Virus record (IMG/VR): IMGVR_UViG_3300040807_001405
Coordinates: 1 to 31,208 of that record
Reading direction: 5' to 3' (one strand)
Origin: a virus
DNA: 31,208 bases
Below, one piece after another: positions 1-31,208 of the stretch. The notes under the pieces are model-generated. The model made no database searches, was not told the origin of the DNA, and was given only the letters and a program-made list of their open reading frames with translations. How positions within the stretch are numbered: the first letter of the stretch is position 1; every line of letters starts with the position of its first letter. The position numbers and the translations under genes are program-made.

Positions 1-147
1 AGTCTGGATCGAAGGGTAGTCGAGGAAGAGCGTCGAACTCGACGCGGCGAATCCCTGCATCGGCATCAGGTCGGAGACGAGGAGGACGCCGTCGCCCGCG
101 TTCAAGGATCCCGCCGTTCCCTTCCCGTCGGTCGGAAGGGTGACGTA
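1..147. repeat. Terminal direct repeat, left copy
   Basis: Bases 1-147 repeat at 31062-31208 with two mismatches (127 G versus A at 31188; 136 A versus C at 31197). The reading frame of one protein runs through the repeat and stays open when the ends are joined. This is best read as overlap from closing a circular or circularly permuted genome, not as two separate genomic loci. Both differences are synonymous in that protein (Asp GAC/GAT and Leu CTT/CTG). Confidence 0.93.
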
Positions 148-495
148 TCCGGCAGACGGTCGGTCGATCGTCGAAGAACCCGCGACCATCTGACGAATGA
201 GTTCTCGCGTCGCCTTCTCGACGTCGTAGTCCTCGACCGTCGTATCGTCGTCGACCATCTCGATCAGCGTCGCCTGAGCGTCCGACCTGAGATCCTGCAC
301 GATCCGACCGGCTTCGTCGATACGACGCTCGATCGAGTTCGTGATCGTCTTCGTCATATCACGGTCGGCGTCGGAGTAGTTCGACATCGTGTCTTCGTAC
401 TCGGATCGGAGCGTGGTCTGATGACCGCGTACCGAGATCGCGAAGTCGAAGAGACGACCGAGTCGAGCGAAGACGGATGAGAAGGTCACGGCCAT
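1..495 (-). CDS. Tail-tip or receptor-binding-type structural protein, N-terminal part (continues at 31061-30147)
   Basis: These are the first 165 codons of a protein that continues across the circular join into 31061-30147, for 469 residues in all. The ATG at 495-493 lies one base after the stop of the upstream gene (TGATATG), a coupled start typical of this genome. The N-terminal 110 residues look helical and charged, with many Asp, Glu and Arg and no signal peptide. The following part is Gly/Ser-rich and beta-like. I do not recognise this N-terminal part. Its place at the end of the tail operon suggests a tail-tip attachment segment carrying the carbohydrate-binding-like domain described in the 30147 entry. 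The cut inside the gene results from where the circle was opened and is not a truncation. Confidence 0.85.
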   Translation of the reverse strand, partial: MAVTFSSVFARLGRLFDFAISVRGHQTTLRSEYEDTMSNYSDADRDMTKTITNSIERRIDEAGRIVQDLRSDAQATLIEMVDDDTTVEDYDVEKATRELIRQMVAGSSTIDRPSAGYVTLPTDGKGTAGSLNAGDGVLLVSDLMPMQGFAASSSTLFLDYPSIQT

Positions 496-496
496 A

Positions 497-730
497 TCAC
501 GGTTTCCTTGTCGGGAGAATCTGGTTCAGCCTCGCGCGACGCTCGCCGCATCGACACGACTTCGGAGCGAGACGATCCGCTCCGAGTCTCGAAAGTCCGC
601 GAGCGATGACGTCGCCCGCTCCCCGGATCTCGCCATCGTACGCCGGGCAGATACCGCAGTCCTCCGGTCGAGGCTTACCGCCGAAGAGTTCCAACTTGCA
701 TCGTTTCTCGACGAGATGACGGCAGGTCAT
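497..730 (-). CDS. Small cysteine-rich phage protein
   Basis: A 77-residue protein whose ATG overlaps the stop of the upstream gene (ATGA, 730-727). It has six cysteines, at about residues 3, 11, 25, 28, 59 and 61, including CGIC (25-28) and CRC (59-61), a spacing that could bind zinc. The GGKPRPEDC stretch and the basic C-terminus resemble small Cys-rich proteins I recall beside tail-tip genes in other siphophages, whose function is unknown. It lies between two tail-tip genes and is translationally coupled to both. A role in tail-tip assembly is only inferred from position. Confidence 0.75.
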   Translation of the reverse strand: MTCRHLVEKRCKLELFGGKPRPEDCGICPAYDGEIRGAGDVIARGLSRLGADRLAPKSCRCGERRARLNQILPTRKP

Positions 731-1455
731 AGCGGAGGCTCCTCGGCGTAGAAGACGACGTCGGAGATCGACCACGATACGTCGGCGTCGTAGGACAACG
801 TGCTGCCGTCGGGATTCGTCGTGGTCAGCGAGTACGATCCGGGAATGAAGGCGTCGCAGTCGGAAAATGTGCCGGTTGCGATCTGAGATCCTACCCAGCC
901 TCCGCGAGCATACGCGAGCGTTCCGTCGTCGCAGGGATCTTCCTCGTCTCCGATCGTGCGGAGTTCGACCGAAGAACCTCTCCCGGCTGCTAGGGTGTCG
1001 ATTCCCTCGTTTCCTGATCCGTCGAGGTACGGAACGTTGATGTTGAATGATGCATCCATTCCGTATTCGTTTCGACCGAGAGAAACCGAACACGGTCCGC
1101 CCATCGGCGGCTGGAACCATTGAAGACCGAATCCGTGTCGAATCGAGCCGCTGAGTTCTACCGGTCTCGAATCGTCGAAGGTTCGCGTCTGCGGAGGGAA
1201 CGGAGTTCGGTCTCGGAACATGCTGTATTCGATATCCGGCGTCGGCTGCTCGATCGGGATGTTCGCGAACTGCGTCGCGAATCTGCCAACCGAGTTCAAG
1301 TATCGAAGACGCATCGTCCCGGACGCGGAGAAGTCGTAGAAGTCGCCGCGACTATTCGACGAGACGATCGAGAACGAGTATCCGAACGTCGCCCACGCAT
1401 CGCAGACCGGTTCGGGATCGACCGAGCAGCAGCAGGCGGCGAGGTACGAAGTCAC
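727..1455 (-). CDS. Putative tail-tip structural protein, GTG start
   Basis: A 242-residue protein. I chose the GTG at 1455 because it overlaps the upstream TGA stop as GTGA, the coupling used throughout this genome; no in-frame ATG gives a better fit. The N-terminus has a run of three cysteines (about residues 8-10) and another near residue 17. Later cysteines include EEDPCDDG. The rest is rich in Ser, Gly, Thr and aromatics and looks like beta structure. There is no signal peptide, membrane segment or enzyme motif I recognise. Position downstream of the tape measure suggests a virion protein of the distal tail. The cysteine cluster might bind metal or form disulfides. Confidence 0.78.
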   Translation of the reverse strand: MTSYLAACCCSVDPEPVCDAWATFGYSFSIVSSNSRGDFYDFSASGTMRLRYLNSVGRFATQFANIPIEQPTPDIEYSMFRDRTPFPPQTRTFDDSRPVELSGSIRHGFGLQWFQPPMGGPCSVSLGRNEYGMDASFNINVPYLDGSGNEGIDTLAAGRGSSVELRTIGDEEDPCDDGTLAYARGGWVGSQIATGTFSDCDAFIPGSYSLTTTNPDGSTLSYDADVSWSISDVVFYAEEPPL

Positions 1456-1781
1456 CCGCCGTACTCCTCGCCGTAGATAAAGCAGCAGATGTGGTCGGCG
1501 TCGTCCGCGTAGGCGAAGAGCCGATCGCCGGGTTCGAGGTAGATCCTCTGATCGACGAGGCGAAACGCCGTACTCGCACTGACCGTGTGATTCCGAACGA
1601 GATGGAACTCTTCGGCGATCTCCTCGGCGGCGGGAACGTGGTAGAGATCCACGTTCGTATTTCCTGCCGTGAAGTTCACGAAGTGGATCGAGTCGATCGT
1701 GATCCGTCGACTCGCATCGCACCGGAGGATCTCGACCGCGTTCGTCGCGAGCGTTCCGATCGGCCATCGCTTCTTCATCAT
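1452..1781 (-). CDS. Hypothetical tail-region protein
   Basis: A 109-residue protein starting MMKKRWP. The ATG at 1781 forms an ATGA overlap with the stop of the preceding gene; a GTG at 1787 would add two residues but lacks the characteristic overlap. The sequence reads as a small beta-rich protein with phrases such as ITIDSIHFVNFTAG and YLEPGDRLFAYAD. These resemble small beta-sandwich virion proteins, but I cannot assign a family. It is coupled to both neighbours inside the tail-tip block, so a structural or decoration role is the most economical guess. Confidence 0.75.
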   Translation of the reverse strand: MMKKRWPIGTLATNAVEILRCDASRRITIDSIHFVNFTAGNTNVDLYHVPAAEEIAEEFHLVRNHTVSASTAFRLVDQRIYLEPGDRLFAYADDADHICCFIYGEEYGG

Positions 1782-2602
1782 GCACACTCCACGTCGAGTC
1801 GAGGCGGCAGAGCGACGTAGCCGATCCGCTGCCCGGTTGCGAGTTCTTTCAGTGTCCCTCGGAAGACCGTACCCTCCGCGAGCGGTCGAGGCGTCAGGAT
1901 CGCGCCGGTCGATACGGACGGGATGTTCGGGTTCGCGAGTCCGAAGTCGTAGAAGACGAAGACCTCCGATCCCTTCGCGAGTCGAACTTCGTTCCCGGCT
2001 ACCGTCGGAGTCAGGCTTCGAGCGGTGTAGATGAAGCAGTCGACCGAACCGGAAGAGTCGGAGAACGGTACGGAGCCGCCGTCGCCGATCACCGCTTCGA
2101 GCAGGTAGAGATCGGAGAACGCGGGACCGGCTCCCGTCGTACCCGCGACGAGCGGAACGAGAACGTATCGGCGTCGACCGTCCAGCGAACGACGAACGAA
2201 GCAGAACGCGAATCCCTCCTCGAAGTCGGCGACCGAGATCGCGTACGTCTCCGACTCCTCTCCCTTCTCGTCGAGGACCGTACCGCCTCGCGTGACGACG
2301 TCGAGTTCGATCTCTTCCCAGTCGTCCTCGGTGTAGTTCGCGACCGTCTCGGTCGGGTTGTCCTTGTCGACGTTCCGAACCGCGATCTCTCTCCAGTCGT
2401 ATCGGTCGGGATAGTCGACGCTGCTCGTCTTCTTCGCGTAGACGAGGAGAGCCGATTCCTTCGCGTCGGCTTCGTCGCCTCGCGTCACGCCGACCGTCTC
2501 GATCAACGGCTTCAGAGCGTCGAGTCGACGCATCATCTCGTTCACTTGAGCGAACGAGATCGGACCGAGCGAGCCGCCGGTGAAGCGAGGGAGATCCGTC
2601 AC
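1778..2602 (-). CDS. Hypothetical tail-region structural protein
   Basis: A 274-residue protein starting MTDLPRFTGG, joined to the upstream gene by an ATGA overlap at 2602-2599 and to the downstream gene by another at 1781-1778. The first 40 residues (SFAQVNEMMRRLDAL) look helical. The remainder is acidic and probably beta-rich. No catalytic motif, signal peptide or membrane segment is visible and I do not recognise a family. Its place in the block after the tape measure points to a distal-tail or baseplate-like component. Confidence 0.78.
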   Translation of the reverse strand: MTDLPRFTGGSLGPISFAQVNEMMRRLDALKPLIETVGVTRGDEADAKESALLVYAKKTSSVDYPDRYDWREIAVRNVDKDNPTETVANYTEDDWEEIELDVVTRGGTVLDEKGEESETYAISVADFEEGFAFCFVRRSLDGRRRYVLVPLVAGTTGAGPAFSDLYLLEAVIGDGGSVPFSDSSGSVDCFIYTARSLTPTVAGNEVRLAKGSEVFVFYDFGLANPNIPSVSTGAILTPRPLAEGTVFRGTLKELATGQRIGYVALPPRLDVECA

Positions 2603-2976
2603 GGAGAGAGCATCCGGAACTGGAGATTCACGCTCGCCGTGTTCGCTCTCGCGAAGACGTTCGCGTTCGAGAGACGACCGAGCGAGAACTCGCCCGCGAG
2701 CAGTTTCAGCATCGGGTAGAAGGTTCCGGACGCCGTATCGTCAGACGTCAGACCGATCTCGACGTAGTTCGTCGCGTCGGTGTTCCGGAAGAAATAGACG
2801 CCGCCGTTCGCGGTGTCTCCCTTCGTGATGACCTCGACCGCCGTACCGACGTCGAGGATTCCTCCGGATCCCTTCGCGTCCGCGAGGTCGATCGAGACCG
2901 ATCCCGGATTGAAGGACTCCGCGAGGTTCGTGTCGCTGATCGTGAGCGAGCCGCCCATTCTGATTTCGTTCGCCAT
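2599..2976 (-). CDS. Hypothetical small virion protein
   Basis: A 125-residue protein starting MANEIRMGGSLTI. It is rich in Asn, Ser, Thr, Gly and Ala and probably beta-structured, with YFFRNTDATNYVEIGL near its middle. The composition is typical of small virion beta-sandwich proteins. It begins nine bases after the stop of the preceding tail gene and overlaps the next by ATGA. I recognise no family. A minor tail or decoration protein is inferred from composition and position. Confidence 0.75.
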   Translation of the reverse strand: MANEIRMGGSLTISDTNLAESFNPGSVSIDLADAKGSGGILDVGTAVEVITKGDTANGGVYFFRNTDATNYVEIGLTSDDTASGTFYPMLKLLAGEFSLGRLSNANVFARANTASVNLQFRMLSP

Positions 2977-2985
2977 CGGTGTATC

Positions 2986-3810
2986 CTAGAAGTTCGACGA
3001 TAGTTGGTTCAGGTTCTTCGTAGTCATGAACGGTTGCACCCAGTAGACGTCGCGAGCGTGACCGTTCTCGATGAACGGCTTCCCGTCCTGATCGACGAGC
3101 GGCGACTGCTGGAGATGGAAGTCGGAATCCTCGACGAAAGAATGGGCGACCTGATAGACGTCGACGCCGGTACGTCGAACCGACGCTCCTCGATAGAGAA
3201 CCGTCCCGATGCCGAATCCTCGAAAGTTCGAGGAGTTCCGACAGAAACGAAAGTCGCGGTATCGGTCGAGGTCCGGCTCGTTCACCGTTTCGGTGATCGT
3301 AAATTCTTGGATGTTCCGCTGTATCGAGATCGGAACTCCGGCCTTGTCGATCGCGACTCCTCCGACGTCGTCCTCGTCCGTCGCCGGAGTTCCCTCCGTC
3401 GGGTACGTGATGCCGGGACCGCGACGGTACGCCGTCACGAACTCGGCGCGGATCTCCGCCGACTCTTCGACATAGGTCACCTCGTTCGGAAGAACCTCCG
3501 GAGGACCGATCTCGATCGTCGGATCCGTCGCGATCTCCGGACTTCCCGCGCTCGTCTGCTCGTACGTCCACTCGAATCGCCATAGGTCCGTATGACCGGA
3601 GACGAGCGAGGCGTTGAAGTCGCGAGCGACGAGACCGGGGAAGTCGGGATGTCGCTCGAACTTCCTCGGTAGTCCGAGCGTTCCGATGACGGCGTAGAGG
3701 TCCGCCGGGTTCGAGACGCCGGAGACGTGGAAGAGACGTCGAGCGGATCCGCGACCTCCGGAGGTCGAGAGCGATCGGGACTCCATGAACTCGGTGACGG
3801 TCGCGGTCAT
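2986..3810 (-). CDS. Tail protein downstream of tape measure (distal-tail-like by position)
   Basis: A 274-residue protein starting MTATVTEFMESRS. Its ATG overlaps the tape-measure stop as ATGA (3810-3807). In siphophages the gene straight after the tape measure usually encodes the distal tail protein or a tail-tip adaptor, and the mixed, beta-rich composition fits. The middle holds an acidic loop (TPATDEDDVGG) and the C-terminus has aromatic and Asn-rich stretches. No enzymatic signature is visible. The order agrees with a Dit-like role, but I see no diagnostic motif. Confidence 0.8.
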   Translation of the reverse strand: MTATVTEFMESRSLSTSGGRGSARRLFHVSGVSNPADLYAVIGTLGLPRKFERHPDFPGLVARDFNASLVSGHTDLWRFEWTYEQTSAGSPEIATDPTIEIGPPEVLPNEVTYVEESAEIRAEFVTAYRRGPGITYPTEGTPATDEDDVGGVAIDKAGVPISIQRNIQEFTITETVNEPDLDRYRDFRFCRNSSNFRGFGIGTVLYRGASVRRTGVDVYQVAHSFVEDSDFHLQQSPLVDQDGKPFIENGHARDVYWVQPFMTTKNLNQLSSNF

Positions 3811-4934
3811 ACCAACCCGGCTCCTATTCCTGCGGTGTTCCGAACGATCTCCGCGAGAAGTTCCTTCGACGCCGTCGAGATCTTCGTGAGGAGTTTCGCT
3901 TCGTTGAGTTGAGCAGAGACGCCCGCCGTGAACGAGCCGCCCGCCGTCGAGAACGTAGCGGTCGCCCGCGACACGTTCTTCTGGGCTTCGGCTCTCGCCT
4001 TCGCGACTTCCTGTTCCGCCTGCTCGATCTTCTTCGCGATCGCGAGCCGCTCTTCGTCACGCTTCAGTCGAGCCTCGTCCTTCTTCTTCTGCTCCTCCGC
4101 GAGTTCGAGCATGAACTGATGGTGCGACTCCGCCTCCGCGTCGAGTTCGGCCTGACGCTTCGCGGCGAACTCCGCCTCCTTCGCGAGATCCGCTTCCGCC
4201 TGCGTCGCCTTGACCTGCTTCAGTTTCTGCTCGACGATCTTTCTCTGGAGGTGGAGCGTCTCTTCCGCCGCCTCGATCGCTCGACGTCGGTCCTCGTTGA
4301 TCTGCTTCTCTCGCTTCCTCTGCTCCTCGAACGTGAGGTCGTCCGCTTCGAGAGCCTCGTGCCGAGCCATTCTCTCTTCGTCGATCGCGAGGAGTTTCGC
4401 TCGGTGCGTCGCTTCTAGCCTCTGCATCTCGCGGTCGAAGTTGAACTCGGCGATCGTCGCTTCGTCCGTACCGAGAAGCCTCTGGAGTTCGGCGAACGAC
4501 GAGATCCGGTCTCCGAGGATTCCGACCGTGACGTCGAGGCTCTTCGCTTCTTCCCGTAGTTCCGCGAGTTTCGCTCTCGCCTTGAACGCCTGCTCCGACG
4601 CGTATTCGAGAGCCGTACCGAACTCGGTCATCGAAGTGATCAGAGGACCGATCACGGGGATCGACATTAGAGCCGCCGCCATCGACTCGGTGTCTCCCGC
4701 GAACGCGCGAGCCGAAGCCGCTCCGATCTTGAACGCGCCTTCGGCGAGGAAGAGACCGGCGGCGACCTTCGCGATCTTCTCGATCAGAGGAGTGAACGCA
4801 CCCTCGGAGACCTCGTTCGTCGCCTCTTCCATCTTCTCCGAGGATCGCTCGACCGCTTTCTGTGCGTCCTTCATTCCTCGTTCGAGGTCGTCGATCCTCG
4901 CGATCAGTTCGAGTTCGAGTTCAAAGTCCGCCAT
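3807..4934 (-). CDS. Tape measure protein
   Basis: A 375-residue protein that should set tail length and act in DNA ejection. Residues 1-45 are helical and charged (ELIARIDDLERGM). Residues 50-100 include hydrophobic stretches (KVAAGLFLAEGAF; SIPVIGPLITSM). About 110-330 is a long Glu, Lys, Arg and Ala-rich coiled coil. The Gly/Ser/Thr-rich end is followed by a short amphipathic tail. It follows the frameshifting tail chaperone, the standard siphophage order, and overlaps the frameshift product's reading frame by 14 nt. At the usual 0.15 nm per residue of helix the tail would be about 55 nm, which is short. It is near the lower end of the size range for tape measures but has no visible break. 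Confidence 0.85.
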   Translation of the reverse strand: MADFELELELIARIDDLERGMKDAQKAVERSSEKMEEATNEVSEGAFTPLIEKIAKVAAGLFLAEGAFKIGAASARAFAGDTESMAAALMSIPVIGPLITSMTEFGTALEYASEQAFKARAKLAELREEAKSLDVTVGILGDRISSFAELQRLLGTDEATIAEFNFDREMQRLEATHRAKLLAIDEERMARHEALEADDLTFEEQRKREKQINEDRRRAIEAAEETLHLQRKIVEQKLKQVKATQAEADLAKEAEFAAKRQAELDAEAESHHQFMLELAEEQKKKDEARLKRDEERLAIAKKIEQAEQEVAKARAEAQKNVSRATATFSTAGGSFTAGVSAQLNEAKLLTKISTASKELLAEIVRNTAGIGAGLV

Positions 4935-5516
4935 GAATGCGCCTCATAGATTCCTCGACGTGCGAGCGGTGGTCCGTCGTCCCGCTCCCGGCGGGACTCT
5001 CTCTCTTCATCATCCGAACGATCTCGTCCAGATAGCCGTTGAACTCGTCGATCGGGAGTCGCATCGGATTACCGACGCCCGGTAGGTACTTCGCGATCCA
5101 CGCCGACTCGGCTATCCAGTCGCGTTCGACGGCGAGTCCTTTCCCTCGGCACTCCCTTCGGTCGACTCTCCGAGTTCGACGCCGATGCACGCGAGCGCGA
5201 GACGAGAGATCTCGTCGGGAGCGATCGAGCCGAACCGATCCGGGAACTCTCCTCCCATCGCCTCCGCGATGATCTCGACCGCTCCCTCCGTAGAGAACGC
5301 CGCTCGAACGATGCCGCTCGACAGACCGCTCTCCTTGCGATGCTCGCGAAGCCGTTCGAGTCGCTCGTCGGGTTCGACGCCTGCGTCCGTCAGGTCGGCG
5401 ACGAGATCGAGGCGGTCCCGCTCGAAGCGTCGGGTCGCGATGTCGATGATCTGCTGGACTCGTAGCCGAGGAACGAGCGTCGTCTCGCCTCCGACCGTGA
5501 TCGGGATCGGGTTCAT
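4921..5516 (-). CDS. Tail assembly chaperone, -1 frameshift extended form (gpGT-like)
   Basis: Ribosomes slipping -1 at GGGAAAG (5145-5139) would leave the short chaperone frame after Lys126 and continue in the frame that ends at 4921. The product would be about 198 residues. The extension begins GLAVERDWIAESAW and runs 72 residues without a stop. It lacks its own convincing start in the overlap and stops 14 nt inside the tape-measure gene. Lambda makes gpG and gpGT by the same mechanism at the same heptamer. The extension probably recruits tail-tube subunits to the chaperone-coated tape measure. The event is inferred from sequence, and its efficiency cannot be judged here. Confidence 0.8.
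5112..5516 (-). CDS. Tail assembly chaperone, short form (lambda gpG-like)
   Basis: A 134-residue protein starting MNPIPITVGG, coupled by ATGA to the upstream gene and preceded by an AAAGGAAG ribosome-binding site. In siphophages the gene between the tail tube and the tape measure encodes a chaperone that coats the tape measure during assembly, usually in two forms made by frameshifting. This protein is mainly helical and acidic and ends shortly after a slippery site at codons 125-126. I cannot name a family from the sequence alone. Position, size and the frameshift signal together make the assignment good. Confidence 0.8.
   Translation of the reverse strand: MNPIPITVGGETTLVPRLRVQQIIDIATRRFERDRLDLVADLTDAGVEPDERLERLREHRKESGLSSGIVRAAFSTEGAVEIIAEAMGGEFPDRFGSIAPDEISRLALACIGVELGESTEGSAEGKDSPSNATG
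5139..5145 (-). promoter_or_regulatory. Programmed -1 ribosomal frameshift slippery site
   Basis: The minus strand reads G GGA AAG in the zero frame of the chaperone gene (codon 125 GGA, codon 126 AAG), a perfect X XXY YYZ heptamer. Re-pairing at -1 gives GGG AAA, with the next codon GGA leading into the open extension frame. It is identical to the lambda G/T slippery heptamer. Confidence 0.85.
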
Positions 5517-5782
5517 CCGTTGCTTCCTTTCTGGATCATGCCGAACCCGGCGACCTTCGTCGTCGGCTCGACTCTCTCGGCTTGCGTCTCCTTCAGGACC
5601 GACGCGTCGAAGATCTTCGCGTGACGCATCGCTCGATCGACGGCGGTCGACTCGTCGATCCTTCCGGGAGAGACGCGAACGACCTTCTCGGTCCCGTCGA
5701 GGAAGACGAAGCGAACCCGCCAGTCCTTCGACGACGGTCGCAGGATTCCCTGCGAGATTAGATCCTCCTTCCCTCGGATCAT
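5513..5782 (-). CDS. Hypothetical small tail-region protein
   Basis: An 89-residue protein starting MIRGKEDLISQG, coupled by ATGA to the tail-tube-like gene before it and to the chaperone after it. It has a short beta-like segment (DWRVRFVFLDGTEKVV), a helical middle (DESTAVDRAMRHAKIF) and a basic, flexible end. I recognise no family. Small proteins between the tail tube and chaperone are common in siphophages and are usually structural or assembly factors. Confidence 0.7.
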   Translation of the reverse strand: MIRGKEDLISQGILRPSSKDWRVRFVFLDGTEKVVRVSPGRIDESTAVDRAMRHAKIFDASVLKETQAERVEPTTKVAGFGMIQKGSNG

Positions 5783-6222
5783 GGCGTCTCATCCCACGCC
5801 GTCGTCGGACCGGCAGAGTCGTTCATCTCGAAGTTGAACGTCACCGTCGAGTCGCCGTCGTTCGTCACGCCGAAGGCGTATGAGGAGAAGACCGCCGCGA
5901 AGTTGATCGTGCAGAGCGGAGCGACCGTCAGCGTGATCTCTCCGCCTGCTCGGTCGTCGAGCGTCGTCCCGGCTGCGGCGTGCTTGATCGGCGAGAAGCC
6001 GTTGTCGGTTCCGGTATCGGCTCCGTCCCAGTAGGTCGGCATTCCTCCGGCGGATCCGGTGACGTCGAGGACGTTCGACGCGCGGCGGTTGTGGACGCTC
6101 GCGCCGTACCCGGTCGTGACCGAGGTCGTTCGCGTCATGGTCGCGGACCACGTATTCAGCGTCGCGTTGAACCCGGACGGTAGGGAGACGGCACCGTCGG
6201 AGCCGATAGCGTAGTTCGACAT
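5779..6222 (-). CDS. Major tail (tube) protein-like, paralogue 2
   Basis: A 147-residue protein starting MSNYAIGSDGAVSLP. It is clearly related to the gene immediately upstream (6226-6645): both begin with an AIGSDG-like segment, followed by LNTWSAT, an RTTSV/TG segment, a TGSAGG motif and a C-terminal D(G)D(S/A)TVTFNFE motif. The composition is Ser, Thr, Gly and Ala-rich and fits a beta-barrel tube protein. Position before the chaperone and tape measure supports a major tail protein. With two paralogues side by side, one may form the tube and the other a variant, decoration or terminator-proximal subunit. Which is the main tube subunit cannot be told. Confidence 0.75.
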   Translation of the reverse strand: MSNYAIGSDGAVSLPSGFNATLNTWSATMTRTTSVTTGYGASVHNRRASNVLDVTGSAGGMPTYWDGADTGTDNGFSPIKHAAAGTTLDDRAGGEITLTVAPLCTINFAAVFSSYAFGVTNDGDSTVTFNFEMNDSAGPTTAWDETP

Positions 6223-6225
6223 GGA

Positions 6226-6645
6226 TCAGACCTCGTACCAAGTGAAGACGGGAGCCGCCGTCGAGGCGACTTCGAAGTTGAACGTCACGGTCGCGTCGCC
6301 GTCCTGCGTCGAAGCGAACGCGACGGAACCGAAGACCGCGTCGAACGCGATCGAGCAGTCGGCGGTCCCTCCGATATCATTCCAGCCGAGAACGATATTC
6401 CCGCCTGCGGCACTTCCGTCGATGCCGACCGCGCTCGTCGTCGCCGCGTTATATTCGGGAACGCCTCCGGCGGATCCGGTGATGTCGACGACGGCGGACG
6501 CGACTCGACTCGCGCCCGAATCACCGAAGCCGGTCACGACCGAGGTCGTCCGCGAGATCGTCGCCGACCACGTATTCAGTTGAGCCTTGTACCCGGTCGG
6601 CATCGTCACCGATCCGTCCGATCCGATCGCTGTAGTCGTTCCCAT
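6226..6645 (-). CDS. Major tail (tube) protein-like, paralogue 1
   Basis: A 139-residue protein starting MGTTTAIGSDGSVTMP. It shares the ordered motifs of its neighbour at 5779-6222 (AIGSDG, LNTWSAT, TGSAGG, TVTFNFE), so the pair arose by tandem duplication. The gap to the next gene is only three bases. It lies between the tail-terminator-like gene and the second copy, the normal place for a siphophage tail-tube gene. It has no signal peptide or enzyme motif. The assignment rests on gene order and composition; the duplication is directly visible. Confidence 0.75.
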   Translation of the reverse strand: MGTTTAIGSDGSVTMPTGYKAQLNTWSATISRTTSVVTGFGDSGASRVASAVVDITGSAGGVPEYNAATTSAVGIDGSAAGGNIVLGWNDIGGTADCSIAFDAVFGSVAFASTQDGDATVTFNFEVASTAAPVFTWYEV

Positions 6646-6657
6646 AGTTCGATCCCG

Positions 6658-7077
6658 TCAGGTAGTGAGATGCGCGACCATCTCGAAGGTCGTATCGGTT
6701 CGGAACGCCTCTCCGTCGAGTTCCGGAACGCCTCGCGTCACGTTCCGAATATACCCTCGATCGTGGTTCGTCACCGTCGTACTGGTCTGATCCAGCAAGT
6801 CGAAGACGAGTTCCTCGGTGTCTACTATCGAATCGGCTCCCGACTCCGACTTCGCGAAGACCGAGACCGTGAACCCGGCGGTCTGCTTGACGACGCCGCC
6901 GAAGAACCTCTCCGTGTTGACGTTGTCGACCGAGTAGACGACGAGCGGAAGCGTCGTCCTCGCCGGAGCCTCGATCGCGTAGATCCGATCGGATACCGCC
7001 GTGCGAAGAGGATTCGTCCCGCTTCCCGCGTCGTAGGTCAGGCGTGCGTAGATCGCTTTCATCAGGTCGACGCTCAT
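6658..7077 (-). CDS. Tail terminator / tail completion protein (DUF3168-like)
   Basis: A 139-residue protein starting MSVDLMKAIYARLTYD, coupled by ATGA to the upstream neck gene. The N-terminal helix followed by a short region ending in RIYAIEAPARTTLPLVVY, and a later region with FTVSVFAKSE, match the general pattern of DUF3168-type proteins (roughly: helix, then a segment stating that the protein comes in pairs of beta strands). Such proteins cap the tail tube and join it to the neck. Gene order (connector, adaptor, gp10-like, this, tail tube) agrees with that role. Confidence 0.75.
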   Translation of the reverse strand: MSVDLMKAIYARLTYDAGSGTNPLRTAVSDRIYAIEAPARTTLPLVVYSVDNVNTERFFGGVVKQTAGFTVSVFAKSESGADSIVDTEELVFDLLDQTSTTVTNHDRGYIRNVTRGVPELDGEAFRTDTTFEMVAHLTT

Positions 7078-7523
7078 CGCTTCACCGCTTTCTGCTGGAT
7101 CGTCGATCGGATCTTCTTCGCCGAAGCCGCGAGTCGCTGGTCGATGAACTTCCGCAACTGCGGCGAGCGAACGGTCGGTCCAAGGTAGGGACGAGCCGCG
7201 AGGTTCCTCGGTCGATATCCGAACTCCAGAGCGCGAGCATATTTCACGTTAGAGCCGAGACGGAGACGGACGCCGGACTTCGATCGCTTCTCGGTCCGGT
7301 TCGTCTTCGTCGTCCACGATCGCCGGAGCGTACCGGTCCGGACGTGTGGCGGCTGTCCCGGCTTGCTCGGATTCGTTCGACCGTCTCCTCGGTTCAGCGT
7401 CTTCTTGAGGAGCGACTGCGTGCCGGTCGCGACGTCGTTCACGAGGTCGATCGTCTCCTTCCGATACGCCTTCGTGACGACGCTCGCCTTGAAGTTCGAG
7501 GAGATCTTCGCGCGGATGTTCAC
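7074..7523 (-). CDS. HK97 gp10-like neck / tail completion protein, GTG start
   Basis: A 149-residue basic protein. The GTG at 7523 overlaps the upstream stop as GTGA. It contains PPHVRTGTLRRSW, a hallmark of the HK97-gp10 family, then YARALEFGYRPRN and a basic helical end. Members sit at the head-tail junction or tail completion site in HK97-like phages. Position between the head-closure-like and tail-terminator-like genes fits exactly. The alternative upstream start would extend into an Arg-rich out-of-phase stretch and is rejected. Confidence 0.82.
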   Translation of the reverse strand: MNIRAKISSNFKASVVTKAYRKETIDLVNDVATGTQSLLKKTLNRGDGRTNPSKPGQPPHVRTGTLRRSWTTKTNRTEKRSKSGVRLRLGSNVKYARALEFGYRPRNLAARPYLGPTVRSPQLRKFIDQRLAASAKKIRSTIQQKAVKR

Positions 7524-7876
7524 TGGATCACCTCCTCGACGTCCACGATCGTATAGCAGAGGTGGTCGCTCGCTTCTCGCTCGTCGGGAACGCGGACCGA
7601 TCGGATCTCCCATTCCGCGCCGCCGTAGTCGACGCGGTCCTCGATGTTGATCCTCCCATCCTGATCGTGGAGGAGGTACATCGTCGCCGTCCGCTGTCGT
7701 CCCTCGCGTCCCGCCGTCGTCGCGTCCGATCCGCCGCTGATCTGCACCATCGCGTTATAGACGCCGACGACGCTCGTCCACGTTTCGACCGGCGAGCCGA
7801 CCGCGTCGTTCGCAACGGTTCGACTCTTCACCGTGATCGTCTTCCCGTGCTTCGCGATCAGGCTGTCGATGCTCAT
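7520..7876 (-). CDS. Head closure / head-tail adaptor protein
   Basis: A 118-residue protein starting MSIDSLIAKHGKTIT; the ATG at 7876 overlaps the connector stop as ATGA. It has features of phage head-tail joining proteins: a short N-terminus, VYNAMVQISGGSD, an oxidoreductase-free beta core with RINIEDRVDYGGAEWEIRSV, and a C-terminal strand. These proteins form the stopper ring under the connector. Gene order and size agree with this; sequence evidence alone is moderate. Confidence 0.75.
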   Translation of the reverse strand: MSIDSLIAKHGKTITVKSRTVANDAVGSPVETWTSVVGVYNAMVQISGGSDATTAGREGRQRTATMYLLHDQDGRINIEDRVDYGGAEWEIRSVRVPDEREASDHLCYTIVDVEEVIQ

Positions 7877-8742
7877 CGGATCTCCCGGTACGCTTGGAGT
7901 TTCTCCCACCGTGCGGAGAGGAGTTCCGCGACTGCGATCCGACTGTAGTTGTAGTCGCCGAGCGACTCGGATCCGACCGTTCGATCCTGCTTCCGCTCGC
8001 GGTAGAGGTCTGCGGCGATCTCGATCGTCGTCAGTTCGAGGTCGCCGGGGATCGTCGCGAACCCGGCGTCGTACTCGACGAAGACCGGGTGGAAACCGCG
8101 AGGGAACCGGTGCATCTCGTGACCGTCCGGCGACGAGTAGGGGAAGCGATCCGTGATCAGATGAACCTCGCCGGTCTGGAAGTCGACTCGGAACTCCGAC
8201 GCCGTCGTTCCCGGATACGCGATGATCGGATCCGCGTCGATGACGCTGAGACCGGAGAACCGATAGACGCTTCGCGAGTAGGCGTTCGCGAGAAGCGTCG
8301 CGGACCAGCCGGAGACGCTCGCGTTGATGTAGGAGACGACGAGAGCCGTCGTCGGGTAGGTCGAGAGCGAGATCGTCGAGGTCGTCGTCGTCCCGTCGCT
8401 CGCGACCTTTCGGAGTCGGATCTCCTCTCCGTCGTTCGCGACCGTAGCGAGAACGTCGGTCGATCCGGTATCGCTCGTGATCTTCATCGCAGAACGCGAC
8501 CCGTATGAGATCGCGTTGATCGAGACGATCGGAGTATTCCGAACCGTCAGCGTCGACTCGCCGTTCGGTTCGCTCCACTCGTAGTACGTTCGCGACTTGA
8601 ACTTCCGGTCGCAGTATTTCTCGACGACGTCGGTCGCTCGGTCGATCGCGGATTCGAGGATCGCGTCGTCGGTCGACGAGGTGATCCCGATCCAGTCCTT
8701 CAGGTTCGAGAGCGAGGTGAGCGCGTAGGTTCCGACCGCCAT
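7873..8742 (-). CDS. Head-tail connector protein (gp6-like)
   Basis: A 289-residue protein starting MAVGTYALTSLSNLKDWIGI. Its N-terminal pattern (LKDWIGITSSTDDAILESAIDRATDVVEKYCDR in outline) is the typical helical start of HK97 gp6-like connector proteins. A long beta-rich insertion (residues about 70-225) follows. It returns to helix near the end (ELTTIEIAADLYRERK), the usual last helix of this family. It is larger than many gp6 proteins (about 100-200 residues), owing to the insertion. It lies downstream of the capsid gene and should form the ring below the portal. Confidence 0.8.
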   Translation of the reverse strand: MAVGTYALTSLSNLKDWIGITSSTDDAILESAIDRATDVVEKYCDRKFKSRTYYEWSEPNGESTLTVRNTPIVSINAISYGSRSAMKITSDTGSTDVLATVANDGEEIRLRKVASDGTTTTSTISLSTYPTTALVVSYINASVSGWSATLLANAYSRSVYRFSGLSVIDADPIIAYPGTTASEFRVDFQTGEVHLITDRFPYSSPDGHEMHRFPRGFHPVFVEYDAGFATIPGDLELTTIEIAADLYRERKQDRTVGSESLGDYNYSRIAVAELLSARWEKLQAYREIR

Positions 8743-8770
8743 GACGTCTCCGGGAATCCTTCCCTCGACT

Positions 8771-8794
8771 GACCGCCGCCCGAAGGCGACGGCC
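8771..8794 (-). terminator. Stem-loop with UUCG tetraloop after the capsid gene
   Basis: In minus-strand RNA, positions 8794-8785 and 8780-8771 pair over ten base pairs (two G-U) around a UUCG tetraloop (8784-8781), an exceptionally stable hairpin. It begins 31 nt after the capsid stop and lies before the connector gene. No U-run follows, so partial termination or protection of the capsid mRNA 3' end is as likely as full termination. Confidence 0.65.
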
Positions 8795-8824
8795 AGCCGA
8801 TGAAAGGAGGAAGAAAGAAAGAGA

Positions 8825-10180
8825 TCAGATCTTCAGAGCGACGATCGGACCGGCGTTGCTGCCGTCGCCCGCATCGTGGACCTGAATCGCGATCCGCTCC
8901 GTACCACGCACCGCGATCTCGTCCTGCTTGAACGCATCGAGACCGGAGTCGCTGAGAGCGATCTCGGTCGCGCGGCGATCGCCGAACTTCGTCGCGAGAC
9001 TCAGGTCGCCGAAGTAGGCGATCAGATCGTCGGCGGTGTACGACGACGGCATCACCTGAGTGAACTCGACCGGGTATCCGAGGATCGTCGGCTGACCACC
9101 CGCGCGGTACTCGGTTCCGGAGAAGCCGTTCGCCGCAACGAAGAGCCGCTCGAAGACAGCGTGGAACACCGACTTGTGCATGTAGAACTTGCAGTTCGGG
9201 GTGTCCGCGTACTGCGGGAGGAGAGCCATCAGCGAAGTGACGTCGTCGTTGTCGACGCTACCGAATCCCGTACCGGCGACGTCGTGGATGCCCGCCGCAC
9301 CGACCGACGATTCGAGACCGGTGAACGGCGCGCCGGTCCCGGTGAATCCCTGCGAGTCTTCGCTGTTCGCGAAGGCGTAGGCGATTTCACCGGCGAGATC
9401 GTCGGCGATGTTCACGAACGCGTCTTCCTGAAGTTCGGAGGACACGGTCGTGAGGATCATCGCCTTCTTCGCGGTCATCGTGACCTGAGCGAAGGTCTGA
9501 GTCGACTCGGTTCCGGCGGTCGCTTCGCCCGGATAGTAGACCGAGAGAGTCCCGGTCCGCTTCGGGAGGTAGTGAACCTCGGTCGTCATCGGAACGATCT
9601 TCGAGTTCCGACGGAAGACGCCGAACTCTTCGCGGAGGTTGATCAGTTCGGTCTCGAACTCATCGGGAACGAGGAAGCCGCCAGCCGAGTTCGTTCCCTC
9701 GACGTGCGCCTTCGAGACGATGCCGTGACGGTCGCAGAAGTCGAGCGACTTCCGGCTTCCCATCTGAGCGCGGCACCAGTGGCCGAAGTTCATCGCCTTG
9801 TGGACGGCTTCGCCGTTCGAGTCGTCCTTGAAGTGACGCAGTCGACCGTAGGTCTTCGGACGGATGATCGCCGGAGCGGACGCCTTCGCGGTAGTCGCGA
9901 GACCCTTCCGGAAGGTCGGACGGAACGCCTTCGGAGCGACCGCCTTCTCCTCTTCCTCGTCCTCTTCGACCGCCTTCTCCTCTTCCTCTTCCGCCATCTC
10001 GGCAGCCTTCGGAGCGAGGATCACTTCGAGGTCTTCGGGCTTGACCGGAGTTCCCTCTTCGTCGGTCACCATGACCTTATCGAGATACAGAGCCTTCGCC
10101 TGACCGAACCGGGACTCGCCGACCTGATCGGCGAGCGTCTGGAGTTCGGTCTTCAACGCGGTGAGTGTCACCTGTCGCAT
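8825..10180 (-). CDS. Major capsid protein, HK97 fold
   Basis: A 451-residue HK97-type major capsid protein starting MRQVTLTALKTEL, with the strong ribosome-binding site AAGGAAAT upstream. Residues 1-60 are helical, as expected of a scaffolding delta domain. About 60-80 is a striking Glu-rich linker with runs such as EEEEEK, and then comes a basic segment. The core begins near GGFLVPDEFETELI, a motif characteristic of HK97-fold capsids, and ends NAGPIVALKI. Upstream lies the matching protease, which probably removes the N-terminal domain during head maturation; the cleavage site cannot be placed. A stable stem-loop follows the stop, which may help set its high expression. Confidence 0.93.
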   Translation of the reverse strand: MRQVTLTALKTELQTLADQVGESRFGQAKALYLDKVMVTDEEGTPVKPEDLEVILAPKAAEMAEEEEEKAVEEDEEEEKAVAPKAFRPTFRKGLATTAKASAPAIIRPKTYGRLRHFKDDSNGEAVHKAMNFGHWCRAQMGSRKSLDFCDRHGIVSKAHVEGTNSAGGFLVPDEFETELINLREEFGVFRRNSKIVPMTTEVHYLPKRTGTLSVYYPGEATAGTESTQTFAQVTMTAKKAMILTTVSSELQEDAFVNIADDLAGEIAYAFANSEDSQGFTGTGAPFTGLESSVGAAGIHDVAGTGFGSVDNDDVTSLMALLPQYADTPNCKFYMHKSVFHAVFERLFVAANGFSGTEYRAGGQPTILGYPVEFTQVMPSSYTADDLIAYFGDLSLATKFGDRRATEIALSDSGLDAFKQDEIAVRGTERIAIQVHDAGDGSNAGPIVALKI

Positions 10181-10268
10181 GTTGATTTCCTTGAACGTGG
10201 TTTCGTAGTTGCCTCGACGTTCCCGCCATCGTCCGCCCGGTCCGGCCCTATCGGCCACCCGTCCCGAT

Positions 10269-10283
10269 CGACGCATCGCGTCG
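10269..10283 (-). terminator. Short hairpin after the protease gene
   Basis: CGACGC and GCGTCG (6 bp, 3-nt loop) lie five bases past the protease stop, in the 107-bp gap before the capsid gene. There is no U-run. The remainder of the gap holds only the capsid ribosome-binding site, and I see no clear promoter in it. The hairpin could modulate protease-to-capsid expression; the support is weak. Confidence 0.3.
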
Positions 10284-10287
10284 CTAG

Positions 10288-10887
10288 TTATAGACTCGAA
10301 AGTCGGTCGATATATCCTCGCTTCGGAACCTCGATCTCGATCGAGTGAGCCGGAGCCTCGTAGGAGAGCCACCGCTCGGCGGCTGCTCGGTCGACCGCAC
10401 CCTTCCGGACGGCGGAGACGAGAGCCTCGCCGTTCGCCGGGAGCGGAGCGACGGAGACCTCCAGCAGTTTCCACTTCGAGAAGACGTTCCGGACGTTCTC
10501 CCCGTAGTCTTCGCGGTCCTTCTGGCTCGCCTTCCGAACGCCGCCCGGAGCAGGGACGAAGCCGACCGAGATACCCTTCACGATTCCCTGCTCGACGAGC
10601 GACTCGACGAACTCAGGGAAGTACGAGCCGGAGAAGTCCGACGGTCGCTTCGCGAACTCGATCGTCGCGTCGACCTTTCCCTTCCCTCGCCGAAGTTCGG
10701 TCACGCGTCCGATCGGCTGGGCGTAGTCGTGGTTGTAGAAGACGACCGGGTTCGCGTCGAACTCCGTCGCGTCCATCCCTTGCGCGACGAGGACTTCGCC
10801 GTCGCGGTCGATCGTCTCGGTCGAGATCGTCGCGTCGATGGAGGGACCAGCCTTCGAGATCGAGGCGTTGAGAGTCTTTCGTTGCAT
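10288..10887 (-). CDS. HK97-family prohead protease
   Basis: A 199-residue serine protease that should cleave the capsid delta domain and other head proteins. I start it at MQRKTLNAS because the ATG at 10887 overlaps the portal stop as TGATG; an earlier start at 10926 would add 13 residues within the portal gene. The HK97-protease signature is visible: ETIDRDGEV near residue 24-32, a His in FYNHDY (His53) and the nucleophile Ser107 in GISVGFVP. Order portal, protease, capsid is the classic HK97 arrangement. Confidence 0.9.
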   Translation of the reverse strand: MQRKTLNASISKAGPSIDATISTETIDRDGEVLVAQGMDATEFDANPVVFYNHDYAQPIGRVTELRRGKGKVDATIEFAKRPSDFSGSYFPEFVESLVEQGIVKGISVGFVPAPGGVRKASQKDREDYGENVRNVFSKWKLLEVSVAPLPANGEALVSAVRKGAVDRAAAERWLSYEAPAHSIEIEVPKRGYIDRLSSL

Positions 10888-13739
10888 CAGATTCCTTCGA
10901 TAACTGGAATGAAGTCGCATCGGCAATTCGGGTGGACGATCCCCGGACTGTCGAACTTCGGCGTGAGCGTTCCACCCTTCGCTCCGACGATCGTCTCGCC
11001 TCCTCGGACCATCGGAGCATCAACGGCGAGAGCCTTTCCCTTCGACCCGTACTTCTTCTCGACGGCGTCGCAGAACTGGCACGCACCGGGAGCCTTGAGG
11101 AACCGCTTCTCGCGAACGGCTCCGGACTCCTTCCAAGCGTCGACCTGTCCCTCGTGGTAGGCGTTCGCCGACTCGGTCCTCGCGATCGTCTCCGCCCGCT
11201 TCGGCGAGAGGTCGTAGAGCGACCGAAGACGACCGACCTCGTCCTGAACGGAGAACGTGAGATCGAGACTCCCGACGAACCGCTTCACCGTGTCCTCGAC
11301 GACCGCCTTCGCGATCAGACCGGCTCGCTTCTCGATCGCCTTCGCCAGAGCCTCGGAGACCGCCGGAGAGCCGACCTTCCCCGCTCCGGCTCCTCGGAGT
11401 AGTTCGTTGACGCGAGAGATCCCGGCGGATCCTCCGCCCGCTGCGGCCTGCGAGATCGAGCCGACGAGGTCGTCGAGGATCTTCCCTTCGAGACCGGCGA
11501 GGGTCTTCAGGATCCTTCGGACCTCGACGTCGCGACGCCTCTTCTCGTCCTCGCTGCTCTTCACGTTCTTCGCCGGGATCGAAGCGATCTCCCCGTGTTC
11601 GAGAGCGGCGACGAGCGTCTTCTGGACTTCGGCGAGTCCTCCCGCGACGATCGAGGCGATCGCCATCGCCGGAGTGGTCTGCTCGTCGTCTCGGATGTCC
11701 TCGTCGGCGTCCGGCTCTCCCTGCTCCGCCTTCACGCGAGCGAAGTCGCCCGGCAGACCCTCGATCCCGAGTCGGTACTTCCGGACGGACTTCGGCCACT
11801 CGTAGACCTTCAACTCGCCTTCGTCCTTCGGGTCGCTCGGCTTCGCCGGAGCCTTCTCTCGCTCGCCTTCGATCTCCGCGACCTTCCGCTCGGCCCACGC
11901 CGCGCCCGCCTCGTCCGGGTTCGCGGGATCGCCTCCCCAGAGGAGCCACGCGACGACGCCCGCCGACGGGTACTCGTCGTGACCCGGCTTCGCGGCGGGA
12001 GCGTCGAGGTCGACGCGATGACGCGAGAAGAACGACGCCATCCGGGAGACGGTCTCCGGCGAGAGGTTCGCTCGGTTCTTGATATCGCGAGCGCGAGCGA
12101 CGCCGACCTCGGTCCCGCCGCGTCCGTGTTCCTCTCGAAGCCGGAGACCGCGTTCCGCGAGAGCCGCCATCTGCTCGGTCGGCTTCAGGTCGACGTCGTC
12201 GATCGCCTTCGTCTCGGCTTCGACCATCCGCTCGGCGACCGCTCGCGAGAAGCCGCATCCCTGAAGCATCTTGACCGCCGAGTAGGCGGCGAGCCTCCGA
12301 CCTCGAACCGACTCTAGCAGATTCGCGGCGAACTCGACGTCCACGCTCGGCTCCTCTTCCTTCGCTTCGGGGATCGCGCTCGCCTCCGGCTCGTCGACCG
12401 AGAGCAGTCCGCCGCCCATCGGAGGCGCGCCGCCGAGAGGCTGACCGCCGATCAGCAACTGGTCCGCGAACTCGTTCTCGATCGGCTCTCGCCCCTCTTC
12501 GAGCCTCGCTTCGTTCGGCGTGCGCCAGCCGCCCGCGACCGCCGTCTGCCGCTCGGAGAGTTCCATCGCCTGATCTCGCGGCACCGGGTTGTCGTACGCG
12601 AGGCAGTAGTCCTCGTCGAGTCCGAAGAGCGGGAGGAGGCTCTGATTCATCTCCTGCTCGTCCATCCGGCAGAGCGGAAGGATCGTTCCCTCTCGCCATG
12701 CCGCGAAGCCGGTCGTCGCGCTCGCGAGGTTCGGATCGTTCGCCTTCAGCATCGAGACCGGGACGCCGAAGATCGCGGCGATCTCCTCGACGATCTCCTC
12801 GCGACCGGCGAGATCCTTCGGTGGGAAGTTGAGCGGCGTGAACTGGACGTCGCCCGTGACCGTGACGAAGTTCCCGTCCTTCCGCGTCCCTCGAAGCCGG
12901 TTCTCGACCTGCGTCTGGAAGCGATCCAACTGGTCGCCGGTAGGCGTTCCCTTCACGACGACGGCGTAGTCGGGTCGCGCCGAGTTCTGGAACGTCGCGA
13001 GATCCATCTCGTGCAGAGCCGCGTTCGCGGAGATCACGCCGAACGCCGCTTCGACCTTGCCGAGTCCGTAGTAGAGCGAACCCGGATTCGGTCGACGGAA
13101 GTGGACGACCTCGTCGACGTCGAATATCTGCTTATGCTGCGAGTCGACGCCGTAGACGTATCCGCGAATGAACTCCGTCTCGTCCGGAATCACCTCGACG
13201 TGCTGCGGTGCAAGCGGCCAGAGTTCTCCGGGGATCCCGGTCGCCTCGTCGATGATCGGGTGGAGGTACGCGTTTCCGGTCAGTTCTCCGTAGAGGATTC
13301 GGAGGACCGTCGAGTCGAAGCCGTTCAGGTACGGGTTCGCGGAGGCGAGGACGTCGAGGATCGGGTGATCGAGAACCTCCTGCATCTGGTCGCCGTACAT
13401 CGCCGCCTTCCGGAGAACGGCGGTCGACGGTCGCTGGTCTCCGTTCCCGTCGCCCATCAGGTACGCCTTGCGACGGCGGTCGATCCCGCGAGACGTAACG
13501 CGACGCGACTGGTCCTTCGTCGTGTAGAGCCGAATCGGCATCGACGCGACCGCGTTCGCGTTGATCGACGCGGCGGCGTAGACCCACGAGCGAAACGAGT
13601 TGATCCCTCTCTGCTGCGAGAACTCCGGACGCTTCGCTCCGTGCTGACCGGCTCCGACGACGTTCACGCTCGAAGCGAGATACTTGTCCGGCGTGGTCTG
13701 CCGCTTGCGGAGGAGTCCGAAGAGATCGCCGATCGGCAT
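10887..13739 (-). CDS. Portal protein fused to MuF-type minor head protein
   Basis: A 950-residue fusion. Residues 1 to about 430 are an HK97-type portal (SWVYAAASINANAVASMP near the start; VHFRRPNPGSLYYG; FGVPVSMLKAND). A Gly/Pro linker follows. A middle domain (about 530-640) contains GRGGTEVGVARARDIKNR and YPSAGVVAWLLWGGD, a pattern I recall from various phage structural proteins of unknown function. The last 98 residues (853-950) form a Mu gpF-like end, with ARTESANAYHEG, the CQFC pair (887, 890) and HPNCRC (936-941). MuF proteins sit inside heads and are often ejected with DNA. The reading frame is uninterrupted, and its start lies two bases after the terminase stop. Confidence 0.92.
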   Translation of the reverse strand: MPIGDLFGLLRKRQTTPDKYLASSVNVVGAGQHGAKRPEFSQQRGINSFRSWVYAAASINANAVASMPIRLYTTKDQSRRVTSRGIDRRRKAYLMGDGNGDQRPSTAVLRKAAMYGDQMQEVLDHPILDVLASANPYLNGFDSTVLRILYGELTGNAYLHPIIDEATGIPGELWPLAPQHVEVIPDETEFIRGYVYGVDSQHKQIFDVDEVVHFRRPNPGSLYYGLGKVEAAFGVISANAALHEMDLATFQNSARPDYAVVVKGTPTGDQLDRFQTQVENRLRGTRKDGNFVTVTGDVQFTPLNFPPKDLAGREEIVEEIAAIFGVPVSMLKANDPNLASATTGFAAWREGTILPLCRMDEQEMNQSLLPLFGLDEDYCLAYDNPVPRDQAMELSERQTAVAGGWRTPNEARLEEGREPIENEFADQLLIGGQPLGGAPPMGGGLLSVDEPEASAIPEAKEEEPSVDVEFAANLLESVRGRRLAAYSAVKMLQGCGFSRAVAERMVEAETKAIDDVDLKPTEQMAALAERGLRLREEHGRGGTEVGVARARDIKNRANLSPETVSRMASFFSRHRVDLDAPAAKPGHDEYPSAGVVAWLLWGGDPANPDEAGAAWAERKVAEIEGEREKAPAKPSDPKDEGELKVYEWPKSVRKYRLGIEGLPGDFARVKAEQGEPDADEDIRDDEQTTPAMAIASIVAGGLAEVQKTLVAALEHGEIASIPAKNVKSSEDEKRRRDVEVRRILKTLAGLEGKILDDLVGSISQAAAGGGSAGISRVNELLRGAGAGKVGSPAVSEALAKAIEKRAGLIAKAVVEDTVKRFVGSLDLTFSVQDEVGRLRSLYDLSPKRAETIARTESANAYHEGQVDAWKESGAVREKRFLKAPGACQFCDAVEKKYGSKGKALAVDAPMVRGGETIVGAKGGTLTPKFDSPGIVHPNCRCDFIPVIEGI

Positions 13740-13741
13740 GG

Positions 13742-14926
13742 TCAGAGGATCCTAAAATCGAACCCGGAGCGGGCGGAGGTATCGAGGCATCGGAGAGCCA
13801 GAGCCAACGCACAGACGCCGTCGTCGTGCATACCCGACGGAGCCTCGTAGCGAACGCCGGTTCGCGTGTAGATATACTCGAAAGTGTCGCACTCGACGCG
13901 TAGCCATCCGTCAGGAATCGAGACCCGACGCGTCTGGAACGCGGACGCGAGTCCTTCCATGATCTGCTGCTTCGACGTCGCGGAGAACTTGAATCCCTCG
14001 ACGCGAGGCGACTTCCGTTGAAGACCCTCGACGATCGGGTCGCCGACGCCGGTCGAGTCGATCAGGGATGGAGCCTCGCCGAGAAGACCGAGGATCCGAC
14101 GCTCGGTCTCGGCCCACGGTCCTTGCCACCGTTCGAGCATCGCGACCCTTCCGTCCTTGTCGAGACCGACGACGACCGTCCAGTCGACCGACTTCGCGAG
14201 GTCGATCCCGATCGCGACGACCGGGTCCGTCGAGAGCGGCGAGACGCAGGCGGCGATCGAGTCGAGTCCGAACGGGTTCCCGCCGTCGTCCGCCGGGATG
14301 CCGAGGAACTCCTGCTCGAAGACGTGCGCCGGGAGTTCCTGCCTCGCCGCCTCGATCTCGCCTTCCGGGATCGTCGGGTTCGTCGTCGTCGGGAGCCGCC
14401 ACGATCGCCAGCCGCCGTCGCCGATCTGCCCGCGCTCGAAGCACTGGTGGAAGAACGATCGACCCTTCGGAGTACCAAGGAACCACGCGTCGCCTTGCCG
14501 GTCCGCGAGCGTCGCCCGGATCGTCTCCTGCCACGCCGGACCGAGGTCGCGGACGATCCCAGCCTCGTCGATGATCACGCGGTCGTAGCGGCGTCCTCGT
14601 CCCGCGTCGACCGAGTCGAGAGACCAGAAGTCGATCGAGCCGCCGGAGACGAGATCGAACCGACGCTCGACGCGGTCCGCCTTGACGATCGCGGGCGCGA
14701 GGATCTTCTCGACGTCCCTCCACGGATCCGCGAGGTAGCGGTAGGTCGGAGCGAACCAGCCGACCTCGCCACCGTCGATCGCTCGGTCGATCGCGAGTTG
14801 GATACCGAGATGAGTCTTCCCGAATCGCCGACCGCATTCGAGGACGTTGAACCGAGCGGACTCGTCGAGGACTCGACGCTGCCCGGCGTGGAGCGCGTCT
14901 TCGATTGGTTCGATCGCGATCTTCAT
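13742..14926 (-). CDS. terL: Terminase large subunit
   Basis: A 394-residue packaging motor. The ATG at 14926 overlaps the mom-like stop as ATGA; upstream ATGs read into the mom-like gene in another frame. The ATPase part shows Walker A CGRRFGKTH (31-39), Walker B VIIDEA (117-122) and the FLGTPKG coupling motif (149-155). The nuclease part shows Asp242 in IGIDLAKSVDWT, Asp290 in LIDSTGVGDP, and Asp368/Asp369 in MHDDGV. All key residues are present, so both translocation and cutting should be intact. It is compact for the family. The small-terminase-like gene is about 4 kb upstream, separated by the tail-fibre, ParB-like and mom-like genes. Confidence 0.95.
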   Translation of the reverse strand: MKIAIEPIEDALHAGQRRVLDESARFNVLECGRRFGKTHLGIQLAIDRAIDGGEVGWFAPTYRYLADPWRDVEKILAPAIVKADRVERRFDLVSGGSIDFWSLDSVDAGRGRRYDRVIIDEAGIVRDLGPAWQETIRATLADRQGDAWFLGTPKGRSFFHQCFERGQIGDGGWRSWRLPTTTNPTIPEGEIEAARQELPAHVFEQEFLGIPADDGGNPFGLDSIAACVSPLSTDPVVAIGIDLAKSVDWTVVVGLDKDGRVAMLERWQGPWAETERRILGLLGEAPSLIDSTGVGDPIVEGLQRKSPRVEGFKFSATSKQQIMEGLASAFQTRRVSIPDGWLRVECDTFEYIYTRTGVRYEAPSGMHDDGVCALALALRCLDTSARSGFDFRIL

Positions 14927-15603
14927 CCCGGAAGCGCACGGGTCGGAGTTGCACCGCCCTCTCCGGACTGGACGCCCGGTGCATCGCTGTAAATGCTTCG
15001 TGCGCGCTTTGGGAATGGCTGAGACTGCAAAGGTATACGATACTGCTTTGAATTTCCAATCAGTTTCGCATAGCAGTGTTTTCCGCCTGTTGAACGCGAT
15101 GGCAAAGACCACGCATCATCTTTTCCGATACTGCCGCTTGCTATTGCTCCGCCAATTGTTCGCGGATGAACCCATCGACCTTTGAACAAATATTCTCTAC
15201 CTCCGTCGTTTTTTCCAAAGTACAAAAATCCGCTTGCTTGATAGATTCCACCGTGATGACCTTGTCCGGTATCGGCATATGAAACCAAGACCATCAATCC
15301 GGGATTAGTTCTCGCAACCATTTTCGTTGCGATTGCGATGATTCGAGAGACCGGAGTTTGATGCCTAGCAAGTGCGACTCTAGCCAACTCGGTAATTTGT
15401 GTTGATTGACATCGAAAGCGTTTCACGACCGGAGGCATCGGATTAGTAAAAATCACGCATCCGATGAAAGCACCGTTTTCCCAAACACCGATCTTCACAG
15501 TCTTGAATTTTGGGATGCATTTTGAATAATGCCATCGCTCACAAGCGTATGTTGCTGCTTTCCCAGAACACCAGTCGAGTTTGAGATCAGGCTTCAAACT
15601 CAT
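14923..15603 (-). CDS. mom: Mom-family DNA adenine modification protein
   Basis: A 226-residue protein starting MSLKPDLKLDWCSG. Mu Mom converts certain DNA adenines to N6-carbamoylmethyladenine and protects phage DNA from many restriction enzymes; it has an acetyltransferase-like fold. Family features visible here are DWCSGKAATYACERWHYSK (10-28), KIGVWENGAFIGCVIF (37-52), ELARVAL (72-78), VSYAD (107-111), QGHHGGIYQASGF (114-126), GKHCY (174-178) and QPFPKRA (195-201). The ATG at 15603 lies inside the ParB-like gene (17-nt overlap), and the stop overlaps terL as ATGA. Part of the gene is much lower in GC than its surroundings (22 of 60 bases at 15181-15240), a sign of transfer. Confidence 0.88.
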   Translation of the reverse strand: MSLKPDLKLDWCSGKAATYACERWHYSKCIPKFKTVKIGVWENGAFIGCVIFTNPMPPVVKRFRCQSTQITELARVALARHQTPVSRIIAIATKMVARTNPGLMVLVSYADTGQGHHGGIYQASGFLYFGKNDGGREYLFKGRWVHPRTIGGAIASGSIGKDDAWSLPSRSTGGKHCYAKLIGNSKQYRIPLQSQPFPKRARSIYSDAPGVQSGEGGATPTRALPG

Positions 15604-16066
15604 GTCCGCATTCCGGGCATTTTGTCGGGTTCTTCTCGTCGAGTTTCGATTGCTCGTCTGCCGTGACCGCCGCAAAGTCAGGGATCTTCAGCGAGTCCAT
15701 TTCTTCGTCGGAGAACGCGAGCAGGTCGCGAGTCTCGTCGTCCATCGAGTCGAGCAGCGAGCGGAGAACCTCGTCGTCCCACTCCGCGAGTTCGGCGGTG
15801 CGGTTGTCCGCGATACCGAACGCGGTCGCCTGCGTCTGGTCGAGCGTCGTTCGGACGATCGCGATCTCGGTCCAGCCGAGACGCTTCGCCGCTTCGAGCG
15901 TGCCGTTGCCCGCGATGACGACCTCACGCTGATCGACGACGATCGGCTTCTGCTGTCCGAACGCCCGGAGCGAGTCGCGTATCGCGGCGAGGTTGCGTTC
16001 GTCGTGCTTCCTCGCGTTCGCCGGGTCCGGCGAGAGCGAGTCGATCGGAACCGTCTCGGTCTGCAT
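15587..16066 (-). CDS. ParB-like nuclease-domain protein with C-terminal CPxCGH motif
   Basis: A 159-residue protein starting MQTETVPIDSLSPDPANARK, with an AAAGGAAG ribosome-binding site. The ParB/sulfiredoxin-like domain shows PANARKHDERN (15-25), QQKPIVVDQREVVIAGNGT (38-55) and ADNRTAEL (86-93), typical of phage ParB-domain proteins. In other phages this domain is often fused to an adenine or cytosine methyltransferase. Here no methyltransferase follows in frame; instead a mom-like gene overlaps the 3' end. The C-terminus is KCPECGHEFEA, half of a zinc knuckle. It may help target or regulate DNA modification. The usual GHGR-like segment is GNGT here, so nuclease or nucleotide activity is uncertain. 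Confidence 0.88.
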   Translation of the reverse strand: MQTETVPIDSLSPDPANARKHDERNLAAIRDSLRAFGQQKPIVVDQREVVIAGNGTLEAAKRLGWTEIAIVRTTLDQTQATAFGIADNRTAELAEWDDEVLRSLLDSMDDETRDLLAFSDEEMDSLKIPDFAAVTADEQSKLDEKNPTKCPECGHEFEA

Positions 16067-16102
16067 GTTCTTCCTTTCGTTTCGGGTTTCGCTAGAGTCG
16101 GG

Positions 16103-18352
16103 TCATACGCTTGTGATGTTCTTCCAAGCCACGGTTGGCGCGGTGTATTGCAAGATTGCATAATCGACGAGCAAGAGGCTTTCCGCTGTCGCATCTCGGT
16201 CTCCGTAGACTGCGAGCGTGACATAGGGCGAGCCGGTCCCGGTTGTGAGATCCGCAGTGTAAACCGATGAACCGTCGATAAACATTGTTACAACCCATTT
16301 CGTCGAAGCCGAAACGTACTTGTAATGGACCGCAATTCGTCGGAATGTATTGTCGGTCGCTGAAACTGTCGTTGCGGTCATCGTTGGACTACCGCTCGTC
16401 CCAGCGTTGTCGTAAACATAGCCACGGTAGTACGTCTGGGATGGCCTTGCATCGATTCCCACCTTTGCGGTATCGCTGTATCCCGCACTAGATTCCGTCG
16501 ATTGAGTCGTCTCGTCGTTGTTGGCGCGAAACGCTGAAAGCCAAAACTGCGTTTCTCTGGGATCGCCACTGGTGTCGGTCCACGATTGCAACGTGTGCTG
16601 GAGCCGAAATTCGACCATCGCTTCATCGCCGTCGGACGGAGAATTTGCGAGAACCTGCGGAACATGAAGCATTGCGCGCTTGTAACTACCAGCCGGGCAT
16701 GTTCCACGAACGAAACCGCGAAGGTCGTAGCCCGTGTTTTCATACGTTGCCGCGTCTGCCCACGAATCCCAGTAGCCACCAGAACCGCCGAGAACCGAAA
16801 ATTTAGTTCCGCCTCCGCCCTGTTGGTCGACGAGATCCCCTAGCGATCCGCTCATAAATTCGTCGAAGATGCGGACGTAGGTTGTCGAGGTCGGATCCCA
16901 TTTCCAGTCGGTCGATCCGCCGCCAGTTCCGGTGATGCCCGTGAGTTGCGAGCCGTCAACCGCCGGGAGTTTCGCAGAGCCGTCGAGGACGACGAGGTTG
17001 CCCGCAGACGTCCCGGTGTTCAAGGTCGCCGCCGTACCGAGACCGAGCGTCGTTCTTGCTGTCGCGGCGTCCGCGTCGTCGATTAGCGTTCCACCGAAAG
17101 CGGAGACGTCGGTCGATGCGACGAAGTCGGTCGTCGCGGATGCCGCCGCCGTCCCCGCGTCCGTGATGTTCGCGAGCGTATGCGTGTGGAGGTTCGAAGC
17201 GTACTGGGTCGAGTCCGTCGTCGCGGCGGTTCCGAGACCGAGCGTCGTACGAGCGGCAGCAGCGTCGGCGTCGTCGACGAGCGTCGCTCCGAAGGTCGAG
17301 ATCCCGTGGGCCGTCGTGATCGCGTTGTGGGTTGCAATCGAACCGGACGCCTCGAAGTCGCCAGTGGCCGAGGTTGCCGCCGTGCCAAGACCGAGGTTTG
17401 TCCGAGCGGTACTCTCGCTGGTGATTTCGCTCAGGTTGTTCGACCCGACCATGTCTCCGGTCCCGGTCCCGACGCCGATCGCTGATCTAGCCGCCGCCTG
17501 ATCCACCGCCGTGAAGACGTTCGAACCAACCGTCGTCGCTCCGAGGTTCGTTCGAGCGGTCCCCGCGTTCGCTAGATCGGAGAGGTTGTTCGCTGCGACG
17601 ACGTCGCCGTCGCCCGAACCCGTACCCGCTCCGATCGCGGTTCGGGCGGCGGCGGCATCGGCGGCGGTGAATACCGACTTGCCGACCGTCGTCCCGCCGA
17701 GGTTCGTGAGAGCGGTCGCCGACGAGTTGAGGTCGGCTAGGTTCTGCGATCGCTGCGAGAGGTAGTCCGTCAGGCCTGAGTTCGTTATGAACTCCTGCGT
17801 ATCGTTCGACTCGACGAGATTCTCGAAGTATTGAGGCGTCGTATCCGCCTCGATCGTCGCGTGGTTCTTCACGCCGAGGACGGTTCGCATCGCCGCGCTA
17901 TTCGCGGAGTTCAGGAGCGACTCGACGTTCGCGGCGAAGAGAGCGGAGACCTCGGTCGAGAGGCTCGACGACGCGGCGGTGATCCGTCCCTGCTGGTCGA
18001 CGGTGAACTTCCCGACCGCGTACTCGGCGGGAGTGACCGCCGTATTCGCGAGCGAGATGGTCCCGGTAGTCGTCACGGGTCCGCCAGATAGACCGGTCCC
18101 GGTATCGACCTGAGTGACCGTGCCGGTCCCGCCTCCGCTCGCGTTCACGGTGATCGTCGTACCGTCGACCGAGGTCGTGACGTTCGTACCGCCGACGACG
18201 GAGAGCGTCGAGGAGACCGACGTTCCGGTTCCGCTATCGGCTTCGGGAATGAACGACGCGCCGCTCGGACCGGCTGGACCGGTCGCCGCGACGGTAACGA
18301 TCGTTCCGTCGTTGCTGACCGATACCTCGTACGGAGTCGTGGACGTGGTCAT
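16103..18352 (-). CDS. Tail fibre protein
   Basis: A 749-residue fibre; the ATG at 18352 overlaps the upstream stop as ATGA. Residues 1 to about 150 include a collagen-like ATGPAGPSG patch and a shaft start. About 165-500 contains repeats built around AARTALGLGT-like units, typical of phage tail-fibre shafts. The last roughly 270 residues (from STDWKWDPTSTTYVRIFDEF on) are non-repetitive and aromatic-rich and look like a lectin-type beta sandwich, the likely receptor-binding tip. The DNA coding for the tip is lower in GC (50% at 16321-16380) than the shaft, as expected of an exchanged domain. It lies unusually far from the tail-tip genes. Confidence 0.85.
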   Translation of the reverse strand: MTTSTTPYEVSVSNDGTIVTVAATGPAGPSGASFIPEADSGTGTSVSSTLSVVGGTNVTTSVDGTTITVNASGGGTGTVTQVDTGTGLSGGPVTTTGTISLANTAVTPAEYAVGKFTVDQQGRITAASSSLSTEVSALFAANVESLLNSANSAAMRTVLGVKNHATIEADTTPQYFENLVESNDTQEFITNSGLTDYLSQRSQNLADLNSSATALTNLGGTTVGKSVFTAADAAAARTAIGAGTGSGDGDVVAANNLSDLANAGTARTNLGATTVGSNVFTAVDQAAARSAIGVGTGTGDMVGSNNLSEITSESTARTNLGLGTAATSATGDFEASGSIATHNAITTAHGISTFGATLVDDADAAAARTTLGLGTAATTDSTQYASNLHTHTLANITDAGTAAASATTDFVASTDVSAFGGTLIDDADAATARTTLGLGTAATLNTGTSAGNLVVLDGSAKLPAVDGSQLTGITGTGGGSTDWKWDPTSTTYVRIFDEFMSGSLGDLVDQQGGGGTKFSVLGGSGGYWDSWADAATYENTGYDLRGFVRGTCPAGSYKRAMLHVPQVLANSPSDGDEAMVEFRLQHTLQSWTDTSGDPRETQFWLSAFRANNDETTQSTESSAGYSDTAKVGIDARPSQTYYRGYVYDNAGTSGSPTMTATTVSATDNTFRRIAVHYKYVSASTKWVVTMFIDGSSVYTADLTTGTGSPYVTLAVYGDRDATAESLLLVDYAILQYTAPTVAWKNITSV
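17000..17960 (-). repeat. Degenerate coding repeats of the tail-fibre shaft
   Basis: Near-identical blocks recur within the tail-fibre gene. For example, 17039-17095 and 17240-17296 both encode a segment ending AARTTLGLGTAAT, and related ARTNLG or ARTAIG units follow toward higher coordinates. They code for the shaft of the fibre and offer sites for recombination that can lengthen or shorten it. The limits are approximate. Confidence 0.7.
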
Positions 18353-18702
18353 CGTGTGACCTCCGGAGTGATTCGATACGAGCCTTCGAGGATTCGATAG
18401 ACGCTCGACCCGTTCACGAGTTCGAGGTCGTAGACGCCGGAGGACGGAGCGTCGAACGCGGCGGTCGCCGTCGCTTCCATGCGAACGACGATGTTCGGGC
18501 TGCTCGATCCGAGCGTGATCCCGCTCGAACTCGTCAGGTCGAAAATCTTCGCGGAGTCGTCGTGGTTCGTTCGTCCCTGCATCCGAGCCGACCACCCGGA
18601 CGAGAGGTCCGCAACGGCGGCGTAGTTCACGGAGAGCGAGAACGTCGCTCCCTGCTGGATCGTCAGAAGGTTGCCGCCTTCAGTCAGTTGGAATCCCGCC
18701 AT
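18349..18702 (-). CDS. Phage structural protein preceding the tail fibre
   Basis: A 117-residue protein starting MAGFQLTEGGNLLTIQQG. The pattern GATFSLSV, then WSARMQGR, then MEATATAAFDAPSSGVYDLELV and an end in RILEGSYRITPEVTR matches a small beta-sandwich type I recall beside phage tail-fibre and head-completion genes (baseplate/BppU-like in outline). It overlaps the small-terminase-like gene by 23 nt and the tail-fibre gene by ATGA. It may form the fibre attachment or collar. The function is inferred from context. Confidence 0.75.
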   Translation of the reverse strand: MAGFQLTEGGNLLTIQQGATFSLSVNYAAVADLSSGWSARMQGRTNHDDSAKIFDLTSSSGITLGSSSPNIVVRMEATATAAFDAPSSGVYDLELVNGSSVYRILEGSYRITPEVTR

Positions 18703-19036
18703 CGTCGTCGGTCTCCGCTTCGTCGTGGTTGATTCGTCGAGACATCCTCTCGATGAAGACTGTCGAATCTTGTTCGATCTGCTGCTTCACCGGTCCGTCG
18801 AGGCGGTCGATGATCTCCTTCCAGAACCGGAAGTCGCCTTCGCCTGCGAGACGAAGAGCGACGGTCGCGAGCGCGTCGACGAGCGAGCGTCCGTCCTCTT
18901 CGCGATACGACTCCTCGATCCTCCGGACGATCGCGGACTTCAGCGAGGGAACCTTCGTCCCCGGCTTCCGTCCCGGTCCTCCCTTGTTGCCGGGTCCGAA
19001 CCGTCCCGCCTCGTCTCTCTGGTATTCGTCACTCAT
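18680..19036 (-). CDS. terS: Putative terminase small subunit
   Basis: A 118-residue protein starting MSDEYQRDEAGRFGPGNKGG. The opening GRFGPGNKGGPGRKPGTK is a basic Gly-rich arm. It is followed by helical segments (SLKSAIVRRIEESY; LVDALATVALRLAGEGD; FWKEIIDRLDG). This resembles small-terminase-like or DUF5681-type phage proteins that bind DNA for packaging. The start at 19036 gives an eight-base overlap with the previous gene and avoids a basic out-of-context extension. It is separated from terL by four genes, unusual but seen in other phages. Assignment is moderate: no direct packaging motif is diagnostic. Confidence 0.62.
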   Translation of the reverse strand: MSDEYQRDEAGRFGPGNKGGPGRKPGTKVPSLKSAIVRRIEESYREEDGRSLVDALATVALRLAGEGDFRFWKEIIDRLDGPVKQQIEQDSTVFIERMSRRINHDEAETDDDGGIPTD

Positions 19037-19301
19037 CGGCGGCGTCCTCTTCTTCCTCTTCGTCCTCCTCCTCTTCGGGATCGAAGCATAGTTCCGAGAA
19101 GGCGTACTCGACAAGTCCGCGACACGCGTGGAGGTTTCCCCACGGGTAGGCGAAGGACTCGGTCTGGTTCTTCCGATGCCGCGTGACGCAGATCACGACG
19201 GCGTCGGCGTTCGCCTCCTCGATTAGCATCCCGACGGCGTGACGAACCGAGCGGAGGAGTTCGGCGGAGGGTCTGCCGTCCGGGTTCTTCTTCGGCTTCA
19301 T
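19029..19301 (-). CDS. Small protein with long acidic C-terminal tail
   Basis: A 90-residue protein starting MKPKKNPDGRPSAELL; the ATG at 19301 overlaps the phosphoesterase stop as ATGA. The first 70 residues look like a small alpha/beta fold (HAVGMLIEEANADAVVICVTR). The last 17 residues are nearly all Glu and Asp (PEEEEDEEEEEDAADE). I recognise no family. An acidic tail could interact with basic packaging or DNA-binding proteins or mimic DNA, but this is conjecture. It sits just upstream of the small-terminase-like gene. Confidence 0.72.
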   Translation of the reverse strand: MKPKKNPDGRPSAELLRSVRHAVGMLIEEANADAVVICVTRHRKNQTESFAYPWGNLHACRGLVEYAFSELCFDPEEEEDEEEEEDAADE

Positions 19302-20176
19302 CGAGCCTCCGAGATATCGAGTCGGATTCGTCGGTGGTCGTTCGGTTCGTAGCGTCGCTCGATCGAGAGGCGTAGCCATGCCGCGCCGATCGGCTTCGGC
19401 GGCGCGCCTCGTTCGATATGCCAGCCGGAGAGCGGCGAGAACTCGTCCTTGTATCCCGGCGTCGAGAGATGCAGGACGTCGTCGATCCGCGTCGTCCCTC
19501 CCGACGTCAGCGAGATCGAGGCGAGTCGGAGGTTCCACGCGTCGTGCGTATGACCGGACCAGACCATATCGGCGTTCGGGAGGTACGACTGACGGCGTCG
19601 CGTATTCAGAACGCCGTGGGTCATCGGTCCGCCGCCTCCGTTGCCGTGCGTGTAGTAGAGGATCCGCGAGAGGACGCGACCGTAGACGCGAACGGATAGG
19701 CGAATGAACCCGGCGTAGGATCCGACGACGACCGGCGATCCGGAGGAGCGTAGGCGTTCGGCGGTCCGCTCGGTCAGGTCGGTCTCGTGCCGCTTGAGGA
19801 TCGAGGTCTCGTGGTTCCCCGGCGACATGAAGAGCCAGCGATCGGCGAACGGCTCGTAGAAGTCGGCGGCGCACTCGACGAGCGAGTCGAGGTAGCGACC
19901 TTCCCTCTGCTCCGGTCGGCATGCGTCGGTCGATGCTCGCTTGTCCCACTTACCCTGCATCGCGCAGTGGAGGTCGCCGATGTCGAGGATCCCCGCGTTC
20001 CGCTCGACCGCCTCGTTCAGATGGAGGAGTTCGAGCCTCTGGTCCGCGTGCGAGTTGTCGTGGTGCGCGTCGGATCGGAGCAGGAAGTCCTGCGACCACC
20101 CGTCCCCGTCGGCCTCCATCTCAATCTGGTAGCAGCCGCGTCCGGTCTTCGAGATCTCGGCGTCGAGCGTAGGCAT
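19298..20176 (-). CDS. Calcineurin-like metallophosphoesterase
   Basis: A 292-residue protein starting MPTLDAEISKTGRG. The metal-binding signature is complete: SDAHHDN (35-41), DIGDLH (65-70), SPGNHE (118-123), then YYTHGNG near 175 and WSGHTHDAW near 208. Members hydrolyse phosphoesters in nucleotides, nucleic acids or proteins. Phages often carry one near replication or packaging genes, with substrate unknown. The gap to the preceding lipoprotein gene is 59 nt and holds only a weak purine-rich ribosome-binding site. The substrate here cannot be told from sequence. Confidence 0.88.
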   Translation of the reverse strand: MPTLDAEISKTGRGCYQIEMEADGDGWSQDFLLRSDAHHDNSHADQRLELLHLNEAVERNAGILDIGDLHCAMQGKWDKRASTDACRPEQREGRYLDSLVECAADFYEPFADRWLFMSPGNHETSILKRHETDLTERTAERLRSSGSPVVVGSYAGFIRLSVRVYGRVLSRILYYTHGNGGGGPMTHGVLNTRRRQSYLPNADMVWSGHTHDAWNLRLASISLTSGGTTRIDDVLHLSTPGYKDEFSPLSGWHIERGAPPKPIGAAWLRLSIERRYEPNDHRRIRLDISEAR

Positions 20177-20235
20177 CCGTTCAGTCCCCGATATGTTGAC
20201 GGCGTAGGAAGGCGGAGGATCCCGTCTCCCGCGTT

Positions 20236-20781
20236 CTAGCCTCCGGAGGCCCGATCACCCTCCTGAGCGTTCCGGAAGGCTGAGAGACCGTCCTCGACCG
20301 CCTTCGCGACCTCTCGACCCTTCAGGAGTCCCGCCCGATACGACTCGTCCCGTTCGATCGCCTCTCGCCGCTTATCGCCGGGACGCTTCAGGAAGAGACC
20401 TCCGAGGAGAGCGAGACCGGAACCGAGGATCGCGCCGCCCGGTAGGGTCGAGGCGGCGTCCTGCCCGATCCCGATCCCGGTCTCCGTGAGCGATCGGATT
20501 ACTCCGGCGATCTCCTGACCTCGGTCGATCTCGTCGGCGAACCGTCGGGACTCTCGCTCGACGTACGCCTGCCAATCTTCCCACGCGGCGGCGGAGTCGG
20601 AGACCGAGATCCTCGGCTTCGAGTCGATCGCGGTCGCGACGTCGTCCGGGACGTCGACCTTCACGAGATCCTCGACCTGACACGCGGAGAGCGCGGAGGC
20701 GAGGAGGAGGACGCAGATAGACGCGACGATCATCGTCGACGCCTTCCGGTTCGCGGCGAGTGCTTCGCGGATCTTCGTCAT
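20236..20781 (-). CDS. Putative lipoprotein with a second membrane segment
   Basis: A 181-residue protein starting MTKIREALAANRKASTM. A basic N-terminus is followed by a hydrophobic stretch and the lipobox LSAC (31-34), so Cys34 is a plausible lipidation site. A second hydrophobic, Gly-rich segment (GGAILGSGLALLGGLFL) lies near 113-130 and is followed by basic residues. Coupled by ATGA to the small membrane protein upstream. The pair could be lysis factors (spanin- or holin-like) or envelope proteins, but the order of features does not match a standard spanin. If the lipobox is used, the mature N-terminus is outside the cytoplasmic membrane. Confidence 0.78.
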   Translation of the reverse strand: MTKIREALAANRKASTMIVASICVLLLASALSACQVEDLVKVDVPDDVATAIDSKPRISVSDSAAAWEDWQAYVERESRRFADEIDRGQEIAGVIRSLTETGIGIGQDAASTLPGGAILGSGLALLGGLFLKRPGDKRREAIERDESYRAGLLKGREVAKAVEDGLSAFRNAQEGDRASGG

Positions 20782-21044
20782 CGGGTCGGCTCCAGTCGTG
20801 CGATTCGGTTTCGGAGTTCGGCGAGTTGCCGATCCTGATCGTGATTCGTCGCGGTCGACTCGACCGACGCCTTCACGAGATCGGAGGCGATCTCCCGCAG
20901 TTCCCCGATCTCCTCGGTGTTCACTTCGAGGCGAGCGTCCTTCCGTCCCATCGTGAGGAAGACACCGGCGACGCCGACGACGAGCGTTCCGAGTTGGAGG
21001 CTCTGGAGGACGATCGTCATCGTGCCGCGTCGCGTTTCGTTCAT
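20778..21044 (-). CDS. Small membrane protein, possible holin-like or lysis accessory
   Basis: An 88-residue protein starting MNETRRGTMTIVLQS. One membrane segment (about 10-31, with LGTLVVGVAGVFLTM) is followed by a charged helix with heptad character (NTEEIGELREIASDLVKASVES; QDRQLAELRNRIARLE). This is the layout of single-pass phage proteins with a coiled-coil tail, sometimes associated with lysis. It is coupled by ATGA to both the sigma-like gene and the lipoprotein gene. No endolysin is recognisable nearby, so holin function is unproven. Confidence 0.75.
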   Translation of the reverse strand: MNETRRGTMTIVLQSLQLGTLVVGVAGVFLTMGRKDARLEVNTEEIGELREIASDLVKASVESTATNHDQDRQLAELRNRIARLEPTR

Positions 21045-21556
21045 CGGGTGAGTCTGCCGAGTTCGTGTCGAAGGATGTCGAGAAGATCGGACCGCGTCTC
21101 CTCGATTCGTTCCTCCAGTTCCGTAGGACTATCGAAAGAGAGCGGAGGGATCCGCTCGATCGCGAGTCGTTCGATCGAGACTCCCTCGATGATCCGTTCC
21201 ATCATCTCGCGGAGATCGGGTTGCACGGCGTCGAGTAGATCCGCGAGATCGACGACGCTCGCCGGATCGGGTTCTCGGTTCTTCGCCTTCGGGTCGATCG
21301 CCTGCGACGCGAGCCATCCTTCGGGACGCTTTCGCATTCCCGAATCCCTGAGAATCCGGTATTCGACGCGACCGGGTAGGAACCGCGAGAGGAACGTCGT
21401 CGCGGTCGAGATCGTCGGATCGAACTTCTCGCGGAGCAGGCGATCGGCTTCGATGAACGCGATCGAGCGGATCTCGTCCGCGTCGACTCCGGCGAACTTG
21501 CCGGACTTCTTCCAAGCGGTCGCGAGGTTGACGACGTGACCGACGTGATCGTTCAC
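21041..21556 (-). CDS. Sigma-factor-like protein, GTG start
   Basis: A 171-residue protein. The GTG at 21556 overlaps the upstream nuclease stop as GTGA. The first half resembles sigma-70 region 2: VDADEIRSIAFIEADRLL (24-41), KFDPTISTATTFLSRFLPGRVEYRILRD (44-71 in outline) and MRKRPEGW (74-81). A linker follows. The second half (LREMMERIIEGVSIERLAIERIP; EETRSDLLDILRHEL) could be a degenerate region-4 helix-turn-helix. It lies at the end of the replication block, just before the late genes, a natural place for a late-gene regulator. The region 2 similarity is good by eye; region 4 is weak, so it might be an anti-sigma or another DNA-binding protein. Confidence 0.55.
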   Translation of the reverse strand: MNDHVGHVVNLATAWKKSGKFAGVDADEIRSIAFIEADRLLREKFDPTISTATTFLSRFLPGRVEYRILRDSGMRKRPEGWLASQAIDPKAKNREPDPASVVDLADLLDAVQPDLREMMERIIEGVSIERLAIERIPPLSFDSPTELEERIEETRSDLLDILRHELGRLTR

Positions 21557-21882
21557 TCGTCGAGAGCGTCGACGATCGTCCTCGCGAACCGTTCGAGATC
21601 CTCCGCTCGGATCAGCAGGTTCCACGGTCCCCGGTCCTCTCGCATCGCGACGACCGGGATCGACTCCAACGAGTCCCGCTCCGCCTGTTCCATGAACCGG
21701 AGCGAGGCGATCCCGCTCCTTCGCTTCACCTCCCAGTGGATTCCCTCGATGGACGAGTCTACATCGGCGGTTCCGGCGTCGCCGCAGAACTGCTGCGTCC
21801 TCCTAGCATCGAATCCGAGCGACCGGAGAAACGCGGCGAACTCTCGCTCGCCTCGCTTCCCTTTCTCGCGGCTGTTCGTCAT
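21553..21882 (-). CDS. Holliday-junction-resolvase-like PD-(D/E)XK nuclease
   Basis: A 109-residue protein starting MTNSREKGKRGEREF; the ATG at 21882 overlaps the kinase stop as ATGA. It has the ordered motif of archaeal-type or phage Holliday junction resolvases: KGKRGEREFAAFL with Glu13, an Asp40 in TADVD and Glu51-x-Lys53 in HWEVKRR. A QFCGDAGTADVD loop precedes the catalytic strand. It should cut branched DNA during replication or before packaging. The size and all key residues fit the family. Confidence 0.87.
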   Translation of the reverse strand: MTNSREKGKRGEREFAAFLRSLGFDARRTQQFCGDAGTADVDSSIEGIHWEVKRRSGIASLRFMEQAERDSLESIPVVAMREDRGPWNLLIRAEDLERFARTIVDALDE

Positions 21883-22334
21883 GCGTCCTCCATCGTCGAC
21901 TTGATGCTCGCGACTCGTTTCGCCGGTACGCCGTGGACGTTCTCGAAGTCGTTCTCGCATCGAACGACGACGACGGTATATCCGCGCTCCTCGGCGATCG
22001 CTCGATATATCGAGATTTCGGATCGCTTCCGGAAGACGTTCGTGACAGCGATCCTCGGCATCGAGCAGATCATCGCCTGCTCGACGCGATCGCGGCACCA
22101 TCGGTGGGCGAGGTCGAGGAGGTCCGGATCCCAGAACTCCGCGTAGGTCTTCCGGTTCTTGTGCGCCTCGATATCGAACCAGTCGTCCGCCGCGTAGCAG
22201 GCTCCCGGTGCGAGGATCAGACCGACGGAACTCTTCCCGCTTCCGGGATGTCCTCGAACGACGAAGAGCGTTCGCCGGGTCTGCTTCCTCTTCGCTTCGC
22301 CGTGTAGGCGTTCCGCTTCGTCCTTCTTCGTCAT
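21879..22334 (-). CDS. P-loop kinase (N4BP2 / polynucleotide-kinase-like)
   Basis: A 151-residue protein starting MTKKDEAERLHG; the ATG at 22334 overlaps the upstream stop as TGATG. Walker A GHPGSGKSS (28-36) is followed by ADDWF (50-54), an Asp-Asp pair typical of the N4BP2-like or AAA_33 group, then a Trp/His-rich stretch (LAHRWCRDRVEQAM), a RIAVTNVF strand and the NVHGVP motif (132-137). The family includes polynucleotide kinases and related phosphotransferases. It sits next to two nucleases. It could phosphorylate DNA or RNA ends during repair or counter host RNA cleavage. The substrate is unknown. Confidence 0.82.
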   Translation of the reverse strand: MTKKDEAERLHGEAKRKQTRRTLFVVRGHPGSGKSSVGLILAPGACYAADDWFDIEAHKNRKTYAEFWDPDLLDLAHRWCRDRVEQAMICSMPRIAVTNVFRKRSEISIYRAIAEERGYTVVVVRCENDFENVHGVPAKRVASIKSTMEDA

Positions 22335-22903
22335 CAGCACTCGCTCCCGTCGATCATCTGGTCCGCCGCGTAGACGAGACCGGTGTAGATCCTCGTCCAC
22401 GAATCGAGGTCGCTCGACTTTCCCTTGAACGTCGGCGCGACTCGTTCGACCTTCTCGCGAGCGACGAGTAGTCGCTCCGATGACCACGTTCGGATCTCGT
22501 CGATCCTCTGGGCGTGTTCCTTCTCGACGACCTGCCGCTCGACCTCGTCCGCGCTCCGGAGCGTCGCTCGTTCGATCTGGACGATCTGGCGGTTCTTCTC
22601 GTGACGGTACGCGTCGCCGACGTCGTGGAACTTCGGTTCCTTCCAGCCGGTCGTCTTCCGTACCGCGAGGATCGCTTCGCGGAGAGCCATCTGGTTCACG
22701 GTCTCCGGTCCCTTCACCGCGTGCGGCTTGTCGAACGATCGGAACCAGACTTCGCGGGTCATCTCCGCCGTCGGGTTCCAATCCTTCCAGAGACTACGAA
22801 GGAGAGTCCAGTTCTCTTCCCACGTCGGAACGCGCGTCTCGGATCTCCTGCTCGATACGAGCGGCGCGAATTTCATCGTCGGTTGGTTCGGGTTCGTTTC
22901 CAT
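22334..22903 (-). CDS. Hypothetical replication protein, possible helicase loader
   Basis: A 189-residue protein starting METNPNQPTMKF. It overlaps the 3' end of the initiator-like gene by 110 nt in another frame. The middle has a helical pattern (EENWTLLRSLW; EMTREVWFRSFD; VNQMALREAILAVRK; KFHDVGDAYRHEKNR) that loosely recalls the G39P-type helicase loader/inhibitor family. The second half is a charged coiled coil (DEVERQVVEKEHAQRIDEIR). The position after the initiator-like gene is where phages place a helicase loader. The similarity is only in pattern. A shorter form starting at Met10 is possible. Confidence 0.72.
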   Translation of the reverse strand: METNPNQPTMKFAPLVSSRRSETRVPTWEENWTLLRSLWKDWNPTAEMTREVWFRSFDKPHAVKGPETVNQMALREAILAVRKTTGWKEPKFHDVGDAYRHEKNRQIVQIERATLRSADEVERQVVEKEHAQRIDEIRTWSSERLLVAREKVERVAPTFKGKSSDLDSWTRIYTGLVYAADQMIDGSEC

Positions 22904-23642
22904 CGTTCCATCTTTCTTGGTTGAAGTACGTCGAGCCGAGCGGGACGAACTTCAGTTCGCTCTCCCCGGCTTCGATCTTCCGAATGTACGAAGCGGCGTC
23001 GTCGCGTGTCTGGTGCGCGATGATCGACGCGGCGTCCTTGAGTTCGATCCCTTGCTTCTTCGCGAGCGATCGGATCGACCGCTCGATCGCGGCAACGCCG
23101 ACCTTCCTCCCGGACTTCCTGCCCGGAACCCACGCCGACCAGATCAGATCCGACCACGCCGGGTCGAGCCGTACGCGTGCGGGAGAGGTAGAGGCGGAGG
23201 AGGAGGAAGAGGTAGAGGCGTAGGAGTAGGAAGTCTCCGCAGTAGGGGAGACCGTAGCCGGGACCGTAGTCTCGACTGTAGTCCCCTCTGTAGTCGCTTC
23301 ATCGTAGAGCGGAGAGAAGTCCTTCCCGTTCCGGTGCAGCGTCGCCTTGACGTAGCGAGGAGCGTGGTCCGGCCAGTCGTGGACGAGGAGCCTCGCCGGT
23401 CCCGCGACCGGATCGACGAGCCTCGACCGGACGAACGCGGCGACGAGGTCGGTCGAGTCTCCCGGCCATTCGAGAGCCGTCGCGATGTCCTCGTCGTCGT
23501 GCCGACCGATCTCGCCGGTCGGAGCGTGCTTCCCCGCGAACCGCCAGAGGAGTCCGGCGAGTCCGATCGCGTGCGGCCACGGTACGCCGAGGACGGCGGC
23601 GAGCCTTCGGATCTTCGGAGAGGTGTAGGTTCCTTCGAGCAT
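22794..23642 (-). CDS. Replisome organiser-like replication initiation protein
   Basis: A 282-residue protein starting MLEGTYTSPKIRRL, with AGAAGGA upstream. The first 75 residues (RLAAVLGVPWPHAIGLAGLLWRFAGKHAPTGEIG; DDEDIATALEWPG in outline) look like the winged-helix N-terminus of phage replisome organisers. A Ser/Thr-rich linker (about 125-155, with TSSSSSASTS) follows, then a helical C-terminus (KQGIELKDAASIIAHQTRDD). In lambda, the origin lies inside gene O, and here the DNA coding for the linker holds 12-bp-period repeats. It should bind an origin and recruit the host helicase. No polymerase or helicase is encoded, so host replication proteins would be needed. Confidence 0.78.
   Translation of the reverse strand: MLEGTYTSPKIRRLAAVLGVPWPHAIGLAGLLWRFAGKHAPTGEIGRHDDEDIATALEWPGDSTDLVAAFVRSRLVDPVAGPARLLVHDWPDHAPRYVKATLHRNGKDFSPLYDEATTEGTTVETTVPATVSPTAETSYSYASTSSSSSASTSPARVRLDPAWSDLIWSAWVPGRKSGRKVGVAAIERSIRSLAKKQGIELKDAASIIAHQTRDDAASYIRKIEAGESELKFVPLGSTYFNQERWNDGNEPEPTDDEIRAARIEQEIRDARSDVGRELDSPS
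23197..23298 (+). other. Candidate origin / iteron region inside the initiator gene
   Basis: A purine tract ends in GAGGAGGAGGAAGAGGTAG (23197-23215), identical to 30099-30117. Five 12-bp units follow at 23239-23298, each with GTAG at the same place: GCAGTAGGGGAG, ACCGTAGCCGGG, ACCGTAGTCTCG, ACTGTAGTCCCC, TCTGTAGTCGCT. They code for Thr/Ser-rich linker residues. Related GTAGTCGC and GACTACAG elements occur at 30114-30145. The layout suggests initiator binding sites, but low-complexity coding sequence is an alternative. Confidence 0.45.
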
Positions 23643-23678
23643 GGCGATCCTTCTAAGCAGAACCCGCCGCCGCGCACA

Positions 23679-23740
23679 AGGAGCAACAAGGCGCGACGGC
23701 GAGTTCCGAGAGAAGTCTTCGCGAGCGACCGGTTGCTCCT
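23679..23740. repeat. Inverted repeat AGGAGCAAC in the 114-bp intergenic gap
   Basis: AGGAGCAAC (23679-23687) is repeated in inverted orientation at 23732-23740, 44 bases apart. The gap 23643-23756 separates the PD-(D/E)XK nuclease gene from the initiator-like gene. The nine bases are also the core of the ribosome-binding leader used by the early genes, so one arm is an antisense copy that could pair with those leaders. No promoter is clear here. It may be coincidence. Confidence 0.4.
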
Positions 23741-23756
23741 CGGTCGCGCGTAGAGT

Positions 23757-24191
23757 CTAACCGAGAACGCGGAACCGTGCGAGTTCGATCTTCACGATCG
23801 GCTCGACGTCTCCCGCGTCTCGCGTCTGCCGAGTTCGACCGCCGAACTCGACGAAGCCGTTCCAGTGCTGGCCGTCGATCCGAGCGAACCGGATCTCGCC
23901 GGTCCGATCCTCGACGACGAAGAACGAGGATCCCGCGAGCCGAGCGAAGCGACGGAGCGCGTCGACCTTCCGCAGCGAGAGCATGACGTCGGGATAGTCT
24001 CCCCACCTCATCTCGCGCCGCTTGTATTCGATCCACGCGACGACTCCGAAGCCGGGACGGCTGGCGGCGAAGTCGACCTCGTAGGATCGCGGAAGTTTGT
24101 CGAGGGTGCAGTTCCATCTTCTCTCGATTCGCTTGGATGCCTCGACCTCGTTCGCGAGCGTCTCGGCGTTCTCGTAGATCGGACGACCCAT
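23757..24191 (-). CDS. PD-(D/E)XK nuclease-like protein
   Basis: A 144-residue protein starting MGRPIYENAETLANEV; the ATG at 24191 overlaps the SSB-like stop as TGATG. The motif run is YEVDFA with Asp40 and then Glu55-Tyr-Lys57 in VAWIEYKRR, which is a (E/D)xK active-site pattern, with a supporting Glu in the first helix. A short helix (KVDALRRFARLAG) and a strand ending in FFVVED follow. The spacing fits compact phage PD-(D/E)XK nucleases. Together with the RecT-like and SSB-like genes it makes a recombination module, where it could be the exonuclease or a repair nuclease. A distinct exonuclease is otherwise missing. Confidence 0.72.
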   Translation of the reverse strand: MGRPIYENAETLANEVEASKRIERRWNCTLDKLPRSYEVDFAASRPGFGVVAWIEYKRREMRWGDYPDVMLSLRKVDALRRFARLAGSSFFVVEDRTGEIRFARIDGQHWNGFVEFGGRTRQTRDAGDVEPIVKIELARFRVLG

Positions 24192-24646
24192 CAGAACGGG
24201 ATATCCGAATCGTCGTTCGCTCCGTCGTCGTGCCGACCGTCGTCGAGGTTCTGCGGATCGCCGACGCTCGACTCCTTCGGGTTCGCGGAGATCCCGCAGA
24301 CGCGCGTCCGGTCGTAGCCGTCCTCGACCTCTACGGTGAGTTCGCGACCGATGAACTTCGCGGGATCGAAGAGCGAGTATCCCGATGAGTCCGTCTCGTG
24401 GTACGCCTTCCGAGCGTCGTCGCCGATCGCCTTCGCGAGCCGACCGAACTTCCACGCTCCCTTCTCGTTGATGAACTCGCTGATCTTCGCGGTCCCGTCG
24501 ACCGTGACGAACTCGACGATCGCTCCGGAGAACTTCGCCGTCGTGACCTCCGGCGAGTACGAGGCGATCCGCATCCGGTACTCGCCCGCCTCCGCGTCCG
24601 GGATGTCCTTCGTGTTCGTCGCTTCCGCTTCAGGCTTGAACTTCAT
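24191..24646 (-). CDS. Single-stranded DNA-binding-like protein
   Basis: A 151-residue protein starting MKFKPEAEATNTKDIP; the ATG at 24646 overlaps the stop of the HTH gene as ATGA and has AAAGGAAG upstream. The body is beta-rich like an OB fold (GEYRMRIAS; AIVEFVTVDGT; FIGRELTVEVEDG) and resembles DUF669-type phage proteins. The C-terminus is acidic and ends DDSDIPF, the classic tip by which bacterial SSBs recruit partners. It probably coats ssDNA and brings in host or phage recombination proteins. The fold is inferred; the tail is directly visible. Confidence 0.82.
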   Translation of the reverse strand: MKFKPEAEATNTKDIPDAEAGEYRMRIASYSPEVTTAKFSGAIVEFVTVDGTAKISEFINEKGAWKFGRLAKAIGDDARKAYHETDSSGYSLFDPAKFIGRELTVEVEDGYDRTRVCGISANPKESSVGDPQNLDDGRHDDGANDDSDIPF

Positions 24647-24831
24647 GGTGTTTCTTCCTTTCCGATCATCTGATCGAGAGAGTCGATCTCGACGAACACG
24701 CGTCCGCCGATCTTCTTCGAGGCGATCTTCCCCGCCTTCGCCCAGTCCCGAATCGTATCGAGACTCGGCTTCCATCCTGTACGCTCTTCGACGAGCGCGG
24801 GAACGTCTGCGATCTTCACGGGCTGAGCCAT
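24643..24831 (-). CDS. Small helix-turn-helix protein (excisionase/AlpA-like)
   Basis: A 62-residue protein starting MAQPVKIADVPALVEERTG. It reads as a winged helix or MerR-like DNA-binding domain: DVPALVEERTG, then SLDTIRDWAKAGKI, then the wing KIGGRVFVEIDSLDQMI, typical of excisionase, AlpA or small terminase-type HTH proteins. It starts 16 nt inside the RecT-like gene and ends in an ATGA overlap with the SSB-like gene. There is no integrase in the genome, so excision is unlikely; regulation of this operon or DNA binding for replication is a better guess. Confidence 0.8.
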   Translation of the reverse strand: MAQPVKIADVPALVEERTGWKPSLDTIRDWAKAGKIASKKIGGRVFVEIDSLDQMIGKEETP

Positions 24832-25487
24832 ACGAGCATCCTCCGAGTTTGGTCGGCGTCGAGTTCGTCGATCGAGTTCACGCCAGCCTTCTCGATCGCT
24901 TTCCGCTTGATCTCTTCGCCGTCCTCGCGAGCGGCGAGGAGGTCTTCGATCTTCTCGTGGTCCGTCTTCTCCGGTCGAGGGATCTCGCTCTCGCCGTGCG
25001 CTTCGACGTAGACGGGAGCGCATCCGAGCGCGTCCGGTGCGTGCGTTCGGTATCCCTGCGAGATCGCTCTCGCGAACAGCATCGCCTTCGGGTACTTCTT
25101 CCAGTTAGTCCCTCCGAGTCCGGCCTTCTTCGCGTCGTCGAGCGTGAACGTCGTCGTCCCGATCTCCTCTCGATCTCCGGTCGGCATGATCTCGAAGAAC
25201 GTGATCGAGCAGGAGTCGTCGGTCGAGTCGGCGCGGTAGGTATATTTACCCGACCGCTTGATCGCCGCCGCCATATGGTTCGCTCCGAGTACGACCTTAC
25301 CCTGAATGATATGGAGGCTCATCGCGTCGTACGGGTTGAGTCCCATCCCGCGACCGACGATCAGTTTCGTCGCGCATTGTGCTGCGTCTCGGTGTTCCGG
25401 GAACATCCCGGACGCGGCGAAGATCCTTCCCATTTCGACGAGGTCGGTCTCGCCCGGTGTCGTGTTCGTAGTGAGTTCGGTCGTCAT
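24816..25487 (-). CDS. RecT-like single-strand annealing protein
   Basis: A 223-residue protein starting MTTELTTNTTPGETDLV, coupled to the gene before it by ATGA. The motif order GRGMGLNPYDAMSLHIIQGKVVLGANHMAAAI (51-82 in outline), then TTTFTLDDAKKAGL, then KYPKAMLFARAISQGYR and DALGCAPVYVEAHGE, matches a phage RecT/Bet-type recombinase group. The charged C-terminus ends MLVWLSP. It anneals ssDNA and, with a nuclease and SSB, supports recombination-dependent replication. All three partners are nearby here. Confidence 0.78.
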   Translation of the reverse strand: MTTELTTNTTPGETDLVEMGRIFAASGMFPEHRDAAQCATKLIVGRGMGLNPYDAMSLHIIQGKVVLGANHMAAAIKRSGKYTYRADSTDDSCSITFFEIMPTGDREEIGTTTFTLDDAKKAGLGGTNWKKYPKAMLFARAISQGYRTHAPDALGCAPVYVEAHGESEIPRPEKTDHEKIEDLLAAREDGEEIKRKAIEKAGVNSIDELDADQTRRMLVWLSP

Positions 25488-25732
25488 CGGTTCTCCAGTC
25501 GCTTGAGTCGTGCGTTGATCTTCGCGAGTTCTTCGTCGAGTCGTAGTCCCGGCTTGCGTTCGCGGTCCTCTCGGTCCTGATTTCGGTACGCTTCGAGTTC
25601 CGCGAAGAGAGCGAGCAGGACCGTCATGTCTTCAGCGATGAAGCCGACGCGAGCCTCAGCGATCTTCTTCATCTTGTCGAGTGGCCGGAGTTCAAGGTCT
25701 TCCCAGCCGTCGGTGCTTCGGTCGGTCGTCAT
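25484..25732 (-). CDS. Small coiled-coil hypothetical protein
   Basis: An 82-residue protein starting MTTDRSTDGWEDLELR. It overlaps its upstream and downstream neighbours by ATGA. After an acidic start the sequence is nearly all helix (KMKKIAEARVGFIAEDMTVLL; RLDEELAKINARLKRLENR) with heptad spacing at the end, so it probably forms a coiled-coil oligomer. I recognise no family. It directly precedes the RecT-like gene, so co-expression with recombination is expected. Confidence 0.75.
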   Translation of the reverse strand: MTTDRSTDGWEDLELRPLDKMKKIAEARVGFIAEDMTVLLALFAELEAYRNQDREDRERKPGLRLDEELAKINARLKRLENR

Positions 25733-25947
25733 CGTTCTTCTCCTTCGCCGATCAGGTAGTAGTCGTGAACGTAGAGGGTCGCTCCGAGACGGAGGACTCC
25801 GTCGCCCGCGTAGACGAGATCGGCTCCGGTGGCGTTCCGTAGATACGCCTGTATCTGGTGAGGGTCTGAGTATGACGCCGCATCCTTCGCTTCCGTCGTG
25901 AGGCAGAGCCGTACCGCGTCGACGGTGATTTCTGTTTCGTTCTGCAT
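25729..25947 (-). CDS. Small hypothetical protein
   Basis: A 72-residue protein starting MQNETEITVDAVRLC. It has the second type of leader in this genome (AAAGGAAG) and a 12-bp stem-loop upstream at 25977-26003. The sequence looks like a small alpha/beta fold ending in VLRLGATLYVHDYYLIG and has no known motif. It begins the coupled set that leads into the RecT-like gene. Confidence 0.72.
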   Translation of the reverse strand: MQNETEITVDAVRLCLTTEAKDAASYSDPHQIQAYLRNATGADLVYAGDGVLRLGATLYVHDYYLIGEGEER

Positions 25948-25976
25948 GGTCTTCTTCCTTTCTAGAAGAGGGTAAA

Positions 25977-26003
25977 GGGAGACCGGGAACGTCCCGGTCT
26001 CCC
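25977..26003 (-). terminator. Perfect 12-bp stem-loop between genes
   Basis: GGGAGACCGGGA and TCCCGGTCTCCC pair without mismatch around a 3-nt loop. It begins eight bases after the stop of the 26011 gene and is followed by TTTACCC, a weak pyrimidine tract. It could end some transcripts or mark an RNA-processing site. It belongs to a family of related stem-loops at 26521, 28028 and 29099. Confidence 0.6.
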
Positions 26004-26010
26004 CGTTCGG

Positions 26011-26487
26011 TCATCGGAACGAGACTCGCGTGAGCGTCGAGTCTTCGCGTGCCGGGTAGTAGGAGGACTCCCGCTTCGAGGGATCCGAGATCGAGACGAT
26101 CTTGATGTCGGTGCCGCTCGTCCCTACTCCGCGAGAGACGACCCGGCAGACGTGCCAGACCTCTCCGAAGAGACGGAGGACGAGGTCGCCGAGTTCGACT
26201 TGATACGGTCGAACGAGTTCGCAGTTCTCCGGTCCGTAGCGGACGCGGTTCTCGAACGCGTTCGAGATCCACGTCTCGCGTCCCGCATGGTCGACGTGGA
26301 ACTGGAAGAGGTTGTCGCTGGGACGACTTCCCTCGGCGATGACCGTCGCTGGGTAGTAGTCGAGACCGGACTCGTGGAAGAGATCGGTGAGCCGCTCTTC
26401 GATCTTCTTCGCGTCTTCGAGGCTTCCGCAGAAGACGGTCGCTTCGGTTCGGTCGTGCGTCGTTTCGGTCTTGGTGATCTGCTGCAT
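26011..26487 (-). CDS. Hypothetical early protein
   Basis: A 158-residue protein starting MQQITKTETTHDRTEA, with the standard early leader GAACAAGGAGCAACG. It has two apparent parts: an N-terminal half with alternating helix and strand (FCGSLEDAKKIEERLTDLF) and a C-terminal half that looks like a small beta-barrel (VELGDLVLRLFGEVWHVCRVV). The sequence is acidic overall. No family is recognised. As an early-region gene it may be a host-takeover or anti-defence protein. Confidence 0.75.
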   Translation of the reverse strand: MQQITKTETTHDRTEATVFCGSLEDAKKIEERLTDLFHESGLDYYPATVIAEGSRPSDNLFQFHVDHAGRETWISNAFENRVRYGPENCELVRPYQVELGDLVLRLFGEVWHVCRVVSRGVGTSGTDIKIVSISDPSKRESSYYPAREDSTLTRVSFR

Positions 26488-26520
26488 GTTCGTTGCTCCT
26501 TGTTCGGTCGTTCGGTCGTA

Positions 26521-26549
26521 GGGGAGACCGGGAACGTCCCGGCCTCCCC
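26521..26549 (-). terminator. 13-bp stem-loop between genes
   Basis: The arms 26521-26533 and 26537-26549 pair over 13 positions around a 3-nt loop. The only imperfection is A opposite C on the plus strand, which becomes a G-U pair in the minus-strand RNA, so the structure suits RNA read from that strand. It begins nine bases after the stop of the 26558 gene. Confidence 0.6.
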
Positions 26550-26557
26550 GCGTTCGG

Positions 26558-26770
26558 TCAGTCGACGAGAAGGATCTTCATCATCGACTCGTGGTTCGCC
26601 TGCATCTTCGCGAGTTCCTTCTCGGCGTTCTCGTAGAGCCAGCATCGGTTCGACCAGCCTTCGCGGCGAGCCTCGCGAGCCTGCTCGACGATGAACTCGC
26701 GAGTCTTCTTCCAGCAGGAGAAGGCGTTCATCAGGACTCGGGCGGTCTCTTCTGGGGTCTGCTTGTTCAT
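26558..26770 (-). CDS. Small hypothetical early protein, first gene after P3
   Basis: A 70-residue, mainly helical protein starting MNKQTPEETARVLMNAF, with Trp/Cys residues in CWKKTREF and NRCWLYEN. It is the first gene after promoter P3 and has the standard early leader. No family is recognised. Being first after an apparently strong promoter suggests it is made early and in quantity. Confidence 0.75.
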   Translation of the reverse strand: MNKQTPEETARVLMNAFSCWKKTREFIVEQAREARREGWSNRCWLYENAEKELAKMQANHESMMKILLVD

Positions 26771-26773
26771 GGT

Positions 26774-26789
26774 CGTTGCTCCTTGTTCG
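26774..26789 (-). promoter_or_regulatory. Conserved early Shine-Dalgarno leader
   Basis: CGAACAAGGAGCAACG (minus strand) precedes the 26770 gene. The same string occurs at 26491-26506, 27623-27638, 28002-28017, 29072-29087 and 29791-29806; a variant (GCAG replaces GCAACG) is at 28559-28572. AAGGAG is a strong ribosome-binding core, but the conservation extends well beyond it. Confidence 0.85.
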
Positions 26790-26800
26790 GTCGGTCGGTT

Positions 26801-26887
26801 CGAGGAACGCTTCCCCGATGTCCCAACTATAACCGGACTTTCCCCCAGTGTCTACCCTCTTCCTCGATTTTTCTCGATTTTCTCCGA
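26801..26887 (-). promoter_or_regulatory. Early promoter P3 with 5' stem-loop and phased A-tracts
   Basis: The minus strand has -35 TAGACA (26854-26849), a 17-bp spacer and -10 TATAGT (26831-26826). Upstream are two tandem A-rich elements, GATTTTTCTCGA (26866-26877) and GATTTTCTCCGA (26876-26887, plus-strand reading), about ten bases apart, as in an UP-type element. About two bases after the predicted start (near 26819), 26817-26801 forms a seven-pair stem with a G-U pair and a 3-nt loop, at the likely mRNA 5' end. Confidence 0.78.
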
Positions 26888-27078
26888 GGACGGATATCGA
26901 GCCGGAAGCCGAGTTCCGCCGCCTTCGAGATGACCGCGTCGAGGTCGCGGCGATACGGGTTCCCCGGCGAGAGCCGGACGACGAGGTCGCCGGGATCGAA
27001 GCCGTCGAACCGGGTGGCCGCCGCCCAGAGGCGGCGACCTTCCCGGAGGAGGAGACGGTGGGCGCGAGGAGCAGTCAC
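26827..27078 (-). CDS. Small basic hypothetical protein, GTG start
   Basis: An 83-residue protein starting MTAPRAHRLLLREGRR (GTG). The GTG at 27078 overlaps the upstream stop as GTGA. Its sequence (LWAAATRFDGFDPGDLVVRLSP; RRDLDAVISKAAELGFRLDIRP) suggests a small alpha/beta protein with basic ends (Arg/Lys-rich near 62-70). Its stop lies inside the -10 element of promoter P3, so transcripts through this gene enter the next unit. No family is recognised. Confidence 0.78.
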   Translation of the reverse strand: MTAPRAHRLLLREGRRLWAAATRFDGFDPGDLVVRLSPGNPYRRDLDAVISKAAELGFRLDIRPRRKSRKIEEEGRHWGKVRL

Positions 27079-27419
27079 GATCCCGCCTCCAGTTCGATGG
27101 CCTTCTCTTCGAGTTCGAGCGACTCGACGAGAGCCTCGACGATCGCGTCCTCGTCGTCGAGTTCGATCCAGTTCGTCGAGCGGTGCGCGATGATCGGGAG
27201 GAAGACCGAGACCATCGCGTCCTCGCGGTCGCGCCTTGTGATCTCGACGATCTCCGCGCTCGCGTCGTCGCTCCACGGTTCGTGACCTGCTCGCTCGACG
27301 TCTGCGGTGACGCGAATCTTGAGCCAGTAGATTCCGGGTCCGACCTCGATCCCGTTGTGCTTGTACGCCTTCTCGATGACGAGTTCCTCGTCGAGAGTGA
27401 ATTCGATGGTCTCGCTCAT
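27075..27419 (-). CDS. Hypothetical acidic early protein
   Basis: A 114-residue acidic protein starting MSETIEFTLDEELVIEK. It overlaps its neighbours by ATGA (27419-27416) and GTGA (27078-27075). Beta-like first half (FTLDEELVIEK; YWLKIRVTADV) and a Glu-rich helical end (DEDAIVEALVESLELEEKAIELE). The acid load could mimic DNA or bind basic host proteins, but I recognise no family. Confidence 0.75.
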   Translation of the reverse strand: MSETIEFTLDEELVIEKAYKHNGIEVGPGIYWLKIRVTADVERAGHEPWSDDASAEIVEITRRDREDAMVSVFLPIIAHRSTNWIELDDEDAIVEALVESLELEEKAIELEAGS

Positions 27420-27619
27420 TGGTCTTCTCCTCCGTATACGTCGCTGTTCGCGTAGCCGTGCGACTCGCCTGCGGCGATGACGATCCCGCCGTCGTTCGCG
27501 AGTACGGCGTGAACTCCGCAGATGAGCGGGTACGTCGGCTGGATCGCGATCGAGACCGAGAGGTCGCCGTGTTCTTCTTCGAGTCTTTCAAGTTCTTCGA
27601 TGAGGGTAGAGATATACAT
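27416..27619 (-). CDS. Small hypothetical early protein
   Basis: A 67-residue protein starting MYISTLIEELERLEEEHGDLSV. The pattern of an acidic N-terminal helix followed by a short strand with DLSVSIAIQP and a later VLANDGGIVIAAGE resembles small phage proteins that begin with a helix and give an E-D-G turn. It has the standard leader but no stem-loop in the 28-bp gap upstream, the one exception in its class. Confidence 0.72.
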   Translation of the reverse strand: MYISTLIEELERLEEEHGDLSVSIAIQPTYPLICGVHAVLANDGGIVIAAGESHGYANSDVYGGEDQ

Positions 27620-27647
27620 TTTCGTTGCTCCTTGTTCGTAGCGGGTT

Positions 27648-27998
27648 TCAGGAATTCCAGTTCTGTATCGTCGCGAGAGGCAGTCGGTCCTGCCCGGACG
27701 CCTTCGAGTTCCACTCCATGTTGAAGGGTCGGTCGGAGTAGAGCCTGAAGCACGTTTCTTCGCAGTAGAGCGGGTGGCGGAAGCACTCGCGGTTCCCCAG
27801 CGAGCGAACCTTGCGTCGAGTCCACGATCCGGTTGAACGGACGGCTCCGTCTTCGATCTCGACGAGCGCGACCTGCACCCAGTCGCCTTTCCTTTCCATG
27901 ACCTTCACCGCTTGAATGCTGACGGTCTTGTCGCTTCGTCGAACGTTTCCGGTATGGAGGAGGATGTCTCCGGCTTCGATCTTCGTAGTGGTCTGCAT
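27648..27998 (-). CDS. Hypothetical early protein with Cys-rich C-terminal half
   Basis: A 116-residue protein starting MQTTTKIEAGDILLH. An N-terminal beta-barrel-like segment (DKTVSIQAVKVMERKGDWVQVALVEIEDG) is followed by a segment with ECFRHPLYCEETCFRLY, where three Cys and a His could bind metal. It has the standard early leader and a 10-bp stem-loop upstream. No family recognised. Confidence 0.74.
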   Translation of the reverse strand: MQTTTKIEAGDILLHTGNVRRSDKTVSIQAVKVMERKGDWVQVALVEIEDGAVRSTGSWTRRKVRSLGNRECFRHPLYCEETCFRLYSDRPFNMEWNSKASGQDRLPLATIQNWNS

Positions 27999-28027
27999 CG
28001 TCGTTGCTCCTTGTTCGAGTAGGGGAA

Positions 28028-28052
28028 GGGAGGCGGGTACGTCCCGCCTCCC
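28028..28052 (-). terminator. 10-bp stem-loop between genes
   Basis: GGGAGGCGGG and CCCGCCTCCC pair around a 5-nt loop. It begins eight bases after the stop of the 28060 gene and is followed by TTCCCCT and then the conserved leader of the 27998 gene. No long U-run is present, so complete termination is doubtful. Confidence 0.55.
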
Positions 28053-28059
28053 CGGTTGG

Positions 28060-28554
28060 TCATCGCTTGAATCGGTCGGAGAAGACCCGGGAGATCGCGA
28101 CCTTGCTCTTCCAGTTGATCGGGTCGGCGTGGTGGATCTCGGAAGAACCGGCGACGCGGAAGACGAGCCGAACCTCTCCGCAGTCGAGGTAGGAACCGAG
28201 GACGGTTCGACCGTTCTCCCACTCGTCGCAGCAGACGATGAAATCGCCTCGCTTGAGATCCTTCGCGAAGACCTTCGGCTGGTCGTCGATCTGATCCCGC
28301 GACTTCGCGAAGGAGTACGCCGCCGCCTTCGCCTTCGCGGCGGTGCCGTAGTCGTAGACCTCGAACGCGTGGACCGTGCCGTTTTCGATCTCGACGTCGT
28401 AGGCTTCGGTGACGAGTCGGCTGTCGCTCGTCGCGACGCCGAAGCGGTCGCGGTTGTTGAGACCGAGACGCTGCTCGATCTGGGACCCGTTCGCGAGTTC
28501 CCAGACGTTTCCGAATTCTCCGTCGCGGTCCTGAATCTTGATGGCGGTCTTCAT
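28060..28554 (-). CDS. Hypothetical early protein, first gene after P2
   Basis: A 164-residue protein starting MKTAIKIQDRDGEFG, with the variant leader GAACAAGGAGCAGCACC. It is the first gene after promoter P2. The sequence seems to have a beta-rich N-terminal half, an Ala/Lys helix (TAAKAKAAAYSFAKSRDQ) and a C-terminal half with paired Cys (FIVCCDEWENG). No family is recognised. Its promoter position suggests early expression. Confidence 0.75.
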   Translation of the reverse strand: MKTAIKIQDRDGEFGNVWELANGSQIEQRLGLNNRDRFGVATSDSRLVTEAYDVEIENGTVHAFEVYDYGTAAKAKAAAYSFAKSRDQIDDQPKVFAKDLKRGDFIVCCDEWENGRTVLGSYLDCGEVRLVFRVAGSSEIHHADPINWKSKVAISRVFSDRFKR

Positions 28555-28582
28555 GGTGCTGCTCCTTGTTCGAGGTCGATCC

Positions 28583-28658
28583 GGCGGGACGTTCCCGCCT
28601 GAGAGGACTATACCCGACGTTCTACTACTTGTCGAGTCCTTCGGGGACTTTCTCCGAA
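28583..28658 (-). promoter_or_regulatory. Early promoter P2 with 5' stem-loop and upstream element
   Basis: The minus strand has -35 TCGACA (28635-28630), a 17-bp spacer and -10 TATAGT (28612-28607). The hairpin GGCGGGA-ACG-TCCCGCC (28599-28583) begins almost at the predicted start (near 28600). Upstream, GACTTTCTCCGA (28646-28657, plus-strand reading) is the counterpart of the A-tract elements of P1 and P3, ten bases beyond the -35. Confidence 0.8.
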
Positions 28659-28678
28659 GATTCCTGAAGAAAGTCCCC
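28643..28678 (-). terminator. 11-bp stem-loop between early genes, overlapping the P2 upstream element
   Basis: GGGGACTTTCT and AGAAAGTCCCC pair over 11 bases, with a 14-nt loop. It begins 13 bases after the stop of the 28691 gene. One arm coincides with the A-rich element above promoter P2, so it may serve as both an end for upstream RNA and a protein-binding palindrome. There is no U-run. Confidence 0.5.
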
Positions 28679-28690
28679 GCCGCTCGCCGG

Positions 28691-29068
28691 TCAGATCAGC
28701 GTCGAGATCGCGTCGAAGAACTCGGTTCGCTTCAGGAAGACCTTCCACCGCTTCGCCTCCTCGACGGCGTCCTTCTTCCACGATCGTTTCCGGAAGCCGT
28801 ACCGTCCGCCGGGGACGTCGTCTGCGAAGAGTCGGACGATCGAGCCGTCGATCATCTCGGCGAAGGCGTACGAGAGATCCCAGTTGGGGTAGCCGGGATC
28901 GGAGAGGAGCCGGACGCGGAGGAACCGAGCGAATCGAGGCTGAGCCCAGATCGGTCGTCCGTCGTCGAAGTACGGGACGGAGTCGATCGACGGTCGTCCC
29001 TCCTGCGGTCCTCGCTCCTCGAAGTTCTTCATCCCGTTGAGTCCGTTCGTTTCGGTGAATCCTTGCAT
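28691..29068 (-). CDS. Hypothetical early protein
   Basis: A 125-residue protein starting MQGFTETNGLNGMKN, with the standard early leader and an 11-bp stem-loop upstream. The sequence has YPNWDLSYAFAEMIDG and RYGFRKRSWKKDAVEEAKRWKV, aromatic and basic patches of a small globular protein. No family is recognised. Read with the genes on either side it belongs to the early accessory set. Confidence 0.74.
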   Translation of the reverse strand: MQGFTETNGLNGMKNFEERGPQEGRPSIDSVPYFDDGRPIWAQPRFARFLRVRLLSDPGYPNWDLSYAFAEMIDGSIVRLFADDVPGGRYGFRKRSWKKDAVEEAKRWKVFLKRTEFFDAISTLI

Positions 29069-29098
29069 GGTCGTTGCTCCTTGTTCGTAGTAGGGGAA

Positions 29099-29126
29099 GG
29101 GAGACCGGCGACGCTGCCGGTCTCCC
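29099..29126 (-). terminator. 11-bp stem-loop between genes
   Basis: GGGAGACCGGC and GCCGGTCTCCC pair perfectly around a 6-nt loop. It begins nine bases after the stop of the 29135 gene, followed by TTCCCCTACTAC and the conserved leader. It is the same type as the stem-loops at 25977, 26521 and 28028. Confidence 0.6.
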
Positions 29127-29134
29127 CGATTCGG

Positions 29135-29788
29135 TCAGCCGATCGACTTCGAGGTGTCGAACATCGACGCCATGACCATCTGGCCGAGCGTTCGAGGATT
29201 CTCAAGATGGGCGCGTTGACGGCGACCCTCGTCCGCCGCGAGGTTCTCGCGTTGTAGTCCGGTCGTGATCGTGCGAGCCTCCGAGCATTCCGCGACGCGA
29301 ATCGCGTAGCGGAGGAAGGCGATGTCGGCTTCGTTACCGAGCGAGATCGCGGCGGCGAGTCGACGGTCGAGCGTGACGAGCCGCTGACCGGCGGCGAACT
29401 CCTTCGCCTTCGCCTTCTGCTCGTCGGTGAGTTCGACGGTCGCCGGAGCGACGGTCGCTTCCTTCGACGCCGCCTCCTCGGCGGTCGCCTTGCCGGGATA
29501 GACCTTGACGACCTGAAGGTCTTGGTTCTCGACCGTCCACTTGTAGGATCGACCGTCGCGTTCGGCGTAGCGAGCCTGATCCCGGTAGAAGTCGTTCCGG
29601 TCGGCGAGCCACTTCTCGGCGAGTTCCTTCGATCGGTTGATGACTTCGAGTTGACCGGCGGCGTTCGCGACGCCGTAGACGTGTCCGTCGGCTTCGACGG
29701 CGGCGAGGACGGCGGCTCGCTTGCAGTTCTTCGAGGTGGTGAGTTCGCCGTTGCGGACGCCGTAGAAGGTCGAGGTCGAGGTGGTCAT
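29135..29788 (-). CDS. Hypothetical first early protein, after P1
   Basis: A 217-residue protein starting MTTSTSTFYGVRNGE, with the standard leader. An N-terminal alpha/beta stretch (ELTTSKNCKRAAVLAAVEADGHVYG) is followed by helices with Tyr/Arg-rich sequence (DFYRDQARYAERDGRSYKWTV), an Ala/Lys/Glu-rich linker and a helical end. No family is recognised. It is the first gene after P1, at the start of the early operon. Confidence 0.75.
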   Translation of the reverse strand: MTTSTSTFYGVRNGELTTSKNCKRAAVLAAVEADGHVYGVANAAGQLEVINRSKELAEKWLADRNDFYRDQARYAERDGRSYKWTVENQDLQVVKVYPGKATAEEAASKEATVAPATVELTDEQKAKAKEFAAGQRLVTLDRRLAAAISLGNEADIAFLRYAIRVAECSEARTITTGLQRENLAADEGRRQRAHLENPRTLGQMVMASMFDTSKSIG

Positions 29789-29812
29789 TTCGTTGCTCCT
29801 TGTTCGAGGTCG

Positions 29813-29901
29813 GGCGGGACGTCCCCGCCGCTGAGAGGACTATCGCCTATTTCCTCGCTCGTGTCTACTACTTCGCCTGATTTTCTCCGAATTTTTCCGA
29901 G
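29813..29901 (-). promoter_or_regulatory. Early promoter P1 with 5' stem-loop and phased A-tracts
   Basis: The minus strand has -35 TAGACA (29867-29862), a 17-bp spacer and -10 GATAGT (29844-29839). The stem-loop GGCGGGG-ACG-TCCCGCC (29829-29813) starts about three bases after the predicted start (near 29832). Upstream lie two A-rich elements in phase: GATTTTCTCCGA (29879-29890) and GAATTTTTCCGA (29889-29900), plus-strand reading, like those of P3. Confidence 0.75.
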
Positions 29902-30146
29902 AATCCCCGATCACGGGTACGGGAGCGAGGGATCGCCTCTCCCGCCTCGGAGGGATTCGGGGACGGACGACGCGTCCGGGACGCGGGAACGCGGGAGACG
30001 GGATCCTCCGGCCTCGTAGGGATCCTCGATCCGATCTCTCTCTCCTCGCTCCCTGAGCGGGATAGGAAGAGGAGGAGGGAAGGGAGGAGGAGGAGGAAGA
30101 GGAGGAGGAAGAGGTAGTCGCGACTACAGACCGAACTACAGACCGG
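29902..30146. other. Long intergenic region between late and early operons
   Basis: With P1 this is the only non-coding stretch longer than 300 bases (29789-30146, 358 bp). Next to P1 is a GC-rich stretch (29902-30060) in which I see no gene or terminator. Then a purine-rich tract (30061-30113), the palindrome at 30114-30127 and two 12-bp direct repeats up to 30145. No U-run terminator is visible after the late-operon stop at 30147. Confidence 0.7.
30099..30145 (+). other. Second candidate origin or iteron region
   Basis: GAGGAGGAGGAAGAGGTAG (30099-30117) is identical to 23197-23215. GTAGTCGCGACTAC (30114-30127) is a perfect 14-bp palindrome. ACTACAGACCG occurs twice, 12 bases apart (30123-30133, 30135-30145). 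Read on the other strand, the units in the initiator-like gene also contain GCGACTACAGA with a 12-bp period. The match in both sequence and period suggests a shared binding protein, probably the initiator. Confidence 0.45.
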
Positions 30147-31208
30147 TCAGGAGATGAGCGAGTCGGAGATCGTTGGAGAGGTCGACGACGGAAGAGCGAG
30201 ACCGAGGTCGCTTCCGATTCGGAAGAACCGCTCGAACTCGCGAGCCATCGCGCCGTCGCTCGCGCCGATGTTGTTCGTCACGCTCGCCGTGAACTCGTCG
30301 CCGACCGCGTAGCGGTTCGCGCCGCCGAGGATCTGGTACGCGAGTCCGCCGTTCTCGACTCGCGGCATCTCCGCGATCACGAGGTCGTCGATGAAGACGT
30401 CCGATCCGCTCGCGAGGTTGCTGGAGAACCGGATATCGATCTCGCATCCCTTCGGGATCGACTGCGGCGAGAAGACCGTCGTGGTGAATATCTGGTACGA
30501 CGTCGTGAAGTCGCCCGATGCGATCTGCATCGACATCGCTCGACCGCTGACGAGGTTGTTCAGGATCACGCCGCTCGAATCGCGAACCGAGATCGTGAGC
30601 GTGACGCCGGGAACGACGGAGGCGTACTTCGCCGCGACCGAGATCGAGTACGGTCGATCCGGGTTGATCTCTCCGAGCGAACCCGACGTCGATCGGAGCG
30701 GCTGCGTCAGGCGATGCGTCGTGAGTCCGTTCCCGGTCATCTTCAGAGCGTCCGATCCCGTGTACCCGGAACCCGCCGCGTAGAAGTTCGTTCCCGCCGT
30801 TCCGGTCTCGTACGTCCAGCCGGTCGCGGTATTCGAGGAGAAGTCCTCGAAGTCGGAGTTCGTGCAGACGTTCCGTCCCGGCGTTCGACCGCCGTCGACG
30901 CGAGGACTCGCGACCGTGATCGTTCCCTTCGTCCCGGTTCCCTTCGGCCACTCCTCGTCGAGAGACGGCACCGCTCGCTGGCCGATCACGCGGAAGATCT
31001 CCTCGCCTTCCGCGACCGCTCTCGACGTCGCGTCTCGAATGCACGACGCGCGAACCGTCTCAGTCTGGATCGAAGGGTAGTCGAGGAAGAGCGTCGAACT
31101 CGACGCGGCGAATCCCTGCATCGGCATCAGGTCGGAGACGAGGAGGACGCCGTCGCCCGCGTTCAAGGATCCCGCCGTTCCCTTCCCATCGGTCGGCAGG
31201 GTGACGTA
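30147..31208 (-). CDS. Tail-tip or receptor-binding-type structural protein, C-terminal part (joins 495-1)
   Basis: Codons 166-469 and the stop are at 31061-30147; bases 31062-31208 repeat codons 117-165, already present at 147-1. The protein is 469 residues. The middle of this part (TNSDFEDFSSNTATGWTYE; YAAGSGYTGSDALKMTGNG; then VFIDDLVIAEMP) has the layout of a CBM4/9-like carbohydrate-binding beta sandwich: Gly- and Asn-rich, with a final FIDDLVI strand. A short end (ISDSLIS) follows. It is the last gene of the late operon. It may bind host-surface sugars, complementing the tail-fibre tip at 16.1-17.0 kb. The ligand is not readable from the sequence. Confidence 0.85.
   Translation of the reverse strand, partial: YVTLPTDGKGTAGSLNAGDGVLLVSDLMPMQGFAASSSTLFLDYPSIQTETVRASCIRDATSRAVAEGEEIFRVIGQRAVPSLDEEWPKGTGTKGTITVASPRVDGGRTPGRNVCTNSDFEDFSSNTATGWTYETGTAGTNFYAAGSGYTGSDALKMTGNGLTTHRLTQPLRSTSGSLGEINPDRPYSISVAAKYASVVPGVTLTISVRDSSGVILNNLVSGRAMSMQIASGDFTTSYQIFTTTVFSPQSIPKGCEIDIRFSSNLASGSDVFIDDLVIAEMPRVENGGLAYQILGGANRYAVGDEFTASVTNNIGASDGAMAREFERFFRIGSDLGLALPSSTSPTISDSLIS
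31062..31208. repeat. Terminal direct repeat, right copy
   Basis: Matches bases 1-147, with A at 31188 and C at 31197 differing. Both are third-position changes in the gene that spans the join. See the left copy. Confidence 0.93.

Follow-up and report, generated by a model that had tools for sequence, protein, structure and literature searches.

A phage mom locus with a ParB-like partner gene and a tRNA-Gly-like gene points to glycyl-tRNA as a probable donor for Mom

Which molecule supplies the group that Mom enzymes attach to DNA? The product of Mu Mom is an adenine N6 glycinamide (carbamoylmethyl) adduct; to our knowledge, the donor of this group has never been shown, and the issue has been open since the modified base of Mu was identified. 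One paper names a CoA compound, for example glycyl-CoA, as the donor for Mom (PMC7824862). The locus described here is part of a 31,208-base virus record of IMG/VR, the whole of which is referred to as the window, and it raises the question anew: its mom gene follows a gene for a ParB-like protein and carries in its 3' end a tRNA-Gly-like gene, the most informative part of the locus (Table 1). We consider it probable that three parts make up a DNA-modification module at this locus, in which glycyl-tRNA is the Mom donor, a dedicated tRNA(Gly)-like RNA is encoded in the mom 3' end and a ParB-like protein acts as partner. The gene positions, the 17-nt overlap of parB and mom and the ATGA shared by the mom stop (14925-14923) and the terL start (14926-14924) are as given in the initial annotation, as is the coincidence of the KCPECGHEFEA tail of the ParB-like protein with the mom start codon.

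Table 1. Coordinates of the mom locus within the window
Feature	Positions	Strand	Description
ParB-like ORF	15587-16066	minus	159 aa; ParB/Srx core and C-terminal CPECGHEF tail; phrog_620 type
Mom ORF	14923-15603	minus	226 aa; conserved domain, residues 7-199
parB-mom overlap	15587-15603	minus	17 nt
tRNA-Gly-like RNA gene	14930-15005	minus	76 nt; within the mom 3' end
terL, terminase large subunit	13742-14926	minus	phrog_2, 3.7e-37; Pfam Terminase_6N at its cut-off

Profile searches place the 226-residue protein inside the Mom family, as had been proposed from the bare sequence. The Pfam Mom profile (PF25680) matches with E=6.7e-35 and a score of 121 (cut-off 27.1 bits), covering residues 7-199 of the protein and positions 2-202 of the 202 in the profile, and the 'Mom-like' family phrog_1384 matches with 1.4e-44; E-values throughout are rough. 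The crystal structure of Mu Mom (8bv8) is the top match of the AF2 model (pLDDT 83.9; E=6.8e-11, TM 0.65/0.72), with residues H58, Y59, E108, R111, S124 and D149 of Mu Mom corresponding to H25, Y26, E72, R75, S86 and D111 of the window protein. The tail, residues 201-226, has no predicted structure; residues 201-225, precisely the stretch beyond the Pfam domain, are encoded by the tRNA-like gene. The last 26 codons of the mom ORF lie outside the Mom domain and cross the tRNA-like gene.

For the 159-residue protein, the ParB-like call made earlier agrees with the profile matches (phrog_620, 5.1e-43; Pfam ParB_N, 4.5e-7), and the structural matches of its AF2 model (pLDDT 84.9) are ParB, Noc, PadC and sulfiredoxin. 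Pfam detected only ParB_N and weak zinc tails in the 159-aa protein, with no helix-turn-helix DNA-binding domain after ParB_N. The P-motif arginine, a residue of both the nucleotide site and the active site, is replaced by threonine. Threonine is found at this position in 16/118 Mom-linked ParBs; the 76 ParBs whose partner is another enzyme or was left unassigned all have arginine. In relatives, an R-to-A test showed that the P-motif arginine is required for nucleotide binding (PMC12704722); its loss makes an NTP switch in the window ParB doubtful.

Adjacent ParB-like and mom-like genes, for which the initial annotation had suggested a survey, proved to be a recurrent pair. Each of the 80 mom loci kept from the IMG/VR scan, a sampling that favours Moms close to the queries, has a same-strand gene of the ParB family upstream, overlapping mom nearly always. 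When the gene slots around mom were assigned by a greedy gene caller, one family filled slot -1 in 57/59 IMG/VR loci, compared to at most 2/39 for any one family in slot -2, 24/70 in slot +1 and 24/56 in slot +2. In this Mom clade, the adjoining ParB gene is the sole neighbour conserved on the upstream side, and the pairing is far beyond chance. Overlaps occur in 97 of 106 parB-mom pairs, the commonest length being the 17 nt of the window (27/106), followed by 14 nt and 4 nt (21/106 each). GTDB genomes with ParB before Mom come from Alpha-, Gamma- and Deltaproteobacteria, Planctomycetes, Acidobacteria and Firmicutes, and cultured phages with this arrangement infect Enterococcus, Arthrobacter, Microbacterium, Psychrobacter and Salinibacter; 13 other Mom-bearing phages, Mu included, have no ParB in that slot. 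In two ParB-less loci, L013 and L019, it is taken by an HNH gene, and a natural ParB-Mom fusion was not found among the loci tested. On a quick and rough Mom tree, the ParB-linked genes form one large clade and a second clade beside Mu Mom (99% SH-aLRT), which means more than one origin, or more than one exchange, of the pairing. We also asked whether the pairing merely follows from the two genes being near the terminase and rejected this explanation, as the pair lies away from the terminase in Appa, GravityBall and phiEf11, and the link of terminase to mom is much weaker than that of ParB. Our search of the open-access literature, which was not exhaustive, found no account of ParB and Mom together as a module of general occurrence.

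The same ParB family is also associated with other DNA-modifying enzymes. A scan with tail-less ParB cores yielded 81 ParB genes, spread over 79 new loci, which represent nearest relatives rather than a random sample. Fusions to N6/N4 methyltransferases, a type already described (PMC12704722), accounted for 51 of the 81. The others are followed by a TAGT glycosyltransferase (13), a C5 methyltransferase (5), Mom (5), an ABC-ATPase/GNAT protein (2), a TET/JBP oxygenase (1) or a partner left unassigned (4), including L200, which turned out to be a methyltransferase fusion as well. A DNA-modification system of GNAT and ABC-ATPase proteins had been predicted earlier (PMC7824862). Partner types are intermixed on the ParB tree, with 32 changes, and closely similar cores have different partners: of two cores that are 97% identical, one precedes Mom and the other a C5 methyltransferase (L173, L196), and of two that are 83% identical, one precedes TET and the other Mom. 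This bears out the earlier observation that Mom fills a slot held elsewhere by methyltransferases, since near-identical ParB cores precede both. The C-terminal tail is a better guide to the partner than the core, the nearest neighbour predicting it correctly in 137/138 cases from the tail and in 112/138 from the core; the partner-specific tail may be a docking tail, or it may reflect mere physical linkage. The targeting-plus-modification module of the initial annotation can thus be retained as a recurrent module of ParB and a modification enzyme, albeit with many partner types. DNA-modifying enzymes of unrelated chemistry commonly have members of one phage ParB family as partners, making this family a marker for finding new ones.

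What the ParB-like protein does in this module is most likely to bring Mom to phage DNA or to clamp it there, as would its relatives that are fused to methyltransferases. A different role, which we regard as possible although less likely, would be one other than targeting, namely that of a transcriptional repressor similar to DndB, or of a nicking nuclease that together with Mom forms a restriction-like pair. ParB-fold DndB indeed represses a DNA-modification operon (PMC12704722), a ParB-methylase fusion nicks DNA, and Moms of jumbo phages are fused to nucleases (PMC5512222, PMC7824862). However, fusions of this core to methyltransferases, seen in at least 51 of the 79 loci, argue for action at the enzyme, and the window ParB has threonine in place of the nucleotide- and active-site arginine.

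It had further been suggested that the half zinc knuckle at the end of the ParB-like protein might work on mom in the manner of Com, the small zinc protein of Mu, without being homologous to it by eye. Homology is indeed not apparent: the Com profile (PF10122) found no match in the window ParB, and recovered a true Com in a control locus (L114). The two proteins are nevertheless connected by position. In this Rhodobacteraceae locus, the Mom is 52% identical to a ParB-linked Mom (L103) and 28% identical to that of Mu, and the slot before mom is occupied by a true Com (PF10122, 7.5e-12), not by ParB. Conversely, the Mu-like Moms of five loci (L020, L151, L164, L173, L185) have ParB where Mu has Com, and these ParB-linked Mu-like Moms are sisters of the Com-linked Mu Mom. 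Ahead of mom, ParB and Com can thus take each other's place. The proposed link between the two stands in this sense only, as a slot exchange, and a mechanism via the zinc tail is not supported. A CxxC tail is present in 112/117 Mom-linked ParBs, but also in 5/5 ParBs before C5 methyltransferases, for which reason we rejected it as a Mom-specific feature. The mom start of the window folds into a hairpin (z -1.86), but no conserved hairpin emerged at this position over 101 loci (mean z -0.19), where the start sites were no more structured or hidden than in shuffles and relatives folded differently; a Com-like translational switch was rejected on these grounds.

The tRNA-Gly-like element at the other end of mom has a 7-bp acceptor stem (7/7 paired), a 4-bp D stem, a 5-bp anticodon stem with the anticodon UCC at 14972-14970, in which G replaces U33, and a 5-bp T stem with a bulged A, followed by U73 and an encoded 3' end of UCC instead of CCA. 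The covariance model R1, whose training set included this sequence, scores it at 86.5 bits (E=2e-18). As an ordinary tRNA gene the window copy had to be rejected, being accepted neither by ARAGORN, which called no tRNA at this site, nor by Rfam, which gave only a weak match to the Tymo tRNA-like structure and no tRNA match at threshold. The elements come in two forms, a 76-nt cloverleaf (class 1) and a 68-70-nt form with shortened D arm (class 2), and the acceptor stem is a perfect 7 bp in 60/61 matches to a strict T-arm pattern. In 35 class 1 sequences, 96.7% of cells are paired and 14/21 pairs change on both sides; the double-changed cells number 149, against 36.5 in shuffled sequences and at most 24 in slid structures, counts that are somewhat inflated by the kinship of the sequences, a relatedness which the slid control retains. 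The cloverleaf is supported by covariation. It is very improbable, given this structure, that the element is a relic of an attachment site, namely a piece of host tRNA-Gly acquired through integration: temperate phages often carry 3' ends of tRNAs, but here the cloverleaf is full, its 5' half covaries, the bulge is common to the elements and the whole is tied to mom.

The 3' DNA shared by ParB-linked moms, which constitutes the 3' half of the tRNA-like structure, occurs in more than one reading frame, or altogether outside the ORF, so that its conservation does not come from coding. For the same reason GGATPTRAL, a conserved peptide at the C terminus of Mom, was rejected as a docking peptide, the same DNA being read as RRGSTDPHAP elsewhere or falling beyond the ORF. 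We found matches of R1 at the mom end in 94/96 Mom loci, of which 62 had not been used to train the model; only phiEf11 (L015) and the ParB-less Geobacillus gene (L019) were missed. The weakest matches, at about 30 bits, are within the range of ordinary tRNAs, yet have the same position at mom. In L017, the match is an ordinary tRNA-Gly(CCC) on the opposite strand just after mom. In Salinibacter phage B2_17, the depositor had annotated the element as tRNA-Gly. In a control set of 74 loci (600 kb), where this ParB has other enzymes as partners, R1 exceeded 18 bits only at three ordinary tRNA-Gly genes, which were named as such by ARAGORN, and in ten host genomes those of the remaining matches that were checked by ARAGORN were host tRNAs, several of them tRNA-Gly. 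An IMG/VR scan for the T-arm 18-mer that was blind to mom returned 73 distinct elements, 69 of which led to mom: 52 at its 3' end, 16 directly 5' of ParB-less moms and one farther away; three more were cut by contig ends, and one was a poor (false) match without mom. The near-exclusive linkage on either side of the gene therefore ties the RNA to Mom rather than to ParB. Among Mu-like moms the element occurs in 5/6 that are ParB-linked and in 0/17 that are Com-linked, and it is absent as well from Mu itself, from phiEf11 and from Yersinia/Serratia/Paenibacillus relatives; if Mom needs glycyl-tRNA, host tRNA-Gly must therefore serve these enzymes.

The element overlaps the mom ORF, abuts the start of the next gene and finds its best Rfam match in a viral tRNA-like structure, all of which would suit a cis-acting element of the mom transcript that is bound or cut by RNase P/Z or GlyRS and sets the expression of mom or terminase, without being a glycine donor. 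We consider such a role unlikely, as the element may stand on either side of mom, follows the last of three tandem moms in one locus (L014), and is found in different reading frames. Moreover, a processing signal has no need of the GlyRS identity bases, which the element retains in full, those of the anticodon among them.

This identity set is seen most clearly across 140 elements, in which G1-C72 and C2-G71 are invariant (140 each), G3-C70 is present in 133 and U73 in 137, while acceptor pairs 4-7 vary freely. C35-C36 is present in 84/88 elements in the 76-nt register, with base 34 free, and the four exceptions resemble one-base register shifts that still have NCC in the loop. The T-arm patterns used for collecting the elements fix some of the reported bases, and invariance within the T arm is in part their product; they leave base 73 and the acceptor, D and anticodon arms free. 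The conserved bases correspond to the identity set of E. coli GlyRS, and the window copy carries all six of its features (G1-C72, C2-G71, G3-C70, C35, C36 and U73). CCA is encoded in 97/140 elements.

Features of translation are kept less well. U33, which is needed in translation, is found in 36/88 elements and absent from 52/88. The T stem, the region that EF-Tu reads, has the bulged A in 88/88, a feature that the search pattern itself demands, although model R1 is not so restricted. It is hence quite improbable that these are ordinary phage tRNA-Gly genes that supply codons and stand at mom by chance. This explanation would account for the glycine anticodons and identity bases, and for the one copy (L424) that ARAGORN accepts as tRNA-Gly; it conflicts with the missing U33, the bulge in every T stem and the almost exclusive occurrence of T-arm-seeded elements with mom, as well as with the failure of ARAGORN to find nearly all of them, when control phages carry their ordinary tRNA-Gly in tRNA clusters.

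Full charging identity combined with degraded translation features is what would be expected if glycyl-tRNA is the donor, as it is for Fem enzymes, and aminoacyl-tRNA is used by other enzymes of the GNAT fold, such as FemX and L/F transferase. We thus think it likely that Mom enzymes are glycyl-tRNA-dependent DNA transferases and that many phages encode a translation-poor tRNA-Gly in or beside mom. In the pathway we propose, the RNA would be excised from the transcript, its CCA completed, and the product loaded with glycine by the host glycyl-tRNA synthetase. With U33 often missing and the bulged A always in the T stem, it would largely be kept from translation. The GNAT-fold Mom would then move glycine from the charged RNA onto adenine N6 in phage DNA, with the ParB-like protein bringing the enzyme to the DNA or clamping it there, as its methyltransferase-fused relatives would. 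On chemical grounds, the resulting N6-glycyl adenine, an isomer of carbamoylmethyl adenine, could rearrange intramolecularly into the latter. Moms that lack the element would draw on the tRNA-Gly of the host. No prior report of a link between Mom and glycyl-tRNA was found in the open-access literature, which we did not search exhaustively. The tRNA-Gly-like gene tied to mom thus points to glycyl-tRNA as the Mom donor. If true, this would be the first DNA base modification known to us that is made with an aminoacyl-tRNA, and it would show tRNA in a new role away from the ribosome and introduce a new class of RNA that tRNA finders mostly miss.

Considering systems that are already known, the Mu com-mom operon shares with the window the enzyme family, its fold and catalytic residues (PDB 8bv8), and a small gene overlapping the mom start; the window differs from it in having ParB in the Com slot and a tRNA-Gly-like gene, which is absent in Mu, and its Mom is only 23% identical. 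The phage ParB-methyltransferase fusions and ParB-CTPase fold proteins, described in a study that makes no mention of Mom, belong to the same ParB family (phrog_620/498; PMC12704722), but in the window the partner is Mom, encoded by a separate overlapping gene, and the P-motif arginine is lost. With bacterial tRNA-Gly the element has in common the cloverleaf, the GlyRS identity bases and the NCC anticodon. It departs from it in that most elements have no U33, the T stem contains a bulged A, the 8-nt D loop is mostly without GG, the D arm of class 2 is very short, and the gene is embedded in an ORF and occurs almost exclusively with mom. Aminoacyl-tRNAs serve as donors outside the ribosome in several systems, including the non-translating tRNA-Gly of the staphylococcal cell wall, the Fem ligases, MprF and L/F transferase. 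The staphylococcal tRNA-Gly and Fem systems resemble the present one in the proposed use of glycyl-tRNA outside translation and, in the case of Fem, in the GNAT fold of the enzyme; what would set the Mom system apart from all of these donors is its proposed acceptor, a DNA base.

Among the 79 loci recovered by scanning with tail-less ParB cores, 13 ParB genes precede a gene for a TET-associated glycosyltransferase (TAGT), which follows the ParB-like gene immediately in L128, L129, L135, L142, L145, L148, L168, L170, L182 and further loci (L-numbers denote the compared loci from virus, phage and bacterial genomes). In L131, this place is taken by a TET/JBP oxygenase gene, and the ParB core of this locus is 83% identical to that of the Mom-linked L030. 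The ParB-like genes of L156 and L175 are directly followed by an ABC-ATPase + GNAT protein (phrog_11143), a predicted DNA acyl-modification enzyme. In L193, the neighbour of the ParB-like gene encodes a fusion of a histidine phosphatase with a cytidylyltransferase-like domain, which may constitute a further modification route.

Both ParB and mom genes are multiplied in some loci. A single ParB gene precedes two to three diverged mom genes in tandem in L014, and likewise in L005, L008, L035 and L081; L096 has, in succession, a long ParB-containing ORF, with 424 aa the size of ParB-MTase fusions, a stand-alone ParB and Mom. The tRNA-Gly-like gene, an RNA element located in the 3' end of mom in the window, is placed after the last mom of the tandem set in L014, and is itself duplicated in Psychrobacter phage Y8A. 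In an alternative arrangement, it lies immediately 5' of a ParB-less mom (L309, L317, L320, L327, L329, L334, L347, L350, L367, L369, L373 and others).

Elsewhere in the window, at least five small genes share one repeated upstream leader, CGAACAAGGAGCAACGA, which includes the ribosome-binding-site-like motif AAGGAG.

Coordinates of the features
Locus	Position	Feature
Window	26464-29812 (-)	repeated leader
L014	5848-7904	ParB, tandem moms
L020 (Y8A)	5662-5729, 5734-5802	tandem tRNA-Gly-like genes 3' of mom
L096	666-3177	long ParB-containing ORF, ParB, Mom
L102	324-2363	two consecutive ParBs upstream of a Mom with 130-residue N-terminal extension
L114	3355-4276	Com, Mom
L131	853-2276	ParB, TET/JBP
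L156	1999-3617	ParB, phrog_11143
L175	4989-6625	ParB, phrog_11143
L193	4998-6687	ParB, phosphatase fusion

The Moms of L114 and L103 carry Ala at the position of Mu D149, rendering their activity uncertain. In L114, a Mom of the ParB-linked clade is preceded not by ParB, but by Com, the zinc protein that precedes mom in Mu.

Follow-up and report, generated by a model that had tools for sequence, protein, structure and literature searches.

Results

The initiator gene and its neighbour

The window investigated in this study, a stretch of 31,208 nt corresponding to a phage record whose two ends overlap by 147 bp, contains a gene on the minus strand (22794–23642) coding for a protein of 282 residues, which a sequence-only reading had described as initiator-like. 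This assignment is corroborated by the PHROG 9474 profile of replication initiation proteins, which covers residues 5–254 with an E-value of 3.6e-21 and which all 18 aligned family members match, the window protein as well as 17 relatives; a further match concerns PHROG 270 (E 6.6e-06). In a predicted model, the protein combines a winged-helix-like N-domain (about residues 1–117) with a helical C-domain, and residues 118–155 constitute a Ser/Thr linker that is predicted to be disordered. We found no Pfam family for the initiator, with RepA_N being absent at E-values up to 1 in the 18 members, and a search of its full-length model against the PDB yielded nothing at E < 0.001. The same model gave seven matches at E < 0.001 among the viral structures of BFVD, including four proteins without informative name, one primosomal protein and one replisome organizer. 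The best hit of the initiator profile to solved structures (E 0.0059) concerned a designed or unrelated chain aligned over the linker and was discarded. The 3' end of the gene is overlapped by a second gene on the same strand (22334–22903), which is detected by tblastn at 31–51% identity in 13 of 13 relatives. Since family, profile and structure searches with its product gave no match, its identity as a helicase loader is a guess based on position.

Repeat units and a pyrimidine tract in the linker DNA

Within the initiator gene, five 12-bp units encode the linker and are followed by a pyrimidine tract of the form (NCY)n, which together define site 1. The units, with the self-complementary consensus WCTRYAGW, are located on the minus strand at 23283–23294 (unit 1, ACTACAGAGGGG), 23271–23282 (unit 2, ACTACAGTCGAG), 23259–23270 (unit 3, ACTACGGTCCCG), 23247–23258 (unit 4, GCTACGGTCTCC) and 23235–23246 (unit 5, CCTACTGCGGAG). 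Units 1 and 2 score 31.4, unit 4 is weaker and unit 5 weak, and units 3–5 of the window are all weaker than the units of its relatives. The five units previously noted beside a 19-mer shared with a second locus are thus present, but in a phase of 23235–23294 instead of 23239–23298. The tract (23178–23234, minus strand) codes for Ser, Thr and Ala and contains this 19-mer at 23197–23215. Its GC content of 0.62 lies within the range of 0.50–0.68 found across 14 phages, and by this measure no AT-rich unwinding element was found at site 1 or at the second locus.

Array and tract are kept in all 13 close relatives found, and thus in 14 of 14 phages including the window, although the amino acids of the linker vary. 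The residues encoded by the units change (T/S/A/P in one codon, T/V/A/I in another) at a constant third base. Across the 14 phages, T is the final base of the first unit codon in 60 of 64 cases, compared to 11.0 expected, and A that of the second in 45 of 60 (7.9 expected). The tract uses TCY for 143 of 145 Ser codons (40.2 expected) and ACY for 64 of 64 Thr codons (30.8 expected), with z values that are overstated because neither the units within a phage nor the phages within the clade are independent. In the window tract alone, all 10 Ser codons are TCY. Silent positions are used in a manner far from expectation, which shows selection acting on the DNA of site 1, and, as judged from this comparison of sequences, it is the DNA and not the peptide that is conserved. 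A linker that is retained after loss of the DNA repeats, previously named as potential counterevidence, was found in none of the 13 close relatives, all of which keep both.

A non-coding copy downstream of the last late gene

A second locus (site 2, 30107–30142) combines two units with a tract and directly follows the stop codon of the last late gene, which is tail-type by position and continues across the record ends (3' part at 30147–31208, minus strand). Site 2 is non-coding and contains unit a (TCTGTAGTTCGG, 30131–30142) and unit b (TCTGTAGTCGCG, 30119–30130) on the minus strand, a dimer that scores 29.8 when read on the plus strand. A possible degenerate third unit (TCTCCTGACCGG, 30143–30154, minus strand), which overlaps the stop codon, is doubtful, as together with unit a it scores 15.1 on the minus strand and thus within the range of shuffled sequences. 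On the other side, the boundary between array and tract (ACTACCTCTTCC, 30107–30118, minus strand) is identical in the initiator genes of two relatives (L002, L005). It leads into a pyrimidine run of 51 nt (30064–30114, minus strand; purine on the plus strand) with a GC content of 0.58, which is the longest of the genome, compared to 23 nt for the next longest and for the maximum in shuffles, and which includes most of the 19-mer at 30099–30117. Two units (30119–30142) and a 14-bp palindrome (30114–30127) had been recognized at this locus and both are real, yet the palindrome is no separate element since it consists of a unit plus the boundary, as also found in L002 and L005.

Site 2 recurs in a single other phage (G014). 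As this sole other carrier is 94% identical to the window, the recurrence is conservation with little divergence behind it; within the 24-bp array, the two differ in one position, which changes GTT to GTC and unit a toward the consensus. Of the pair of sites, which had been suggested for a search in relatives, site 1 is present in 13 of 13 and site 2 is lineage-specific. Site 2 is absent from the corresponding junction in eight relatives, and 13 contigs of relatives, which are mostly incomplete, showed no second array. The initiator gave no match in eight records (G014 and G015–G021), most of them fragments. Relatives have other sequence at this junction, and in one of them (L166) a hairpin can be recognized there by eye. 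A promoter-like sequence (TAGACA-17-GATAGT, 29839–29867, minus strand; one found compared to 0.1 expected in shuffles) is located about 250 bp downstream of site 2 and ahead of the first early gene. The predicted strand fold of site 2 is not unusual (z -1.51, with 14 of 200 shuffles equally good) and an intrinsic terminator at this place is unsupported. GC and purine skew were uninformative for placing an origin, in the case of GC skew because 31 of 200 block shuffles reach its range.

The shared signal resides in the units

A scoring matrix built solely from 59 units in the initiator genes of the 13 other phages ranks sites 1 and 2 as the two best loci of the window (31.4 and 29.8), whereas none of 200 shuffles of the window scored above 18.0. 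The 11 bases common to both sites (GCGACTACAGA) were located at 30120 on the plus and 23287 on the minus strand. Exact copies of the 19-mer (GAGGAGGAGGAAGAGGTAG) start at 23197 and at 30099 and at no further place in the window, but taken alone it is weak evidence: 14 of 200 shuffled genomes contain a repeated 19-mer, at least 19 nt are common to the tracts of both sites in 3 of 300 shuffles of triplets, and 20 other repeated 19-mers exist in the window. It is low-complexity tract sequence, ruled out as a specific element, and constitutes the weakest evidence.

In IMG/VR, the dimer string was found in 109 stretches, and most of the 80 listed resemble Thr-Thr-rich peptide repeats, besides the initiator gene of one phage (L191 in G006) and site 2 (L123); the string by itself is non-specific. 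A scan with the boundary string returned 94 stretches, and among the 80 listed, seven also carry units scoring at least 22, namely six initiator linkers and L123, compared to unit scores of at most 6.8 in the remaining 73.

Repeats in distant initiators

Tandem repeats scoring at least 15 were detected in the initiator genes of 15 of 20 distant members, compared to 11 of 229 other ORFs. Since 11 of the 15 periods, which include 10 or 11 bp, are not multiples of three, these cannot be amino-acid repeats. An 8-bp palindrome occurring at least three times (6 of 20 distant initiators compared to 12 of 229 other ORFs) is no more than suggestive. Members of PHROG 9474 occur in phages of Microcystis, Paenibacillus, Roseburia and Synechococcus, and three of the four member genes looked at carry linker tandem repeats scoring at least 15. 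In the open-access PMC literature, we found no description of an origin for this family, which is no proof of absence.

Discussion

With a probability of about three in four, we consider site 1 to be an origin that is bound by the initiator and site 2 to be a second binding site, acting as an origin or a fork barrier. The view of site 1 is motivated by phage lambda, oriL of SPP1 and plasmid pSK41, which in the cited parts of the respective accounts also hold an origin within the initiator gene. An earlier proposal, in which the initiator may bind both loci, with one of them serving as origin and its counterpart as regulatory site or additional origin, is supported by the 13 of 13 relatives, the silent sites and the matrix, from which we infer binding and origin activity. 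In such a mechanism, dimers of the initiator would contact the five self-complementary units at 12-bp spacing in the DNA of their own linker via the winged-helix-like N-domain, and the protein assembled at site 1 may open the DNA at the adjacent asymmetric (NCY)n tract or bring the replication machinery onto it. Its C-domain and the product of the next gene (22334–22903) might recruit the helicase, and the DNA element would give rise to the protein sequence of the linker mostly as a by-product. Site 2, with two units and the 51-nt run following the last late gene, would bind the initiator too and may serve either as second origin or as fork barrier that aids the switch from theta to concatemer replication, comparable to the role proposed for oriR in the cited text on SPP1.

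Site 2 could instead be an operator where the bound initiator controls transcription at the junction of late and early genes or blocks read-through from late genes, without being an origin. Its location between the stop codon of the last late gene and the promoter-like site and the presence of other sequence at this junction in relatives, including the L166 hairpin, would fit such a role, which we nevertheless regard as unlikely since an operator would not need the long tract found besides the units and since the ordinary strand fold and lack of a detected terminator do not point to a block. We consider it quite improbable that site 2 is a functionless fragment of an initiator linker displaced by recombination: its reading in the linker frame (SVVRSVVATTSSSSS) is by eye near the linker of L005 and it is confined to one lineage, yet it is kept in two phages that are 6% apart and the sole change in the array is toward the consensus, although so few changes are weak evidence. 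Strongly disfavoured and highly improbable is the explanation of site 1 as mere Ser/Thr linker, where a TTVx peptide repeat generates the 12-bp period and the likeness of site 2 is low-complexity chance, as an in-frame repeat encoding a disordered linker, identical dimer strings from Thr-Thr repeats in unrelated phages and the weak 19-mer are opposed by third-base conservation far from codon usage, by the matching syntax of a non-coding site (29.8 compared to a shuffle maximum of 18.0) and by the non-triplet linker repeats of distant members.

Returning to initiator binding at both sites, a broader extension can be offered tentatively and would more probably fail than hold. Initiators of PHROG 9474 might family-wide write the origin into their own disordered linker, with units and spacing changing between clades (WCTRYAGW with a 12-bp spacing, GTGCGCAC with multiples near 11 bp, and others). 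The clade of the window might open not at an AT-rich element but at an (NCY)n triplet tract read as single strand, in a logic resembling DnaA-trios, and one lineage might have copied the element out as second non-coding origin or fork barrier. Few metagenomic phages have a known origin; if true, any phage with a PHROG 9474 initiator would have its origin readable from the initiator linker, and the paired initiators and sites would provide a ready test set for how specificity changes. Phages with two sites would in that case offer, beside SPP1, another system in which to ask if a second initiator site switches the mode of replication, and the conserved GC-neutral triplet tract raises the question of how DNA can be opened at an origin that lacks an AT-rich element.

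The described features can be related to three known systems, as far as these are covered in the cited excerpts. In SPP1, gp38 binds oriL and oriR, one located within the initiator gene and the other intergenic, with oriR proposed to help the switch from theta to concatemer replication (PMC6316719, PMC3485210). The window similarly combines repeats in the initiator gene with a second intergenic set (site 2, 29.8, also in G014), and direct repeats adjoin a candidate opening element. In contrast, the sites are separated by 6.9 kb and not by about 12–13 kb, the repeat sequence is different, no homology to gp38 was detected and the sites of the window are candidate binding sites; the opening elements described for SPP1 are AT-rich, whereas the tracts found here contain 50–68% GC. 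In the origin of lambda and Stx phages, iterons reside in the middle of gene O between the parts coding for the DNA-binding and C-terminal regions, adjacent to a tract, and two iterons plus the tract are reported to suffice for unwinding (PMC7466680). The iterons of the window are likewise found mid-gene alongside a tract, and the make-up of site 2 matches this sufficient set, whereas the excerpt describes for lambda an AT-rich tract, four to six iterons of other sequence and a single site. In the RepA_N plasmid pSK41, the central linker of the initiator encodes the origin (PMC5703833), a location shared by the repeats found here, and RepA_N structures rank first in comparison to the model of the N-domain (4pql with Z 5.7, rmsd 2.7 and 80 aligned residues, 4pt7 with Z 5.4, 5kbj with Z 5.3), where Z below 8 proves nothing; unlike in the described plasmid, the iterons are different and the 18 members show no Pfam match to RepA_N. 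The GC-neutral tract is the clearest departure from these known systems.

Results

The gene at 22794-23642 on the minus strand, which carries every gene model used in the window, matches the replication initiation protein family PHROG 9474 (E 3.6e-21) and PHROG 270 (E 6.6e-06), and its neighbours match family profiles of a RecT-like annealing protein, a PDDEXK nuclease, a RusA-like resolvase and an ATPase. In the predicted model of the protein, a confident N-domain is followed by a linker (residues 118-155) with a pLDDT near 33 and by a helical C-domain. Upon comparison of the N-domain with known structures, RepA_N initiators ranked at the top, with Z-scores of 5.7, 5.4 and 5.3 that are below the trust level of the tool. 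The window probably represents a phage genome closed into a circle of about 31.06 kb, since its first and last 147 bases (1-147 and 31062-31208) agree at 145 positions; with its two mismatches, this overlap fits a circular unit that may derive from mixed strains.

The DNA encoding the linker contains an array, here termed site 1, of five 12-bp units on the coding (minus) strand, followed on the same strand by a pyrimidine-rich tract of NCY triplets encoding Ser, Thr and Ala. The sequence-only reading had correctly recognised five such units in this gene, although their position is 23235-23294 and not 23239-23298. It had also considered a Ser/Thr linker retained after loss of the DNA repeats as contrary evidence; instead, an array of three to five units, with the tract behind it, is present in all 13 related phage contigs with a full-length initiator (L001-L007, L017, L018, L020, L022, L027 and L028). 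The consensus of their 59 units is W-C-T-R-Y-A-G-W followed by four free bases, with C at position 2 in 59/59, T at position 3 in 55/59, G at position 7 in 58/59 and A or T at position 8 in 56/59 units. At the eight fixed positions this consensus is self-complementary, which fits a predicted binding by a dimer.

The residue encoded by the first codon of the unit varies between Thr, Ser, Ala and Pro and that of the second between Thr, Val, Ala and Ile, while the silent third base stays. In 14 phages, the first codon ends with T in 60/64 cases (11.0 expected given the codon usage of the respective phage) and the second with A in 45/60 (7.9 expected), whereas in the tract 143/145 Ser codons are TCY (40.2 expected) and 64/64 Thr codons are ACY (30.8 expected). 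In 200000 simulations, not one of the four counts was attained. These counts treat related units and related phages as separate and thus overstate the true strength of the bias. Its direction is equal in nearly every phage, with the phage G012 (0/4) as exception for the second codon. Among 20 distant initiator genes, 15 contain a tandem repeat scoring at least 15, compared to 11 of the 229 remaining ORFs of these loci, and the period of 11 of these 15 repeats is not a multiple of three (10 or 11 bp in nine cases). Together with the silent-site bias, these mostly non-triplet periods suggest that linker repeats are a trait of the family at the level of DNA. The palindrome GTGCGCAC, a second class of linker repeat, occurs two to four times in seven of the 20 distant genes (L012, L013, L037, L039, L040, L041 and L047), its copies often being spaced by 11, 21, 22 or 33 bp.

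A matrix for pairs of adjacent units, built from the 13 relatives with the window left out, scored highest at two loci of the window, site 1 (31.4) and a non-coding site 2 (29.8 on the plus and 21.5 on the minus strand), compared to a mean of 8.7 and a maximum of 18.0 for the best pairs of 200 shuffled windows. The proposal of a similar element in the initiator gene and in an intergenic region thus holds. Site 2 (30107-30142, with a pyrimidine run at 30064-30114) is located directly 3' of the stop codon that ends the last late gene and reads on the minus strand TCTGTAGTTCGG TCTGTAGTCGCG ACTACCTCTTCC, followed by the 51-nt run. The identical boundary string, with units followed by ACTACCTCTTCC, is found in the initiator genes of the relatives L002 and L005. 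Since no reading frame was assigned to site 2, this copy shows the DNA syntax without a need for coding.

The tract is not AT-rich, with a GC content of 50-68% in 14 phages (53% even in G009, the phage with the lowest overall GC of 0.49) and of 58% at site 2. In seven of 14 phages its stability falls within the lowest 5% of windows, and in others it is average or higher. Its constant feature is the NCY triplet pattern. In the non-coding tract of the phage G014 (locus L123), both purines occupy first triplet positions as judged by eye, a hint, too small to count as evidence, that the pattern matters also outside of coding DNA.

Among the matches listed in a scan of IMG/VR with the boundary string was one further site 2, at the equivalent place in G014, a close relative that shares about 94% identity with the window over the aligned parts. 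No site 2 was found at the junction in six relatives with a located tail gene end. In a second set of eight related tail-gene loci, which includes G014, it was found neither at the junction of L166 and L168 nor within the available sequence of L169-L171 (tail gene 28-29% identical), while L164 and L167 stop at or before this point. Similarly, whole-length scans of the 13 relative contigs showed no array besides that of the initiator gene; most of these contigs are incomplete, with G003 seemingly complete owing to its overlapping ends. Among the relatives compared, site 2 was seen in G014 alone, and from these comparisons it is best described as a lineage-specific addition. The late/early junction itself (30147-29788 in the window, after 4059 in L166) varies between relatives, G014 having units and tract like the window and L166 a hairpin identified by eye.

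Seven early genes carry the leader GAACAAGGAGCARC just before their ATG (26492, 26775, 27624, 28003, 28558, 29073 and 29792, minus strand), which we take to resemble start-associated sequences of some actinophages; several leaders are preceded by a GC-rich hairpin located after the previous stop. Elsewhere on this strand, in a region of lower GC content (14926-16066, 0.53-0.57), a protein of the Mom family (Pfam, E 6.7e-35) is encoded beside one with a ParB_N domain (E 4.5e-07), and both might form a DNA modification pair. Two adjacent look-alike genes (5779-6222 and 6226-6645, minus strand) share repeats of 18-19 bp, and no Pfam match was found for either.

Discussion

From the described features we infer that the initiator would bind both sites, that replication would start at site 1 and that site 2 would be used as second origin or as barrier. 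For site 1 as origin we see no good rival, and the cumulative skew, proposed by the sequence-only reading as a check, was uninformative on the origin position in the window. For site 2, whose matrix score approaches that of site 1 and which is shared by G014, the alternatives are an operator or a dead fragment, either of which it may be.

In the proposed arrangement of an N-domain, a linker written by origin DNA and a C-domain, the initiator would resemble three known proteins: Rep of pSK41, where the origin encodes the central linker (PMC5703833), lambda O, with iterons and a tract in mid-gene (PMC7466680), and gp38 of SPP1, where oriL is located inside gene 38 (PMC6316719, PMC3485210). The likeness to SPP1 would extend to the combination of an in-gene with an intergenic site, 6.9 kb apart in the window, the latter corresponding in SPP1 to oriR, which is bound by gp38 and has been proposed to cause fork stalling and a switch of the replication mode (PMC6316719, PMC3485210).

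Follow-up and report, generated by a model that had tools for sequence, protein, structure and literature searches.

Hairpins at the predicted start points of host-type promoters in a phage and its relatives

The window, that is, the whole analysed stretch of 31,208 nucleotides, carries three promoter-like sequences (P1, P2 and P3) on its minus strand, each followed by a hairpin and by a motif at the start of a gene (Table 1). Only their position marks the genes behind P1–P3 as presumably early. No tRNA genes were found, and no known Rfam family matched within the window above its gathering score. Comparison with phage records returned no close match, protein searches returned only distant matches, and a host search by genome-contig scan returned four contigs with titles naming four different groups. 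Immediately ahead of P2 there is an inverted repeat of 12 pairs.

Table 1. Promoters, hairpins, start-associated motifs and the P1 gene in the window
Feature	Position	Strand	Remarks
P1 promoter core TAGACA-N17-GATAGT	29839..29867	(-)	A-runs -49 to -52, -60 to -64
P2 promoter core TCGACA-N17-TATAGT	28607..28635	(-)	AAA -49 to -51
P3 promoter core TAGACA-N17-TATAGT	26826..26854	(-)	A-runs -49 to -53, -59 to -62
P1 5'-terminal hairpin GGCGGGG(acg)TCCCGCC	29813..29829	(-)	predicted +1 at 29832
P2 5'-terminal hairpin GGCGGGA(acg)TCCCGCC	28583..28599	(-)	predicted +1 at 28600
P3 5'-terminal hairpin TCGGGGAA(gcg)TTCCTCGA	26800..26818	(-)	predicted +1 at 26819
Gene behind P1, 217 aa	29135..29788	(-)	function unassigned
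Motif GAACAAGGAGCAACGA, P1 gene	29790..29805	(-)	start-associated
Motif, P2 gene	28556..28571	(-)	start-associated, 3 mismatches
Motif, P3 gene	26773..26788	(-)	start-associated
Promoterless intergenic hairpin, 11 pairs	29099..29126	(-)	ahead of motif 29071-29086
Promoterless intergenic hairpin, 10 pairs, P1/P2-like core	28028..28052	(-)	ahead of motif 28001-28016
Promoterless intergenic hairpin, 13 pairs, one G-U	26521..26549	(-)	ahead of motif 26490-26505

A general sigma-70 scan of positions 20000-31208 returned exactly P1, P2 and P3, all on the minus strand (three sites against a shuffle mean of 1.0, sd 1.2). The pattern TNGACA-N17-NATAGT, written after the sites had been seen, matched 3 times in the window and 0.01 times in shuffles. 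The hexamers agreed with sigma-70 at 9–10 of 12 letters, and the spacers of 17 bp fall within the 16–18 bp allowed between -35 and -10, so that the three promoters with exact 17-bp spacers described in an earlier note were recovered. That note had also placed phased A-tracts at all three, which held for P1 and P3 (two runs of 4–5 A each, about one helical turn between them) and failed for P2, where a single AAA was found. The near edge of the nearer run was located at -49 in every case, giving each promoter a UP-like A-rich tract; an AAA so placed occurs at 1.1% of positions generally. Both the scan matches and the A-run at -49 support the proposal, made from sequence, that P1–P3 are host-type promoters with UP-like A-runs.

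With +1 placed 7 nt past the -10 hexamer, the stems began at +4 (P1), +2 (P2) and +2 (P3), in agreement with the 1–3 bases past the predicted start given previously; a stem of at least 7 pairs begins in any given 6-nt stretch of the window with a frequency of 1.6%. The seven-pair stems with 3-nt loops claimed for all three were confirmed at P1, where the last pair is G-U, and at P2, and the P3 stem has 8 pairs including one G-U. The stems had been said to differ in sequence; the P1 and P2 hairpins differ at 1 of 17 letters and are thus almost one sequence, so only the P3 stem is truly distinct. The folding energies of the single leaders were ordinary (z -0.61, -1.03 and +0.24) and typical for such GC-rich DNA; what sets the hairpins apart is where they stand and that relatives conserve them. 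None of the stems was listed by a scan for intrinsic terminators, and a hairpin followed by a T-run was not found among them.

Seven gene starts share a GAACAAGGAGCAAC-type motif, and a stem of at least 7 pairs lies upstream in 6/7 of these genes versus 4/27 of the other genes. Hairpin and start motif together form a leader cassette. A search with the start motif returned 23 stretches, and of these only L020 and L025 matched the early proteins of the window.

The position of the hairpins was surveyed in nine contigs including the window, using 15 promoter-like sites chosen blind to hairpins. Sites were kept only when the A+T content upstream reached 0.5 or more and the -35 hexamer passed a minimum match, and exact copies were merged; the thresholds were set after earlier lists had been seen. 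In several other scans, matches resembling coding or late regions were omitted by eye. Three more hairpin sites (L042 +9942, L032 +6735 and L044 -3612) were left out by this filter. At 13 of the 15 sites a perfect stem with 5 or more pairs started 5–9 nt after the -10 hexamer, and at 10 sites the stem had 6 or more; the L030/L031 and L045/L059 sites are orthologous and hence not independent. Of the other 19 five-nt bins, 16 were empty, while 4 stems fell in the adjacent bin and the remaining two contained 1 and 2; the background per 6-nt stretch was about 8–12% for 5 pairs and 3.5–4.6% for 6. The two sites without a perfect stem formed a helix from the predicted +1 with an internal loop when folded. 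Stems across the sites had 5–8 pairs and loops of 3–6 nt, with gcg, atga/aatgaa and aacgac recurring and no loop common to all.

In 18 predicted leaders, the unpaired 5' bases numbered 0 in three, 1 in ten, 2 in two and 3 in three (a corrected start moves L059 from 1 to 0), so that 13 of the 18 carry a 5'-terminal stem with 0–1 unpaired bases at the predicted start. Three unpaired bases are predicted for P1, for the L025 copy of P1 and for one site in L030. The minimum-energy fold of the L045 minus-strand leader differed and did not form the start-site stem. Such hairpins were not seen in the upstream regions read in L046 and L033 or in a scan of L047, and no site qualified when S-LBS1, a Synechococcus phage in culture, was scanned. 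This uncultured phage family appears to open nearly all its recognisable early-region messages with a hairpin at the start point.

Pairing was retained where the letters changed. Eight triloop hairpins were taken from the 18 sites with pairing in view, and these related sequences are not independent. Of their 56 pair cells, 98.2% were paired versus 74.3% in shuffles, 12 cells were altered on both sides versus 4.4, and the covariation score was 0.663 versus 0.234 (best slid version 0.204). A count of mismatch types in the stems, meant to separate RNA from DNA pairing, gave GU/UG 3, AC 2 and others 2, favouring neither. The orthologs of the P1 gene in L042, L032 and L044 have the same promoter-hairpin layout with other stem letters, and in L025 a P2-type promoter is joined to a P3-type leader, an exchange of leaders. 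The compensatory changes that the earlier note had proposed to look for were present as both-sided pair changes, and the non-conserved stems it had named as a refutation were not what the relatives showed, as the shape was conserved. The relatives support a 5'-terminal stem-loop maintained through changes on both sides of its pairs.

We consider it somewhat better than an even bet that these elements are 5'-terminal stem-loops hindering 5'-end-dependent mRNA decay, by analogy with known leaders; the hairpin would then probably be a shield against message-destroying enzymes of the presumed host. The promoter would recruit the host sigma-70-type RNA polymerase with assistance from the A-rich UP-like element, and transcription would begin 7 nt past the -10 hexamer, most often with an A. 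The RNA would fold immediately into a stem of 5–8 pairs with a short loop and about one free 5' base, leaving an open ribosome-binding segment of the GAACAAGGAGCAAC type downstream. The buried 5' end would impede pyrophosphohydrolase and 5'-end-dependent nucleases, and longer-lived messages and more protein would follow from this. The cassette of hairpin and start motif is reused and swapped between promoters. The term 'capped-like' applied earlier to such messages is to be taken as an analogy only. According to the available text of PMC3997798, 5' hairpins stabilise mRNA and B. subtilis RppH requires at least 2 unpaired 5' nucleotides; by this published rule the three free bases at P1, its L025 copy and one L030 site would suffice for that enzyme, which argues against shielding there. 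As a tentative extension, which we regard as possible and rather doubtful, the start-site hairpin may be a standard exchangeable part of early units, selected for shape over letters and protecting the messages from 5'-end decay by the host or from a decapping-like defence.

The hairpins may instead keep the ribosome site open, isolate translation from upstream or recruit an RNA-binding regulator. Their occurrence before start motifs at promoters and promoterless starts alike, and the recurrence of some loops, agree with such a role; it does not account for stems that begin only a few bases from the predicted +1, and no loop is common to all, and we regard it as unlikely. Somewhat less likely again, the palindromes could be DNA operators at +1 to +20 through which a phage or host repressor shuts the promoters, the RNA hairpin being a by-product. 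Operators are frequently located at +1, and P1 and P2 almost share one palindrome; against this, the stem letters vary within one phage and between orthologs, the range of stem and loop lengths changes the half-site spacing, and hairpins also precede promoterless starts. Slightly further down we place processing sites of the RNase III type, or signals for antitermination or attenuation, that would shape the early transcripts. The hairpins of 10–13 pairs between cistrons and the inverted repeat adjoining P2 upstream would suit this; the promoter stems, with 5–8 pairs, are short for RNase III substrates, and the terminator scan listed no stem. Chance is very improbable: hairpins form easily in GC-rich DNA, single-leader energies are ordinary and 5-pair stems have a background of about 10% per 6 nt, but the concentration of 13/15 stems at one position, against 0–2 in every bin except the adjacent one, strongly disfavours it, and the pair changes on both sides also speak against it.

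So far, 5'-terminal stem-loops are familiar chiefly from individual genes and from expression vectors. This family seems to use one at most recognisable promoters of its early region, and it supplies compensatory variants that arose naturally. These form a set for testing how the life of bacterial mRNA depends on free 5' bases, on the length of the stem and on the loop, and start-site hairpins may be a means of spotting start sites in uncultured phages. A search of titles and abstract openings, with subscription journals mostly outside its coverage, found no description of start-site hairpins on phage messages.

Among known systems, the Cluster K mycobacteriophages have a comparable arrangement: a conserved motif containing AGGAG, the SAS, directly precedes many of their non-structural genes, and roughly half of these have an inverted repeat, the ESAS, upstream (PMC3203893, available text). 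Membership was rejected: the 13-bp sequence there is GGGATAGGAGCCC and the motif here is GAACAAGGAGCAACGA, and departures in the ESAS repeat generally do not support RNA pairing, and that text favours DNA-binding proteins, whereas pairing here persists through letter changes. T4 early promoters, which serve to take over the host polymerase, are likewise strong promoters of the host sigma-70 type that carry UP elements; in the available text of PMC2988021, on which the comparison is based, they are not described as having start-site hairpins, which are predicted here.

In T7, the phi10 and phi3.8 leaders likewise have a stem from +1 (8 pairs by scan); these promoters use T7's own polymerase, whereas those here look host-type. 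Of 23 T7 promoters scanned, 13 had no stem with 5 or more pairs close to the start, and among T7's host promoters A1, A3 and B had none, A2 had 5 pairs at +1 and C had 7 pairs at +2. Stem-loops at the 5' ends of ompA and papA messages stabilise these mRNAs. The T7 gene 10 stem-loop has been used as an mRNA stabiliser, and in C. necator it raised mRNA abundance and reporter output (PMC6146998, available text). In the ompA, papA and aprE leaders, as far as the available text of PMC3997798 describes them, the stem is located directly at the 5' end or close to it, few bases are left unpaired and the ribosome site lies downstream, as here; those are single host genes, whereas the present arrangement occurs at most recognisable early-region promoters, in several related phages and with different stems.

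A generic scan of window positions 20000-31208 returned three sigma-70-like sites, exactly the minus-strand promoters P1, P2 and P3, each with a 17 bp spacer and a stem near the predicted start, which confirmed the shared promoter and hairpin design that the earlier note had described. The P1 stem is approximately a copy of the P2 stem, while the P3 stem differs. In each promoter, the near edge of a run of A falls at -49, and P1 and P3 have a second run about one helical turn farther upstream; A-run pairs within 40 bp occur at 0.26% of window positions. Since folding energies of the leaders (hairpin plus start motif), each taken alone, were ordinary for composition (z -0.61, -1.03 and +0.24), they give the hairpins no support. 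Directly upstream of P2 and overlapping its A-run lies a perfect 12-pair inverted repeat, CGGGGACTTTCT / AGAAAGTCCCCG, which may be the end of the P1 unit or an operator.

The start motif GAACAAGGAGCAACGA was found downstream of each promoter (with 3 mismatches at P2) and, allowing at most 3 mismatches, at 8 places in the window versus 0.4 in shuffles. This 16-nt sequence precedes seven early-region genes ('early' by gene position) and is absent before structural genes. Stems of at least 7 pairs were present upstream of 6 of the 7 motif-bearing genes versus 4 of 27 other starts, which were hand-picked by the analyst from the ORF list. Three of the six hairpins are intergenic, have 10-13 pairs and no promoter, and two of these three have a P1/P2-like core; together with the promoter hairpins, they indicate that hairpins mark promoter leaders and cistron borders alike.

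The IMG/VR virus record is linear (31208 bases, 62.6% G+C). No close relative was found by near-identity search among 50,697 phage records, protein searches gave distant database matches only, and a genome-contig scan for the host gave four contigs, each from a different group. A single frame of 950 aa resembles portal protein over its first half, while its final part matches head-morphogenesis families; it is possibly a natural fusion of the two.

Positions of the features in the window and in the compared phage contigs
Feature	Locus	Position	Strand	Details
P1 core	window	29839..29867	minus	7-pair stem; 9 nt from -10 to stem; 3 unpaired 5' bases predicted (+1 set 7 nt after -10)
P2 core	window	28607..28635	minus	7-pair stem; 7 nt; 1 unpaired
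P3 core	window	26826..26854	minus	8-pair stem; 7 nt; 1 unpaired
12-pair repeat	window	28642-28679
Start motif before genes	window	26490-29805	minus
Start motif matches	window	26-30 kb	minus	7
Start motif match	window	23674	plus	1
Small unknown genes	window	26-30 kb		location of the hairpin promoters
Recognisable genes	window		minus	major head, portal, terminase, tail fibre, metallophosphoesterase, RusA-like resolvase, replication initiator, RecT-like protein
950-aa frame	window	10887-13739
No perfect stem	L045	+5098
No perfect stem	L059	+3136
Filter-excluded, with hairpin	L042	+9942
Filter-excluded, with hairpin	L032	+6735
Filter-excluded, with hairpin	L044	-3612
Start-site hairpin	L152	10769	minus
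Start-site hairpin	L152	3528	plus
Start-site hairpin	L153	8632	minus
Start-site hairpin	L153	1845	plus
Divergent pair	L030	~6430-6550
Divergent pair	L031	~6220-6330
Divergent pair	L032	~5280-5390
P2-type promoter carrying P3-type leader; P1-type promoter ahead of next gene	L025	650 and 1163	minus

Early-region contigs were gathered by RecT, replication-initiator and metallophosphoesterase searches and a start-motif scan, and nine loci were surveyed (the window, L025, L030, L031, L032, L042, L044, L045 and L059). The choice of promoter-like sites rested on the -10, the -35, the A+T content, a ribosome site and a reading frame, and not on the presence of a hairpin; 7 of the 9 loci supplied 15 sites. 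In 13 of the 15, a stem with 5 or more pairs (6 or more in 10 of the 15) began 5-9 nt after the -10 hexamer; the adjacent 10-14 bin held 4 sites and every remaining bin 0-2. The two sites without a perfect stem have a predicted helix with an internal loop starting at the predicted +1, and the hairpin was present too at three sites excluded by the filter. Further cases occur in the more distant relatives L152 and L153 (RecT 48-49%), two of whose hairpins have the loop aatgaa, common to L032. Neither the inspected upstream stretches of L046 and L033 nor the scan of L047 showed the arrangement. In three contigs, an A-rich stretch is common to both promoters of a divergent pair, and a start-site hairpin flanks it on either side.

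For 8 triloop hairpins in gapless alignment, 98.2% of 56 pair cells were kept versus a shuffle mean of 74.3%, with both-side changes in 5 of 7 pairs and a covariation score of 0.663 versus 0.234, figures that overstate independence because these hairpins are related and were picked with pairing in view; the position survey is the cleaner test. Relatives of the P1 gene in L042 (85%), L032 (67%) and L044 (66%) each have their own promoter and a different stem. Although the L032 and L044 proteins are 92% identical over aligned parts, L032 has the stem GGCCGAA(gcg)TTCGGCC and L044 the stem GGTCGGGA(atga)TCCCGACC. This exchange of stem letters favours an RNA hairpin over a DNA operator; a tally of G-U versus A-C mismatches, which might have told RNA from DNA, gave 3 G-U or U-G, 2 A-C and 2 others, and so favoured neither. 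Promoter, leader and gene combinations in L025 are reshuffled relative to the window, and its promoter-leader recombinations indicate that leaders are exchanged as units.

According to PMC3997798, long mRNA stretches in B. subtilis can be stabilised by a hairpin located at the 5' end or close to it, E. coli RppH is impeded by a 5' hairpin, and B. subtilis RppH requires at least 2 unpaired 5' bases, with a preference for three or more. Both reporter output (1.5- to 3-fold) and mRNA abundance rose in C. necator with the T7 gene 10 stem-loop, as PMC6146998 describes. The commonest predicted leader has one unpaired 5' base (10 of 18 as computed), which fits 5'-end shielding; the three unpaired bases of P1 are a poorer fit. 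Shielding is favoured over a mere aid to translation because the stems are tightly tied to the predicted +1. The earlier proposal that such stems stabilise early mRNAs is partly supported: relatives retain the hairpin shape, and shielding is its proposed role.

A literature search turned up no phage family described as having hairpins at the start sites of most early promoters. In T7, stems are present at +1 of phi10 and phi3.8, but 13 of 23 scanned T7 promoters lack any stem of 5 or more pairs close to the start. The Cluster K SAS/ESAS elements, as presented in PMC3203893, are similar in layout to the window leaders; their pairing is unsupported according to its authors, whereas in the window family the pairing is kept.
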